Assembly: GCA_949317995.1 (NCBI GenBank)
Contig: OX439041.1
Span: 7,514,001 to 7,578,000, forward strand
Source of the DNA: Acholoe squamosa
Lineage: Eukaryota > Annelida > Polychaeta > Phyllodocida > Polynoidae
DNA: 64,000 nt
Direction: 5' to 3'
Shown in pieces: positions 1 through 64,000 of this stretch. The stretch's first letter is position 1. Every line of letters begins with the position of its first letter. Made by a program: the position numbers and the translations under genes. A model generated the notes under the pieces. That model was given only the letters and a program-made list of their open reading frames with translations. It was not told where the DNA came from and made no database searches.

Positions 1-470
1 CTGTCCCTGAAACCTCCTGCTTCAAATTGCTGGTCCCTAATTATCCCTGAAGTTGTTGCTGCCCTGATGTACTTGAAGCCACCTACTTAACACTGTCTGC
101 CCCTGGGTGTCCCTAAAGCTTCTGGCTTCACTTCGTTGGCCCATGGGGTCTTTGAAGACACATGAATCATCGGCCGCTGGTTGACCCGGAAGCCTCCTAC
201 ATCATTAGGTCTACCAAAGATTCTCCTTGAAGCCTTGTGTTTCAAACTCTCAGCCGTTGAGTTTTTTTTAAGCCTCCTGTTTCAAATTCTTGGCCCCTGG
301 TTGTCCCTGAAGCCTCCTGCTTCAAATTGCCGGTCTCTAGTTTTCCCATGAAGCCTCCTTCACATTTTGGCCCTTTAATGTGCCTGAAGCTTCACTTTGT
401 TGGCCTCCTGCTCAACATCTCCCTGAAGCTTCCTGCTTCATTGCATTGGCCCCTTGATGTCCCTGCTAGG
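1..470 (+). repeat. Degenerate 40-bp minisatellite
   Basis: Repeats of about 40 bp built around GTCCCTGAAGCCTCCTGCTT. This is the same family, in the same orientation, as the longer arrays at 18,810-19,715 and 29,680-30,925. Units here have drifted, so short open frames across them are not credible genes. Confidence 0.8.
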
Positions 471-737
471 TTTAGATGTACAAAAGGGCACAACTTAACA
501 ACTTCCTTCTGCTGTATGAAGGCAAAGAGTGTCACAACCAGCTGTTCACATTAGGAATGGGTCTATACTAACTACTGTCAAATCCAAAGAGAGCAGGTCT
601 TCTCATAGTTCCCAGATAAAGCGCTAAATCCCCATCCTTCCTTAAAGAAGCGCCATAGATATGTCATATTCCTAGGCCTAATAATGGCATTTCACATAGC
701 ACTTTAATAAGGTTATGTTCCTGAGGAACTGATCCCT

Positions 738-2390
738 GGGGCAGGTGGGCAGTGGTAGATGTAGGTAAGGGCAGCTAACATTTTTGGGGCAGTCAGGCAG
801 TGGTGGATTAGGGTTAGCTTGAGACAAGAAGTCAGGTGTAGAGTTTGGATTTGTTTCACAGATGATGGGTTAGTATGACTGGCAGGGTCAGCTAGACTAA
901 TAGAACTACGGTTTTTCCCATGAAAATATGAGCCAAAGTTTGACACTCTATGGGGCAGGCGGGCAGTGGTGGATTAGGGTTAGGATGAGACAAAGGATTA
1001 ACTCTAATGGTAGGCTTAACTTTCTAGCTAGGGTTTTAATTATGGATCTATTATATATAAAGATGAAGGTTAGGTCATGCACAATGACTTTTTTAGATAG
1101 TCTAGTTATGGGGCAGGCGGGCATCTATTGATGGGGTAGACGGGCAGTGGTGGCAACAAATTTTCCTTTCTAGCGACAATATTCAAATGATAGGTTCCTT
1201 GGTAGTTATGTAGTGTAAAATAGAGTAAATTTGAAGTTAAAGTAGTCTAATATTGAGGTTAACAATTTTTAGTTTCAGATATATGATATCAGTTATCTGA
1301 GTAGTTATAAAACGTAAAATAAGATGAGACATAGTTCATACATGGGCATGTGCATGTGCAAGATTGCAGAATTCTGATATGTCTTAGTACAAAAAAAAAA
1401 AAACATGCATATCATTTTTGTGACTTCAGAAAATCCTGGCTGAACATCTGGGGTAACTTCCTTACACTTTTTCCCCATTTCACCCAGAAATTGCAATTTG
1501 GTGGTGGTGAGCTATGAATCATGATCTAGAGTTATCGTTTCAAAACTAAAAACCTCCGAACAGCAGTTTCCAACACCAAAAATTGGCCGAGATATGGCAA
1601 AATGCCCGCCTACCTGTGGTGGGGTGGTGGCCTATTTTGGGGTATAAGACATATAGCAATTTTGTTGCCAATAACAGTGAATGAGTCTCCTTATGTGTCT
1701 TTAGGATCATGAGAAATATGATGAAGATATTCCTTATATTTACAGAGAATGACCCCAAAATCGTATGCGGGGTAGGCGGGCATTATAAAACGCCCGCCTA
1801 CCCCGGACCCAACCCTGGATGGGGCGGGCTGGCATCTTCATGGGGTGGGCGGGCATTTTCATGGGGCGGGCGGGCATTTTCGGGACAGGCAGGCATTTCT
1901 CAGGGTGGATGGGAAACAAGTCCTTGGATACAAGTAAGTCATTTTAAGTGGATATAATGGAGGTCAATGGTGATATATCTGGGTCAAGTTAATTCATGGT
2001 CAAAATACCTTAAGGAAAGCTTCCTGGACCTACTTAATACTATACTTGACTAACAGATCAGAATTGCATAATACACCAACCATACTACAGTGGTGAACTG
2101 AAGGCTATTGATATTACCCTATATCAATCTGCTTGGTGCAGTATTTCTTCACTTTGTCCTTAACATCAGTGGTCACCACTGCCCGCCTACCCTGAAACCT
2201 TGTGTTTTAGGTTTAGACGGGCAGTGGTGCAGAGACAAAAGTTTCTTGGTCAAGAGTACAATGGTACCACTACTAGGTTCTTTTTACTTTGCATAGATAA
2301 TGTGGACTGGCACTGTTTGATGTGCATTGCTAGTATTGGTCACCACTGCCCAGCTACCCCAGAAACTTTCGGGGTAGGCAGGCAGTGGTG
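738..2390. repeat. Two-orientation array of a GC-rich 20-bp motif (copy A1)
   Basis: About 16 full or partial copies of GGGGTAGGCGGGCAGTGGTG lie in otherwise AT-rich noncoding DNA. Plus-strand copies start near 738, 786, 952, 1110, 1133, 1769, 1821, 1842, 1863, 1882, 2210 and 2371. Minus-strand copies start near 1603, 1791, 2174 and 2341. Two facing pairs form hairpins: 1769-1804 (13-bp arms) and 2341-2390 (about 20-bp imperfect arms). Spacing is irregular, so this is neither a tandem satellite nor a CRISPR array. Together with the transposon end at 2730-2807 it is probably the body of a noncoding DNA transposon. That link is inference. Confidence 0.75.
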
Positions 2391-2393
2391 AAA

Positions 2394-2596
2394 AAAACAC
2401 CCATGTAATCAGTCGTTGCTGCAATGGCACTTCACCTTGACATACTGTTCCACTACTCCACAGCCCAATTAAAGCCCAGAGAGCAGTGCTGCCACCGCTC
2501 GCCCAGCACACCCGACCCGGATCCAAGTGTCTGCCCCACTCGGGAACTGACCAACTCGTATTTATTTAATGCTATCACAAACCGTGCCCCTACACT
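2394..2596 (-). mobile_element. Truncated gypsy LTR (5' part, copy A1)
   Basis: Read on the minus strand, this begins TGTAGGGGCACGGTTT at 2596, the same start as the G1 LTR at 49,543. Similarity continues, with a conserved GGTGGCAGCAC core at the same distance (about 83 nt) from the start. A purine-rich stretch precedes the start, as expected upstream of a 3' LTR. The left boundary is approximate. Confidence 0.6.
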
Positions 2597-2729
2597 ACCC
2601 CTACCAAGACTATGACAAGGTGCTACACAATAGGGTAGTAACTAAGTTATAGTATTAACACAATAAAAATACAATCTAGGGCACACGGCTAGCAACATCC
2701 ACCCAAACTGATATAAATAGATAGGATAG

Positions 2730-2807
2730 GCATTTTTTTCTATGGCTGCATAAAGGCCAAAACCATGGTTTTCTGGCATTTGTACACTTTTTTCCTGACA
2801 CTAACCC
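2730..2807 (-). mobile_element. DNA-transposon terminus (copy A1)
   Basis: The reverse complement starts GGGTTAGTGTCAGG at 2807. It aligns over about 75 bp (roughly 80% by eye) with the left end of the 23,787-25,926 element, including the palindrome AAAACCATGGTTTT and GGCCTTTATGCAGCCATAG. The opposite terminus of this copy was not identified. Confidence 0.7.
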
Positions 2808-3475
2808 ATATACAATCTATAAGATATTCCCATGGTCAGATGAAAGATCATTGCACATCACCCCTAAAATATTGTCTATAGAGCCTGTGTAGAATTATGT
2901 ACAGAAATATGTGTGTCTCACTGAGATGGAGTGTTTCTTCTTATGAGGTAGAGTGAAGGCTTCCCCCTCAGAGAACATCTGGCAATCAATAGTCAGATAA
3001 ACATCACACTACAGCAGAGATGACCTAGTTACCATAGTAACCAGGGTTTCTATATACAATGATACAACTTAAGTAAGATCAACCTTATAACTGACATTTG
3101 GGGAGACCTCACAAAGGTGAGCTTGTGTGTCTGAACCCAACATTGACAGAACCCCCTCTGTGTCTATTAGTGACAAACCATCAAACACCAAAATGATCAT
3201 ACCTGAGATGCACTTTATGTCCTTCTTTAACTAAAAATCAAATTGACTACAAAAAACATTTTATGTTTTCTAAGAATGTAAAAAGCTGCGAATGGATAAA
3301 TGAATGTGTGTAGAGTTATTAGGATTAGAAAACTTAAAACTCTTTGCTCTTATGATCCTGTCAGCAAGCCTGTTAGTCTTACAATATCTATGATATGGCC
3401 CTTTTAACCATCTCAGTGCTAGTTTACAAATGCATTGTGTGTGTGTGTCTTTTCGATGTAACACCCTTATGAGAA
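2808..3475. other. No gene seen
   Basis: AT-rich DNA with stops in all frames. No structure was recognised beyond a short GT run near 3436. It is duplicated at about 9550-10,217 and 42,655-43,322. Confidence 0.7.
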
Positions 3476-3830
3476 TGTTGATTGATTGAGAGCAGACTTT
3501 GGGTCTATGAGTAACATGAAAAGTGATGTATGTATGTTTCTATCCCTGTCGTATAGCGCCAATACCTTAATTAATGTGACTAGAACTTAAGGTTAATTGG
3601 GTCACAAAAACATGCAAGTTGTATACTAATCCCTGCAGTGCTGAAGCTTTGAAGTGGGGAAGGACCCCACAGTACATGGTGAGGACTGACTAAAGACCCC
3701 ATAAGCCAGGGGGAGGACTGACATAAATATGTCTTTGTCCTTCCTACATTAGAGCTGTCAGAGAGTAGAGAAGAGACCACATACCACAGCTGTTCATACA
3801 TATCTTCTCAAAAGTTGCATGATTATTTTT
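3476..3830 (+). repeat. Dispersed repeat E, short copy
   Basis: E is a moderately repeated sequence containing GAAGGACCCCACAGTACATG and a CAGGGGGAGGACTG block. Other copies lie at 10,218, 12,985, 14,744 (inverted), 15,770, 16,350, 26,725, 27,270, 43,323, 45,859 and 48,466 (inverted). Longer copies are linked to the LINE fragment at 13.9 kb, so part of E is probably its 3' untranslated region. Confidence 0.75.
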
Positions 3831-3839
3831 CTGTGTTTT

Positions 3840-4572
3840 TGACTGTGTATTACCTTAATGTTGGTTTTAGGTTCAGAAGAAAATTCTGTACAGTACATCA
3901 GAGCCATCTAAATGTTTTCTCTGCTGCAGGAAAAAGGGGGAGTACAGTACTGGGGTCCACACGGGTCCCACCAGAACATGGCATATTTTGTTGATTTATG
4001 AAAAAAATGACCCAGGCCTTTTCCATGAAATTTACTAGGCATATAGACATTTTGGGATTCTATCATATAAAACAGAAAAATCGCATTCGTTCACTATATT
4101 TTTTGATTGGCAATATTTTGAGAGTTTTTATCTCCCATTAATTAGCTGTTAAAGATGCTTAATATCCTGAGGAATAAACATACAAAAGATCAAGTTTGTA
4201 TTCCAGGTTGGAGGGGGGGTTTCTGTGCATTTAATATACTGTATTTTATATCGCTCTGTACATATTTTCAAGAATGACAAAATGACACCTGGGATGGAGA
4301 AAACTTAGTAAAGGTACATGGTAAGGTAATTAAAGTTCAAAATTAGTTGAAACATAACCCCTGATAGACTGGGACTGTATCCATTCAATTCACTTGCAGA
4401 GACTTAAAGAGACTCAAGTTTAGATTTACGTCTGTAGTAAAGAACATAGGCCTACTCTCATTGAAATAGCATTGACACAAGGTCCAATCCGCAAATGGTT
4501 GAGCAGTAAAGGGGGATTTGGCATAGTACCATAAAAGAGCACCAGGGCATGACTGTAATAGGTATAATGTAT
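3840..4572. other. Noncoding, with a module repeated elsewhere
   Basis: AT-rich noncoding DNA. The part from about 4390 to 4572 recurs at 11,132-11,315, where it extends to about 11,440. It recurs in inverted orientation at 16,575-16,830 and 27,484-27,740. Short minus-strand frames here (up to 107 codons in the 11.2-11.5 kb copy) are not preserved between copies, so no gene is called. Confidence 0.55.
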
Positions 4573-6193
4573 ATGGACTTATCTCCCCAACACTGTCGCC
4601 ACGTTTTAAGTAAATCACTGAGCCGGTTCGGCTAGTCATGGGTAATACAGACCATGCTGCATTTGCCACCACTGTATCCAGTGAATCTAACCCGATACTC
4701 GATAAATATACCGTGTTCAAAGACTCCCGTCTCACCCTTCTGGGCCATTGATCCGCCACAAAGGACATCACAAGTTGTACCCTGAGGGATTTTCACTGTA
4801 TGCATTACCGAAGCTACTGAAGACACCTGTCCTAACACACACTGTACATGCAAGCCATACGGGTTCCGGATACTCATCATACCATCCCGTGGGTCCAACA
4901 GGGCCCCGTATAAGCTTGCAAAGTCCAATCCGAGGATTCCATCATCGCTAACCTCTGCAATAGTTGGTGTAAGAAAGAATTCTTTGCCTCCTATTCGGAT
5001 AGGCATAAACATCCTACCAAAAGTCCTCATACTGCTTCCGTCGGCCATGCAAGCATTTACCCCGTTTTGAGGTTCTCATGACTGCTGGCCACCGAATCGA
5101 AGAATCTTTTGGACACACAGGAATGGCTAGCACCAGTATCCACTAAGAATTCTCCCACCTGGCCTTCCACAGATATGGGTACATACCACCATCACCCTCC
5201 CAGAGGGGATGGGTTACTGGTAAACTGTTGAAAGTCTCCCGAATCACCAAGATTCAATTCGAGTCCTCTCAAAAATTCCAGACACAGATGACTTGGGGGA
5301 AGGCTTGTCCCACACACTCAAATCAACTCTTTGATCCATCCTTCCTCTCCCCCAGTGCGGCCACTCGCCTCTGAATTCTTGCCACCGTACAAATTAACAC
5401 TAGGGTCCCTGGTCCCGGTCAGGGTGATGGGGTGCGCACCCACAGTCACCCGACCTCCAGGTAAATTTGATTCGGAATCTTCCACCGGATTACCCTCAGC
5501 ATTCGTTTCCTGCTGGGGTTATACCTAATGCCGTTGGTACAACCCCCACTAATTTCCCCCTACCTCGGGAGCTTCCGTGTCATTCTGGCTTTCCTCGCTT
5601 TCAGCTTCGGCTTCGTAATAAGTCGCCATTACCGGTTTTGCAGTGGTACATTCAGAGGAATAGTGCCCCATTCTTTAGCACCTAAAACACTTAACCGTTC
5701 AGCAGTCCACTCGCGGTCTTGACCGACTTGCTTGTAGTGCATCTGTTATTTTCTTACACTTTTCTTCCATCATTTTGGTCATATCCGGAGATTGACCCCT
5801 CGCTTTGTCAGCGCTATCAGTGGGCTTATAAGCTTTGCTACTAGCCTTAGCTTCGCCTCTGGCTTCGGATGGTGCTTTAGCATCCTTTTGCTTGTTGAAA
5901 ACCTTCCTCGGAATGTATTTCGTACCAGAAGTGTTTTTTCTTAGCTGCATTGAGCAAAAGGTACCATCCTCCTGCTCGATGTCTATCAATTCAAAGTCAT
6001 CCGAGGTGTTGTCTACCTCGGATCGTTGACTTACAGACGCTACTGGAGTGGGTCCCGATGTGTTCGGGATGTCTCCGGCCAGCATCGTACGTTTCTTCAC
6101 GGCCATATCTATTCCATTGAATATGCCGTGCAGGGTAGTGCCCTCTTTCCAGGCGTCCCTAGCAGCCATTTGCTCGTCTCGGTCTCTTAGACC
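4573..6193 (-). pseudogene. Gypsy G2 fragment: gag C-terminus, zinc knuckle, protease, start of pol
   Basis: Minus-strand Ty3/gypsy sequence, duplicated at 37,679-39,299. In sense order it holds: the end of Gag (6193 to about 5702), matching the region after the capsid in the G1 Gag; a zinc knuckle of form CX2CX4HX4C near 5690-5650, interrupted by an in-frame TAA; a retroviral-type aspartic protease with the LVDTGASHS active site near 5140; and the protease C-terminal half with the GILGLDF flap region at 5048-4632. Frameshifts separate the protease halves and the protease from the following segment. The gag end is fused at about 6193 to 40-bp minisatellite. The pol end is cut at 4573, before the RT domain. 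It cannot be functional. Confidence 0.88.
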
Positions 6194-6675
6194 TGGTGGT
6201 CCATGAAGGCTCCTGCCTAACACTGTTGGTCCCTGGTTGTCCATGAAACCTCCTGATTAACACTTTTGGCCCCTGGTTGTCCCTGAACATGGTCATTTTG
6301 TGACAGTTACTCTAAGCATTAATAGATTTGCTTAAAAACCATAAACCAATTAATATCAAAAATTTCCTATCATTCTATATAATTTTCATTTATGTTACTC
6401 CCTGCTTTATATTTTTGACAAATTTCAGTAAATAAAAAGTTATCAATGATTACTTTATTTATTTTTATGATGTATTTTTCTGGAAAACACAGAAAATCAC
6501 GAAAAATGCCATAAACAAATTTTCAATTATCTAGTTGGAATAATATAATCATGAACTTTGCTCGCAGTTATGAATATTAATTGACCTAACATTAATCTTT
6601 AATGAATTTTCAAATTCATGTTTGGCATGCCCCTTTGTTACATTGTCTGGTATGGGGTCTGTGGCATTTCTATGA
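6194..6675. repeat. Two 40-bp minisatellite units, then AT-rich DNA
   Basis: From 6194 to about 6287 there are two intact-length units of the 40-bp minisatellite. From 6290 to 6675 the sequence is AT-rich with no frame of interest. The whole stretch is repeated at 39,300-39,781. Confidence 0.7.
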
Positions 6676-6714
6676 GCTTCACCCTGTTGCTCCCTTGGAG
6701 CAACAGGGTGAAGC
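6676..6714. repeat. Perfect 18-bp-arm hairpin
   Basis: Arms 6676-6693 and 6697-6714 are perfect reverse complements around a 3-nt loop; the left arm is GCTTCACCCTGTTGCTCC. It lies at the border between AT-rich DNA and minisatellite. An identical copy is at 39,782-39,820. Confidence 0.9.
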
Positions 6715-7480
6715 GCCATCTGCTTCATACTGTCGAACCCTGACTGTCCCTGAAACCTCCTGCTTCAAATTGCTGGTCCCTAATTATCCCTGAAGTTGTT
6801 GCTGCCCTGATGTACTTCAAGCCACCTACTTAACACTGTCTGCCCCTGGGTGTCCCTAAAGCTTCTGGCTTCACTTCGTTGGCCCATGGGGTCTTTGAAG
6901 ACACATGAATCATCGGCCGCTGGTTGACCCGGAAGCCTCCTACATCATTAGGTCTACCAAAGATTCTCCTTGAAGCCTTGTGTTTCAAACTCTCAGCCGT
7001 TGAGTTTTTTTTATGCCTCCTGTTTCAAATTCTTGGCCCCTGGTTGTCCCTGAAGCCTCCTGCTTCAAATTGCCGGTCTCTAGTTTTCCCATGAAGCCTC
7101 CTTCACATTTTGGCCCTTTAATGTGCCTGAAGCTTCACTTTGTTGGCCTCCTGCTCAACATCTCCCTGAAGCTTCCTGCTTCATTGCATTGGCCCCTTGA
7201 TGTCCCTGCTAGGTTTAGATGTACAAAAGGGCACAACTTAACAACTTCCTTCTGCTGTATGAAGGCAAAGAGTGTCACAACCAGCTGTTCACATTAGGAA
7301 TGGGTCTATACTAACTACTGTCAAATCCAAAGAGAGCAGGTCTTCTCATAGTTCCCAGATAAAGCGCTAAATCCCCATCCTTCCTTAAAGAAGCGCCATA
7401 GATATGTCATATTCCTAGGCCTAATAATGGCATTTCACATAGCACTTTAATAAGGTTATGTTCCTGAGGAACTGATCCCT

Positions 7481-9132
7481 GGGGCAGGTGGGCAGTGGTA
7501 GATGTAGGTAAGGGCAGCTAACATTTTTGGGGCAGTCAGGCAGTGGTGGATTAGGGTTAGCTTGAGACAAGAAGTCAGGTGTAGAGTTTGGATTTGTTTC
7601 ACAGATGATGGGTTAGTATGACTGGCAGGGTCAGCTAGACTAATAGAACTACGGTTTTTCCCATGAAAATATGAGCCAAAGTTTGACACTCTATGGGGCA
7701 GGCGGGCAGTGGTGGATTAGGGTTAGGATGAGACAAAGGATTAACTCTAATGGTAGGCTTAACTTTCTAGCTAGGGTTTTAATTATGGATCTATTATATA
7801 TAAAGATGAAGGTTAGGTCATGCACAATGACTTTTTTAGATAGTCTAGTTATGGGGCAGGCGGGCATCTATTGATGGGGTAGACGGGCAGTGGTGGCAAC
7901 AAATTTTCCTTTCTAGCGACAATATTCAAATGATAGGTTCCTTGGTAGTTATGTAGTGTAAAATAGAGTAAATTTGAAGTTAAAGTAGTCTAATATTGAG
8001 GTTAACAATTTTTAGTTTCAGATATATGATATCAGTTATCTGAGTAGTTATAAAACGTAAAATAAGATGAGACATAGTTCATACATGGGCATGTGCATGT
8101 GCAAGATTGCAGAATTCTGATATGTCTTAGTACAAAAAAAAAAAACATGCATATCATTTTTGTGACTTCAGAAAATCCTGGCTGAACATCTGGGGTAACT
8201 TCCTTACACTTTTTCCCCATTTCACCCAGAAATTGCAATTTGGTGGTGGTGAGCTATGAATCATGATCTAGAGTTATCGTTTCAAAACTAAAAACCTCCG
8301 AACAGCAGTTTCCAACACCAAAAATTGGCCGAGATATGGCAAAATGCCCGCCTACCTGTTGGGGGGTGGTGGCCTATTTTGGGGTATAAGACATATAGCA
8401 ATTTTGTTGCCAATAACAGTGAATGAGTCTCCTTATGTGTCTTTAGGATCATGAGAAATATGATGAAGATATTCCTTATATTTACAGAGAATGACCCCAA
8501 AATCGTATGCGGGGTAGGCGGGCATTATAAAACGCCCGCCTACCCCGGACCCAACCCTGGATGGGGCGGGCTGGCATCTTCATGGGGTGGGCGGGCATTT
8601 TCATGGGGCGGGCGGGCATTTTCGGGACAGGCAGGCATTTCTCAGGGTGGATGGGAAACAAGTCCTTGGATACAAGTAAGTCATTTTAAGTGGATATAAT
8701 GGAGGTCAATGGTGATATATCTGGGTCAAGTTAATTCATGGTCAAAATACCTTAAGGAAAGCTTCCTGGACCTACTTAATACTATACTTGACTAACAGAT
8801 CAGAATTGCATAATACACCAACCATACTACAGTGGTGAACTGAAGGCTATTGATATTACCCTATATCAATCTGCTTGGTGCAGTATTTCTTCACTTTGTC
8901 CTTAACATCAGTGGTCACCACTGCCCGCCTACCCTGAAACCTTGTGTTTTAGGTTTAGACGGGCAGTGGTGCAGAGACAAAAGTTTCTTGGTCAAGAGTA
9001 CAATGGTACCACTACTAGGTTCTTTTTACTTTGCATAGATAATGTGGACTGGCACTGTTTGATGTGCATTGCTAGTATTGGTCACCACTGCCCAGCTACC
9101 CCAGAAACTTTCGGGGTAGGCAGGCAGTGGTG
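7481..9132. repeat. GC-rich motif array (copy A2)
   Basis: Same content as 738-2390, shifted by 6743 then 6742 bp. The facing-pair hairpins fall at 8511-8546 and 9083-9132. Confidence 0.75.
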
Positions 9133-9135
9133 AAA

Positions 9136-9338
9136 AAAACACCCATGTAATCAGTCGTTGCTGCAATGGCACTTCACCTTGACATACTGTTCCACTACTC
9201 CACAGCCCAATTAAAGCCCAGAGAGCAGTGCTGCCACCGCTCGCCCAGCACACCAGACCCGGATCCAAGTGTCTGCCCCACTCGGGAACTGACCAACTCG
9301 TATTTATTTAATGCTATCACAAACCGTGCCCCTACACT
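9136..9338 (-). mobile_element. Truncated gypsy LTR (copy A2)
   Basis: Duplicate of the LTR fragment at 2394-2596, starting TGTAGGGGCACGG on the minus strand at 9338. Confidence 0.6.
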
Positions 9339-9471
9339 ACCCCTACCAAGACTATGACAAGGTGCTACACAATAGGGTAGTAACTAAGTTATAGTATTAA
9401 CACAATAAAAATACAATCTAGGGCACACAGCTAGCAACATCCACCCAAACTGATATAAATAGATAGGATAG

Positions 9472-9549
9472 GCATTTTTTTCTATGGCTGCATAAAGGCC
9501 AAAACCATGGTTTTCTGGCATTTGTACACTTTTTTCCTGACACTAACCC
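9472..9549 (-). mobile_element. DNA-transposon terminus (copy A2)
   Basis: Duplicate of 2730-2807, including the GGGTTAGTGTCAGG start at 9549. Confidence 0.7.
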
Positions 9550-10217
9550 ATATACAATCTATAAGATATTCCCATGGTCAGATGAAAGATCATTGCACAT
9601 CACCCCTAAAATATTGTCTATAGAGCCTGTGTAGAATTATGTACAGAAATATGTGTGTCTCACTGAGATGGAGTGTTTCTTCTTATGAGGTAGAGTGAAG
9701 GCTTCCCCCTCAGAGAACATCTGGCAATCAATAGTCAGATAAACATCACACTACAGCAGAGATGACCTAGTTACCATAGTAACCAGGGTTTCTATATACA
9801 ATGATACAACTTAAGTAAGATCAACCTTATAACTGACATTTGGGGAGACCTCACAAAGGTGACCTTGTGTGTCTGAACCCAACATTGACAGAACCCCCTC
9901 TGTGTCTATTAGTGACAAACCATCAAACATTAAAATGATCATACCTGAGATGCACTTTATGTCCTTCTTTAACTAAAAATCAAATTGACTACAAAAAACA
10001 TTTTATGTTTTCTAAGAATGTAAAAAGCTGCGAATGGATAAATGAATGTGTGTAGAGTTATTAGGATTAGAAAACTTAAAACTCTTTGCTCTTATGATCC
10101 TGTCAGCAAGCCTGTTAGTCTTACAATATCTATGATATGGCCCTTTTAACCATCTCAGTGCTAGTTTACAAATGCATTGTGTGTGTGTGTCTTTTCGATG
10201 TAACACCCTTATGAGAA

Positions 10218-10572
10218 TGTTGATTGATTGAGAGCAGACTTTGGGTCTATGAGTAACATGAAAAGTGATGTATGTATGTTTCTATCCCTGTCGTATAGCG
10301 CCAATACCTTAATTAATGTGACTAGAACTTTAGGTTAATTGGGTCACAAAAACATGCAAGTTGTATACTAATCCCTGCAGTGCTGAAGCTTTGAAGTGGG
10401 GAAGGACCCCACAGTACATGGTGAGGACTGACTAAAGACCCCATAAGCCAGGGGGAGGACTGACATAAATATGTCTTTGTCCTTCCTACATTAGAGCTGT
10501 CAGAGAGTAGAGAAGAGACCACATACCACAGCTGTTCATACATATCTTCTCAAAAGTTGCATGATTATTTTT
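10218..10572 (+). repeat. Dispersed repeat E, short copy (A2)
   Basis: Duplicate of the E copy at 3476-3830. Confidence 0.75.
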
Positions 10573-11539
10573 CTGTGTTTTTGACTGTATATTACCTTAA
10601 TGTTGGTTTTAGGTTCAGAAGAAAATTCTGTACAGTACATCAGAGCCATCTAAATGTTTTCTCTGCTGCAGGAAAAAGGGGGAGTACAGTACTGGGGTCC
10701 ACACGGGTCCCACCAGAACATGGCATATTTTGTTGATTTATGAAAAAAATGACCCAGGCCTTTTCCATGAAATTTACTAGGCATGTAGACATTTTGGGAT
10801 TCTATCATATAAAACAGAAAAATCGCATTCGTTCACTATATTTTTTGATTGGCAATATTTTGAGAGTTTTTATCTCCCATTAATTAGCTGTTAAAGATGC
10901 TTAATATCCTGAGGAATAAACATACAAAAGATCAAGTTTGTATTCCAGGTTGGAGGGGGGGTTTCTGTGCATTTAATATACTGTATTTTATATCGCTCTG
11001 TACATATTTTCAAGAATGACAAAATGACACCTGGGATGGAGAAAACTTAGTAAAGGTACATGGTAAGGTAATTAAAGTTCAAAATTAGTTGAAACATAAC
11101 CCCTGATAGACTGGGACTGTATCCATTCAATTCACTTGCAGAGACTTAAAGAGACTCAAGTTTAGATTTACGTCTGTAGTAAAGAACATAGGCCTACTCT
11201 CATTGAAATAGCATTGACACAAGGTCCAATCCGCAAATGGTTGAGCAGTAAAGGGGGATTTGGCATAGTACCATAAAAGAGCACCAGGGCATGACTGTAA
11301 TAGGTATAATGTATATGGACTTGCCCTCCATCCCCTGGGTCTCCACCCCGTACCGTACAACCCCGGGCATACAACAAAATGTTTCTTCAACTCTGACCGC
11401 TATGCCTAGCACTCGTCCAAAATGAATAGCGCTGTGCGAAAGACTGGCCTCTGCTGATTCAGAAAATATAAAGTGTGTTGATGTACTTCCAGTAGAAGGG
11501 GTTGAAAGAATCATTTTTGACAAAGAAAAAAGGGAATTT

Positions 11540-12090
11540 TTCAGCTGTTGTCCCAGTTGACAACTGTGGCTTGTTTTGGTATTCTAGTTCACGGTTTCAC
11601 CACACAGCGCAGCACCAGCAGGGTTGGGGAATTGACAGCTCGCCATCCACGGCTTAAACTATGTCTTACCCGGGTCTGTCACCTGTAGTATGTCGTGGCC
11701 GAGCGGTCTATGCATTCAAATCCTCAGGCGGGAGGCCGCCCGGGTTCGAGTCCCGATATTGGCATAGGTTTTTTGCACAGTGCTATTCATTTGACGCTAC
11801 GATGATAACTTTTTGTCGCGGCCGGCTGACCTGTCAAAATGCATCTTGCTTTAGCCTGGCTTTACTATAGGTGATATCAGTTAAATGTAAGATTTATGAT
11901 AAAAGTAGGGGTCGGGGGAAAGCCTCTGGTTTTTAAATTTTGTTCTATCACTAGCGGTTGTCCCAATATCATTGACGACAAAAGGGGTCTCTGTGTTTGG
12001 CTTTGTGTACGACCCTAGTTCCAGACTTCCCCACCTGGCGCAGCACCTACTGACTGAGTGTAGCCTCTAGCCATAGTCTACACCCAGGGC
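11540..12090. repeat. Pair of diverged repeats flanking a tRNA-like sequence
   Basis: Two segments, about 11,540-11,680 and 11,917-12,090, share an order of short blocks: GTTGTCCCA, then TTGAC, then GCGCAGCACC, ending in a TACCCGGG/ACACCCAGGG-like block. They look like old copies of one ~150-bp repeat on either side of the tRNA-like head. A duplicate pair lies 32,874 bp to the right. Confidence 0.45.
11688..11764 (+). tRNA. tRNA-Leu-like sequence (SINE head or pseudogene)
   Basis: A good box A (TGGCCGAGCGG) and box B (GGTTCGAGTCC) are present at tRNA spacing. A variable-arm-like segment sits between them and a T run (GGTTTTTTGC) follows as a possible Pol III terminator. The overall pattern resembles a leucine tRNA, including TTCAA near the anticodon position. 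The acceptor stem does not pair and the anticodon arm is shortened, so a working tRNA is unlikely. A tRNA-derived SINE head is the simplest reading. Confidence 0.55.
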
Positions 12091-12289
12091 TTATTCTTTC
12101 TCATTCATGTATTATAATCATAGCATGGAGAAAACTCAAAATCAAAACTCAAAACATGGGCATAAATAAAAACTTGGGCATAGATATGGATAGACTAGTA
12201 TCAGCTGCCAAGATGCTATGCCTGGCATACGATACCCAAGAGAGGGGTATAGCATTACGGGCAATACTGCCTTGGCTTCAATGGTGAGT

Positions 12290-12640
12290 ACAACAAGTTT
12301 GCAGAAGAGACAGAGAAAGTTCTGAACCCTGCCCCCACCAACCCCAACCCTGATGAGAACAACCCAACCCCCAACCCTGACCCTGATGATGACAATAACC
12401 CAACCCCGATGACCCCAACCCTGACCCCATCGTCCCCGATGATGACAACAACCCTGACCCCACCAACCCTGTTGACCCTAACCCTGACCCCACCAAACCC
12501 GATGATCCCAACCCTGACCCCACCAACTCTGATGATGACAACCACCCATCCACCAACCCTGGCCCCACCAACCCCGATGATGACAACCTTGACCCCAACC
12601 CTGGCCCCACCATCCCACTATTGTTGTATGAATGTGGACC
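12290..12640 (+). repeat. Short-period coding-like repeat rich in ACCCTGACCCCACCAA
   Basis: A degenerate tandem repeat of ACCCTGACCCC, CCACCAACCC and GATGATGACAAC blocks. One plus frame stays open for about 120 codons, rich in Pro/Thr/Asn then Met/Thr. The minus frames give Gly/Val/Ser-rich runs. Open frames on both strands follow from the repeat composition. Just upstream, about 25 codons (near 12,263-12,330) read as ordinary protein and could be an exon remnant, but nothing was recognised. Confidence 0.6.
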
Positions 12641-12984
12641 ACAAGACTTGAATTGTTATTAGACATTGGTGCATGCAGGTAAATATCTATAATGTTCCCT
12701 TGATACAGACACCTTTTTGGTTCATATACCTTCTGCTGCTGGGATGTGGGATCCTTGTTCAGTCACTGCCCTGGAGTGTGGGGTCCTGTCATTTTAGTGC
12801 ACATGTTGGTGATATCACTGATATCATGGAATTGGTACATTAATATAGATCGATATAAATTTTATGCAAAAAAGGTTAGGCAGGTCCATAGATAAGGATA
12901 TGTATTTTTTAAACATCCAGCAGGATAGTGAATTCAATTTCTGGCCCTTTTGTCATCTGAATTATTGTACACATGAGTATTAAC

Positions 12985-13871
12985 ATGAAAAGTGATGTAT
13001 GTATGTTTCTATTCCTGTTGTATAGAGCCAATACCCTAATTAATGTGACCAGAACCTTAGGTTAATTGGGTTACAGAAACAGGCAAATTGTATACTAATC
13101 CCTGCAGTGCTGAAGCTTTGAAGTGGGGAAGGACCCCACAGTACATGGTGAGGACTGACTAAAGACCCCATAAGCCAGGGGGAGGACTGTCATAATATGT
13201 CTTTGTCCTTCCTACTTTAGAGCTGTCAGAGAGTAGAGAAGAGACAACATACCACAGTTGTTCATACATATCTTCTCAAAAGTTGCGTGATTATTTTTCT
13301 GTGTTTTTGACCTTATATTACCTTAATGTTCTATCCCAAAACAGACACCTTCCTGGCTCATACACCTTCTGCTCCTGGGATGTGGGATCCTTGTTCAGAC
13401 ACCACCCTGGAGTGTGGGGTCCTGCCATTTTGGTGCACATGTTGCTGAGCAGGACTGATGTACCAAACTAAGGACCATTGAGCTGACATATCAAATGCCC
13501 TCTACTGATATGTTTTATGCATGGATAACATGTTATCACCCTATGAAATACCAAAAACTTAGCAATACATGAGAATATTTTTTAAAATCTTTTATTTAGA
13601 CTGGTTGACACAAGAAGGGTCCTGTGGTCCCCTTTTCACTTGGCACCAGTGGGCATATGGTTTATGGTAGGTATCCATATCATAATGCATTGGCAGCACT
13701 TTAGTTTACAATAGAACAAATTTTTATCAAAATTAACAAATACATCAAAAATGAGACAACCAATGTCTGAAAGTGATTTTGGAAATTCTTGGACTTACAA
13801 AATACATAATCAATAGTATGAATGCACTGGGGGGGAAATGTTCTAGAAAAACACGATACATAGTAGTGCAC
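12985..13871 (+). repeat. Repeat E, left arm of a long inverted repeat
   Basis: This arm is the reverse complement of 14,744-15,545 with small indels. It includes repeat E and an inverted LINE 3' region. On the plus strand it carries TCTTTTATTTAGACTGG near 13,588; the opposite arm carries the matching AATAAA polyadenylation-like signal near 15,012. Confidence 0.8.
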
Positions 13872-13882
13872 AGGCAGAAGTA

Positions 13883-14703
13883 AAGTGTGGGGTCCCACAG
13901 GGCTCTATGCCTCTCATAAAACACCTTTTACTGCAGCCCAGCTCTAACAAAGAGACCTACATAAGCTAGTAGACTGGACAAAATTAAACCATTTGACCAT
14001 AAATATCAAAAGGACTAAAATTATGTATTTTGGCACCAATTATTCCCTTAAAAGAACAGACCCAAACACCCAGATAGTTTTGGAAAATCACACTCTTGAA
14101 ATTGCAAATTCATTTAAATATCTAGGGATGATTTTGGATGGGGAACTAAAATATGACCTTCACATAAAAGACTTAAAAGTGAAAATCGGGTATAGAATCA
14201 TACAATTAGCTAGGGTCAGAAAATATATGTGCCTGAAACAGTCAAAACAGATTCATAAATCCAAGATACTACCTTATTTTGATTATGGTGATATAATAAA
14301 TGATGGAACATCAGTGTTATTGACAGATAGACTCCAGAGACTCCAGAATAGAGCTCTTAAGATCTGCCTCAGATTGCCTCGCTTAACTTCAACTGCTACA
14401 GTACACAAAGAAGCTGAAGTAAACTATCTTGATGAGAGGAGAACCTCCCATATATTGAAATTTACGTTCAAAAAGTGTGATAGTCTAGCCAATAGGCAAA
14501 ACCCCACTAGGGCCACTAGGGCCACTAGGGCTAATGACGGACCCCTGCTCAAATATATGCATGCAAACAAACAAATAACAAGACACAGTGTTGCATATAA
14601 GGTTCAAACCCAATTGAATTATCTCCCAGTTGGGGAAAGGCTACTAGAGGATTATGAAACCTTTTGCAAAGACCAAAAACTACTCTGTAGTGTAAAAGGC
14701 TGA
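13883..14703 (+). pseudogene. Internally deleted LINE reverse-transcriptase fragment
   Basis: A CR1/L2-type non-LTR RT remnant. The conserved GVPQGS block is at 13,889-13,906. The frame from 13,993 (a TTG, not an ATG) to 14,703 then encodes the region after the active site: an N-T-K-type block (INIKRTKIMYFG), the FKYLGM thumb motif, and the C-terminal region with LQRLQNRALKICL. The YADD active-site segment between these blocks is deleted and the frame changes, so no RT activity is possible. A second copy at 46,757-47,577 has a further frameshift. It is clearly diverged from the intact LINE at 55-62 kb, so it belongs to another family. Confidence 0.85.
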
Positions 14704-14743
14704 AATATGAGTGACCCTGTTGCACAAACTCATAGAAACATAC

Positions 14744-15545
14744 TGTGCACTACTATGTATCTTGTTTTTCCCCAGTGCATTCATACTATTGATAATGTAT
14801 TTTGTAAATTCAAGAATTTCCAAAATCACTTTCAGACATTGGTTGTCTAGCTATTTTCATTTCATGTATTTGTTAATTTTGATAAAAACTTGTTCTATTG
14901 TAAACTAAAGTGCTGCCATTGCATTATGATATGAATACCTACCATAAACCAAATGCCCACTGGTGCCAAGTGAAAGGGGACCCCAGGACCCACCTTGTGT
15001 CAACCAGTCTAAATAAAAGATTTGAAAAAATCTTCTCATGTATTGCTAAGTTGTTGGTATTTCATAGGGTGATAACATGTTATCCATGCATAAAACATAT
15101 CAGTAGAAGGCATTTGATATGTCAGCTCAATGGTCCTAAGTTGGGTATATCAGTCCTGCTCAGCTACATGTGCATCAAAATGGCAGGACCCCACACTCCA
15201 GGGTGGTGACTGAACAAGGATCCCACATCCCACTTTTGAGAAGATATGTATGAACAACTGTGGTATGTTGTCTCTTCTCTACTCTCTGACAGCTCTAAAG
15301 TAGGAAGGACAAAGACATATTATGACAGTCCTCCCCCTGGCTTATGGGGTCTTTAGTCAGTCCTCACCATGTACTGTGGGGTCCTTCCCCACTTCAAAGC
15401 TTCAGCACTGCAGGGATTAGTATACAACTTGCCTGTTTCTGTGATCCAATTAACCTAACGTTCTGGTCACATTTATTAGGGTATTGGCTCTATAAGACAG
15501 GAATAGAAACATACATACATCACTTTCCATGTTACTCATAGACCC
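14744..15545 (-). repeat. Right arm of the long inverted repeat (LINE 3' UTR plus repeat E)
   Basis: Pairs with 12,985-13,871 in inverted orientation, giving a foldback with an ~870-bp loop that holds the RT fragment. It runs directly on from the LINE stop codon and contains an AATAAA near 15,012, as expected for a LINE 3' UTR. Confidence 0.8.
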
Positions 15546-15769
15546 AAAGTCTGCTCTCAATCAACATTCTCATTTTTCGTAGTTTCCATTAACAGGCATA
15601 TCCTTTGATGGTAATTCTCATGTGTACATTAATTCAGATGAGAAAAGGGCCAGAAATTGAATTCACTATCCTGCTCAGTTGCTCAGAGTTAGGGTTAGAA
15701 TTAGGGAATCTAGGCCCAATTGTCTATGGGTCTATCTACGATATTGATCCCACCATCTATTCCTTCCCA

Positions 15770-16575
15770 ATACAGACATCTTCCTTGTTCATACACCTTC
15801 TGCTCCTGGGATGTGGGATCCTTGTTCATTCACCACCCCCATTTTGGTGCACAGGTTGCTAGGCAGGACTGATATACCCAACTTAGGACCATTGAGCTGA
15901 CATATCAAATGCCCTCTACTGATATGTTTTATGCATGGATAACATGTTATCACCCTATGAATTACCAAAAACTTAGCAATACATGAGAAGATTTTTTTAA
16001 ATCTTTTATTTAGACTTGTTGACACAAGGTGGGTCCTGTGGTCCCCTTTTCACTTGGCACCAGTGGGCATTTCGTTTATGGAAGGTATTCATATTGTAAT
16101 GCATTGGCAGCACTTTAGTTTACAATAGAACAAATTTCTAACAAAATTAACAAATACTTGGTGCACATGTAGCTGAGCAGGACTGATATAGGAACATTAT
16201 AGATATTTACCTGCATGCACCAATGTCTAATAACAATTTAAGTCTTGTGGTCCACATTCATACAACAATAGTGAAGTCAATTTCTGGCCCTTTTCTCATC
16301 TGAATTTATGTGCACGTGAGTATTACCAGTCAAGGATATGTCAGTTAATGGAAACTAAAAAAATGAGAATGTTGATTGAGAGCAGACTTTGGGTCTATGA
16401 GTAACATGAAAAGTGATGTATGAATGTTTCTATTCCTGTTATATAGAGTCAATGCCTTAATTAATGTGACCAGAACCTTAGGTTAATTGGGTCGCAGAAA
16501 CAGGCAAGTTGTATACTAATCCCTGCAGTGCTGAAGCTTTGAAAAGGGAAGGACCCCACAGTACATGGTGATTTT
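15770..16575 (+). repeat. Further repeat E segments
   Basis: 15,770-16,165 matches the 13,340-13,740 part of E. 16,350-16,560 matches the 13,000-13,140 part. They are in direct orientation, next to the inverted arm ending at 15,545. They form the left end of duplicated block D1. Confidence 0.7.
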
Positions 16576-17198
16576 GGACGAGTGCTAGGCATAGCGGTTG
16601 GCGTTGAAGAAACATTTTGTTGTACGCCCGGGGTTGTATGGTATGCGGTGGAGGCCCGGGGGATGGAGGGCAAGTCCGTATGATACTGAATACAGCCACG
16701 CCCTGGCGCTCTTTTACGGTACTATGCAGGACCTTGTGTCAATGCTATTTCAATAACAGTAGGCCTATGTTCATCAATACAGACGTAAATCTAAACTTGA
16801 GTCTCTTTAAGTCTCTGCAAGTGAATTGAATGGATAAAGTCCCAGTCTATCAAGGCTGTGTGTTTGGTGACCTGATAAAACAAACATCTTTATTTGTTGA
16901 AAATTGGTTAAAAAAAAAAAAACATGTTTAAAAACCTAAAAAAATTGTTTGCAAACTTTGAAAACATGTGGGAGGTTTGATTGAGGAAAGTCCTCAGTTT
17001 GCCTGCACACAGATTCAGATCCGTGGATAATAAGAATGAGGAGGAATCTTATGGTCCTTCCCACCAGAATCATACAGATAAGAGAACTGTTATGTATTAA
17101 GGACCCGCAGCCAAAGAGAGTGACAATTTGAATATTATTAAAAAAAAATGCGGGGAGAGTTGGAACTGATATTAGAACTTACTTATTGGCTTGGTAGC
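16575..17198. other. Repeated module and poly(A)-containing spacer
   Basis: 16,575-16,830 is an inverted copy of the 4390-4572/11,132-11,440 module. It is followed by an A run at about 16,910 and AT-rich DNA to 17,198. No gene was recognised. Confidence 0.55.
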
Positions 17199-17704
17199 TT
17201 AGGGATCATTTGAAGGGGTGGTTTCCTCTCCCAAGGATTCTACCTCGATGGGTCCTTCATGAGGGGTAGAGTATGTGGAAGGCCGAGGCGCAGAAGAAGG
17301 GCGTGGCCTCGAAGTGGCAGACATCACTGGATCAGCCTCTGATCTAGGGGTTGAAGAGAAGGATCTCTTGCGAGAGCTGGGATCGTCGGAAGATTTCTGC
17401 TTCTTGGGGTGTTTTGAGGAACCTGGCTTCTTGCGATAACGCTTGGAGTGAGGGCCTGAATTGGAGGAGGATGCTGAAGACTTGGAGGGGGTCTGAGATG
17501 ACTCCTGTTGAGGCGACAAGGTCTCTGGGCTTGTCGAGGAATGGCAGCGGAAGTGAATACCTCAGTGGCTGACGCTACTGCCAGTACCTCTGATGTTATG
17601 GATTGAAGAACTGAGGAAGTCATATTTAGAGAGGCTGAGAAAGCCAGAGGAAAACCAGGAGAGGTGGTTGTTGTTGAAGACCTAGAGACTCCTGTGGTTT
17701 CCAT
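17199..17704 (-). pseudogene. Ser/Pro-rich ORF remnant, basic C-terminus (D1)
   Basis: Two adjacent minus-strand frames join near 17,540. The upstream part (17,704 to about 17,545) is Ser/Thr-rich. The downstream part (17,519-17,199) is Ser/Pro-rich with a Lys/Arg cluster (SKRYRKKPGSSKHPKKQKSS) and an acidic end. The frame break indicates decay. The duplicate at 28,139-28,477 keeps the downstream frame. No family was recognised; the composition would fit a disordered nucleic-acid-binding tail, for example of a Gag, but that is a guess. Confidence 0.4.
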
Positions 17705-18139
17705 GGGGGTGATGGAGACTTCTGTGTTGGCGCCACTCTGAGGATAATAAGAATTAAGATAGGCTTCAGGCTCAAAAGAGATGTTATAGTGTTGGGAGAC
17801 TGGTTCTGGAGCCCGAAAGGTAACATTAACATCTGAAGGTTGAGATGATGGCGGAGCTCCAAGGGTGGCCAGGGGCGCTGGTTACTGCACTGACTGCCGA
17901 AGTGGACAATCCGGGATGAGTATGGTAGTGAGGCATTGCTACCACTGGAATGTCGGTAAGGCGGGAGAAGAGAGGGATCAGGGATGTATATGTCCTTGTT
18001 TAACAGGAAGTTAAGAGCGTAAATAACATCTATATTTAGTATATTTTCTACCTATTAACTACCTATTGACTGAGAGCAGAGATTGGTTATCTACGGCAAA
18101 AGTGTTGAGGTCAGTGTCAAAACCTATTGATGGTTAATC

Positions 18140-18614
18140 TGACCAGAATGGAAGTTCAGGAAAATCGCGTGAAGATAAATCAAATTATTGAAACACTGGG
18201 AAAGTTAGTGAGTGCCTTTGAGTCTGAGGTAATGCCCTTAAGAAAGTTTTTTACGGCCATATGAGAACTAATCTGAGAAAATTGAGGGACTTGGTATCGG
18301 CAGAATCAGACTTAATGAATGAACTTTTCAGGAAGGTGGATCAATTGGCAGATTAAAAACTGACACCCACCATATTGCCCGTCCTGGAGCTGGTGCAGAT
18401 TTTAAAAGTGGTAGAGTTGGAATTACCGCCTGGATTAATGCTACCACAGGATCCTAGAGAGAGGCCTTTTTATTATTACAAGGTACCCACTACCAATACT
18501 GTAGCATTGGATAACACTCTCTTGGTGGGAGTTGAGGTGCCCCTATTGGATGTATGTGATAGGCTTGTGGACAGAGCTGGGGCCTGTATGGCGAAGAAAT
18601 TAATAAAGATGTAA
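18140..18614 (+). pseudogene. env (remnant): Baculovirus F-like env remnant
   Basis: This plus-strand relic resembles the F-type envelope protein region found in baculoviruses and errantivirus-like gypsy elements. A helical heptad-like stretch (about 18,146-18,260) changes frame near 18,262, runs into an in-frame stop near 18,355, and then continues in the same frame to 18,614. The last part (from 18,375, no ATG) carries the diagnostic order: LTPTILP, a hydrophobic helix, LPPGL, a YYY, then a VEVPLLD strand. No signal peptide, furin site, fusion peptide or membrane anchor remains, so it is a dead fragment. It is opposite in orientation to the G2 gypsy element and therefore not its env. The assignment rests on pattern recognition only. 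Confidence 0.55.
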
Positions 18615-18809
18615 ATTAATTATAATACCCGGAATAGTCCATTGACAGTATTGTAAAGGTGTTGGTACATCCCCATCTCTCCCATAAATCCCTTAGTGAC
18701 TCTATGAGGTTGTCAGTGGACTGTGAAAGTGTTAGTGCGAGTCCATCCATACCCTAGCACCCTCAGTGACTCTATAAGAGAGTCGGCAGACTGGGAAGGC
18801 ATTACTGCT

Positions 18810-19715
18810 TCACAGTATTGGTCCCTGGTTGTCCCTGAGGCCACCTGTTTAACACTGTTGGTGCCTGGTTGTCCTTAAAGCCTTCCGCTTCACAGTATTG
18901 GCCCCTGGTTGTCCTTGAAGCCACCTGCTTCACAGTATTGGTCCCTGGTTGCCCCTGAAGCCATCTGCTTATTATTGTTGGTCCCTGGTTGTCCCTGAAG
19001 GCACCTGTTTCATACTGATGGTCCCTGAGTGTCCTTGAAGCCACCAGCTTAACACTCTTGGTCCCTGGGTGTCCCTGAAGCCACCTGCTTAACACTCTTG
19101 GTCCCTGATTGTCATTGAAGCCACCTGCTTCACAGTATTGGTCCCTGGTTGTCCCTGAATCCACCTGCTTCATACTGTTGGTCTCTGGTTGTCCTTGATG
19201 CCACCTGCTTAACACTGGCAGCCCCTTCTTGTCCCTGAAGCCTGCTGCTTCACACTGTCCACCCTTGGTTGTCCCTGAAGCCACCTGCTTAACACTGTTG
19301 GTCCCTGTTTGTCCTTAAAGCCTCCTGCTTAACACTGTTTGTCCCTGGTAGTCCCTGAAGCCACCTTCTCAACACTGTTGGGCCCTGGTTTTCCATGAAG
19401 CCTCCTCCTTCATACTGTCTACCCCTGGTTGTCCTTGATGCCACCTGCTTAACACTGTCAGCCCCTTCCTGTCCCTGAAGCCTGCAGCTTCATACTGTCG
19501 GCCCCTGGTTGTCCCTGGAGACTCCAGTTACAAACTGTTGGCCCTTGCTTGTGGCATCCTTGGTATCCTTGAAGCCACCAGCTTAGCATTCTTGGTGCCT
19601 GGTTGTCCCTGAAGCTACCTGCTTTACACTCTTGGTCCGTGGGTGTCCCTGAAGCCACCAGCTTAACACTCTTGGTGCCTGGTTGTCCCTGAAGCCACCT
19701 GCTTAACCCTTTTGT
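18810..19715 (+). repeat. 40-bp minisatellite array (D1)
   Basis: About 22 units of 40 bp, consensus near GGTCCCTGGTTGTCCCTGAA then GCCACCTGCTTAACACTGTT. Three units make 120 bp, so the minus strand reads as an open 40-residue protein repeat (160 codons at 18,802-19,284). This follows from the unit lacking stops in three frames. D2 carries several more units. Confidence 0.92.
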
Positions 19716-19780
19716 GCCCAGAATTATTTTGAGAGAGCTGTTTTATTCAACATACTTGACAAAGTAGAGGATATTACCTA

Positions 19781-20132
19781 TGTAACGGTTCGTATCGACT
19801 TATATGTTGGGTGGCTCTTTGGCTCGCTTATCTTGAGATACCAACACAACAGGAGTTGTTCGGGTTGGGCAAAGCCCCAGACTCCCTACCGCTGGGGTAG
19901 GCCTTTATTCAGGATGTCAGAACATACGTCTGGGCTGGACCATGTCAAGTCCCCTTCTGTGGATCATCCGGCTTCTTAGTAGAAGCTGGACGCGAAGCAT
20001 GGTGCTGACCCCTCTTGTACCAAACGGGTATCGCGAAGCGACACCTGGTTGGCATGAAAGGAACGAGTACCACACGAGCACGTCTCTCGGATGAAGCGCA
20101 CTAATATATATACAACGATGCCGGCCCCTACA
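19781..20132 (-). mobile_element. 3' LTR of gypsy element G2 (copy D1)
   Basis: Minus strand: starts TGTAGGGGCCGG at 20,132 and ends GAACCGTTACA at 19,781, the usual TG...CA ends, 352 bp long. It contains a TATATATA stretch near its start (about 20,104-20,116) and an AATAAA near 19,905 on the sense strand. A polypurine tract abuts its start. The identical-family copy in D2 is 354 bp. Target duplication could not be established because the 5' LTR is not in the window. Confidence 0.82.
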
Positions 20133-20148
20133 CCCCCCCCCTATACTT
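20133..20148 (-). promoter_or_regulatory. Polypurine tract of G2 (D1)
   Basis: The sense strand reads TATAGGGGGGGGG immediately before the LTR start; the D2 copy reads TATAGGGGGATGG. This is the expected position for the plus-strand primer of an LTR element. Confidence 0.75.
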
Positions 20149-20774
20149 TACCTAGGGTAGGTGTTAAAAATTACCTGTTGTTAAAGTTGAAAATATGACA
20201 TTAAAGGGGCATTATAAATAATATGTACATAGTAGTAGGCATCGTCGCATGTAATCCGAAGTAACTAAACAATAACATAAATAGGAGGTGGTGCCTTATG
20301 CACCATCGACCTATGGTGGTATATTTAGGTAACAGTGTTACGAAGTTATTATAGTTATGACGTATATAAATATGTTCAGTTATATATAGAGGTTGCATGT
20401 TGTAGTATTATATACAATATGAAGTAATAGTTACCCGAGAGGTAAGGTAACCCGAAGAAAAAAAAATTTTTTCCGTTTAGTTTATACAAAAAAATATAGC
20501 TTTATAAGAAAAATAAGTTATACATAAAATATGAATTTAAGAGGTGTCCTACCGGGGTAGCAGGATCACCCTTACAAAAATACTATACTTCCGGCGAACC
20601 TGGAATGACTGGTTTCTGCAGCTCCATGCGGCGACAAATGAATGGTGGCAAGCCACGTTGCTGTATGTTGTGCCAGCCCGTCGGATCCTAATAGTCCTTT
20701 AAGAAGTTAATCTTCTGGCATAAAGTATGCCTGTACTCTCGGGTACTGGTGAGGTCAAGCCGGCAGATGGACAC
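20149..20774. other. AT-rich spacer between G2 ORF3 and its 3' LTR
   Basis: No frame of interest and no recognised motif. It is conserved in D2 with minor differences. Confidence 0.7.
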
Positions 20775-22464
20775 TTACAAGTCCTCGGACTCGTCTTCAG
20801 TGTCCATCTTCTCAGCTGGCTCTGGGTTAGTAGTGGGAGCCGAGCTGCTGCTGCTGCTTGTGGCAAGCAGCTTAAGGGCTTCAGTGCTTGGGTCACTGAG
20901 TAGATTCAGAGCACCCATGCCCTTGGAGGGACTGTCCACCGCTGCATCGGCTTCGGCACCCGAAGGGAGGACTAGAGCCGTCCCAGTCATCCAGGTGCTT
21001 GCCAAAGCAGAGGAAGAACTTCAAGTCTGCCTCCTTGTACCTATGGATGTACTTCGAGTTGGAAAGACTGCCACTGCGATGGAAAGACTGCCACTCAGCC
21101 ATCAGGTCATTCTGGATCTCTATGGTACACACGTCTCTATGGTCGACGAACGTACCAAGATCCTGAAGACCTGACAGTGTGCTGGCTATCAGTCCCATGA
21201 TGGGGAGCCGAGGGCCAGTGGATGGGGTGGTAGCTGTTGCTGGTGCAGGAGCCTCATGCAGTAACAGGCGAAGCGCCTGCAGAAGGGACCTCGGTACCCT
21301 CAACTGTAGTGCCTCCCCGGCCTCGGCTGTAGCCCGGGGGCGCTCTGGTGGATTCAACTCCACTTTCCCTTCCCGAGTCGCTGCTCGTGTAGATGCCCGC
21401 TCCTCTAGGTTGGGCTTGGCTGGTGGTAGTAGTACCAGTCGAAGCCACAACCGAGGTGGTGGCGGTCGTCCCGCTGGTGGTAACAGTGGGCGCTGCAGTA
21501 ACCGGGGTGGCTACTGTGGCTGTAGTGGGTTTGTAGGCTGCGGCCTTCGGGTCGCCCTTATCCTCTTCTTGGTAGTAGAGGGTTCGGGCTCCGCCAGAGA
21601 CACTTTTGCTCCATTCTTCTTCTTCTTCCTTCCCTTGGATGGCTGTGGCAGGGCCTCGGGGCTGGAATCCAATTTACGGGACTCCTTGTCCTCCTCCTTG
21701 AGATCAGACTTGGTCAGTGGCCCCTTCGGCGTAGGCTTACAGCTCAATTTCTTGGTCCGTCCTGATTCCACGGATGACTGTGTGACGGTGGAGTCTGTAT
21801 CCATTTCTGACTCAGATTCTCTGAGCTGGCTCGCCTTCCGGGTAATCCCTTCGGACAAAAGCACAGCTCGAGCCAAGTTCCCGTCGAGCGCCATAGCTCC
21901 CACCAACCATCTATAGTTGTGGAGCCACGACACTGGCATGTTCTAGGCTAACTCGTCCATACATGAGTCTATTACCAGAGTCTTGAAATCATCTGGGATA
22001 TTCTCGGGTTGGCCGGGCACTTCCGCTAGGGGACTGCATCCAAACATGGAAGGATGCATGGGGATGTACGTCCCCCAGCTCGTGAACACCACACCCTCGT
22101 CCTCATCCATGTGGGCGAGATGCTGGGTGCGGGTCCTGAATCCCGGAGGATACAGCGGAATGTCCATGACATCTATTCCCATTGGACAAGGCGGGTTCGC
22201 TGGACCCGGGGCTGAGGGTACTGGACCCTGATTCGGTGGAGGAGGCATCCGCTCCCTGTCTGCGACCTCAGTTGACATGGCAGAGAGAGTCTGGGCGGCT
22301 TCTTCCACTTCTGGTTCTCGTCGGAGACCAGTATTAGAGGACTCCATGGTCTCCTCTACCCGAGACGAGACCGTCGGGTCCTCGCCTTCATCGAACTCAA
22401 TGTTGGCTGTTTGATGCGCAGCGTCAATCGCCCCCTGTGCCATCACAGAGGGGCAATCTTCCAA
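20775..22464 (-). pseudogene. G2 ORF3, degraded copy (D1)
   Basis: This is the decayed counterpart of the D2 reading frames at 32,001-33,963. Starting at 22,464 it matches them until an in-frame TAG near 21,942, where D2 has a sense codon. It then lacks about 270 nt near 21,690 that D2 retains between short direct repeats. Single-base indels near 21,570 and an 11-nt deletion near 20,975 break the rest. The unbroken parts include the 173-codon opening segment and the acidic C-terminus ending EKMDTEDESEDL. Function unknown; see the D2 entries. Confidence 0.75.
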
Positions 22465-23142
22465 TATAAAATTGGCAGTAGTTTTGTTAGGCTCAACTCC
22501 AGGCGAGTGCCGTCTCCAAAAATAAATTAAAAAGACACAGCTATAAGCTGGCGGAGGGTGTAAAATAACTTGAGCAAAACCAGTGACGTCTTACCGCCAC
22601 TATTTCGCCCTAGTTGTGAACAACATGGCGCCTGACCTCTCGTCCCGCGAGATCCCGCTATGGGCTATCCGGTGACCTAGTTCCGCACTTTCCCGCCACT
22701 CTGGTGGCCTCACCTAGTGGACTAGAATCTAACTAAAATTCGACTCGGTATACGAGATCCAGGTTGCTACCCGGGTGCTATCATCTGGAACTTAGTGGTA
22801 TATACATCGCTATAAAGCGAATGTACCCGTTAATCTGTCCACCGCTCACGGGATACAGCTACCCGAGGAACATGCATTTGACACCCCCAGCCGCGATACG
22901 TATATTATTCGCCTACGGCGGACAACACGCAGTAGCTCTTTGTGTACTGAGTTAGGTAAAGGCAGACCTCAGCCGAGGACTGTGTCTAACACCTTGGGTT
23001 AGCATTTTATTCTTCCCGGCTCTACATACGGCCTTCTCCAGGTCGCGCCTAGCCACGGCGAGGCCCTTCCCATATGTAATGCCTTCACTCAGCGAGACAT
23101 TTTTCCATTTCTTACAATTAGGCCGTTTCCTGGCCGTCGTCT
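22465..23142. other. Spacer between G2 pol and ORF3 (D1)
   Basis: About 680 bp with stops in all frames, GC-richer than most of the window. No LTR-like ends similar to 19,781-20,132 are present, which argues that ORF3 belongs to the same element as the upstream integrase. A splice or internal promoter signal for ORF3 would be expected here, but none was recognised. Confidence 0.55.
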
Positions 23143-23784
23143 TCTTTTTAGAAGCTACCTTCGCCTCCGGTGCTTCCTAGGCCGACCTCTAGGGCGTTTC
23201 TCGGGTACCGCTAAGCTAGGCTTGCTTAACGTTGGCCTAGGGGGTTGGTATCCGAACTCCCTCTCCGCCGCTTCGCGTCCATTCTAGGGCCGAAGCTTTC
23301 CTACGTTCGTCTTCTACCTTCTACCAGTATGGCAGTCTTCCACCATCACTATAGACTCGGAGATGATGCGCACAATCTTGAATGGAACCCCCCAAGGTGT
23401 CACAAGCTTCAAGTGTTCAAGGGGCTCGTAATACCTTAGTACCTTGTCCCCTACATTAAAGCGTATTCTTTTTGCATTGGTGTCATACCCCACCTTCTGC
23501 CATTTAGCACTTTTCAGCAGTTCTTTAAGAACGGCCTTGTATGCATGCTTGAATCTGTCCTGTAACGACTCCACAAACAACACAGTGCAGGGCGCCTCCG
23601 GTTCTATCCCAACCACTCCGTACACTAAGTCGGCGGGCATAATTATGTCCTCGCCGAATATCAAGAGGTTTGGAGTGCAATTAGTTGATGAATGGACAGT
23701 GTTGTTGTAGGCATGTACTACAAACTCGCACTGTTCATCCCAATCGTCCTGGTGGGTATTAACCAGGGGTTTTAGTACTTGTAT
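23143..23784 (-). pseudogene. G2 integrase C-terminal part with AT-hook-like tail (D1)
   Basis: Sense-strand order: end of the catalytic core, the chromoviral/GPY-type module around GDKVLRYYEPLEHLKLV and a WGVPFKIVRI strand, then a tail. The tail runs past an in-frame TAG into a basic segment with KRPRGRPRK at 23,173-23,199, a textbook AT-hook shape. In this copy the tail frame is also broken. The 5' side is cut at 23,784 by the transposon insertion; D2 shows the uninterrupted sequence. Confidence 0.8.
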
Positions 23785-23786
23785 AA

Positions 23787-25926
23787 GGGTCAGTGTCAGA
23801 ATAAGTGTACAAAACCTGGAAAACCATGGTTTTTGGCCTTTATGCAGCCATAGAATAACTTATACTTATCCAAATTTGTCTTCCATGGTCTCATCTTACA
23901 GAAGACATTCTAGCCTTTCAGAAAAATATCCATTTGTGTCTGTCGGGTAAAAATTCTTTGAGTTAAGGTTACCCAAAGTCCCAAAATCACTAAAAATTCT
24001 GATTTTTTTACAGTTTATGTCATTTTGCACATGTCCTATTGTCCACTCAAAGACTAGAAACCCATCCAAAATTGCCTGTGGTATTAGGCATATATTAGGC
24101 CTACACTATTTATGTCAGTTTAGGTGGATGTTGATTGAGAATTTTTTACTATGGTCACTCATGTGTGGAATTTTACTCTTCGAGGCGTCTGTGACAATAA
24201 CTCTTAGGTCAGAATAACTCTATCAATAATAGTGATATAATGTCTCTATTACATGTCACATAAAGAACTTATAAAGGGGTGAAGTTGGTAAAAAGATTTT
24301 AGCCATCGGTCAAATGGTCCTTGATTTGTGGGTCAGAATGTCCATGTGGACTGGGTTTTCGTCACAGACACCTCAACTAGATGTTATAATGTTGCTAATT
24401 TATTTAAGTATCTATTTGTGTTTCTTACATGTCATATCAACCATCAAAGCCAGCTTATCAATTCTGACAAGCATTGGTAGGCTGTGGGCCTCCAGTGTAG
24501 CATTTTGAGTACCATTTCTCATATAGGGGGTTTTCGTCACAGACGCCTCACGATTTTGTTTGTTGCAAAGTCAGAATCATCTGCTGTTACCCAGTGGAAG
24601 TCAATTACTTGGGAGAGCCTTGTTTTTGTCAAATAAGTGTTACAACTGGTTGTTTATCAAAGATTTTCTGAAGATTCTCTGCAGACTTCGACAAATTTTG
24701 CCATCAAAGTTTAGGAATCCGATCAAATTTCTTTCGCAGTTCAAAGATTATATCCCCTAGTACTTTCTGATGTGGTTAGATTTGGTTAATTTGGTCTTAT
24801 TTTGATGAAAACAGTATAGCTTGATTTAATCAGCAAGCCTCTTGGACTTGGCAGGTGGCTGCCATGTTGATTTTGGGCGATATTTGATACAGACTCATAT
24901 TTGTGAGGCGTCTGTGACAAAAACTCCTGTTGAACAAAATTCTCTCTGGCCAGCACCATATGCTGCCCTTAGGTCAAAAATGGATTGAAATGTGCCCCAA
25001 TTATTTTAGGGCATTTGCTACATGTTCTGTTGATTTTATTCAAGAGTTGGTGGGTCTAAAATTGTGTTTGACCTAAAATTGCCTCAAATTGCTCCAGAAA
25101 TTCCTACCTGTACATGAAATGAGGGTATTCAATTGACTTTTCTGTGGTTAATATGATGTTTTGTACTCCTCTTCATCAATTGTGTGTTAAAATCCCATTA
25201 CTTATTTGGCCACAACAAGCACCAAAGCGCAGAAATGAGTTTTCGTCACAGACGCCTCCGACAGAAATGAAATTCTGTTCTTGTAATCTTGCAAAGCATC
25301 ATCTATACAATATTTATTCTTGGTAGAGTACCTTTTGGGGGTCCCTTTACCTGTGTAAAATTTGGATTTTCCTCATTTTTTTCCACTTCGGCAGACATTC
25401 AACACTCAAGGGTACAAAATTGGTTTTAGTGAGGCCTCTACTGTTTTATTTTCCCCAAACTAGACATAATAAGGATTAGTTAGAGCAATTCTGGAGCTAA
25501 TCAGGGCATTATTGACAGAACTACAGTAAAGTTAGTGATTTGAAGATAAAATTGTCCAATTTTTCAATATTTTGATAATTATGTCCGGGCTCTCACAAAA
25601 AAATTTTAAAGATACAGTTTTGCATTCTTGTATGCTTAATCCAGTTAGTAATAGCTACTTGCAGCCCAAATTTCAAGTTGCTGTGATTGTCCTAACTTGT
25701 TTTAGAGCAATCCTAGAGTTTTCGTCACAGACGCCTCACAAAATTCGCTGATATCCAGTTGGCCATGAATAAAAACTGCAGTTCTTGGAGGAAGCCAGTC
25801 CACCAGGGGTTTTCATATGGCCAAGATGTTGCATTATCAATATAATACACTTTTGTAATGTTATCTTGACTTTCATCTTTCTGTACTGTGTGCACCAGAT
25901 ATGTGCACTTTTTCTGACATTCACCC
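23787..25926. mobile_element. 2.14-kb noncoding DNA transposon with scattered 20-bp motif
   Basis: The D2 copy is uninterrupted at 35,283, so this is a true insertion. Ends are imperfect inverted repeats: GGGTCAGTGTCAGAATAAGT on the left and, reverse-complemented, GGGTGAATGTCAGAAAAAGT on the right, matching at 16 of 20 positions. The flanking target bases (TAA left, TTA right, TCA in the empty site) suggest a short TNA- or TA-type duplication but are not identical, so the superfamily is unresolved. There is no transposase frame. Six copies of GTTTTCGTCACAGACGCCTC (or its reverse complement) occur at 24,182 (-), 24,355 (+), 24,530 (+), 24,904 (-), 25,239 (+) and 25,718 (+). Confidence 0.88.
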
Positions 25927-25930
25927 ATTA

Positions 25931-26724
25931 AAGTCCTATTGAACCTTTCCACCTGACCATCCGACTGTGGTCTGTATGGGTTGGTTCAGGTCTTACATAT
26001 TGCTAAGTAATGGCACATTTCCTGTCATAACTCTGACTCAAACTCTCTTCTTTGATCACTGTGCATCATGAGGGGCACACCCAAATGTAGCACCCAGCCT
26101 TTTACAAATGCTTCAGCACATGTAGCGGCTTTGTGGTTTGGAAGAGGAAACACTCGAGTATACTTTGTATAGTAGTGTATGACGACCATAATAGAGGTGT
26201 TCTCTCTAGGCGTCGTTTTAAATCCACTGATGATGTCGATTGCTACTCGACCAAATCGAACACCAAACAATTCCTAGGACAAAGGTAACTTGCCTAAGCC
26301 GGGTCCTGGCTTGTCTTTACAACAATCCGGGCAAGTTGCAATCCACCGAAGTAGGTCACTTCTCATACCGGGCCAGTAGTATCGTCTCTGGAGATGCTCT
26401 ATGGATCTTTTCTTTCCAAAATGGTCACTTGTTTGGTGGCCATGACAATAATACATGATATCCCTTCTCATAGAGGTGGGAATCACTATTTGTAATAGCT
26501 TACTGCCGGTGGAAGAGGTTTTCCACCTGCACAGTATACCATCTCGGATCTCCAACTCGGTCCATTGAGCTATCAATCGCCTCGTCTCTCTGTCTTCCAG
26601 AGATAACATCGGCCTTACCGGCTTAATACCTTTCTGCAAGTATTCCATTATGCGCGCAGTGGTGGGGTCCGACTGTTGGAACTTCTTGATGGTCTCCAGG
26701 GACCTATCAAGATAGCTACATTCA
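25931..26724 (-). pseudogene. G2 integrase N-terminal part (D1, truncated)
   Basis: Sense-strand order from 26,724: linker, the HHCC zinc-binding region (CHGHQTSDHFGKKRS, then CPDCC), the first catalytic Asp (AIDIISGF), the second Asp in HSDQRREFE, a stop, then the VERFNRTL Glu motif at the insertion site. It is cut at 26,724, where block D2 begins, so RNase H and RT are missing here. Frames are broken between 26,270 and 26,274 and after 26,025. Confidence 0.85.
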
Positions 26725-27740
26725 CCACCCTGGAGTGTGGGGTCCTGCCATTTGGGTGCACAGGTTGCTAGGCAGGACTGATATACCCAACTTAGGACCA
26801 TTGAGCTGACATATCAAATGCCCTCTACTGATATGTTTTATGCATGGATAACATGTTATCACCCTATGAATTACCAAAAACTTAGCAATACATGAGAAGA
26901 TTTTTTTAAATCTTTTATTTAGACTTGTTGACACAAGGTGGGTCCTGTGGTCCCCTTTTCACTTGGCACCAGTGGGCATTTCGTTTATGGAAGGTATTCA
27001 TATTGTAATGCATTGGCAGCACTTTAGTTTACAATAGAACAAATTTTTAACAAAATTAACAAATACTTGGTGCACATGTAGCTGAGCAGGACTGATATAG
27101 GAACATTATAGATATTTACCTGCATGCACCAATGTCTAATAACAATTTAAGTCTTGTGGTCCACATTCATACAACAATAGTGAAGTCAATTTCTGGCCCT
27201 TTTCTCATCTGAATTTATGTGCACGTGAGTATTACCAGTCAAGGATATGTCAGTTAATGGAAACTAAAAAAATGAGAATGTTGATTGAGAGCAGACTTTG
27301 GGTCTATGAGTAACATGAAAAGTGATGTATGAATGTTTCTATTCCTGTTATATAGAGTCAATGCCTTAATTAATGTGACCAGAACCTTAGGTTAATTGGG
27401 TCACAGAAACAGGCAAGTTGTATACTAATCCCTGCAGTGCTGAAGCTTTGAAAAGGGAAGGACCCCACAGTACATGGTGATTTTGGACGAGTGCTAGGCG
27501 TAGCAGTTGGCGTTGAAGAAACATTTTGTTGTACGCCCGGGGTTGTATGGTATGCGGTGGAGGCCCGGGGGATGGAGGGCAAGTCCGTATGATACTGAAT
27601 ACAGCCACGCCCTGGCGCTCTTTTACGGTACTACGCAGGACCTTGTGTCAATGCTATTTCAATAACAGTAGGCCTATGTTCATCAATACAGACATAAATC
27701 TAAACTTGAGTCTCTTTAAGTCTCTGCAAGTGAATTGAAT
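26725..27740 (+). repeat. Repeat E segments and inverted module (D2)
   Basis: 26,725-27,075 and 27,270-27,485 are E segments matching 15,830-16,165 and 16,350-16,560. 27,484-27,740 matches 16,575-16,830. A longer A run (about 24 nt) follows at 27,816. Confidence 0.7.
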
Positions 27741-28138
27741 GGATAAAGTCCCAGTCTATCAAGGCTGTGTGTTTGGTGACCTGATAAAACAAACATCTTT
27801 ATTTGTTGAAAATTGGTAAAAAAAAAAAAAAAAAAAAAAATTATGTTTAAAAACATTTTTTAATTTTTGACAAAACCTAAAAAAATTGTTTGCAAACTTT
27901 GAAAACATGTGGGAGGTTTGATTGAGGAAAGTCCTCAGTTTGCCTGCACACAGATTCAGATCCGTGGATAATAAGAATGAGGAGGAATCTTATGGTCCTT
28001 CCCACCAGAATCATACAGATAAGAGAACTGTTATGTATTAAGGACCCGCAGCCAAAGAGAGTGACAATTTGAATATTATTAAAAAAAATGCGGGGAGAGT
28101 TGGAACTGATATTAGAACTTACTTATTGGCTTGGTAGC

Positions 28139-28477
28139 TTAGGGATCATTTGAAGGGGTGGTTTCCTCTCCCAAGGATTCTACCTCGATGGTTCCTTCAT
28201 GAGGGATAGAGTATGTGGAAGGCCGAGGCGCAGAAGAAGGGCGTGGCCTCGAAGTGGCAGACATCACTGGATCAGCCTCTGATCTAGGGGTTGAAGAGAA
28301 GGATCTCTTGCGAGAGCTGGGATCGTCGGAAGATTTCTGCTTCTTGAGGTGTTTTGAGGAACCTGGCTTCTTGTGATAACGCTTGGAGTGAGGGCCTGAA
28401 TTGGAGGAGGATGCTGAAGACTTGGAGGGGGTCTGAGATGACTCCTGTTGAGGCGACAAGGTCTCTGGGCTTGTCAA
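28139..28477 (-). CDS. Ser/Pro-rich hypothetical ORF (D2)
   Basis: 112 codons without an ATG at the listed start, so it is probably the 3' part of a longer frame. The sequence is Ser-rich, then basic (KKPGSSKHLKKQKSS), then Pro/Ser-rich, with an acidic end. A second minus-strand open stretch (28,566-28,973) lies upstream in another frame. The D1 counterpart is at 17,199-17,519. No domain was recognised and no function is proposed; it may simply be a transposon-gene tail. Confidence 0.35.
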   Translation of the reverse strand: MTSPETLSPQQESSQTPSKSSASSSNSGPHSKRYHKKPGSSKHLKKQKSSDDPSSRKRSFSSTPRSEADPVMSATSRPRPSSAPRPSTYSIPHEGTIEVESLGEETTPSNDP

Positions 28478-29089
28478 GGAATGGCAGCGGAAGTGAATAC
28501 CTCAGTGGCTGACGCTACTGCCAGTACTTCTGATGTTATGGATTGAAGAACTGAGGAAGTCATATTTAGAGAGGGTGAGAAAGCCAGAGGAAAACCAGGA
28601 GAGGTGGTTGTTGTTGAAGACCTAGAGACTCCTGTGGTTTCCATGGGGGTGATGGAGACTTCTTTGTTGGCGCCACTCTGAGGATAATAAGAATTGAGAT
28701 AGGCTTCAGGCTCAAAAGAGATGTTATAGTGTTGGGAGACTGGTTCTGGAGCCCGAAAGGTAACGTTAACATCTGAAGGTTGAGATGATGGTGGAGCTCC
28801 AAGGGCGGCCAGGGGCGCTGGTTACTGCACTGACCGCCGAAGTGGACAATCCGGGATGAGTATGGTAGTGAGGCATTGCTACCACTGGAATGTCGGTAAG
28901 GCGGGAGAAGAGAGGGATCAGGGATGTATATGTCCTTGTTTAACAGGAAGTTAAAAGCGTAAATAACATCCATATTTAGTATATTTTCTACCTATTAACT
29001 ACCTATTGACTGAGAGCAGAGATTGGTTATCTACAGCAAAAGTGTTGAGGTCAGTGTCAAAACCTATTGATGGTTAATCTGACCAGAAT

Positions 29090-29490
29090 GGAAGTTCAGG
29101 AAAATCGCGTGAAGATAAATCAAATTATTGAAACACTGGGAAAGTTAGTGAGTGCCTTTGAGTCTGAGGTAATGCCCTTAAGAAAAATTTTTACGGCCAT
29201 GCACTAGGAAGGTGGATCAATTGGCAGATTAAAAACTGACACCCACCATATTGCCCGTCCTGGAGCTGGTGCAGATTTTAAAAGTGGTAGAGTTGGAATT
29301 ACCGCCTGGATTAATGCTACCACAGGATCCTAGAGAGAGGCCTTTTTATTATTACAAGGTACCCACTACCAATACTGTAGCATTGGATAACACTCTCTTG
29401 GTGGGAGTTGAGGTGCCCCTATTGGATGTATGTGATAGGCTTGTGGACAGAGCTGGGGCCTGTATGGCGAAGAAATTAATAAAGGTGTAA
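29090..29490 (+). pseudogene. env (remnant): Baculovirus F-like env remnant (D2)
   Basis: Counterpart of 18,140-18,614. A deletion near 29,200 removes the middle segment that D1 keeps, leaving the helical start and the final conserved strand region (29,251-29,490). It is not functional. The same limits on the assignment apply. Confidence 0.5.
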
Positions 29491-29679
29491 ATTAATTATA
29501 ATACCCGGAATAGTCCATTGACAGTATTGTAAAGATGTTGGTACGTCCCCATCTCTCCCATAAATCCCTTAGTGACTCTATGAGGTTGTCAGTGGACTGT
29601 GAAAGTGTTAGTGCGAGTCCATCCATACCCTAGCACCCTCAGTGACTCTATAAGAGAGTCGGCAGACTGGGAAGGCATT

Positions 29680-30925
29680 ACTGCTTCACAGTATTGGTCC
29701 CTGGTTGTCCCTGAGGCCACCTGTTTAACACTGTTGGTGCCTGGTTGTCCTTAAAGCCTTCCGCTTCACAGTATTGGCCCCTGGTTGTCCTTGAAGCCAC
29801 CTGCTTCACAGTATTGGTCCCTGGTTGCCCCTGAAGCCATCTGCTTATTATTGTTGGTCCCTGGTTGTCCCTGAAGGCACCTGTTTCATACTGATGGTCC
29901 CTGAGTGTCCTTGAAGCCACCAGCTTAACACTCTTGGTCCCTGGGTGTCCCTGAAGCCACCTGCTTAACACTCTTGGTCCCTGATTGTCATTGAAGCCAC
30001 CTGCTTCACAGTATTGGTCCCTGGTTGTCCCTGAATCCACCTGCTTCATACTGTTGGTCTCTGGTTGTCCTTGATGTCACCTGCTTAACACTGGCAGCCC
30101 CTTCTTGTCCCTGAAGCCTGCTGCTTCACACTGTCCACCCTTGGTTGTCCCTGAAGCCACCTGCTTAACACTGTTGGTCCCTGTTTGTCCTTAAAGCCTC
30201 CTGCTTAACACTGTTTGTCCCTGGTAGTCCCTGAAGCCACCTTCTCAACACTGTTGGGCCCTGGTTTTCCATGAAGCCTCCTCCTTCATACTGTCTACCC
30301 CTGGTTGTCCTTGATGCCACCTGCTTAACACTGTCAGCCCCTTCCTGTCCCTGAAGCCTGCAGCTTCATACTGTCGGCCCCTGGTTGTCCCTAGAGACTC
30401 CAGTTACAAACTGTTGGCCCTTGCTTGTGGCTGAAGCCTCCAGCTTCATACTGTTGGCCCTTGCTTGTCCTTGGAGCCACCTGCTTCATACTGCGGCCCC
30501 TGGTTGTCCCTGGAGACTCCAGTTACAAACTGTTGGCCCTTGATTGTGGCTGAAGCCTCCAGCTTCATACTGTTGGCCCTTGGTTGTCCTTGAAGCCACC
30601 TGCTTAACACTCTTGGTCCCTGGTTGTTCCTGAAGCCACCTGCTTGATATTGTCGGCCCCTTGGTGTTCCTGAAGCCATCTGCTTAACGTTCTTGGTGCC
30701 TGGTTGGCCCTGACGCCACCTGCTTCACAGTATTTGTTCCTGGTTGTCCCTGAAACGACCTGCTTAATATTATCTGCCCCTTGGTATCCTTGAAGCCACC
30801 ACCTTAGCATTCTTGGTGCCTGGTTGTCCCTGAAGCTACCTGCTTTACACTCTTGGTCCGTGGGTGTCCCTGAAGCCACCAGCTTAACACTCTTGGTGCC
30901 TGGTTGTCCCTGAAGCCACCTGCTT
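29680..30925 (+). repeat. 40-bp minisatellite array (D2)
   Basis: About 31 units, versus about 22 in D1. The extra units lie around 30,430-30,780. Copy-number difference between otherwise near-identical blocks is typical of minisatellite slippage or unequal exchange. Confidence 0.92.
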
Positions 30926-31001
30926 AACCCTTTTGTGCCCAGAATTATTTTGAGAGAGCTGTTTTATTCAACATACTTGACAAAGTAGAGGATATTACCT
31001 A

Positions 31002-31355
31002 TGTAACGGTTCGTATCGACTTATATGTTGGGTGGCTCTTTGGCTCGCTTATCACTTGAGATACCAACACAACACGAGTAGTTCGGGTTGGGCAAAGCCC
31101 CAGACTCCCTACCGCTGGGGTAGGCCTTTATTCAGGATGTCAGAACATACGTCTGGGCTGGACCATGTCCAGTCCCCTTCTGTAGATCATCCGGCTTCTT
31201 AGTAGAAGCTGGACGCGAAGCATGGTGCTGACCCCTCTTGTACCAAACGGGTATCGCGAAGCGACACCTGGTTGGCATGAAAGGAACGAGTACCACACGA
31301 GCACGTCTCTCGGATGAAGCGCACTAATATATATACAACGATGCCGGCCCCTACA
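31002..31355 (-). mobile_element. 3' LTR of gypsy element G2 (D2)
   Basis: 354-bp TG...CA sequence matching 19,781-20,132 with a few substitutions and a 2-nt insertion. A polypurine tract (TATAGGGGGATGG) precedes it at 31,356-31,368. This is the downstream end of the G2 element that starts near 39.3 kb. Confidence 0.82.
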
Positions 31356-31368
31356 CCATCCCCCTATA

Positions 31369-32000
31369 CTTTACCTAGGGTAGGTGTTAAAAATTACCTG
31401 TTGTTAAAGTTGAAAATATGACATTAAAGGGGCATTATAAATAATATGTACATAGTAGTAGGCATCGTCGCATGTAATCCGAAGTAACTAAACAATAACA
31501 TAAATAGGAGGTGGTGCCTTATGCACCATCGACCTATGGTGGTATATTTAGGTAACAGTGTTACGAAGTTATTATAGTTAAGACGTATATAAATATGTTA
31601 AGTTATATATAGAGGTTGCATGTTGTAGTATTATATACAATATGAAGTAATAGTTACCTGAGAGGTAAGGTAACCCGAAGAAAAAAAATTTTTTTCCGTT
31701 TAGTTTATACAAAAAAATATAGCTTTATAAGAAAAATAAGTTATACATAATAAAATATGAATTTAAGAGGTGTCCTACCAGGGTAGCAGGATCACCCTTA
31801 CAAAAATACTATACTTCCGGCGAACCTGGAATGACTGGTTTCTGCAGCTCCATGCGGCGACAAATGAATGGTGGCAAGCCACGTTGCTGTATGTTGTGCC
31901 AGCCTGTCGGATCCGAATAGTCCTTTAAGAAGTTAATCTTCTGGCATAAAGTATGCCTGTACTCTCGGGTACTGGTGAGGTCAAGCCGGCAGATGGACAC
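31369..32000. other. AT-rich spacer, ORF3 to LTR (D2)
   Basis: Noncoding counterpart of 20,149-20,774. Nothing was recognised. Confidence 0.7.
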
Positions 32001-32687
32001 TTACAAGTCCTCGGACTCGTCTTCAGTGTCCATCTTCTCAGCTGGCTCTGGGTTAGTAGTGGGAGCCGAGCTGCTGCTGCTGCTTGTGGCAAGCAGCTTA
32101 AGGGCTTCAGTGCTTGGGTCACTGAGTAGATTCAGAGCACCCATGCCCTTGGAGGGACTGTCCACCGCTGCATCGGCTTCGGCACCCGAAGGGAGGACTA
32201 GAGATGACGCGGAGCCGTCCCAGTCATCCAGGTGCTTGCCAAAGCAGAGGAAGAACTTCAAGTCTGCCTCCTTGTACCTATGGATGTACTTCGAGTTGGA
32301 AAGACTGCCACTGCGATGGAAAGACTGCCACTCAGCCATCAGGTCATTCTGGATCTCTATGGTACGCACGTCTCTATGGTCGACGAACGTACCAAGATCC
32401 TGAAGACCTGACAGTGTGCTGGCTATCAGTCCCATGATGGGGAGCCGAGGGCCAGCGGATGGGGTGGTAGCTGTTGCTGGTGCAGGAGCCTTACGCAGTA
32501 ACAGGCGAAGCGCCTGCAGAAGGGACCTCGGTACCCTCAACTGTGGTGCCTCCCCGGCCTCGGCTGTAGCCCGGGGGCGCTCCGGTGGATTCAACTCCAC
32601 TTTCCCTTCCCGAGTCGCTGCTCGTGTAGATGCCCGCTCCTCTAGGTTGGGCTCGGCTGGTGGTAGTAGTACCAGTCGAAGCCACAA
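32001..32687 (-). CDS. G2 ORF3b, second frame of an unknown env-position protein
   Basis: 228 codons overlapping the end of ORF3a (32,491-33,963) by 197 nt in a different frame. Either a frameshift joins them or an indel split one gene. The N-terminal ~70 residues are an out-of-frame continuation of Ser/Arg-rich sequence. The middle looks globular, with motifs such as LIASTLSGLQDLGTFVDHRD and YKEADLKFFLCFGKHLDDWD. The C-terminus is Ser-rich and strongly acidic (EKMDTEDESEDL). There is no signal peptide or membrane segment, so it is not a recognisable envelope protein. D1 carries a decayed copy at 20,775-21,450. Confidence 0.5.
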   Translation of the reverse strand: MWLRLVLLPPAEPNLEERASTRAATREGKVELNPPERPRATAEAGEAPQLRVPRSLLQALRLLLRKAPAPATATTPSAGPRLPIMGLIASTLSGLQDLGTFVDHRDVRTIEIQNDLMAEWQSFHRSGSLSNSKYIHRYKEADLKFFLCFGKHLDDWDGSASSLVLPSGAEADAAVDSPSKGMGALNLLSDPSTEALKLLATSSSSSSAPTTNPEPAEKMDTEDESEDL

Positions 32688-33963
32688 CCGAGGTGGTGGC
32701 GGTCGTCCCGCTGGTGGTAACAGTGGGCGCTGCAGTAACCGGGGTGGCTACTGTGGCTGTAGTGGGTTTGTAGGCTGCGGCCTTCGGGTCGCCCTTATCC
32801 CTCTTCTTTGTAGTAGAGGGTTCGGGCTCTGCCGGAGACACTTTTGCTCCATTCTTCTTCTTCTTCCTTCCCTTGGATGGCTGTGGCAGGGCCTCGGGGC
32901 TGGAATCCAATTTACGGGACTCCTTGTCCTTAGCCCGAGTGCTCCTCCTGCTACTGACTAGTGAGTCAGTGCTGAAGGCGGCACTCGCCTGGAGTTGAGC
33001 ATGCTGCTTGCGGTGCGCCAGGTGGGCAGCGGCTAGCTCCTTCTGCTGCTCGTCAAGCTCACGATGCTTGGCTTCAACAGCAGCTTCCTGGTGAGAGATG
33101 TCCTCATCCGAGATGCCACCAGCCGCCTCAGGTATACTGGTGCCTGGCCCCTTCTCGGACTTGGACCTTTCAATCGCTATCCAAAGGTCCTCCTCCTTGA
33201 GATCAGACTCGGTCAGTGGCCCCTTCGGCATAGGCTTACAGCTCAATTTCTTGGTCCGTCCTGATTCCACGGATGACTGTGTGATGGTGGAGTCTGTATC
33301 CATTTCTGACTCAGATTCTCTGAGCTGGCTTGCCTTCCGGGTAATCCCTTCGGACAAAAGCACAGCTCGAGCCAAGTTCCCGTCAAGCGCCATAGCTCCC
33401 ACCAACCATCTATAGTTGCGGAGCCACGACACTGGCATGTTCTCGGCTAACTCGTCCATACATGAGTCTATTACCAGAGTCTTGAAATCATCTGGGATAT
33501 TCTCGGGTTGTGCGGGCACTTCCGCTAGGGGACTGCATCCAAACATGGAAGGATGCATGGGGATGTACGTCCCCCAGCTCGTGAACACCACACCCTCATC
33601 CTCATCCATGTGGGCGAGATGCTGGGTGCGGGTCCTGAATCCCGGAGGATACAGCAGAATGTCCATGACATCTATTCCCATTGGACAAGGCGGGTTCGCT
33701 GGACCCGGGGCTGAGGGTTCTGGACCCTGATTCGGTGGAGGAGGCATCCGCTCCCTGTCTGCGACCTCAGTTGACATGGCAGAGAGAGTCTGGGCGGCTT
33801 CTTCCACTTCTGGTTCTCGTCGGAGACCAGTATTAGAGGACTCCATGGTCTCCTCTACCCGAGACGAGACCGTCGGGTCCTCGCCTTCATCGAACTCAAT
33901 GTTGGCTGTTTGATGTGCAGCGTCAATCGTCCCCTGTGCCATCACAGAGGGGCAATCTTCCAA
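32491..33963 (-). CDS. G2 ORF3a, unknown protein downstream of integrase
   Basis: 490 codons. It opens with an acidic Glu-rich region (about residues 1-70), then a Pro-rich segment (75-95), then a globular-looking stretch (about 100-210) with WGTYIPMHPSMFG and MPVSWLRNYRWLVGAMALDG. Next come an acidic/Ser region, a coiled-coil-like segment (about 290-330, HRELDEQQKELAAAHLAHRK), a Lys-rich patch with GRKKKK, and a Thr/Ala/Val-rich tail. It lies about 0.7 kb downstream of the integrase tail and 0.6 kb upstream of the polypurine tract, the place of env or an accessory gene in gypsy elements. It lacks any hydrophobic signal or anchor. A separate gag-only element was considered but is less likely, since no 5' LTR precedes it. 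The frame is long and intact, unlike G2 pol. Confidence 0.6.
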   Translation of the reverse strand: MEDCPSVMAQGTIDAAHQTANIEFDEGEDPTVSSRVEETMESSNTGLRREPEVEEAAQTLSAMSTEVADRERMPPPPNQGPEPSAPGPANPPCPMGIDVMDILLYPPGFRTRTQHLAHMDEDEGVVFTSWGTYIPMHPSMFGCSPLAEVPAQPENIPDDFKTLVIDSCMDELAENMPVSWLRNYRWLVGAMALDGNLARAVLLSEGITRKASQLRESESEMDTDSTITQSSVESGRTKKLSCKPMPKGPLTESDLKEEDLWIAIERSKSEKGPGTSIPEAAGGISDEDISHQEAAVEAKHRELDEQQKELAAAHLAHRKQHAQLQASAAFSTDSLVSSRRSTRAKDKESRKLDSSPEALPQPSKGRKKKKNGAKVSPAEPEPSTTKKRDKGDPKAAAYKPTTATVATPVTAAPTVTTSGTTATTSVVASTGTTTTSRAQPRGAGIYTSSDSGRESGVESTGAPPGYSRGRGGTTVEGTEVPSAGASPVTA

Positions 33964-34640
33964 TATAAAATTGGCAGTAGTTTTGTTAGGCTCAACTCCA
34001 GGCGAGTGCCGTCTCCAAAAATAAATTAAAAAGACACAGCTATAAGCTGGCGGAGGGTGTAAAATAACTGGAGCAAAACCAGTGATGTCTTACCGCCATG
34101 ATTTCGCCCTAGTTGTGAACAACATGGCGCCTGACCTCTCGTCCCGCGAGATCCCGCTATGGGCTATCCGGTGACCTAGTTCCGCACGTTCCCGCCACTC
34201 TGGTGGCCTCACCTAGTGGACTAGAATCTAACTAAAATTCGACTCGGTATACGAGATGCAGGTTGCTACCCGGGTGCTATCATCTGGAACTTAGTGGTAT
34301 ATACATTGCTATAAAGCGAATGTACCCGTTAATCCGTCCACCGCTCACGGGATACAGCTACCCGAGGAACATGCATTTGACACCCCCAGCCGCGATACGT
34401 ATATTATTCGCCTACGGCGGACAACACGCAGTAGCTCTTTGTGTACTGAGTTAGGTAAAGGCAGACCTCAGCCGAGGACTGCGTCTAACACCTTGGGTTA
34501 GCATTTTATTCTTCCCGGCTCTACATACGGCCTTCTCCAGGTCGCGCCTAGCCACGGCGAGGCCCTTCCCATATGTAATGCCTTCACTCAGCGAGACATT
34601 TTTCCATTTCTTACAATTAGGCCGTTTCCTGGCCGTCGTC
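33964..34640. other. Spacer between G2 pol and ORF3 (D2)
   Basis: Counterpart of 22,465-23,142. No long frame and no recognised signal. Confidence 0.55.
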
Positions 34641-36080
34641 TTCTTTTTAGAAGCTACCTTCGCCTCCGGTGCTTCCTAGGCCGACCTCTAGGGCGTTTCT
34701 CGGGTACCGCTAAGCTAGGCTTGCTTAACGTTGGCCTAGGGGGTTGGTATCCGAACTCCCTCTCCGCCGCTTCGCGTCCCTTCTAGGGCCGAAGCTTTCC
34801 TACGTTCGTCTTCCACCTTCTACCAGTATGGCAGTCTTCCACCATCACTATAGACTCGGAAATGATGCACACAATCTTGAATGGAACCCCCCAAGGTGTC
34901 ACAAGCTTCAAGTGTTCAAGGGGCTCGTAATACCTTAGTACCTTGTCCCCTACATTAAAGCGTATTCTTTTTGCATTGGTGTCATACCCCACCTTCTGCC
35001 ATTTAGCACTTTTCAGCAGTTCTTTAAGAACGGCCTTGTATGCATGCTTGAATCTGTCCCGTAACGACTCCACAAACAACACAGTGCAGGGCGCCTCCGG
35101 TTCTATCCCAACCACTCCGTACACTAAGTCGGCGGGCATAATTATGTCCTCGCCGAATATCAAGAGGTTTGGAGTGCAATTAGTAGATGAATGGACAGTG
35201 TTGTTGTAGGCATGTACTACAAACTCGCACTGTTCATCCCAATCGTCCTGGTGGGTATTAACCAGGGGTTTTAGTACTTGTATCAAAGTCCTATTGAACC
35301 TTTCCACCTGACCATCCGACTGTGGTCTGTATGGGTTGGTTCAGGTCTTACATATTGCTAAGTAATGGCACATTTCCTGTCATAACTCTGACTCAAACTC
35401 TCTTCTTTGATCACTGTGCATCATGAGGGGCACACCCAAATGTAGCACCCAGCCTTTTACAAATGCTTCAGTACATGTAGCGGCTTTGTGGTTTGGAAGA
35501 GGAAACACTCGAGTATACTTTGTATAGTAGTGTATGATGACCATAATAGAGGTGTTCTCTCTAGGCGTCGTTTTAAATCCACTGATGATGTCGATTGCTA
35601 CTCGACCAAATCGAACACCAAACAATTCCTAGGACAAAGGTAACTTGCCTAAGCCGGGTCCTGGCTTGTTTTTACAACAATCCGGGCAAGTTGCAATCCA
35701 CCGAAGTAGGTCACTTCTCATACCGGGTCAGTAGTATCGTCTCTGGAGATGCTCTATGGATCTTTTCTTTCTAAAATGGTCACTTGTTTGGTGGCCATGA
35801 CAATAATACATGATATCCCTTCTCATAGAGGTGGGAATCACTATTTGTAATAGCTTACTGCCGGTGGAAGAGGTTTTCCACCTGCACAGTATACCATCTC
35901 GGATCTCCAGCTCGGTCCATTGAGCTATCAATCGCCTCGTCTCTCTGTCTTCCAGAGATAACATCGGCCTTACCGGCTTAATACCTTTCTGCAAGTATTC
36001 CATTATGTGCGCAGTGGTGGGGTCCGACTGTTAGAACTTCTTGATGGTCTCCAGGGACCTATCAAGATAGCTACATACAG
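34641..36080 (-). pseudogene. pol (IN): G2 integrase
   Basis: Joins the D30-to-D45 strand transfer domain of the degenerate minus-strand gypsy. Segments in sense order: 36,003-35,728 with the HHCC zinc finger; 35,625-35,380 with the two catalytic Asp motifs (AIDIISGF, HSDQRREFE); 35,307-34,783 with the catalytic Glu motif (VERFNRTL), the C-terminal barrel and GVPFKIV strand, ending VGKLRP then TAG. After that stop the same frame continues about 50 codons to an AT-hook-like KRPRGRPRK at 34,672-34,698. Several frameshifts and stops separate the segments, so it cannot be active as written. A D1 copy exists in two parts, at 23,143-23,784 and 25,931-26,724. Confidence 0.88.
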
Positions 36081-36665
36081 CCTCCTCCCAGGGGATACGG
36101 GGGGTGGTATACACCAACCCTGCGACCACAGCATTGTGGGCCCCGCAGTCTTCACAAGTGGCATTCTGGCACTTTCAGACAGGTCGCCTCGATAAGGCAT
36201 CCTCATTGATATGCTTTGCACCCACTCAGTGCTCGATCTGCTTATGCTCCAATCCGAACTCAGATAAATGAGCTAACCATCTCCCAATCATCCCTTCATT
36301 GCTTTAAAATTAAGAAGCCACCTTAGAGACGAATGGTCGGTCCATAAAGTGAAGTCAGTTCCCCACAGGAAGTGCTTAACCTTCTTCGTATACACCACTA
36401 CTGCAAGAAGTTCTCTTTTAGTGGTACAATAGTTATGCTGGGTCTTGCTTAACGTGTTGCTAGCAAATGCTTATGGGAGCTCGACTCCATTCTGGACCTG
36501 AGAGAGGGCTGCCCCTATAGCATTGTTGCGTGCATCGGTGCCTAGTATGAAATGCCCTTCAGGAGTAGGATATTTCAATACCGGTGTATTCCTAAACAAA
36601 TCTTTTATTTTGCTAAAAGATTCTTCCTGCTAGCTGGTCCATGGGAATGGCTCCCGAGCTCTACC
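36081..36665 (-). pseudogene. pol (RH): G2 RNase H region
   Basis: On the minus strand the typical RNase H order is readable, including a KHFLWGTDFTLWTDHSSLRW-like block near 36,380-36,330, but stops and frame changes prevent any long frame. This copy shows the uninterrupted KHFL-WG junction and so serves as the reference for the LINE insertion site in G1. Confidence 0.75.
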
Positions 36666-37700
36666 CTAGGTCCAATGAGCTAAGCATTGCATGGGAAAGC
36701 TTACACGGGAGTAATTCGGTATAAAATCACGGTAATAGGAACAAAATACTAAGAATGATCTAACCTCCATAGCACTCGTGGGCCTTTCCCAATTTTCAAC
36801 CGCCTCCAACTTTTCCAGATCTGCACTCACCCTACTAGGGGTTATGATCCTTCCCAAGTACGTAATTGTTTTCTTGAACAAGTTACATTTCTTAGGTTTG
36901 AGCTTTAGACCGTTGGATAGAATCCGATCCAGTACCAGCTGCAGGTTCACGTGGCATTCCTTAACGACTTGCTGAATACGACAATGTCGTGCAGGTAAAC
37001 CAAACACTTCTTCCACAGCAGATCACTGAGTAGGGATTCCATCATGGCCTCAAATGTAGCTGGGGCGTTACACAATCCGAAGGGCAAGACATTATACTCG
37101 AATAGTCCCATATGGCTAGAGAAAGCAGTTTTCTCTATGTCATCGGGATGCATCTGTATCTGCCAATACCCGGATTGTAAGTCCAGGGTGCAGAACCATT
37201 GGTTCCCACCCAAGCTATTTAACGTCTCGTCTATCCTTGGAAGGGGATACGAGTTCTTCTTTGTCACATGTTAATTTCCGGTAATCGACACAGAAACGGA
37301 TTGTACTGTCTTTCTTAGTATTCATACAAACAGGACTGGACCAAGGGCTCGAGCTAGGCACGATTACCCCCAGTTCCAGTTGCTTTTGTATTTCTTGTTC
37401 GCATATTAACTTCTTAAGAGGAAGTCTACGATACGGAATCTTGAAAGGTTTCTCATTGCCCACATCTATGGTGTGCAACACCTTATCGGTTTTACCTACG
37501 GGTCCTCCTTCCCTACCGAAAGCACTCTCGTACCTTCGCAGGAGGTCCCCTAGGTGTCGTTTGTCCTCCGTATTCTGTAAATCTGATTTATTAATCAGTT
37601 TCTGAAATTCTTCATCCAATGGATGCTTACTAACAGGGTTCAATGGTTTATTAAACTTGGCCTCGGCGACGTGTTCTACTGAACTTATCTCCCCAACACT
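36666..37700 (-). pseudogene. pol (RT): G2 reverse transcriptase
   Basis: Three overlapping frames reconstruct a gypsy RT. 37,700-37,280 carries the N-terminal connection and fingers (IPYRRLPL, SPWSSPV, RFCVDYRKL). 37,267-36,947 carries YPLPRIDETL, FCTLDLQSGYW with the first catalytic Asp, and LPFGLCNAPATFEAM. 37,016-36,666 carries the thumb and connection (LKPKKCNLFKKTITYLGRII). The active-site box reads YLHD instead of YLDD because of GAC-to-CAC at about 36,995, removing one metal-binding Asp. Frameshifts fall near 37,270 and 36,980. Dead copy. Confidence 0.9.
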
Positions 37701-37737
37701 GTCGCCACGTTTTAAGTAAATCACTGAGCCGGTTCGG

Positions 37738-38423
37738 CTAGTCATGGGTAATACAGACCATGCTGCATTTGCCACCACTGTATCCAGTGAATCTAACCCG
37801 ATACTCGATAAATATACCGTGTTCAAAGACTCCCGTCTCACCCTTCTGGGCCATTGATCCGCCACAAAGGACATCACAAGTTGTACCCTGAGGGATTTTC
37901 ACTGTATGCATTACCGAAGCTACTGAAGACACCTGTCCTAACACACACTGTACATGCAAGCCATACGGGTTCCGGATACTCATCATACCATCCCGTGGGT
38001 CCAACAGGGCCCCGTATAAGCTTGCAAAGTCCAATCCGAGGATTCCATCATCGCTAACCTCTGCAATAGTTGGTGTAAGAAAGAATTCTTTGCCTCCTAT
38101 TCGGATAGGCATAAACATCCTACCAAAAGTCCTCATACTGCTTCCGTCGGCCATGCAAGCATTTACCCCGTTTTGAGGTTCTCATGACTGCTGGCCACCG
38201 AATCGAAGAATCTTTTGGACACACAGGAATGGCTAGCACCAGTATCCACTAAGAATTCTCCCACCTGGCCTTCCACAGATATGGGTACATACCACCATCT
38301 CCCTCCCAGAGGGGATGGGTTACTGGTAAACTGTTGAAAGTCTCCCGAATCACCAAGATTCAATTCGAGTCCTCTCAAAAATTCCAGACACAGATGACTT
38401 GGGGGAAAGCTTGTCCCACACAC
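37738..38423 (-). pseudogene. pol (PR): G2 aspartic protease
   Basis: Sense order: 38,423-38,163 with NPSPLGGRWW and the catalytic LVDTGASHS; a one-base frameshift near 38,160; then 38,154-37,738 with IGGKEFFLTPTIAEV and the GILGLDF motif. A second frameshift near 37,818 leads into the pol linker (VYLSSIGLDSLDTVV). It matches the corresponding G1 protease closely in order and spacing and is duplicated at 4632-5320. Confidence 0.87.
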
Positions 38424-39299
38424 TCAAATCAACTCTTTGATCCATCCTTCCTCTCCCCCAGTGCGGCCACTCGCCTCTGAATTCTTGCCACCGTACAAAT
38501 TAACACTAGGGTCCCTGGTCCCGGTCAGGGTGATGGGGTGCGCACCCACAGTCACCCGACCTCCAGGTAAATTTGATTCGGAATCTTCCACCGGATTACC
38601 CTCAGCATTCGTTTCCTGCTGGGGTTATACCTAATGCCGTTGGTACAACCCCCACTAATTTCCCCCTACCTCGGGAGCTTCCGTGTCATTCTGGCTTTCC
38701 TCGCTTTCAGCTTCGGCTTCGTAATAAGTCGCCATTACCGGTTTTGCAGTGGTACATTCAGAGGAATAGTGCCCCATTCTTTAGCACCTAAAACACTTAA
38801 CCGTTCAGCAGTCCACTCGGGGTCTTGACCGACTTGCTTGTAGTGCATCTGTTATTTTCTTACACTTTTCTTCCATCATTTTGGTCATATCCGGAGATTG
38901 ACCCCTCGCTTTGTCAGCGCTATCAGTGGGCTTATAAGCTTTGCTACTAGCCTTAGCTTCGCCTCTGGCTTCGGATGGTGCTTTAGCATCCTTTTGCTTG
39001 TTGAAAACCTTCCTCGGAATGTATTTCGTACCAGAAGTGTTTTTTCTTAGCTGCATTGAGCAAAAGGTACCATCCTCCTGCTCGATGTCTATCAATTCAA
39101 AGTCATCCGAGGTGTTGTCTACCTCGGATCGTTGACTTACAGACGCTACTGGAGTGGGTCCCGATGTGTTCGGGATGTCTCCGGCCAGCATCGTACGTTT
39201 CTTCACGGCCATATCTATTCCATTGAATATGCCGTGCAGGGTAGTGCCCTCTTTCCAGGCGTCCCTAGCAGCCATTTGCTCGTCTCGGTCTCTTAGACC
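38424..39299 (-). pseudogene. gag (partial): G2 gag C-terminal part
   Basis: Sense order from 39,299: a segment homologous to the post-capsid helices of the G1 Gag (RDRDEQMAARDAW), the acidic linker (IEQEDGTFCSMQLRK), a Lys/Ala-rich linker, and a CX2CX4HX4C zinc knuckle near 38,755-38,800 interrupted by TAA (CFRC, stop, RMGHYSSEC). Everything upstream (capsid, matrix, leader, 5' LTR) is missing; 40-bp minisatellite abuts at 39,300. The 181-codon open frame 38,805-39,350 begins inside the minisatellite, so its first ~17 residues are not Gag. Confidence 0.82.
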
Positions 39300-40320
39300 T
39301 GGTGGTCCATGAAGGCTCCTGCCTAACACTGTTGGTCCCTGGTTGTCCATGAAACCTCCTGATTAACACTTTTGGCCCTTGGTTGTCCCTGAACATGGTC
39401 ATTTTGTGACAGTTACTCTAAGCATTAATAGATTTGCTTAAAAACCATAAACCAATTAATATCAAAAATTTCCTATCATTCTATATAATTTTCATTTATG
39501 TTACTCCCTGCTTTATATTTTTGACAAATTTCAGTAAATAAAAAGTTATCAATGATTACTTTATTTATTTTTATGATGTATTTTTCTGGAAAACACAGAA
39601 AATCACGAAAAATGCCATAAACAAATTTTCAATTATCTAGTTGGAATAATATAATCATGAACTTTGCTCGCAGTTATGAATATTAATTGACCTAACATTA
39701 ATCTTTAATGAATTTTCAAATTCATGTTTGGCATGCCCCTTTGTTACATTGTCTGGTATGGGGTCTGTGGCATTTCTATGAGCTTCACCCTGTTGCTCCC
39801 TTGGAGCAACAGGGTGAAGCGCCATCTGCTTCATACTGTCGAACCCTGACTGTCCCTGAAACCTCCTGCTTCAAATTGCTGGTCCCTAATTATCCCTGAA
39901 GTTGTTGCTGCCCTGATGTACTTGAAGCCACCTACTTAACACTGTCTGCCCCTGGGTGTCCCTAAAGCTTCTGGCTTCACTTCGTTGGCCCATGGGGTCT
40001 TTGAAGACACATGAATCATCGGCCGCTGGTTGACCCGGAAGCCTCCTACATCATTAGGTCTACCAAAGATTCTCCTTGAAGCCTTGTGTTTCAAACTCTC
40101 AGCCGTTGAGTTTTTTTTAAGCCTCCTGTTTCAAATTCTTGGCCCCTGGTTGTCCCTGAAGCCTCCTGCTTCAAATTGCCGGTCTCTAGTTTTCCCATGA
40201 AGCCTCCTTCACATTTTGGCCCTTTAATGTGCCTGAAGCTTCACTTTGTTGGCCTCCTGCTCAACATCTCCCTGAAGCTTCCTGCTTCATTGCATTGGCC
40301 CCTTGATGTCCCTGCTAGGT
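39300..40320 (+). repeat. 40-bp minisatellite remnants and 18-bp hairpin (A3)
   Basis: Minisatellite units at 39,300-39,395 and 39,830-40,320, with AT-rich DNA between. The perfect hairpin, arms 39,782-39,799 and 39,803-39,820, duplicates 6676-6714. Confidence 0.85.
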
Positions 40321-40586
40321 TTAGATGTACAAAAGGGCACAACTTAACAACTTCCTTCTGCTGTATGAAGGCAAAGAGTGTCACAACCAGCTGTTCACAT
40401 TAGGAATGGGTCTATACTAACTACTGTCAAATCCAAAGAGAGCAGGTCTTCTCATAGTTCCCAGATAAAGCGCTAAATCCCCATCCTTCCTTAAAGAAGC
40501 TCCATAGATATGTCATATTCCTAGGCCTAATAATGGCATTTCACATAGCACTTTAATAAGGTTATGTTCCTGAGGAACTGATCCCT

Positions 40587-42237
40587 GGGGCAGGTGGGCA
40601 GTGGTAGATGTAGGTAAGGGCAGCTAACATTTTTGGGGCAGTCAGGCAGTGGTGGATTAGGGTTAGCTTGAGACAAGAAGTCAGGTGTAGAGTTTGGATT
40701 TGTTTCACAGATGATGGGTTAGTATGACTGGCAGGGTCAGCTAGACTAATAGAACTACGGTTTTTCCCATGAAAATATGAGCCAAAGTTTGACACTCTAT
40801 GGGGCAGGCGGGCAGTGGTGGATTAGGGTTAGGATGAGACAAAGGATTAACTCTAATGGTAGGCTTAACTTTCTAGCTAGGGTTTTAATTATGGATCTAT
40901 TATATATAAAGATGAAGGTTAGGTCATGCACAATGACTTTTTTAGATAGTCTAGTTATGGGGCAGGCGGGCATCTATTGATGGGGTAGACGGGCAGTGGT
41001 GGCAACAAATTTTCCTTTCTAGCGACAATATTCAAATGATAGGTTCCTTGGTAGTTATGTAGTGTAAAATAGAGTAAATTTGAAGTTAAAGTAGTCTAAT
41101 ATTGAGGTTAACGATTTTTAGTTTCAGATATATGATATCAGTTATCTGAGTAGTTATAAAACGTAAAATAAGATGAGACATAGTTCATACATGGGCATGT
41201 GCATGTGCAAGATTGCAGAATTCTGATATGTCTTAGTACAAAAAAAAAACATGCATATCATTTTTGTGACTTCAGAAAATCCTGGCTGAACATCTGGGGT
41301 AACTTCCTTACACTTTTTCCCCATTTCACCCAGAAATTGCAATTTGGTGGTGGTGAGCTATGAATCATGATCTAGAGTTATCGTTTCAAAACTAAAAACC
41401 TCCGAACAGCAGTTTCCAACACCAAAAATTGGCCGAGATATGGCAAAATGCCCGCCTACCTGTGGTGGGGTGGTGGCCTATTTTGGGGTATAAGACATAT
41501 AGCAATTTTGTTGCCAATAACAGTGAATGAGTCTCCTTATGTGTCTTTAGGATCATGAGAAATATGATGAAGATATTCCTTATATTTACAGAGAATGACC
41601 CCAAAAATCGTATGCGGGGTAGGCGGGCATTATAAAACGCCCGCCTACCCCGGACCCAACCCTGGACGGGGCGGGCTGGCATCTTCATGGGGTGGGCGGG
41701 CATTTTCATGGGGCGGGCGGGCATTTTCGGGACGGGCAGGCATTTCTCAGGGTGGATGGGAAACAAGTCCTTGGATACAAGTAAGTCATTTTAAGTGGAT
41801 ATAATGGAGGTCAATGGTGATATATCTGGGTCAAGTTAATTCATGGTCAAAATACCTTAAGGAAAGCTTCCTGGACCTACTTAATACTATACTTGACTAA
41901 CAGATCAGAATTGCATAATACACCAACCATACTACAGTGGTGAACTGAAGGCTATTGATATTACCCTATATCAATCTGCTTGGTGCAGTATTTCTTCACT
42001 TTGTCCTTAACATCAGTGGTCACCACTGCCCGCCTACCCTGAAACCTTGTGTTTTAGGTTTAGACGGGCAGTGGTGCAGAGACAAAAGTTTCTTGGTCAA
42101 GAGTACAATGGTACCACTACTAGGTTCTTTTTACTTTGCATAGATAATGTGGACTGGCACTGTTTGATGTGCATTGCTAGTATTGGTCACCACTGCCCAG
42201 CTACCCCAGAAACTTTCGGGGTAGGCAGGCAGTGGTG
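40587..42237. repeat. GC-rich motif array (copy A3)
   Basis: Third copy of the two-orientation GGGGTAGGCGGGCAGTGGTG array. It has a few base changes inside motifs, such as GACGGG for GATGGG near 41,666. Confidence 0.75.
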
Positions 42238-42240
42238 AAA

Positions 42241-42443
42241 AAAACACCCATGTAATCAGTCGTTGCTGCAATGGCACTTCACCTTGACATACTGTTCCAC
42301 TACTCCACAGCCCAATTAAAGCCCAGAGAGCAGTGCTGCCACCGCTCGCCCAGCACACCCGACCCGGATCCAAGTGTCTGCCCCACTCGGGAACTGACCA
42401 ACTCGTATTTATTTAATGCTATCACAAACCGTGCCCCTACACT
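42241..42443 (-). mobile_element. Truncated gypsy LTR (A3)
   Basis: Third copy of the fragment at 2394-2596. Confidence 0.6.
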
Positions 42444-42576
42444 ACCCCTACCAAGACTATGACAAGGTGCTACACAATAGGGTAGTAACTAAGTTATAGT
42501 ATTAACACAATAAAAATACAATCTAGGGCACACGGCTAGCAACATCCACCCAAACTGATATAAATAGATAGGATAG

Positions 42577-42654
42577 GCATTTTTTTCTATGGCTGCATAA
42601 AGGCCAAAACCATGGTTTTCTGGCATTTGTACACTTTTTTCCTGACACTAACCC
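42577..42654 (-). mobile_element. DNA-transposon terminus (A3)
   Basis: Third copy of 2730-2807. Confidence 0.7.
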
Positions 42655-43322
42655 ATATACAATCTATAAGATATTCCCATGGTCAGATGAAAGATCATTG
42701 CACATCACCCCTAAAATATTGTCTATAGAGCCTGTGTAGAATTATGTACAGAAATATGTGTGTCTCACTGAGATGGAGTGTTTCTTCTTATGAGGTAGAG
42801 TGAAGGCTTCCCCCTCAGAGAACATCTGGCAATCAATAGTCAGATAAACATCACACTACAGCAGAGATGACCTAGTTACCATAGTAACCAGGGTTTCTAT
42901 ATACAATGATACAACTTAAGTAAGATCAACCTTATAACTGACATTTGGGGAGACCTCACAAAGGTGACCTTGTGTGTCTGAACCCAACATTGACAGAACC
43001 CCCTCTGTGTCTATTAGTGACAAACCATCAAACACCAAAATGATCATACCTGAGATGCACTTTATGTCCTTCTTTAACTAAAAATCAAATTGACTACAAA
43101 AAACATTTTATGTTTTCTAAGAATGTAAAAAGCTGCGAATGGATAAATGAATGTGTGTAGAGTTATTAGGATTAGAAAACTTAAAACTCTTTGCTCTTAT
43201 GATCCTGTCAGCAAGCCTGTTAGTCTTACAATATCTATGATATGGCCCTTTTAACCATCTCAGTGCTAGTTTACAAATGCATTGTGTGTGTGTGTCTTTT
43301 CGATGTAACACCCTTATGAGAA

Positions 43323-43680
43323 TGTTGATTGATTGAGAGCAGACTTTGGGTCTATGAGTAACATGAAAAGTGATGTATGTATGTTTCTATCCCTGTCGTA
43401 TAGCGCCAATACCTTAATTAATGTGACTAGAACTTTAGGTTAATTGGGTCACAAAAACATGCAAGTTGTATACTAATCCCTGCAGTGCTGAAGCTTTGAA
43501 GTGGGGAAGGACCCCACAGTACATGGTGAGGACTGACTAAAGACCCCATAAGCCAGGGGGAGGACTGACATAAATATGTCTTTGTCCTTCCTACATTAGA
43601 GCTGTCAGAGAGTAGAGAAGAGACCACATACCACAGCTGTTCATACATATCTTCTCAAAAGTTGCATGATTATTTTTCTG
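43323..43680 (+). repeat. Repeat E, short copy (A3)
   Basis: Third copy of the E segment at 3476-3830. Confidence 0.75.
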
Positions 43681-44561
43681 TGTTTTTGACTGTGTATTAC
43701 CTTAATGTTGGTTTTAGGTTCAGAAGAAAATTCTGTACAGTACATCAGAGCCATCTAAATGTTTTCTCTGCTGCAGGAAAAAGGGGGAGTACAGTACTGG
43801 GGTCCACACGGGTCCCACCAGAACATGGCATATTTTGTTGATTTATGAAAAAAATGACCCAGGCCTTTTCCATGAAATTTACTAGGCATATAGACATTTT
43901 GGGATTCTATCATATAAAACAGAAAAATCGCATTCGTTCACTATATTTTTTGATTGGCAATATTTTGAGAGTTTTTATCTCCCATTAATTAGCTGTTAAA
44001 GATGCTTAATATCCTGAGGAATAAACATACAAAAGATCAAGTTTGTATTCCAGGTTGGAGGGGGGGTTTCTGTGCATTTAATATACTGTATTTTATATCG
44101 CTCTGTACATATTTTCAAGAATGACAAAATGACACCTGGGATGGAGAAAACTTAGTAAAGGTACATGGTAAGGTAATTAAAGTTCAAAATTAGTTGAAAC
44201 ATAACCCCTGATAGACTGGGACTGTATCCATTCAATTCACTTGCAGAGACTTAAAGAGACTCAAGTCTGACCGCTATGCCTAGCACTCGTCCAAAATGAA
44301 TAGCGCTGTGCGAAAGACTGGCCTCTGCTGATTCAGAAAATATAAAGTGTGTTGATGTACTTCCAGTAGAAGGGGTTGAAAGAATCATTTTTGACAAAGA
44401 AAAAAGGGAATTTTTCAGCTGTTGTCCCAGTTGACAACTGTGGCTTGTTTTGGTATTCTAGTTCACGGTTTCACCACACAGCGCAGCACCAGCAGGGTTG
44501 GGGAATTGACAGCTCGCCATCCACGGCTTAAACTATGTCTTACCCGGGTCTGTCACCTGTA

Positions 44562-44638
44562 GTATGTCGTGGCCGAGCGGTCTATGCATTCAAATCCTCA
44601 GGCGGGAGGCCGCCCGGGTTCGAGTCCCGATATTGGCA
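44562..44638 (+). tRNA. tRNA-Leu-like sequence (second copy)
   Basis: Identical to 11,688-11,764: box A and box B present, acceptor stem unpaired, T run downstream. SINE head or pseudogene. Confidence 0.55.
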
Positions 44639-45163
44639 TAGGTTTTTTGCACAGTGCTATTCATTTGACGCTACGATGATAACTTTTTGTCGCGGCCGGC
44701 TGACCTGTCAAAATGCATCTTGCTTTAGCCTGGCTTTACTATAGGTGATATCAGTTAAATGTAAGATTTATGATAAAAGTAGGGGTCGGGGGAAAGCCTC
44801 TGGTTTTTAAATTTTGTTCTATCACTAGCGGTTGTCCCAATATCATTGACGACAAAAGGGGTCTCTGTGTTTGGCTTTGTGTACGACCCTAGTTCCAGAC
44901 TTCCCCACCTGGCGCAGCACCTACTGACTGAGTGTAGCCTCTAGCCATAGTCTACACCCAGGGCTTATTCTTTCTCATTCATGTATTATAATCATAGCAT
45001 GGAGAAAACTCAAAATCAAAACTCAAAACATGGGCATAAATAAAAACTTGGGCATAGATATGGATAGACTAGTATCAGCTGCCAAGATGCTATGCCTGGC
45101 ATACGATACCCAAGAGAGGGGTATAGCATTACGGGCAATACTGCCTTGGCTTCAATGGTGAGT

Positions 45164-45514
45164 ACAACAAGTTTGCAGAAGAGACAGAGAAAGTTCTGAA
45201 CCCTGCCCCCACCAACCCCAACCCTGATGAGAACAACCCAACCCCCAACCCTGACCCTGATGATGACAATAACCCAACCCCGATGACCCCAACCCTGACC
45301 CCATCGTCCCCGATGATGACAACAACCCTGACCCCACCAACCCTGTTGACCCTAACCCTGACCCCACCAAACCCGATGATCCCAACCCTGACCCCACCAA
45401 CTCTGATGATGACAACCACCCATCCACCAACCCTGGCCCCACCAACCCCGATGATGACAACCTTGACCCCAACCCTGGCCCCACCATCCCACTATTGTTG
45501 TATGAATGTGGACC
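45164..45514 (+). repeat. ACCCTGACCCCACCAA-type repeat (second copy)
   Basis: Duplicate of 12,290-12,640. Confidence 0.6.
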
Positions 45515-45858
45515 ACAAGACTTGAATTGTTATTAGACATTGGTGCACACAGGTAAATATCTATAATGTTCCCTTGATACAGACACCTTTTTGGTTCATA
45601 TACCTTCTGCTGCTGGGATGTGGGATCCTTGTTCAGTCACTGCCCTGGAGTGTGGGGTCCTGTCATTTTAGTGCACATGTTGGTGATATCACTGATATCA
45701 TGGAATTGGTACATTAATATAGATCGATATAAATTTTATGCAAAAAAGGTTAGGCAGGTCCATAGATAAGGATATGTATTTTTTAAACATCCAGCAGGAT
45801 AGTGAATTCAATTTCTGGCCCTTTTGTCATCTGAATTATTGTACACATGAGTATTAAC

Positions 45859-46745
45859 ATGAAAAGTGATGTATGTATGTTTCTATTCCTGTTGTATAGA
45901 GCCAATACCCTAATTAATGTGACCAGAACCTTAGGTTAATTGGGTTACAGAAACAGGCAAATTGTATACTAATCCCTGCAGTGCTGAAGCTTTGAAGTGG
46001 GGAAGGACCCCACAGTACATGGTGAGGACTGACTAAAGACCCCATAAGCCAGGGGGAGGACTGTCATAATATGTCTTTGTCCTTCCTACTTTAGAGCTGT
46101 CAGAGAGTAGAGAAGAGACAACATACCACAGTTGTTCATACATATCTTCTCAAAAGTTGCGTGATTATTTTTCTGTGTTTTTGACCTTATATTACCTTAA
46201 TGTTCTATCCCAAAACAGACACCTTCCTGGCTCATACACCTTCTGCTCCTGGGATGTGGGATCCTTGTTCAGACACCACCCTGGAGTGTGGGGTCCTGCC
46301 ATTTTGGTGCACATGTTGCTGAGCAGGACTGATGTACCAAACTAAGGACCATTGAGCTGACATATCAAATGCCCTCTACTGATATGTTTTATGCATGGAT
46401 AACATGTTATCACCCTATGAAATACCAAAAACTTAGCAATACATGAGAATATTTTTTAAAATCTTTTATTTAGACTGGTTGACACAAGAAGGGTCCTGTG
46501 GTCCCCTTTTCACTTGGCACCAGTGGGCATATGGTTTATGGTAGGTATCCATATCATAATGCATTGGCAGCACTTTAGTTTACAATAGAACAAATTTTTA
46601 TCAAAATTAACAAATACATCAAAAATGAGACAACCAATGTCTGAAAGTGATTTTGGAAATTCTTGGACTTACAAAATACATAATCAATAGTATGAATGCA
46701 CTGGGGGGGGAAATGTTCTAGAAAAACACGATACATAGTAGTGCA
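45859..46745 (+). repeat. Repeat E, left inverted-repeat arm (second copy)
   Basis: Duplicate of 12,985-13,871. Its partner arm is split into 47,618-47,770 and 48,466-49,250 by an insertion. Confidence 0.78.
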
Positions 46746-46756
46746 CAGGCAGAAGT

Positions 46757-47577
46757 AAAGTGTGGGGTCCCACAGGGCTCTATGCCTCTCATAAAACACC
46801 TTTTACTGCAGCCCAGCTCTAACAAAGAGACCTACATAAGCTAGTAGACTGGACAAAATTAAACCATTTGACCATAAATATCAAAAGGACTAAAATTATG
46901 TATTTTGGCACCAACTATTCCCTTAAAAGAACAGACCCAAACACCCAGATAGTTTTGGAAAATCACACTCTTGAAATTGCAAATTCATTTAAATATCTAG
47001 GGATGATTTTGGATGGGGAACTAAAATATGACCTTCACATAAAAGACTTAAAAGTGAAAATCGTGTATAGAATCATACAATTAGCTAGGGTCAGAAAATA
47101 TATGTGCCTGAAACAGTCTAAACAGATTCATAAATCCAAGATACTACCTTATTTTGATAAGGTGATATACTATATGATGGAACATCAGTGTTACTGACAG
47201 ATAGACTCCAGAGACTCCAGAATAGAGCTCTTAAGATCTGCCTCAGATTGCCTCGCTTAACGTCAACTGCTACAGTACACAAAGAAGCTGAAGTAAACTA
47301 TCTTGATGAGAGGAGAACCTCCCATATATTGAAATTTGCGTTCAAAAAGTGTGATATTCTAGCCAATAGACAAAACCCCACTAGGGCCACTAGGGCCAAT
47401 GACGGACCCCTGCTCAAATATATGCATGCAAACAAACAAATAACAAGACACAGTGTTGCATATAAGGTTGAAACCCAATTGAATTATCTTCCAGTTGGGG
47501 AAAGGCTACTAGAGGATTATGAAACCTTTTGCAAAGACCAAAAAACTACTCTGTAGTGTAAAAGGCTGAAATATGAG
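46757..47577 (+). pseudogene. LINE reverse-transcriptase fragment (second copy)
   Basis: Duplicate of 13,883-14,703 with extra damage. A small indel near 47,155 breaks the thumb region into frames 46,868-47,197 and 47,188-47,556, and a 9-nt repeat unit is lost near 47,390. GVPQGS is at about 46,764. Confidence 0.83.
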
Positions 47578-47770
47578 TGACCCTGTTGCACAAACTCATA
47601 GAAACATACTGTGCACTACTATGTATCTTGTTTTTCCCCAGTGCATTCATACTATTGATTGTGTATTTTGTAAATCCAAGAATTTCCAAAATCACTTTCA
47701 GACATTGGTTGTCTAGCTATTTTCATTTCATGTATTTGTTAATTTTGATAGAAATTTGTTCTATTGTAAA

Positions 47771-48464
47771 TTATAACACGGTTAGAGAGTTTTCAGTGCC
47801 GAAAATGGATAATATCGGTTCCTATATCTGGCAATAGAGCACCCAAAATTCACGGCGAGCGGACAGCGGGGCGGACATGTTGAAACCTACCGCAAGACGA
47901 AAGTAAATTCTCCATTTTTTAAGCTTATAGACCAAATATAGCGAAATCCTTTGGACATAACATAGTTGAAACCATATTCTACCTCTCTTTCGACTAGATT
48001 CCTTGATATTATGGCTGTATTTGATATAAAAAATTATTAAACTTTCGAATCGAGCGACTTGCCGTGCGTCTTCGCCATTCTGTCAATACTACAGGTGCTG
48101 CCGCCTGGTGTGTACAGAATGGATTATATTTTAGACTGGCGCAGCCCTGTCTCGACGTGTTCGCAGTAGTAGGTCTATGAGAGTTGGAGTTTGAGGAGTT
48201 CGCCAGCCTAAGCATACGACAACATGAAACCAAGATGGCGGAGGGCCGTCTTGTCGACTGGCATAAGAAATGAATGGATTAGATCATTTTTGAAGGTAAA
48301 TACTTAGAATTAATGGTGGAAACCGTGTTATAAATGTAATATGTAATGATTAGACTTGAACGCATGCCTTTCAGGGCATATATAGGCACTCCGCTCCGCG
48401 TCATGCCTATATCATGCCCTGAAAGGCATTCGTTCAAGTCTAATCATTATATAATACATTCCTA
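47771..48464. mobile_element. MITE-like insertion in the repeat E arm
   Basis: The sister copy runs straight from ...TTGTAAA to CTAAAGTGCTGCC at about 14,906, so about 690 bp is inserted here. Inside, TTATAACACGGTT at 47,771 is matched by its reverse complement ending near 48,333, giving 13-bp terminal inverted repeats for a ~560-bp element. A long hairpin follows at 48,333-48,460. There is no transposase. This may be one compound element or two nested ones. Confidence 0.72.
48333..48460. repeat. Foldback hairpin, ~57-bp arms
   Basis: Arms of about 57 bp are near-perfect reverse complements around a short GC-rich loop (CTCCGCTCCGCG). The left arm contains GATTAGACTTGAACGCATGC. Typical of a small foldback MITE. 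Confidence 0.85.
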
Positions 48465-48465
48465 A

Positions 48466-49535
48466 GTGCTGCCATTGCATTATGATATGAATACCTACCA
48501 TAAACCTAATGCCCACTGGTGCCAAGTGAAAAGGGGACCACAGGACCCACCTTGTGTCAACCAGTCTAAATAAAAGATTTTAAAAAATCTTCTTATGTAT
48601 TGCTAAGTTGTTGGTATTTCATAGGGTGATAACATGTTATCCATGTATAAAACATATCAGTAGAGGGCATTTGATAAGTCAGCTCTATGGTCCTAAGTTG
48701 GGTATATCAGTCCTGCTCAGGTACATGTGCACCAAAATGGCAGGACCCCACACTCGAGGGTGGTTACTGAACAAGGATCCCACATCCCAGGAGCAGAAGG
48801 TGTATGAGCCAGGAAGGTGTCTGTATTGGGATAGAACATTAAGGTAAAATAAGGTCAAAAACACAGAAAAATAATAATGCAACGTTTGAGAAGATATGTA
48901 TGAACAACTGTGGTATGTTGTCTCTTCTCTACTCTCTGACAGCTCTAAAGTAGGAAGGACAAAGACATATTTATGTCAGTCCTCCCCCTGGCTTATGGGG
49001 TCTTTAGTCAGTCCTCACCATGTACTGTGGGGTCCTTCCCCACTTCAAAGCTTCAGCACTGCAGGGATTAGTATACAACTTGCCTGTTTCTGTGACCCAA
49101 CTAACCTAAGGTTCTGGTCACATTAATTAGGGTATTGGCTCTATAAGACAGGGATAGAAACATATATACATCACTTTTCATGTTACTCATAGACCCAAAG
49201 TCTGCTCTCAATCAACATTCTCATTTTTCTTAGTTTCCATTAACTGACATATCCTTTGATGGTAATACTCATGTGTACATTAATTCAGATGAGAAAAGGG
49301 CCAGAAATTGAATTCACTATCTTGCTCAGTTGCTCCATCAGTCTCAGAATTAGGGTTAGAATTAGGAAATCTAGGCCGAATTGTCTTAGGGTCTATCTAT
49401 GATATTGATCCCACCATCTATTCCTTCCCAATACAGACACCTTCCTGGTTCATAGACCTTCTGCTCCTGGGATGTGGGATCCTTGTTCAGTCACCACCCT
49501 GGAGTATGGGGTCCTGCCATTTTGGTGCACATGTA
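48466..49535 (-). repeat. Repeat E right arm and terminal E segment
   Basis: 48,466-49,250 is the inverted E arm corresponding to 14,910-15,600. 49,430-49,535 is an E segment in direct orientation, interrupted after GGTGCACATGT by the G1 LTR retrotransposon. Confidence 0.75.
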
Positions 49536-49542
49536 ATGACTG

Positions 49543-49961
49543 TGTAGGGGCACGGTTTAGTAGTAGTGTTTATGGCTTACGGGTTGCCTAGGTTCCGAAC
49601 GGAGCGACCTTCCGGGTTGAGAGCCTGGTACGCCTGGCGGGCGGTGGCAGCACCACCCTCCGGGCTGCGGGGGTTAAACACGAGAGGTCGCCACCCAACC
49701 CCTGTGGCTATATAATAGTCGGGTCGGAACCTAGGAAGGAGAGAATCCTACCGGATTCTCCAGGGATACCATCTGAACTTTACTGACTCCGAGACCTTAC
49801 CTGGTAGTCGTAAATCCGAGCTTTCCGAACAGTCTATTTACCACACGGAATCTACTTAGCTTCCTGTAACTTAGGATACTGAATAAAAACTTGTTGCCTT
49901 TCGAAACCAAATTCCCTTGTATTCATGATCCTTTCCGAACCACCAAAGGTCATACATTACA
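49543..49961 (+). mobile_element. 5' LTR of gypsy element G1
   Basis: Starts TGTAGGGGCACGG and ends ...CATACATTACA (419 bp; the start could be a few bases further left). It carries a TATATAATA box near 49,706 and AATAAA at about 49,885. A primer-binding site follows directly. The LTR is inserted into repeat E. Its 3' partner lies beyond the window, so the target duplication cannot be checked. Its first ~110 bp resemble the truncated LTRs at 2594, 9338 and 42,443. Confidence 0.82.
49706..49716 (+). promoter_or_regulatory. TATA box of the G1 LTR
   Basis: CTATATAATAG sits in the middle of the LTR, about 180 bp before the AATAAA at 49,885. This fits a U3 promoter with a short R region. Confidence 0.55.
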
Positions 49962-49980
49962 CTGGTGCCGTGACCAGGAT
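49962..49980 (+). promoter_or_regulatory. Primer-binding site of G1
   Basis: TGGTGCCGTGACCAGGAT begins one base after the LTR CA end, the standard position for tRNA priming of minus-strand DNA. The tRNA species was not assigned. Confidence 0.65.
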
Positions 49981-50150
49981 TTGGTTCTCGGAAGTGCGCA
50001 GCCCTGTCTGAACAAGACGAGAATCAGTGTCCGGAAGGTGAGCTCCCGGGAAGCCATGACGCCCCGGGCCTAACCTATCAGGAATATAGGGACCCATCCC
50101 GGAATGAGACCGAGGCATTAGATTCCGAAAGTGAGGTTTCTACGGTAGGG

Positions 50151-52792
50151 TTGGACACTACAACCGATGACCATCCGATCGCGCCAGCTAACCAAACCGC
50201 GCCTAATATAAGATCATCAGGTTTATTGAGAGATGGGGATTTCGGTAGCCCCATCATTTTGGCCCAAGTCCCTGGTACTGAGCCGCGAGGACGAGGGAGA
50301 GATCCGATTCACCTGGTGCCCTTGGCTGGCCAGGGAGTTTTTTTGAATCACTTAAACTCGGCATCCCTTTCTGACTCCGTTTTCAATCCCGGTGGGTCTA
50401 GTCAGCCGGCTCCTGTGAGTGGGGCACCCGTGGATAGGTACCAGGATGAGAGGAATAGGTATGAATCAGAAAGGACAGCTCATGCGGAATGGAAGCGGAT
50501 GAGCGATCAGGAAAAGTCCAGGAGTGAAAAGCTGCTGGAATATCAGAAGAAAGAGACTGAGCAGAAACAGAGTAAGGTGAAAGAATTAGAAAGGGAGATT
50601 GAAGACCTCCTAGAAGAAATTGGGGACTTACGCAAGAGTAAGGGACTGTTAGAACGAACCACGGAAACCTTGGAACGAGAGGTGGATGTCCACCGTACTC
50701 GACTCCGGGAGATCGAGGCTATGATTCAGGGTAAGAAAGCTGAATATGAAAGGTACGGGAAGAAAGTCGAAGAAGTCGAACTGCATCCTCCACCCTGGAA
50801 GCTAAGACTTCAGAGCAGGACGAGACTTTGGAACAATACCGAACGGGGCTGGATGTCGCTGGTAAGCGCCTTACCGATTTGAAAAACCAAATTGAGGCCC
50901 AACATGAGATTTATGAGAAGAATCAGAAAATCATAGAGAAACAGCAGAGGGAACATGTGGCCCTTCGGGAGAAACATATTCAGGAAAACGATCAGTTGAT
51001 CACTGACATTCAGGATAACAATCGGGAACTGTATCAGGAGAGGGATGATCTCATATATGAAATAACTAAGCTGCGGATGATGCAGGAGGGATCCGAGGAT
51101 TCCGAGGAGGAAGAACCGGATCTCGAGGAAGTAAACGAGAATAGGGGACCCTCGGAGGACCCCGACATCAGTTGCATCCCAAGGGATGACGGAAAGGAGG
51201 GCCCACCGATCACCTCTACCCCAAAACCTATTTTGAAGAAGGGGTATGACCCCTTTGTGAACGACCAGGCCGCTCGGAATGTCGTTGGGGACAGATATGT
51301 TCCCGGCCATTATAAGAATGTCCGGCTAAGCGTGGGTCAAAAAGACGCCACTTTCACCATTGATGGTGAGTATCAGTACATTGACACCAGGGAGCAAGCC
51401 CCGCCCCCGAGTCATTTCGACCACACCCCTCCAGAGGGCGCTGGGGAACCAGTTAATATACCTAGCCAACTACAGGGGAGCCGTCAGTCTATTCCGAACC
51501 ATCAGACCTATAGGGTGGACAATCAGGTGTGTAGCACAGATCAGAATAATAACGACACCCTGTGTGGTGGTAGGGCTTGCTACACCAGTGCCCAAGCTCC
51601 TGGGGACATAGGATCCCAACCCGTTATGAATACCGGATATGGGTTTACCTTCTGGAATAGTCCGAATAACAGCCATCCGGGATCTGGTGGTCCGGGACCC
51701 AATGGATCCGGTGGGGGTGGTAAGAAGACTAAGGATCAGAAAATGTTAGATTGGAGCCTGGAGCAATGCACTAGGTTAAAAAGTAGGGAGATCTCAGCTA
51801 AGAAGAGTCAGATCGATACTAAGTCCTTCGATGGATCAGAACCATGGAGGGATTGGTTTTCGGACTTCACGGATGACCGTGAGGTAGATGGATACGATGA
51901 AGACGAGTCGCTACCCATATTGGTCAGATGCCTGAAAAAGGGACCGGGTAGGATTGCAGTCGATCATTGGAGAGAACAGTATAGGAATAAGGGAACGTAC
52001 ACTCAGTTAGTTGAGATTTGTAGTTCTTATCTAGGGAATATAGTGTCGGAAGATCCGATGACTCAATATAGGAAGAGAATTCAGAAGCCGGGGGAGTCGG
52101 TTCAGGTCTATGGATTAGAACTTCAGATACTGCTACGGAAGGCTAGACCTAACCTTATGATGGATGACGATTATGCAAGCGATGAGTTGATCTCACACTT
52201 CGTGCGAGGATTACGAGATAAGGATCACCAGGACTGTGCTTACCGAGCATGGGGCCCGGGTGCAACTATGAAAACGTTATGTGATGCTATAGCTAACTTG
52301 GATAAGAAGAAAACTTTTCTTTCCGGATTTGTCCCTCGGGAAACCGCCAGTGTGGCAGCCGCTGTCTCGGAAGCTGAAACAGAATATGAAACAATAGAGT
52401 ATGAGGAAGAGGATGGAACAATCTCAGCATTGAGGTTCCCCAAGAATGCTAAGAAGTTCATTCCCAGAAGGACCTTGACTACACAGCCAAGGCGGGGAGT
52501 TCCCGAAAATCACAATAAGAGTGTTTCCGAACCCAAGGAAACTATAGTTAAGAAGGATGAGATTAAACCATCCGGAAACCTCGATATGAAAAGTATGATG
52601 GAGAGCATGCTGAAGTCTTTCCAGGAGGACCTTGAGAGGCACCGGTATAGTAGGCCAAGATATGATAAGTCCAGGATCAGATGTTATCGCTGTCATAAAA
52701 TGGGTCACGTAGCCTATGAGTGCCGGGCCGCTGAGCCGGTCCCTCGGAATATGTCGGCAGTTGAAGAGGTAGAACCTAATTCGGAAAATTAA
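50151..52792 (+). pseudogene. gag: G1 Gag polyprotein (one frameshift)
   Basis: Structural Gag of the plus-strand gypsy element. Two frames, 50,151-50,882 and 50,828-52,792, are parts of one protein. Coiled-coil sequence runs across the break near 50,780, so a one-base indel is likelier than a programmed shift. The first codon of each frame is TTG, so the true start is unresolved; the first frame is open further upstream with no clear ATG. Order: disordered N-terminus (about 95 residues), an unusually long charged coiled coil (about 50,436-51,090), an acidic and Gly/Pro-rich linker, a capsid-like helical region (about 51,720-52,340), an acidic linker, and a zinc knuckle CYRCHKMGHVAYEC at 52,682-52,723. 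It ends TCGGAAAATTAA, overlapping pol by about 13 nt in the -1 frame. Confidence 0.85.
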
Positions 52793-53469
52793 GGAGGGTT
52801 GAGGATGTGGCAGATTGCTCAACCCGGAAACTTGTTGTATGCCAGAGTACTGTCCCCGATAAACCGTCTGATGAATCCGAAATGATTACGCCTGGGGAGG
52901 AGGGATCCGGGATTGATCACCTCGCCCCTCCTATGGCCAGGGACTCCAATATAAGCGAGGGTACCAAGTCAGTAGTAAGGGAAAGTACGCGCGTTGGAGA
53001 AGAGGAAGGGTGGATAGAGGCATTCACACGTGTATGTGCGGCACACCTTCCCCCGAACCATCCATGTCTGGAGCACCTGAAAGACCATGGATTGGATCTC
53101 GGCATTTCGGAAGATTTTGATAGGTTTACCGGAAACCCTTCCCCATTGGGAGGTAGGAGATGGTATGTGTCTGTTACGACCCAGGGTAGGACTGGGGAAT
53201 TTTTGGTTGATACGGGTGCTAGCCACTCGATGATCTCCAATAAATTCTACAGCCTCTTGCCGGACAAGAGTGAGAACCTCATAAAGGGGGTAAACGCTTG
53301 TACGGCCGATGGGACCCATATGCAGGTTCTTGGTAGAACATTTATGAAAGCCTCTATTGGCGGGAAAGAGTTCGTTCTCTCTCCCACTATAGCCAATATG
53401 CATGATGATGGGATACTTGGGCTGGACTTCCCGAGTCTGTTCGAGGCGGAGTTGAACCCGTGTACTTGA
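52780..53469 (+). pseudogene. pol (PR): G1 protease region of pol
   Basis: Retroviral-type aspartic protease at the start of Pol. The frame opens at 52,780, in -1 phase to gag with no ATG, so translation probably depends on frameshifting or reinitiation. The active site LVDTGASHS is at 53,203-53,229, then IGGKEFVLSPTIA and GILGLDF. A TGA at 53,467-53,469 interrupts the frame exactly where the homologous G2 sequence has a sense codon, so it is a nonsense mutation, not the natural end. The same frame continues at 53,470. Confidence 0.86.
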
Positions 53470-55101
53470 AAGTTGAGAATTCGGAAGCCATACGATATCC
53501 ACGTGAAGTGTGAATTAAGACAGATAAGCGCAGTAGCTAGCGTGGTGGATACGGTAAAGATACCCCCGGGTGTCTCCTGTGATGTCCTTTGTACTTCAGA
53601 TAGAAAACTGAAAGATCAGGAAGGCCTATTTGAGCCAGATGTGGTTCAGTTAGCCAGCATTGGGTTGGAATCGGTAGACACGCTGGTAGGAAACCCGTTC
53701 TGGAGCGTACTACCAGTAATGAACCGAGGAGACAAAACCATTTATCTACAGAAGGGATCCAGGCTTGGGTCCATGACATTGGTAAATGGGGTACGGAATG
53801 ACATTCGGGAACCTGAATGTAAACTGGTAGGAAAAGAAAAGATGAACATGGAACTGGATAACCTAATAGAGGAATCCTCTCTGGAAGATAGCTATCAGAA
53901 GATGGAAGTCCGGAATCTAATGCGGAAGTACGAGGATGCTTTTGGCTATGCCGGTGGTCCTTTGGGCCGGAATGATAAGGTACTGCACCATATCAATACT
54001 GGAGAGGCTGAGCCCTTCAAGATTCCGTACCGCCGACTGCCGCTTAAGAAGAAAATCATTTGTGAGAAGGAAATTCTAGATCAGTTGGAAAAGGGAGTGA
54101 TTGTGCCTAGTACCAGCCCCTAGTCTAGTCCAGTAGTCATGACCACTAAGAAAGACGGAAGCATTCGCTTTTGTGTGGATTATCGAAAACTCAATGGGCT
54201 AACTAAGAAAAACTCGTACCCTCTACCCAGGGTTGATGAAACATTAGACGCCCTGGGAGGGAACAATTGGTTCTGCACCCTGGACCTCCAATCCGGGTAT
54301 TGGCAGATCGGAATGGAACCCAAGGACATGGAGAAAACAGCATTTTCCAGTCACTTAGGCCTGTTTGAATATACGGTTATGCCCTTCGGATTATGTAATG
54401 CACCTGCTACCTTCGAGGCCATGATGGAGACTCTCCTGAGTGATCTGTTATGGAAGAAATGTCTAGTATACCTGGACAATGTGATTGTCTTCGGAAAGAC
54501 ATTCCGTGAATGCTTGAATAATCTAGAAGAAGTGATCAAGAGGATAGTATCCAATGGATTACGTCTGAAACCTAAGAAATGTAGATTATTTCAGAAATCA
54601 ATCACTTACCTGGGTAGGATTATATTCACCGATGGGATTAAAGCTGATCTGGAAAAAGTAGAGAGTGTTCGGGACTGGGAGAGACCAAAAACTGCTAAGC
54701 AGGTACGATCTTTCCTGGGGTTCTGTAGTTACTACAGAGACTTCATTCAGGGATACTCTCGAGTAAGTTTTCCTATGCAAAGCATCGCCCATTGGACACC
54801 TGGGGGAGCTAGGGAACCATTCCCATGGGGGAATGAGCAGGAGGAGTCTTTTAGGAAACTAAAAGCCCTATTTACGGATACACCAGTACTGAAATACCCG
54901 ACCCCTTCAGGTCACTTCATATTGGATACGGATGCTAGTAATGATAGCATTGGGGCCGCACTGTCCCAGGTCCAGGACGGCGTGGAAGTCCCGATTGCAT
55001 TTGCTAGCAACACTCTGAATAAAGCCCAACGGAATTATTGCACCACTAAGAGGGAACTTCTGGCTGTGGTGGTGTACACTAAGAAATTTAAACACTTTTT
55101 A
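53470..55101 (+). pseudogene. pol (RT-RH): G1 reverse transcriptase and RNase H N-part
   Basis: Same frame as the protease. Order: linker (VQLASIGLESVDTLV), RT N-terminus (KIPYRRLPLKK), a TAG at 54,121-54,123 where G2 has Trp (SPWSSPV), fingers (IRFCVDYRKLN), palm (FCTLDLQSGYWQI with the first catalytic Asp, VMPFGLCNAPATF), the active-site box reading YLDN at about 54,469-54,480 instead of YLDD, thumb (LKPKKCRLFQKSITYLGRI), connection, and RNase H through ILDTDASNDSIGAAL and KRELLAVVVYTKKFKHFL. It is cut at 55,101 by the LINE. Two nonsense codons and the altered Asp mean this copy was probably not autonomous. Confidence 0.92.
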
Positions 55102-55583
55102 TTTTTTTTTTTTTTAGTGAATTTTATTAAGGGTAACTCAGTATAGTATGTTTAATAACATACAACCGAGACACTGGACTACGGTCGTGCCGGTCCGCCG
55201 TCCAGGCCTTCTTTAAACTGACTAACTGCTATGATTTTTCACCTTTTTGTGTAATGACATAACAATTTAACAACAACATATGCCTTAACAAAATTTCTTG
55301 TGTATGTATCACTTTTCATATATGGGTATGGATTGGGGGTGTGGGGGTGGGGTAAGGGTGGGAAGGGAAATGAGATCCATCTTGATTCTTAGCTATATAC
55401 TCATAGATATATATCACAATACATAGCATATGATACACCATTGGTTTGGTTTGGTTTGAAAATGGGAAATGTAGTGCCTACAAACACTTGGTTGGCACCT
55501 CTTTGGTATGTATGAAGTACATATATTTAAAAAGTCAATATACCACAATGAAATATATGTGTTTGGTATACAGTAAGCACATT
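55102..55583 (-). other. LINE 3' UTR and poly(A) tail
   Basis: Noncoding sequence between the EN-RT stop and the A-rich tail. The sense strand ends CCTTAATAAAATTCACT before the A run, so an AATAAA lies next to the tail. A G/C-rich purine-pyrimidine tract occurs at 55,330-55,370. Confidence 0.8.
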
Positions 55584-58427
55584 TTATAAGTTTTCTCTAT
55601 CATATGGAGGTAGGTAACAGTTTGGATATTCCTTTTTGACCTTTAAGTTAAACTGTTTAAACTCAACTATATTAACGAAACATGGTTTTAGTTTATTCCA
55701 CTGTCTAATTGCCCTGTGGTGGAAACTCTTATAGACCACCGGATTCCTGGAATATCTTTGGATATATCTAATACCTGTATTATACCGTGTGTTGGCATGT
55801 CTTTGATTGACCACATTTATAATATCCTTCAGTTTAAAAGCATAGAATAATAGATGTATATCACGTCGGTGCTTAATATATCGGCACTTACTTGTGCTAT
55901 GGAGCTGGTCTGTGTTTAGTAGTGGGTTTGGACCCAGCTTGACACCAAAAGCAATACGGAGTGCTTTATTTTGTAACAATTGAAATCTTTCAGATGATGC
56001 AAAGGTATGCTTATCCCATACAATATCAATGTATTCCATCAGTGGTAATATTGTCGTCTTGTATACATTTACAGCTGATTCTACATTGAGATATTTTCTT
56101 ATTTTGGCAAATTGATGTATTTTTGATTCAACGTTATCATGAACATTATCCTCGTGTATGGTGAAGTCAAGCTTATCATCAATTGTAATCCCCAGATATT
56201 TGAATTGATTTACTTGTGCCAATGGGGTGCCACCAATACTGGGTGATACTAAGTTTTGTACAACCTGTAGTCCAATTGACATCCAATATGTTTTGTCCTT
56301 ATTTATGGTTAAGAGATTATCAGCACACCATTTATCTATGCTATCAACACTTGCGCGTAGTATATTCATATTAGTGGAAGAAATAGCTGCATCATCTGCA
56401 TAGAGAAAAGTTTGACATTGAGGGGCACATTTAGGTAGATCATTTATGTAAAGAGTAAACAGCATGGGTCCCAATATTGAGCCTTGGGGCACACCATATT
56501 TCACTCCTTTCAATTTAGACAACACATCATTAGCAATGACCTTCTGATTTCTATTTGTCAGATAACTTGCAAACCAACTACAACTATTATTTGCCAATCC
56601 CAGCTTTTTTAACTTCCTTATTAAAAGACAGTGTGAAACAGTGTCAAAAGCTTTGGAATAGTCCAAAAATAGACTGAATGTATTTAAGTTGTTTTCAACA
56701 TTGTCATAAATATATCTTAAGTAGGATGTGGTAGCAGTAGTGGTCGAATGTTTTGGTCTAAAGCCATGCTGATTTTGACACAAAATATTTTTGTCATCCA
56801 TGAATTTTCTAAGTCTTTTACTCATAAGTTTTTCAAATATTTTTCCTGGTAATGGAAGCAGACTGATTGGCCTTAAGTTAGTGACCAATTTTGAGTTTGG
56901 CTTCTTAGGGATGGGGCAGACAGTAGCTACCTTCCATGACTGTGGAAAGTACTGATTCTGTAAGCAGCAATTAAAAATACGACATAAATGTGAGGGGTCA
57001 TTTTTAAAGATATCACATAAAACTTTAGTTTTCCGATGTTTAATATTTGATGACTTGGTTTGATCAATTTCAGCGACAGCTTTGACTATATCTTGGTTAT
57101 TAAATAATTCAACAGTGATATCAACATCATCGACACTATCAGGTTGCATAGGGTCGACAACAGGGGGGGGATGTTTGGCAGCTAGCTTCTCCCCAATTGT
57201 GGAGAAGTAATCATTTATATAATCAGCGACCATATTTGTTGGAAGATCGTCTCCGGTTGTATCATCCTTTAACTTTATGATTTTAGTGCCTCTTCCTTTA
57301 GGAAGTAACTTCCTTACAGCTTTCCAGAAATTCTCAGGGGTCTTTTTGTCTTTCAATAGCTCATCTAGTATATTTTTCTTTGAGCGCCAAATTTCCCCTT
57401 CTACTGCAATACGTTTGAGGTGAGCTCGGAGCCAATCACCCACTCTCCCTGTCTCTCTTGCTTTTTTATATAATCTATCTCTTTCCCTCATTTTATCAAT
57501 AATCACTGGGGTTAACCACTCATGCTTCTCCTTTGAGACATAAATATTACGGATGGGCGCAGTCGGCATTACACATTCATTAATGGCAGTGTGGTATATT
57601 TTCCATAACCTATCAGGATTTTGACAATTATTAAAGTCTGTCCAGTCATAAATGGCTAGCCTCCGAAAAACATCAGTCATATCTATCCTTTTATATGAAC
57701 GCACCGCTACAGATTTTTTGGCTATCTTATTTCTTTCCTTCTTCAAAATGAGGTAGACTGGGTAATGGTCACTATAATTCAAATTAATTGTATTGGCCTC
57801 AGCAACTATTTCACTATTGGTGTAAATATGATCCAGATTGGTTTTACTTTTGCCAACACTACGTGTTGGTTTATTTATCAATTGTTTCAGCTTACGCGCA
57901 TTACAGAAGGAATCAATACCATATTTTTTCCTATTTGCTGGTATATAGTTTACATTAAAGTCACCAGTAATGATGAAAGTGCAGTTTCCTTCTATGTTGT
58001 CAATAATGTTGCCTAGTTTATTATACAGACTAGTCGGTTGTACTTCAGGAGGTATATAACAGCCAATGAACTTATACAATTTAGCATGTAAGACAAGATC
58101 GACAACCAGTATCTCATATAATGGTGTAATTTCACTCAATTCATCACATTGTGTACAGTCCATGTCCTCCTTATAATATATTATTATTCCACCACCTCTT
58201 TTATCAATGATGGGCTGTCTATCCATCCTAATGAAATCATATCCACTAATGTCTAGTTTGGAATCAGGATCTGAGGGTTCATACCATGACTCAATGACTA
58301 TGCCCACATCAAAATTATACAGCAGTCTTTTAAAGTCTACCATTTTCTTATCAGTAAGACTACGTACATTGTGGCATACAATCATAAGACCTTTTTTACT
58401 ATTAAGTTCATTTAATTCTATGGACAT
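55584..58427 (-). CDS. LINE endonuclease-reverse transcriptase (ORF3)
   Basis: 947 codons from an ATG at 58,427. The N-terminal AP-like endonuclease (about residues 12-228) has all key residues: Asn20 (VCHN), Glu46 (IESW), Asp156/Asn158 (TGDFNVN), Asp199/His200 (NLDH) and Asp220/His221 (YSDHYP). The reverse transcriptase (about 500-760) has NLRPISLLPLPGKIFEKLM, QHGFRPKHST, LFLDYSKAFD (Asp589), GVPQGSILGP, YADD at 676-679, and FKYLGITID, followed by a C-terminal thumb/connection region. It nicks target DNA and primes cDNA synthesis. The set of motifs fits the Jockey/CR1/L2 group. It is the longest intact ORF in the window and looks recently active. Confidence 0.96.
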   Translation of the reverse strand: MSIELNELNSKKGLMIVCHNVRSLTDKKMVDFKRLLYNFDVGIVIESWYEPSDPDSKLDISGYDFIRMDRQPIIDKRGGGIIIYYKEDMDCTQCDELSEITPLYEILVVDLVLHAKLYKFIGCYIPPEVQPTSLYNKLGNIIDNIEGNCTFIITGDFNVNYIPANRKKYGIDSFCNARKLKQLINKPTRSVGKSKTNLDHIYTNSEIVAEANTINLNYSDHYPVYLILKKERNKIAKKSVAVRSYKRIDMTDVFRRLAIYDWTDFNNCQNPDRLWKIYHTAINECVMPTAPIRNIYVSKEKHEWLTPVIIDKMRERDRLYKKARETGRVGDWLRAHLKRIAVEGEIWRSKKNILDELLKDKKTPENFWKAVRKLLPKGRGTKIIKLKDDTTGDDLPTNMVADYINDYFSTIGEKLAAKHPPPVVDPMQPDSVDDVDITVELFNNQDIVKAVAEIDQTKSSNIKHRKTKVLCDIFKNDPSHLCRIFNCCLQNQYFPQSWKVATVCPIPKKPNSKLVTNLRPISLLPLPGKIFEKLMSKRLRKFMDDKNILCQNQHGFRPKHSTTTATTSYLRYIYDNVENNLNTFSLFLDYSKAFDTVSHCLLIRKLKKLGLANNSCSWFASYLTNRNQKVIANDVLSKLKGVKYGVPQGSILGPMLFTLYINDLPKCAPQCQTFLYADDAAISSTNMNILRASVDSIDKWCADNLLTINKDKTYWMSIGLQVVQNLVSPSIGGTPLAQVNQFKYLGITIDDKLDFTIHEDNVHDNVESKIHQFAKIRKYLNVESAVNVYKTTILPLMEYIDIVWDKHTFASSERFQLLQNKALRIAFGVKLGPNPLLNTDQLHSTSKCRYIKHRRDIHLLFYAFKLKDIINVVNQRHANTRYNTGIRYIQRYSRNPVVYKSFHHRAIRQWNKLKPCFVNIVEFKQFNLKVKKEYPNCYLPPYDRENL

Positions 58428-59235
58428 AATATATCATCTTAGTCAAAGTATTATCACAGATGTGTTTTCCAATCACAGGCTGATTTCCCTTACAATCGAT
58501 ATTATAGGATCTCTGGTATGTTGTAGGGGTTCAGGGCAGGGATGGGAAGGGGGGTATGTGGGTGGGCAAGGGTTTGTGGCCTTTAATAGGCTAGGGTTCT
58601 TAGCGTGTAATAGCATCATGATGGGAGGGGGGGGTGGGTCACTGCACCCAAATGACATTAATACTTTTACATAATATTTCTAATCTAGCTAAATACATAT
58701 TGGCACTGGTACTATATGATTTCTCTTGTCGTAGGCACAACAGGAGATTTTCATATGTATGAAATAACATAATGATATTTATTGTTGCATAGTTTTGTGA
58801 TTATAGTCAAGACACAAGATGATAAATATGTTGTAATCTGTGTATCCCGGAGGGTACACAATAACTATTCTTAGGCACTATACAAATCATAGGTTATATA
58901 ATAGTTACAGTCACTATATATGACAGTGCTGGTAGTAGGCACAATCAGTACTTGTGCTTGTAAGCTCACCGTCAAGATTGACTTCATAAGTGTTTCTTTG
59001 CTGGTCGTAGGCACAATCAGCATATGCTCATAAGCTCATTATGGTAATATTAGTGACAACAGGCAGTGATTTTATCTGTGCTGGTCGTAACCACAATCTG
59101 TACTATATCTATCGGAATTACCACCATACAGTTAGTACAAATGAACATGTATATATAGTCTATGCTGGTCGTAGGCACAATCAGCACTTCATATATAAAT
59201 ACAAACGTTTCCCAATAGTTAATTATATATGTACA
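58428..59235 (-). promoter_or_regulatory. LINE inter-ORF gap with repeated hairpin motif
   Basis: An 808-nt noncoding gap, unusually long for a LINE. Five copies of GGTCGTAGGCACAATCAGCA or a close variant occur at 58,726, 58,926, 58,999, 59,078 and 59,162; a sixth is at 60,038 in the other gap. The better copies have flanking TGCTG/CAGCA that can pair around a ~13-nt loop. Role unknown. Translation initiation for the downstream ORF or RNA recognition are possible readings. Confidence 0.7.
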
Positions 59236-59907
59236 TTAGTACAGAGAGACTTTGTGCACGTTATGTTTTGTGCTCTCATGTATCATTCCTGCTACTTTTC
59301 CTAGGTTGGTGTTATCAAAGTGACAACCGTCCTGTAGGCATTTATACCTGTGGGCGTACTTGCCTCTACCTTTAGAGTGGTGGCATAGCGATGATAACCA
59401 AGGGGTTACCAGGCTAGTGGCACTATTGAAATTGATTATGTATGTGTTCACTTTGACCATGAGCTCATTTAAATCTTTTTGTTGGGGGTGTGGGTGGTCT
59501 GAATCAATACCATTGTATTTGTTTAGATCAATCCCTACAATGGGCAGGAACAAGATTTTGCAGTGGGAAGTGGCAGGGTTGTTTCTGATTTTATCAAAAG
59601 TCGTGTTAACTGTAGATACAAAGTTTCCATAGATCAATTCAGTATCATTCCACCTCAGGTATGTCAGCTTAGTGTGATGGTCTCTAAAGGTGATATCACA
59701 TATTCCACCAAACAGCAGTATCATGTCTGGACGGGCAGTACGTGCCAATAGCATTGCTTTCTGTGCGAGCACTGATAGACCTCGTCCTTCGTAGGGGACT
59801 GCCATATACTGTACTTCTAAATCATCCTTTGGTAGCAGATCATCCAAGGATGGGTCCCTGCGATCTCTAGGCTTTCCCCATGAGTCACATATAACCATTG
59901 CATTCAT
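59236..59907 (-). CDS. LINE SGNH-hydrolase-like protein (ORF2)
   Basis: 223 codons from an ATG at 59,907. The pattern fits the SGNH/GDSL esterase fold: a nucleophile block ICDSWGK (Ser9), a Gly block near GRGLSV (41-46), a GGICDIT block (67-73) in place of GxND, and Asp193-x-x-His196 (DGCHFD) near the C-terminus. SGNH esterase domains are known in the ORF1 of some CR1 and L2 LINEs; here the domain is a stand-alone ORF between ORF1 and EN-RT. Its substrate in LINEs is not established. Assignment is from motifs only. Confidence 0.72.
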   Translation of the reverse strand: MNAMVICDSWGKPRDRRDPSLDDLLPKDDLEVQYMAVPYEGRGLSVLAQKAMLLARTARPDMILLFGGICDITFRDHHTKLTYLRWNDTELIYGNFVSTVNTTFDKIRNNPATSHCKILFLPIVGIDLNKYNGIDSDHPHPQQKDLNELMVKVNTYIINFNSATSLVTPWLSSLCHHSKGRGKYAHRYKCLQDGCHFDNTNLGKVAGMIHESTKHNVHKVSLY

Positions 59908-60141
59908 CCTAGGAAAAACATAATCTATTAGCCTATTTTCTGATATTTTCTAAAGTGTTTTAAAATTTTAAATAAAAAACTTTTAAAAGATATAATAGCT
60001 CCCACAGTATCAGTATTATGTATCATTTTTTATGTACCATGGTCGTAAGCACAACCACGACTCTATCAAAACTCATGTAATTTAAATAAGGTCATTATTA
60101 GAACCATTTCAATTTTAAAAGGTCAGCATGATATGCATGCT
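59908..60141 (-). other. LINE gap between ORF1 and ORF2
   Basis: 234 nt, AT-rich, with one copy of the hairpin motif at 60,038-60,061 (CATGGTCGTAAGCACAACCA). No frame. Confidence 0.7.
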
Positions 60142-61881
60142 TTACAAATTTAGAACTGGCGACTGTGCATGCCCACGTCTGTATCGCTGTTCCTTGGGCG
60201 TATGAACTTGTGCTTGCGGGTACCCTTGTGCTACTATACCTGGTCGCCATTGCTGTGCTATTTCAGTGTGTCCTGCTGCTACATATTGCGGTCTACCTGG
60301 CGGTGGGGAGTGCACATGTGTATATGTTACCAGTTGTTGTTGCTGCCCTGCTAATTGCATATGCATTAATTGGGGTGGAGGGGGTTGTACTCCTACGGGC
60401 AATGGGAGGGGGGGCGTTTCCCCTGCAGCTGCTTGGGGTGGCGGAGACCCATTTGGTCGATCGTTCACTGGTAATTGGTTACGGGGTGATGCGTCCTGTA
60501 TACCTCCCTGTGGTGAGTGTGCTGGGGCAGGGGGAGGGGGTGGGGGTGGAGTGCCTAGCGCTTGCTGTGTCTGCACTTGTCCTAGCAGATGTGGGTACAT
60601 GTTTCGCCGGATCTCTGCCCTAACCTTCTCGAGAATTGCCCCTCCTAGATTCCTTCCGGGAAAGGAAAAATTATTCAGCGATCTAGCAGTAATGCTTGTT
60701 CCGGTCCCCCACTTGCGTGAGGCACTTGTCTCCAATAACCGACGATTTCCGGTATTTACTAGGATATCGGCCAAATATGGATTTTGTTCATATTTGTGCA
60801 TATTGTATTGTTCTATGCAGGCTTCCTCTCGCGCATCCCATTCTGGACAGATAATGTCCTTAGCTAGCTTCTTTACTTTGAATGGGCACTTAGTATCAAG
60901 AATGTTCTGTAATTTTACCTGTGAGACCCCAGCAAATTTAGCTTTTTCAAAGGCAATACCATGTTCAACTGATGCAAAAACTCGGCCATCATTGGTGATA
61001 TGACACTCGTGTAAATTTGACAAGGGTGCATCTGGAGAGTGGTAGGCTACAAAGGTTGCAGTAGTGCGAGTACGAGCATTTTCTATGCTTACCTCAGGTG
61101 GTAGGTCTGAGAGATTGTAGTGTAAGAAGTAATTACCATTGTTTAGTACTCCACGGCCCCTGCTTTGTATGTCAATTTTAGCCCTTTGTGCTAGCCTAAC
61201 CACGGCTCTTACATCAGCCTTCTGCTGCCTGACTTCTGAACAATCATCATGATTGATAAACACTTGTCGGTACCCTTCAACCTTTTTTAGGTCTGCCTTA
61301 GCTTTGAGTACCCTATCACGTGCAGCGACTGTGGAGAAAGTTACCAGTATTGGTCGGGAAATTTGTGCCTTCGGGCCTTGTCTAATAGCCCTATCAATGT
61401 CAGTATCTTTAATTGTAGGGCAGATTTTCCTCACTAGGTCAAGGGTTTTTTCATTGAGATTCTCATCATCCGTGTATCCAATCCCATCAATTAATAAATT
61501 TCTGCTCCTGGTCTGCTGGTCTACGTTAACTAATCTGTCATTAGTTTCACTAAGCGCTAACTCTAGTCTTCTTTGATTTAACTCTAGCTCACCGTTTTTA
61601 ATTTTTAAGAGGGCTACCTCCTGTTGTAATTTCACTATTGAATCACTGTGGCAAGCCACCTCTTCCTGAGTACCCTCCAGCGACTCTGTAAGACCTGTGA
61701 CATCGGGCCTATTTGCAAAGCCTTGTTTGACTGTTTCCAATAAGTATACTAAGATAGTGCCAATTTTAGTGAGATCATCGTTTTTACTACCTTGACGAGT
61801 ATTTGAGCGGTGAAATAATTCAGTTACCGCCTTCTGTACTGGTTCAGGTATGTCCAGCATTGTTGGGTTGCCGTCCGCCAT
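60142..61881 (-). CDS. LINE ORF1: coiled coil, RRM-like and NADAR domain
   Basis: 579 codons from the ATG at 61,881, in good context (ACAACATGG); the frame is open upstream to 61,935 but without an ATG. Residues 62-125 are a heptad-type coiled coil. 127-210 resemble the RRM of L1-type ORF1p (RNLLIDGI, then RPILVTF). 210-265 look like its C-terminal domain. 275-425 match NADAR/YbiA: PLSN, SVEHGIAFEKAKFAG (Glu306, Lys313), EWDAREEACIEQ, LVNTGNRRLLE, WGTG at 391 and GRNLGGAILEKVR. The tail (440-579) is Pro/Gln-rich with a polyproline run. ORF1p proteins bind LINE RNA. NADAR enzymes act on NAD-derived or ADP-ribose-linked substrates, including guanine-linked ADP-ribose. The fusion is seen directly; its role here is unknown. 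Confidence 0.88.
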   Translation of the reverse strand: MADGNPTMLDIPEPVQKAVTELFHRSNTRQGSKNDDLTKIGTILVYLLETVKQGFANRPDVTGLTESLEGTQEEVACHSDSIVKLQQEVALLKIKNGELELNQRRLELALSETNDRLVNVDQQTRSRNLLIDGIGYTDDENLNEKTLDLVRKICPTIKDTDIDRAIRQGPKAQISRPILVTFSTVAARDRVLKAKADLKKVEGYRQVFINHDDCSEVRQQKADVRAVVRLAQRAKIDIQSRGRGVLNNGNYFLHYNLSDLPPEVSIENARTRTTATFVAYHSPDAPLSNLHECHITNDGRVFASVEHGIAFEKAKFAGVSQVKLQNILDTKCPFKVKKLAKDIICPEWDAREEACIEQYNMHKYEQNPYLADILVNTGNRRLLETSASRKWGTGTSITARSLNNFSFPGRNLGGAILEKVRAEIRRNMYPHLLGQVQTQQALGTPPPPPPPAPAHSPQGGIQDASPRNQLPVNDRPNGSPPPQAAAGETPPLPLPVGVQPPPPQLMHMQLAGQQQQLVTYTHVHSPPPGRPQYVAAGHTEIAQQWRPGIVAQGYPQAQVHTPKEQRYRRGHAQSPVLNL

Positions 61882-62106
61882 GTTGTTTTTCCAGTGAATT
61901 CTCAATAACCATGTAAGAATCAAGAGAATACTCACTTTACAGTCCAGCTGTGGTGGTAAGAATAGCTTAAAATACCTCCTGGGCGTTTTATGATTGTGTG
62001 TGACGAAAATTTACAGTCCTAACTGATAGTTGTACAGTTGTAAGTCCTTTATTGGGCGCAGCGGCCACGACACACGTCTACACACATGACGCCATTACAC
62101 GCCATA
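61882..62106 (-). promoter_or_regulatory. LINE 5' leader
   Basis: About 225 nt between the G1 junction and the ORF1 ATG. It should contain the internal Pol II promoter of the LINE; no canonical box was recognised. Confidence 0.6.
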
Positions 62107-64000
62107 TGGGGATCCGATTTTACACTAAGAACCGACCATTCCTCTCTCCGATGGCTCCTTAATTTCAAGGACGCTGAGGGGATGATAGGCAGATGGTTGG
62201 CGCACCTTTCGGAATTCGGGTTGGAGCACAGCCAGATCCAACATAGGTCCGGGAAGAAGCATACCAATGCAGACGCCCTATCTAGGAAGCCAATCCGGAA
62301 GTGTGGTCGAGAGAGTTGTGATGATTGCGGGCAGCATAACGCAGTAATTGCTGCCGCGCATATGCCACTCAGGGACTATCCGGGAACTTTAATAGAATGG
62401 TCACCAGAGGCCATTCGCGAGTTCCAGGGTAAGGACCCCATTACCAAGAAACTCCTGGAAACAGTTCCGTTAGGGATCAAACCTGTCCGTCCTGCTATCA
62501 GCATGGAGAACAGGGAGATGAGAAGACTTCTAGCCCAATGGGCCGAGCTAGAGGTCAGAAATGGAATCTTATGTAGGTGGAAAATTAGTCCAACTAAAAA
62601 GATTCTTCAGATTGTTATTCCGAACGCTATGCGTCGGGATATTATGTATTACTGCCATGGCCACGTGACAAGTGGTCATTTCGGAAAGAGTAGATCTCTG
62701 GAAAGACTCACCCGGAGATACTACTGGCCGGGAATGAGTGGAGATTTGCTAAGGTGGATCGCCACTTGTCCCGAATGTTGTAAGAATAAGCCCGGAGAAG
62801 GATTAGGAAAGAACCCATTGGTCCAGGAATTGTTCGGAGTACGCTTCGCCAGAATTGCGATTGACATCATTAGTGGGTTTAATACAACCCCTAGGGATAA
62901 CACTTGCATGATGGTTGTTTGCGATTACTATACGAAATACACGAAAGTCTTCCCTCTGAAAGATCACAAAGCCGTCACCTGTGCAGAAGCATTCGTGAGA
63001 GGTTGGGTGCTGCAATACGGGGTACCCCTGATGCTCCACAGTGACCAAGGAAGGGAGTTTGAATCAGAATTATTCCAGGAAATGTGCAAGTACTTAGCTA
63101 TCTGCAAGACGTGCACTAATCCGTACCGGCCCCAGTCGGACGGCTTAGTAGAACGGTTCAACAGAACCCTACTACAAGTTCTGAAACCACTAGTGAATAA
63201 GCATCAGGACGATTGGGACATCCAATGCGATTTCGTAGTGCATGCATACAATAGCACAGTGCATGCCTCTACTAATTGTACTCCGAATATGTTGGTCTAT
63301 GGTGAAGACATCATAATGCCAGCGGATTTAGTATTTGGGGTAATCGGAATAAGTCCTGAAACCCCGTGTTCGATTATGTTTGTGGAATCCTTACGGGATA
63401 ACTTTAAGAAAGCCTATCAACTAGTTCGGAATCAGCTAGGGAAATCGGCGAAATGGCAGAAAGTGGGCTACGACACCGGACTGAAACCTAGATTTTTCAG
63501 GGTGGGAGATAGGGTCCTCAGATTCTATAAACCCCTTGATAAATTGAAAGTGGTGTCGAGCTGGGATGGCCCACACATCATAACTCAGATAATTTCGGAA
63601 ACGACCTGCTTTATAAAAGATCTGTACGGGAACATACGACGATGTCATGTCGAAGCACTAAGGCCGTACCGAGGTAGGAAGTTAGCTGAAGAGATGTATG
63701 GGTTAGGTCCGAATGTTATGGAATTACCAGAAGTTGTCGACTTACCTGAACTGGACGGAGGTCCTGGTACAGGGGATCGGGATGAAGATCCGGAAAAGCC
63801 TGTAAATGAAGAAAAGCGAATTAAGAAGAAACCTAAAAGGATGCCGATGCTCGGCACCCGAAAACGAAGAAAACGTAAGAAGAATCAAACTGAATCAAAG
63901 GAGAGCGATGTTAAGGATAAAAAAGTCTCGGCAGGAGTAGGGAGGACGAAGCGGACCGGGAACCCAAAGGCTAGCTTGGATCTCGGGAATGGAGCGGAGT
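62107..64000 (+). CDS. pol (RH-IN): G1 pol, RNase H C-part and integrase (open at right edge)
   Basis: 631 codons without a stop, continuing G1 pol after the LINE. RNase H resumes at WGSDFTLRTDHSSLRWL and ends with HTNADALSRK. Integrase follows: HHCC region (HGHVTSGHFGKSRS, CPECC), catalytic Asp in AIDIISGF, second Asp in HSDQGREFES, Glu in VERFNRTL, then a GPY-type C-terminal module (DRVLRFYKPLDKL, WDGPHIITQI). After LRPYRGRK comes a long Lys/Arg-rich tail (KRIKKKPKR, TRKRRKRKKNQ). All three catalytic residues are present. The frame and codon at the junction match the left part exactly. Confidence 0.93.

Follow-up and report, generated by a model that had tools for sequence, protein, structure and literature searches.

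ORF1 proteins of LINE retrotransposons are usually viewed as coats for the element's RNA. A locus in the window (the whole 64-kb stretch of DNA that was analysed) raises the question of what a YbiA-type NADAR domain is doing in such a protein, how it came to be there and whether it matters to the element. The original prediction had read a coiled coil, an RRM-like region and a NADAR domain in one uninterrupted frame; that frame and its domains stand, with the correction that the coding strand is minus (Table 1). The explanation that we consider best as a whole, at a probability of about 0.4, is that the NADAR domain is a selected part of the ORF1 protein which would strip guanine-linked ADP-ribose, and that it would have entered LINE ORF1 once and spread by ORF1 transfer.

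Table 1. Coordinates of the LINE and its features within the window
Feature	Position	Strand	Description
Complete LINE	55102..62104	-	7,003 bp; 3' end AATAAA...A(14)
ORF1	60142..61881	-	579 aa + stop; coiled coil, RRM, CTD, NADAR, Pro-rich tail
Coiled coil	61504..61707	-	residues 59-125; modelled helix 59-127, model confidence modest
L1-type RRM and CTD	61066..61503	-	residues 127-272
NADAR domain	60607..61041	-	residues 281-425; E306, K313, W348, E384, W391, N411
RNA hairpin unit	60035..60062	-	spacer between ORF1 and middle ORF
Middle ORF from first Met	59236..59907	-	223 aa + stop; SGNH/GDSL-hydrolase-like
RNA hairpin unit	59161..59188	-	spacer between middle ORF and ORF2
RNA hairpin unit, poorly paired copy	59077..59104	-	spacer between middle ORF and ORF2
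RNA hairpin unit	58997..59024	-	spacer between middle ORF and ORF2
RNA hairpin unit	58925..58952	-	spacer between middle ORF and ORF2
RNA hairpin unit	58721..58748	-	spacer between middle ORF and ORF2
ORF2	55584..58433	-	endonuclease + RT, 949 aa (stop to stop); RT motif of CR1/L2 type, GVPQGSILGPMLF

The element has the features of a non-LTR retrotransposon, with an ORF2 that carries endonuclease and reverse transcriptase (RT) domains (Exo_endo_phos_2, E 1.2e-7; RVT_1, E 3.9e-39), a poly-A 3' end and a position within other sequence. Counted along the sense strand of the LINE, ORF1 occupies 224-1963, the open frame of the middle ORF 2156-2869 and ORF2 3672-6521. The interrupted host sequence is the RNase H region of a Ty3/gypsy-like pol on the plus strand, whose RT and integrase domains lie on either side of the LINE. 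Its RNase H domain (PF17917) is broken, positions 2-67 and 71-105 falling on opposite flanks, and when short flanks of about 60 bases each were joined at 55099/62105, a single pol frame was restored, VVVYTKKFKHFLWGSDFTLRTDHSS. The target-site duplication amounts to at most a possible 2 bp, TA. L016 and L017, two near-identical copies of the element at other places in the genome, rule out an assembly chimera. The window also holds large segments that recur with identical ORF content (20695-23859 and 31921-35340; 5699-6256 and 38805-39362), as well as tandem 40-bp arrays at 18805-19714 and 29681-30935; these apparently represent a segmental duplication or additional gypsy-like copies. Two plus-strand stretches, 13975-14601 and 46850-47466, are C-terminal RT fragments from other LINEs, with 30-32% identity to ORF2. 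Neither Rfam families nor tRNAs were found within the 64-kb window, and a scan of viral contigs with ORF1, ORF2, P0001-P0003 and the NADAR piece did not find relatives.

The window ORF1 has the coiled coil, single RRM and CTD that define type II (L1-like) ORF1 proteins, an arrangement shared with the type II ORF1s of CR1/L2 elements (PMC4120745). Extra domains (PHD) and exchange of ORF1 between lineages have been described for the latter, and the available part of that account does not mention NADAR, unlike what we see here (PMC4120745). Pfam Transposase_22 gave no match to the window protein and reached E 0.0035, under the cut-off, with P0003, a second ORF1-NADAR family; the window protein alone, run with phmmer against the PDB, matched neither L1 nor NADAR entries. 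A profile search, proposed as a check on the original prediction, gave a clear result for the second half. PF08719 matches at E 5.5e-21 (75.9 bits, curated cut-off 35.1 bits) within the L1-type ORF1p frame, which bears out the fusion, and the profile match of this region to structure 8bau has an E-value of 2e-22. A chance match is ruled out by these E-values together with the existence of further copies.

Alignment to the NADAR of P. nicotianae, in the numbering of PMC11543638 and assuming an inferred two-residue (tag) offset, equates E306 with E43, K313 with K50, W348 with W89, E384 with E125 and W391 with W133. Glu306, Lys313 and Trp391 are thus present as originally claimed, as is Glu384. 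The fold, the catalytic Glu/Lys/Glu and the YbiA-type Glu are shared with the bacterial DarT1-linked NADAR antitoxin and YbiA (PMC11543638, PMC11125620), whereas the window NADAR is fused to a retrotransposon RNA-binding protein, and a search for a DarT-type ADP-ribosyltransferase partner gave 0 matches in the genome, the element's own ORFs including none either. The YbiA subfamily is marked by Glu, in place of Asp or His, at its diagnostic position (PMC11125620); this is E384 in the window, and each of the 14 intact ORF1s taken from the same genome has the Glu. All 14 also keep E306, W348, E384, W391, N411 and R421, and 11 keep K313, the three L1/Tx1-type proteins having Arg instead. Other positions vary. 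R79 of P. nicotianae is replaced by Lys341, and D130, the Asp of YbiA and the P. nicotianae NADAR that is reported as a water-mediated contact (PMC11543638), by Ser388 (Ser in 9/14 and Asp in 5/14 intact ORF1s). Among the four group-D ORF1s, W391 is Tyr in L045, L046 and L048 and Trp in L047. We did not assign the domain to TIGR02464 (riboflavin-intermediate N-glycosidase), for which it scores 62.6 bits against an equivalog cut-off of 73.7.

Such variation at catalytic-site positions (Ser for D130 and, in group D, Tyr for W391) would be expected if the NADAR fold gave the LINE RNP a surface for contacts with protein or RNA, with glycohydrolase activity secondary or lost, and a parallel exists in the nematode trans-splicing protein SNA-3, whose role in RNA metabolism depends on residues of its NADAR domain (PMC9303266). 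However, both catalytic Glu residues and, mostly, the Lys are kept across families that are less than 40% identical, and a mere scaffold would not need them. We consider a role confined to RNP assembly unlikely.

The fusion is not peculiar to this copy, a possibility that, combined with a lack of selection, the original prediction had equated with chance capture. In the window's own assembly (1.48 Gb), the ORF1 query gave at least 75 scored matches from 5,056 first-look candidates, 56 of those listed being without an internal stop. The P0003 family gave at least 120 scored matches from 2,931 candidates and PF08719 at least 150 from 3,224, with all 150 of those listed above the cut-off; Pfam NADAR likewise exceeded its cut-off in nine of nine further ORF1s examined. 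Two stand-alone NADAR frames of 222 and 247 aa, L044 (C17:9900763-9903248) and C14:682108-682554, have the top Pfam scores among the genome matches listed and are candidate host genes. Two ORF1-NADAR frames (L020/L023, C1:58.93 Mb) form a tandem pair spanning about 3 kb, and the sequence fetched around them contains no match to ORF2. In the protein database, the NADAR domain alone as query yielded 52 candidates, none of them significant, and a re-search using the alignment returned the same three proteins again.

Selection on the domain was assessed with 11 intact ORF1s from 20 fetched loci (L015-L034, nine with broken or short frames being excluded) plus L035-L037. One comparison was confined to pairs with NADAR dS of at most 1.5; the other used six chosen pairs with dS up to 2.9, and the ratios from its wide pairs are approximate because dS is partly saturated. 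In four pairs of diverged copies from one related family (L028, L029, L030 and L034), dN/dS in the NADAR domain was 0.034 (bootstrap 0-0.072), 0.023, 0.048 and 0.014. Corresponding values were 0.025, 0.013, 0.013 and 0 for the RRM/CTD and 0.30, 0.25, 0.20 and 0.27 for the tail, and ORF2 gave 0.061 in one pair of this family. The contrast between NADAR and tail (0.014-0.048 against 0.20-0.30) lies within the same frames and holds despite saturation. Two close pairs from other families had NADAR ratios of 0.08 (0-0.27) and 0.037 (0-0.17), and the window domain differs from each of its two near copies by two synonymous and zero replacement changes. The exception is the pair L019-L021, at 0.52 from six changes. 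These data support purifying selection on the NADAR domain, near the level of the RRM/CTD and far below the ratios of the tail.

A functionless passenger, captured from the host or from a bacterium, might have been suspected from the general ease of capture and from the two stand-alone NADAR genes in the genome, but the very low NADAR dN/dS and the same architecture across diverged families and both ORF2 types refute it for the families tested, and its chances overall are negligible. Chance capture is ruled out by the low dN/dS. Since the fusion recurs and is under purifying selection, the domain is neither a single-copy accident nor free of constraint; as judged from sequence, these results establish the fused YbiA-type NADAR as a standing, selected part of a predicted L1-like RNA-binding chaperone.

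NADAR-ORF1 stands before two unlike types of ORF2, one CR1/L2-like, as in the window, and one L1/Tx1-like. The window ORF2 has a GVPQGS motif, which we take to be a mark of CR1/L2-type RTs, and it scores 43.4 bits against human L1 ORF2p, the same as against R2, compared with 255 bits for the ORF2 of L043; an L1/Tx1 placement was ruled out on this basis. We label the window element as probable CR1/L2 type (Jockey superfamily) by its motif and its non-L1 likeness. Five CR1/L2-type ORF2s align with one another over 897-970 columns and with that of L043 over only 195-276, the window ORF2 accounting for 276. Downstream of ORF1, 17 of the 20 fetched loci have a relative of the window ORF2; the RT motif, found by pattern in 12 of the 20, is always GVPQGS, and L045 and L047 also have a GVPQGS-type ORF2. 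By contrast, the ORF1-NADAR frames of L035 and L036 are followed by an L1/Tx1-like ORF2 with GTRQGCCLSP (L042, L043).

The ORF1 proteins of both kinds are nevertheless related outside the NADAR domain, in their N-terminal halves (window versus L035, E 4e-8). Within it, the second Glu and the Trp are six residues apart in all 14 LINE-type NADARs, a set that includes near-copies and represents about eight families, whereas the spacing is seven in seven of nine others (one has 11 and one is without the Glu) and also seven in 8bau and YbiA. A one-residue deletion is therefore common to 14/14 LINE-type NADARs and 0/9 others, and is absent from the stand-alone L044. This shared deletion leads us to favour one origin, in which the NADAR domain would have entered LINE ORF1 once and then travelled with ORF1 between elements of CR1/L2 type and of L1/Tx1 type; for CR1 and L2 lineages, exchange of ORF1 has been documented (PMC4120745). 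The NADAR tree neither shows nor rejects a single origin, since the LINE NADARs are not one clade on the best tree (2 changes), form one clade in 12% of bootstraps and give an AU p of 0.515.

The element has two other unusual parts. The open frame between ORF1 and ORF2 is 237 aa long, against a maximum of 151 in 1,000 shuffles, and profile searches found no direct family match for it. It is 26.6% identical (E 1.35e-10) to the middle ORF of L056 (L056:5719-6531), which matches PF13472 (GDSL) at E 5.1e-6, under the curated cut-off, and lies between a NADAR-ORF1 with a broken frame and ORF2, in the same order as in the window. Two unlike LINE families have an SGNH/GDSL-like ORF in this place, after a NADAR-ORF1 and before ORF2. 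The Ser/Gly/Asn/His blocks were read by eye, with the Asn of the third block replaced by Cys in the window. Folded alone, the protein gave a pLDDT of 38 and no significant fold match, so we claim no fold from that model. Its search of the genome returned at least 150 scored matches from 598. A LINE-encoded SGNH-type hydrolase is also present in the ORF1p esterase of ZfL2-1 (PMC3905857), but the SGNH-like unit of the window LINE is a separate ORF between an RRM-bearing ORF1 and ORF2. According to the parts of these papers available, none of the esterase-type ORF1 proteins in Repbase has an RRM (PMC3905857), and the esterase ORF1 type is confined to two vertebrate subgroups (PMC4120745).

The second part is a repeated RNA hairpin, TTGTGNNTACNA, of which six copies occur on the LINE sense strand, all within the two inter-ORF spacers; the opposite strand and the remainder of the window have none. 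The arms of its core, UUGUGCCUACGA, covary: 5 of 11 pairs are changed on both sides, and 84.8% of cells are paired compared with 72.9% after shuffling and at most 61.1% after sliding, the rows not being independent because all come from one element. In a census of the 20 fetched loci, L016 keeps five units, L017 six and L018 (ORF1 about 71-73% identical) two, with none in the other 16 of 20. The genome holds seven occurrences of an 18-base form of the hairpin, and the three close copies account for six of them. Five single matches of the exact 16-base core in viral contigs were judged to be chance. The hairpin is perhaps a binding site for a protein of the element or a translation signal.

The idea that no LINE with a NADAR domain was known has been overtaken, as one sentence of a 2025 Ectocarpus paper reports that several Tx1 LINE families in Crassostrea gigas have a YbiA-type NADAR in their ORF1 (PMC12477816). 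This paper is the sole precedent from our literature search on NADAR/DUF1768/YbiA in retrotransposons, which covered few subscription papers and no Repbase. The oyster elements share a NADAR in LINE ORF1 with ours, and L035-L037, with L042 and L043, look the same kind (PMC12477816); the window element differs in its CR1/L2-type ORF2, SGNH-like middle ORF and RNA hairpins. Analysis of selection or architecture is absent from the main-text mention of the oyster elements (PMC12477816). The same source places a NADAR at the N-terminus of an Ectocarpus Gypsy Pol and suggests a bacterial origin; this is again a YbiA-type NADAR in a retrotransposon, but in an LTR element and in Pol instead of ORF1, a likeness drawn by description only (PMC12477816). 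The CR1/L2-type carriers, the evidence of selection, the shared deletion, the SGNH-like middle ORF and the covarying RNA hairpin are new here.

As to what the selected domain does, tested NADARs remove guanine-linked ADP-ribose in DNA and RNA while leaving phosphate-end marks untouched, and according to the available text no other tested hydrolase reverses guanosine ADP-ribosylation of RNA, the macrodomain and ARH enzymes tested being inactive (PMC11833690). We predict, as the best reading, removal of ADP-ribose from element RNA, cDNA or target DNA. ORF1p multimers would coat the element RNA through their coiled coil, RRM and CTD, and this coating would hold the NADAR active site against element RNA, cDNA and the nicked target. 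There the domain would free guanines of ADP-ribose by N-glycosidic hydrolysis, the single activity common to tested NADARs on DNA and RNA, the mark having been made by host or parasite, and reverse transcription would no longer be blocked at the cleared guanine. An animal enzyme of the relevant kind has been described in the clam, where CARP-1 is a guanine-specific DNA ADP-ribosyltransferase with a proposed role in innate immunity (PMC8053099). We count against removal of guanine ADP-ribose the changes of D130 to Ser, R79 to Lys and W391 to Tyr (3/4 group D), the missed TIGR02464 cut-off, the failure to find DarT in the genome, the lack of a LINE clade in the NADAR tree and the ratio of 0.52 for L019-L021.

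Evasion of a PARP-like defence, which had been offered as an alternative, fits poorly, given that tested NADARs skip phosphate-end marks (PMC11833690) and that in human cells PARP1/PARP2, together with PARylation, help L1 to insert (PMC8535693). The latter fact would suit the converse role, in which NADAR recognises breaks by binding their ADP-ribosylated DNA, RNA or protein and, during target-primed reverse transcription, delivers the RNP to nicks marked by PARPs, as would entry 8bau, by its title a structure solved with ADP-ribose. Yet the hydrolytic Glu residues would be dispensable in a reader, the phosphate-end marks left alone by tested NADARs speak against it (PMC11833690), and binding of poly-ADP-ribose by NADARs is unreported in the portions of the literature examined; we hold such tethering to be very unlikely. 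Clearance of small molecules, whether ADP-ribose/NAD-derived alarm signals or by-products of RNA repair, has been proposed for several viral NADARs (PMC9503650), and YbiA works on small riboflavin intermediates (PMC11543638). Tethering an enzyme to an RNA-coating protein would, however, be an odd route to a diffusible molecule, and macromolecular targets are favoured for the NADARs of eukaryotic RNA viruses (PMC9503650), which makes this role distinctly improbable in our view.

Removal of guanine-linked ADP-ribose could be taken further, to a single NADAR-ORF1 fusion that, as an anti-restriction module, has come to be shared by two LINE superfamilies through spread between them and erases guanine ADP-ribosylation from LINE RNA or cDNA. 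This would imply that animals have a so far unrecognised defence in which the nucleic acid of retrotransposons is marked with ADP-ribose; we regard this larger claim as possible but doubtful. The shared deletion and the matching N-terminal half of ORF1 provide a marker for ORF1 exchange across LINE superfamilies. These abundant elements carry in ORF1 an enzyme-like domain under strong purifying selection, and the known nucleic-acid job of its relatives is the removal of guanine ADP-ribose. If our reading is true, they would offer a concrete, testable case for nucleic-acid ADP-ribosylation acting on animal retrotransposons, where targets and erasers are largely unknown.
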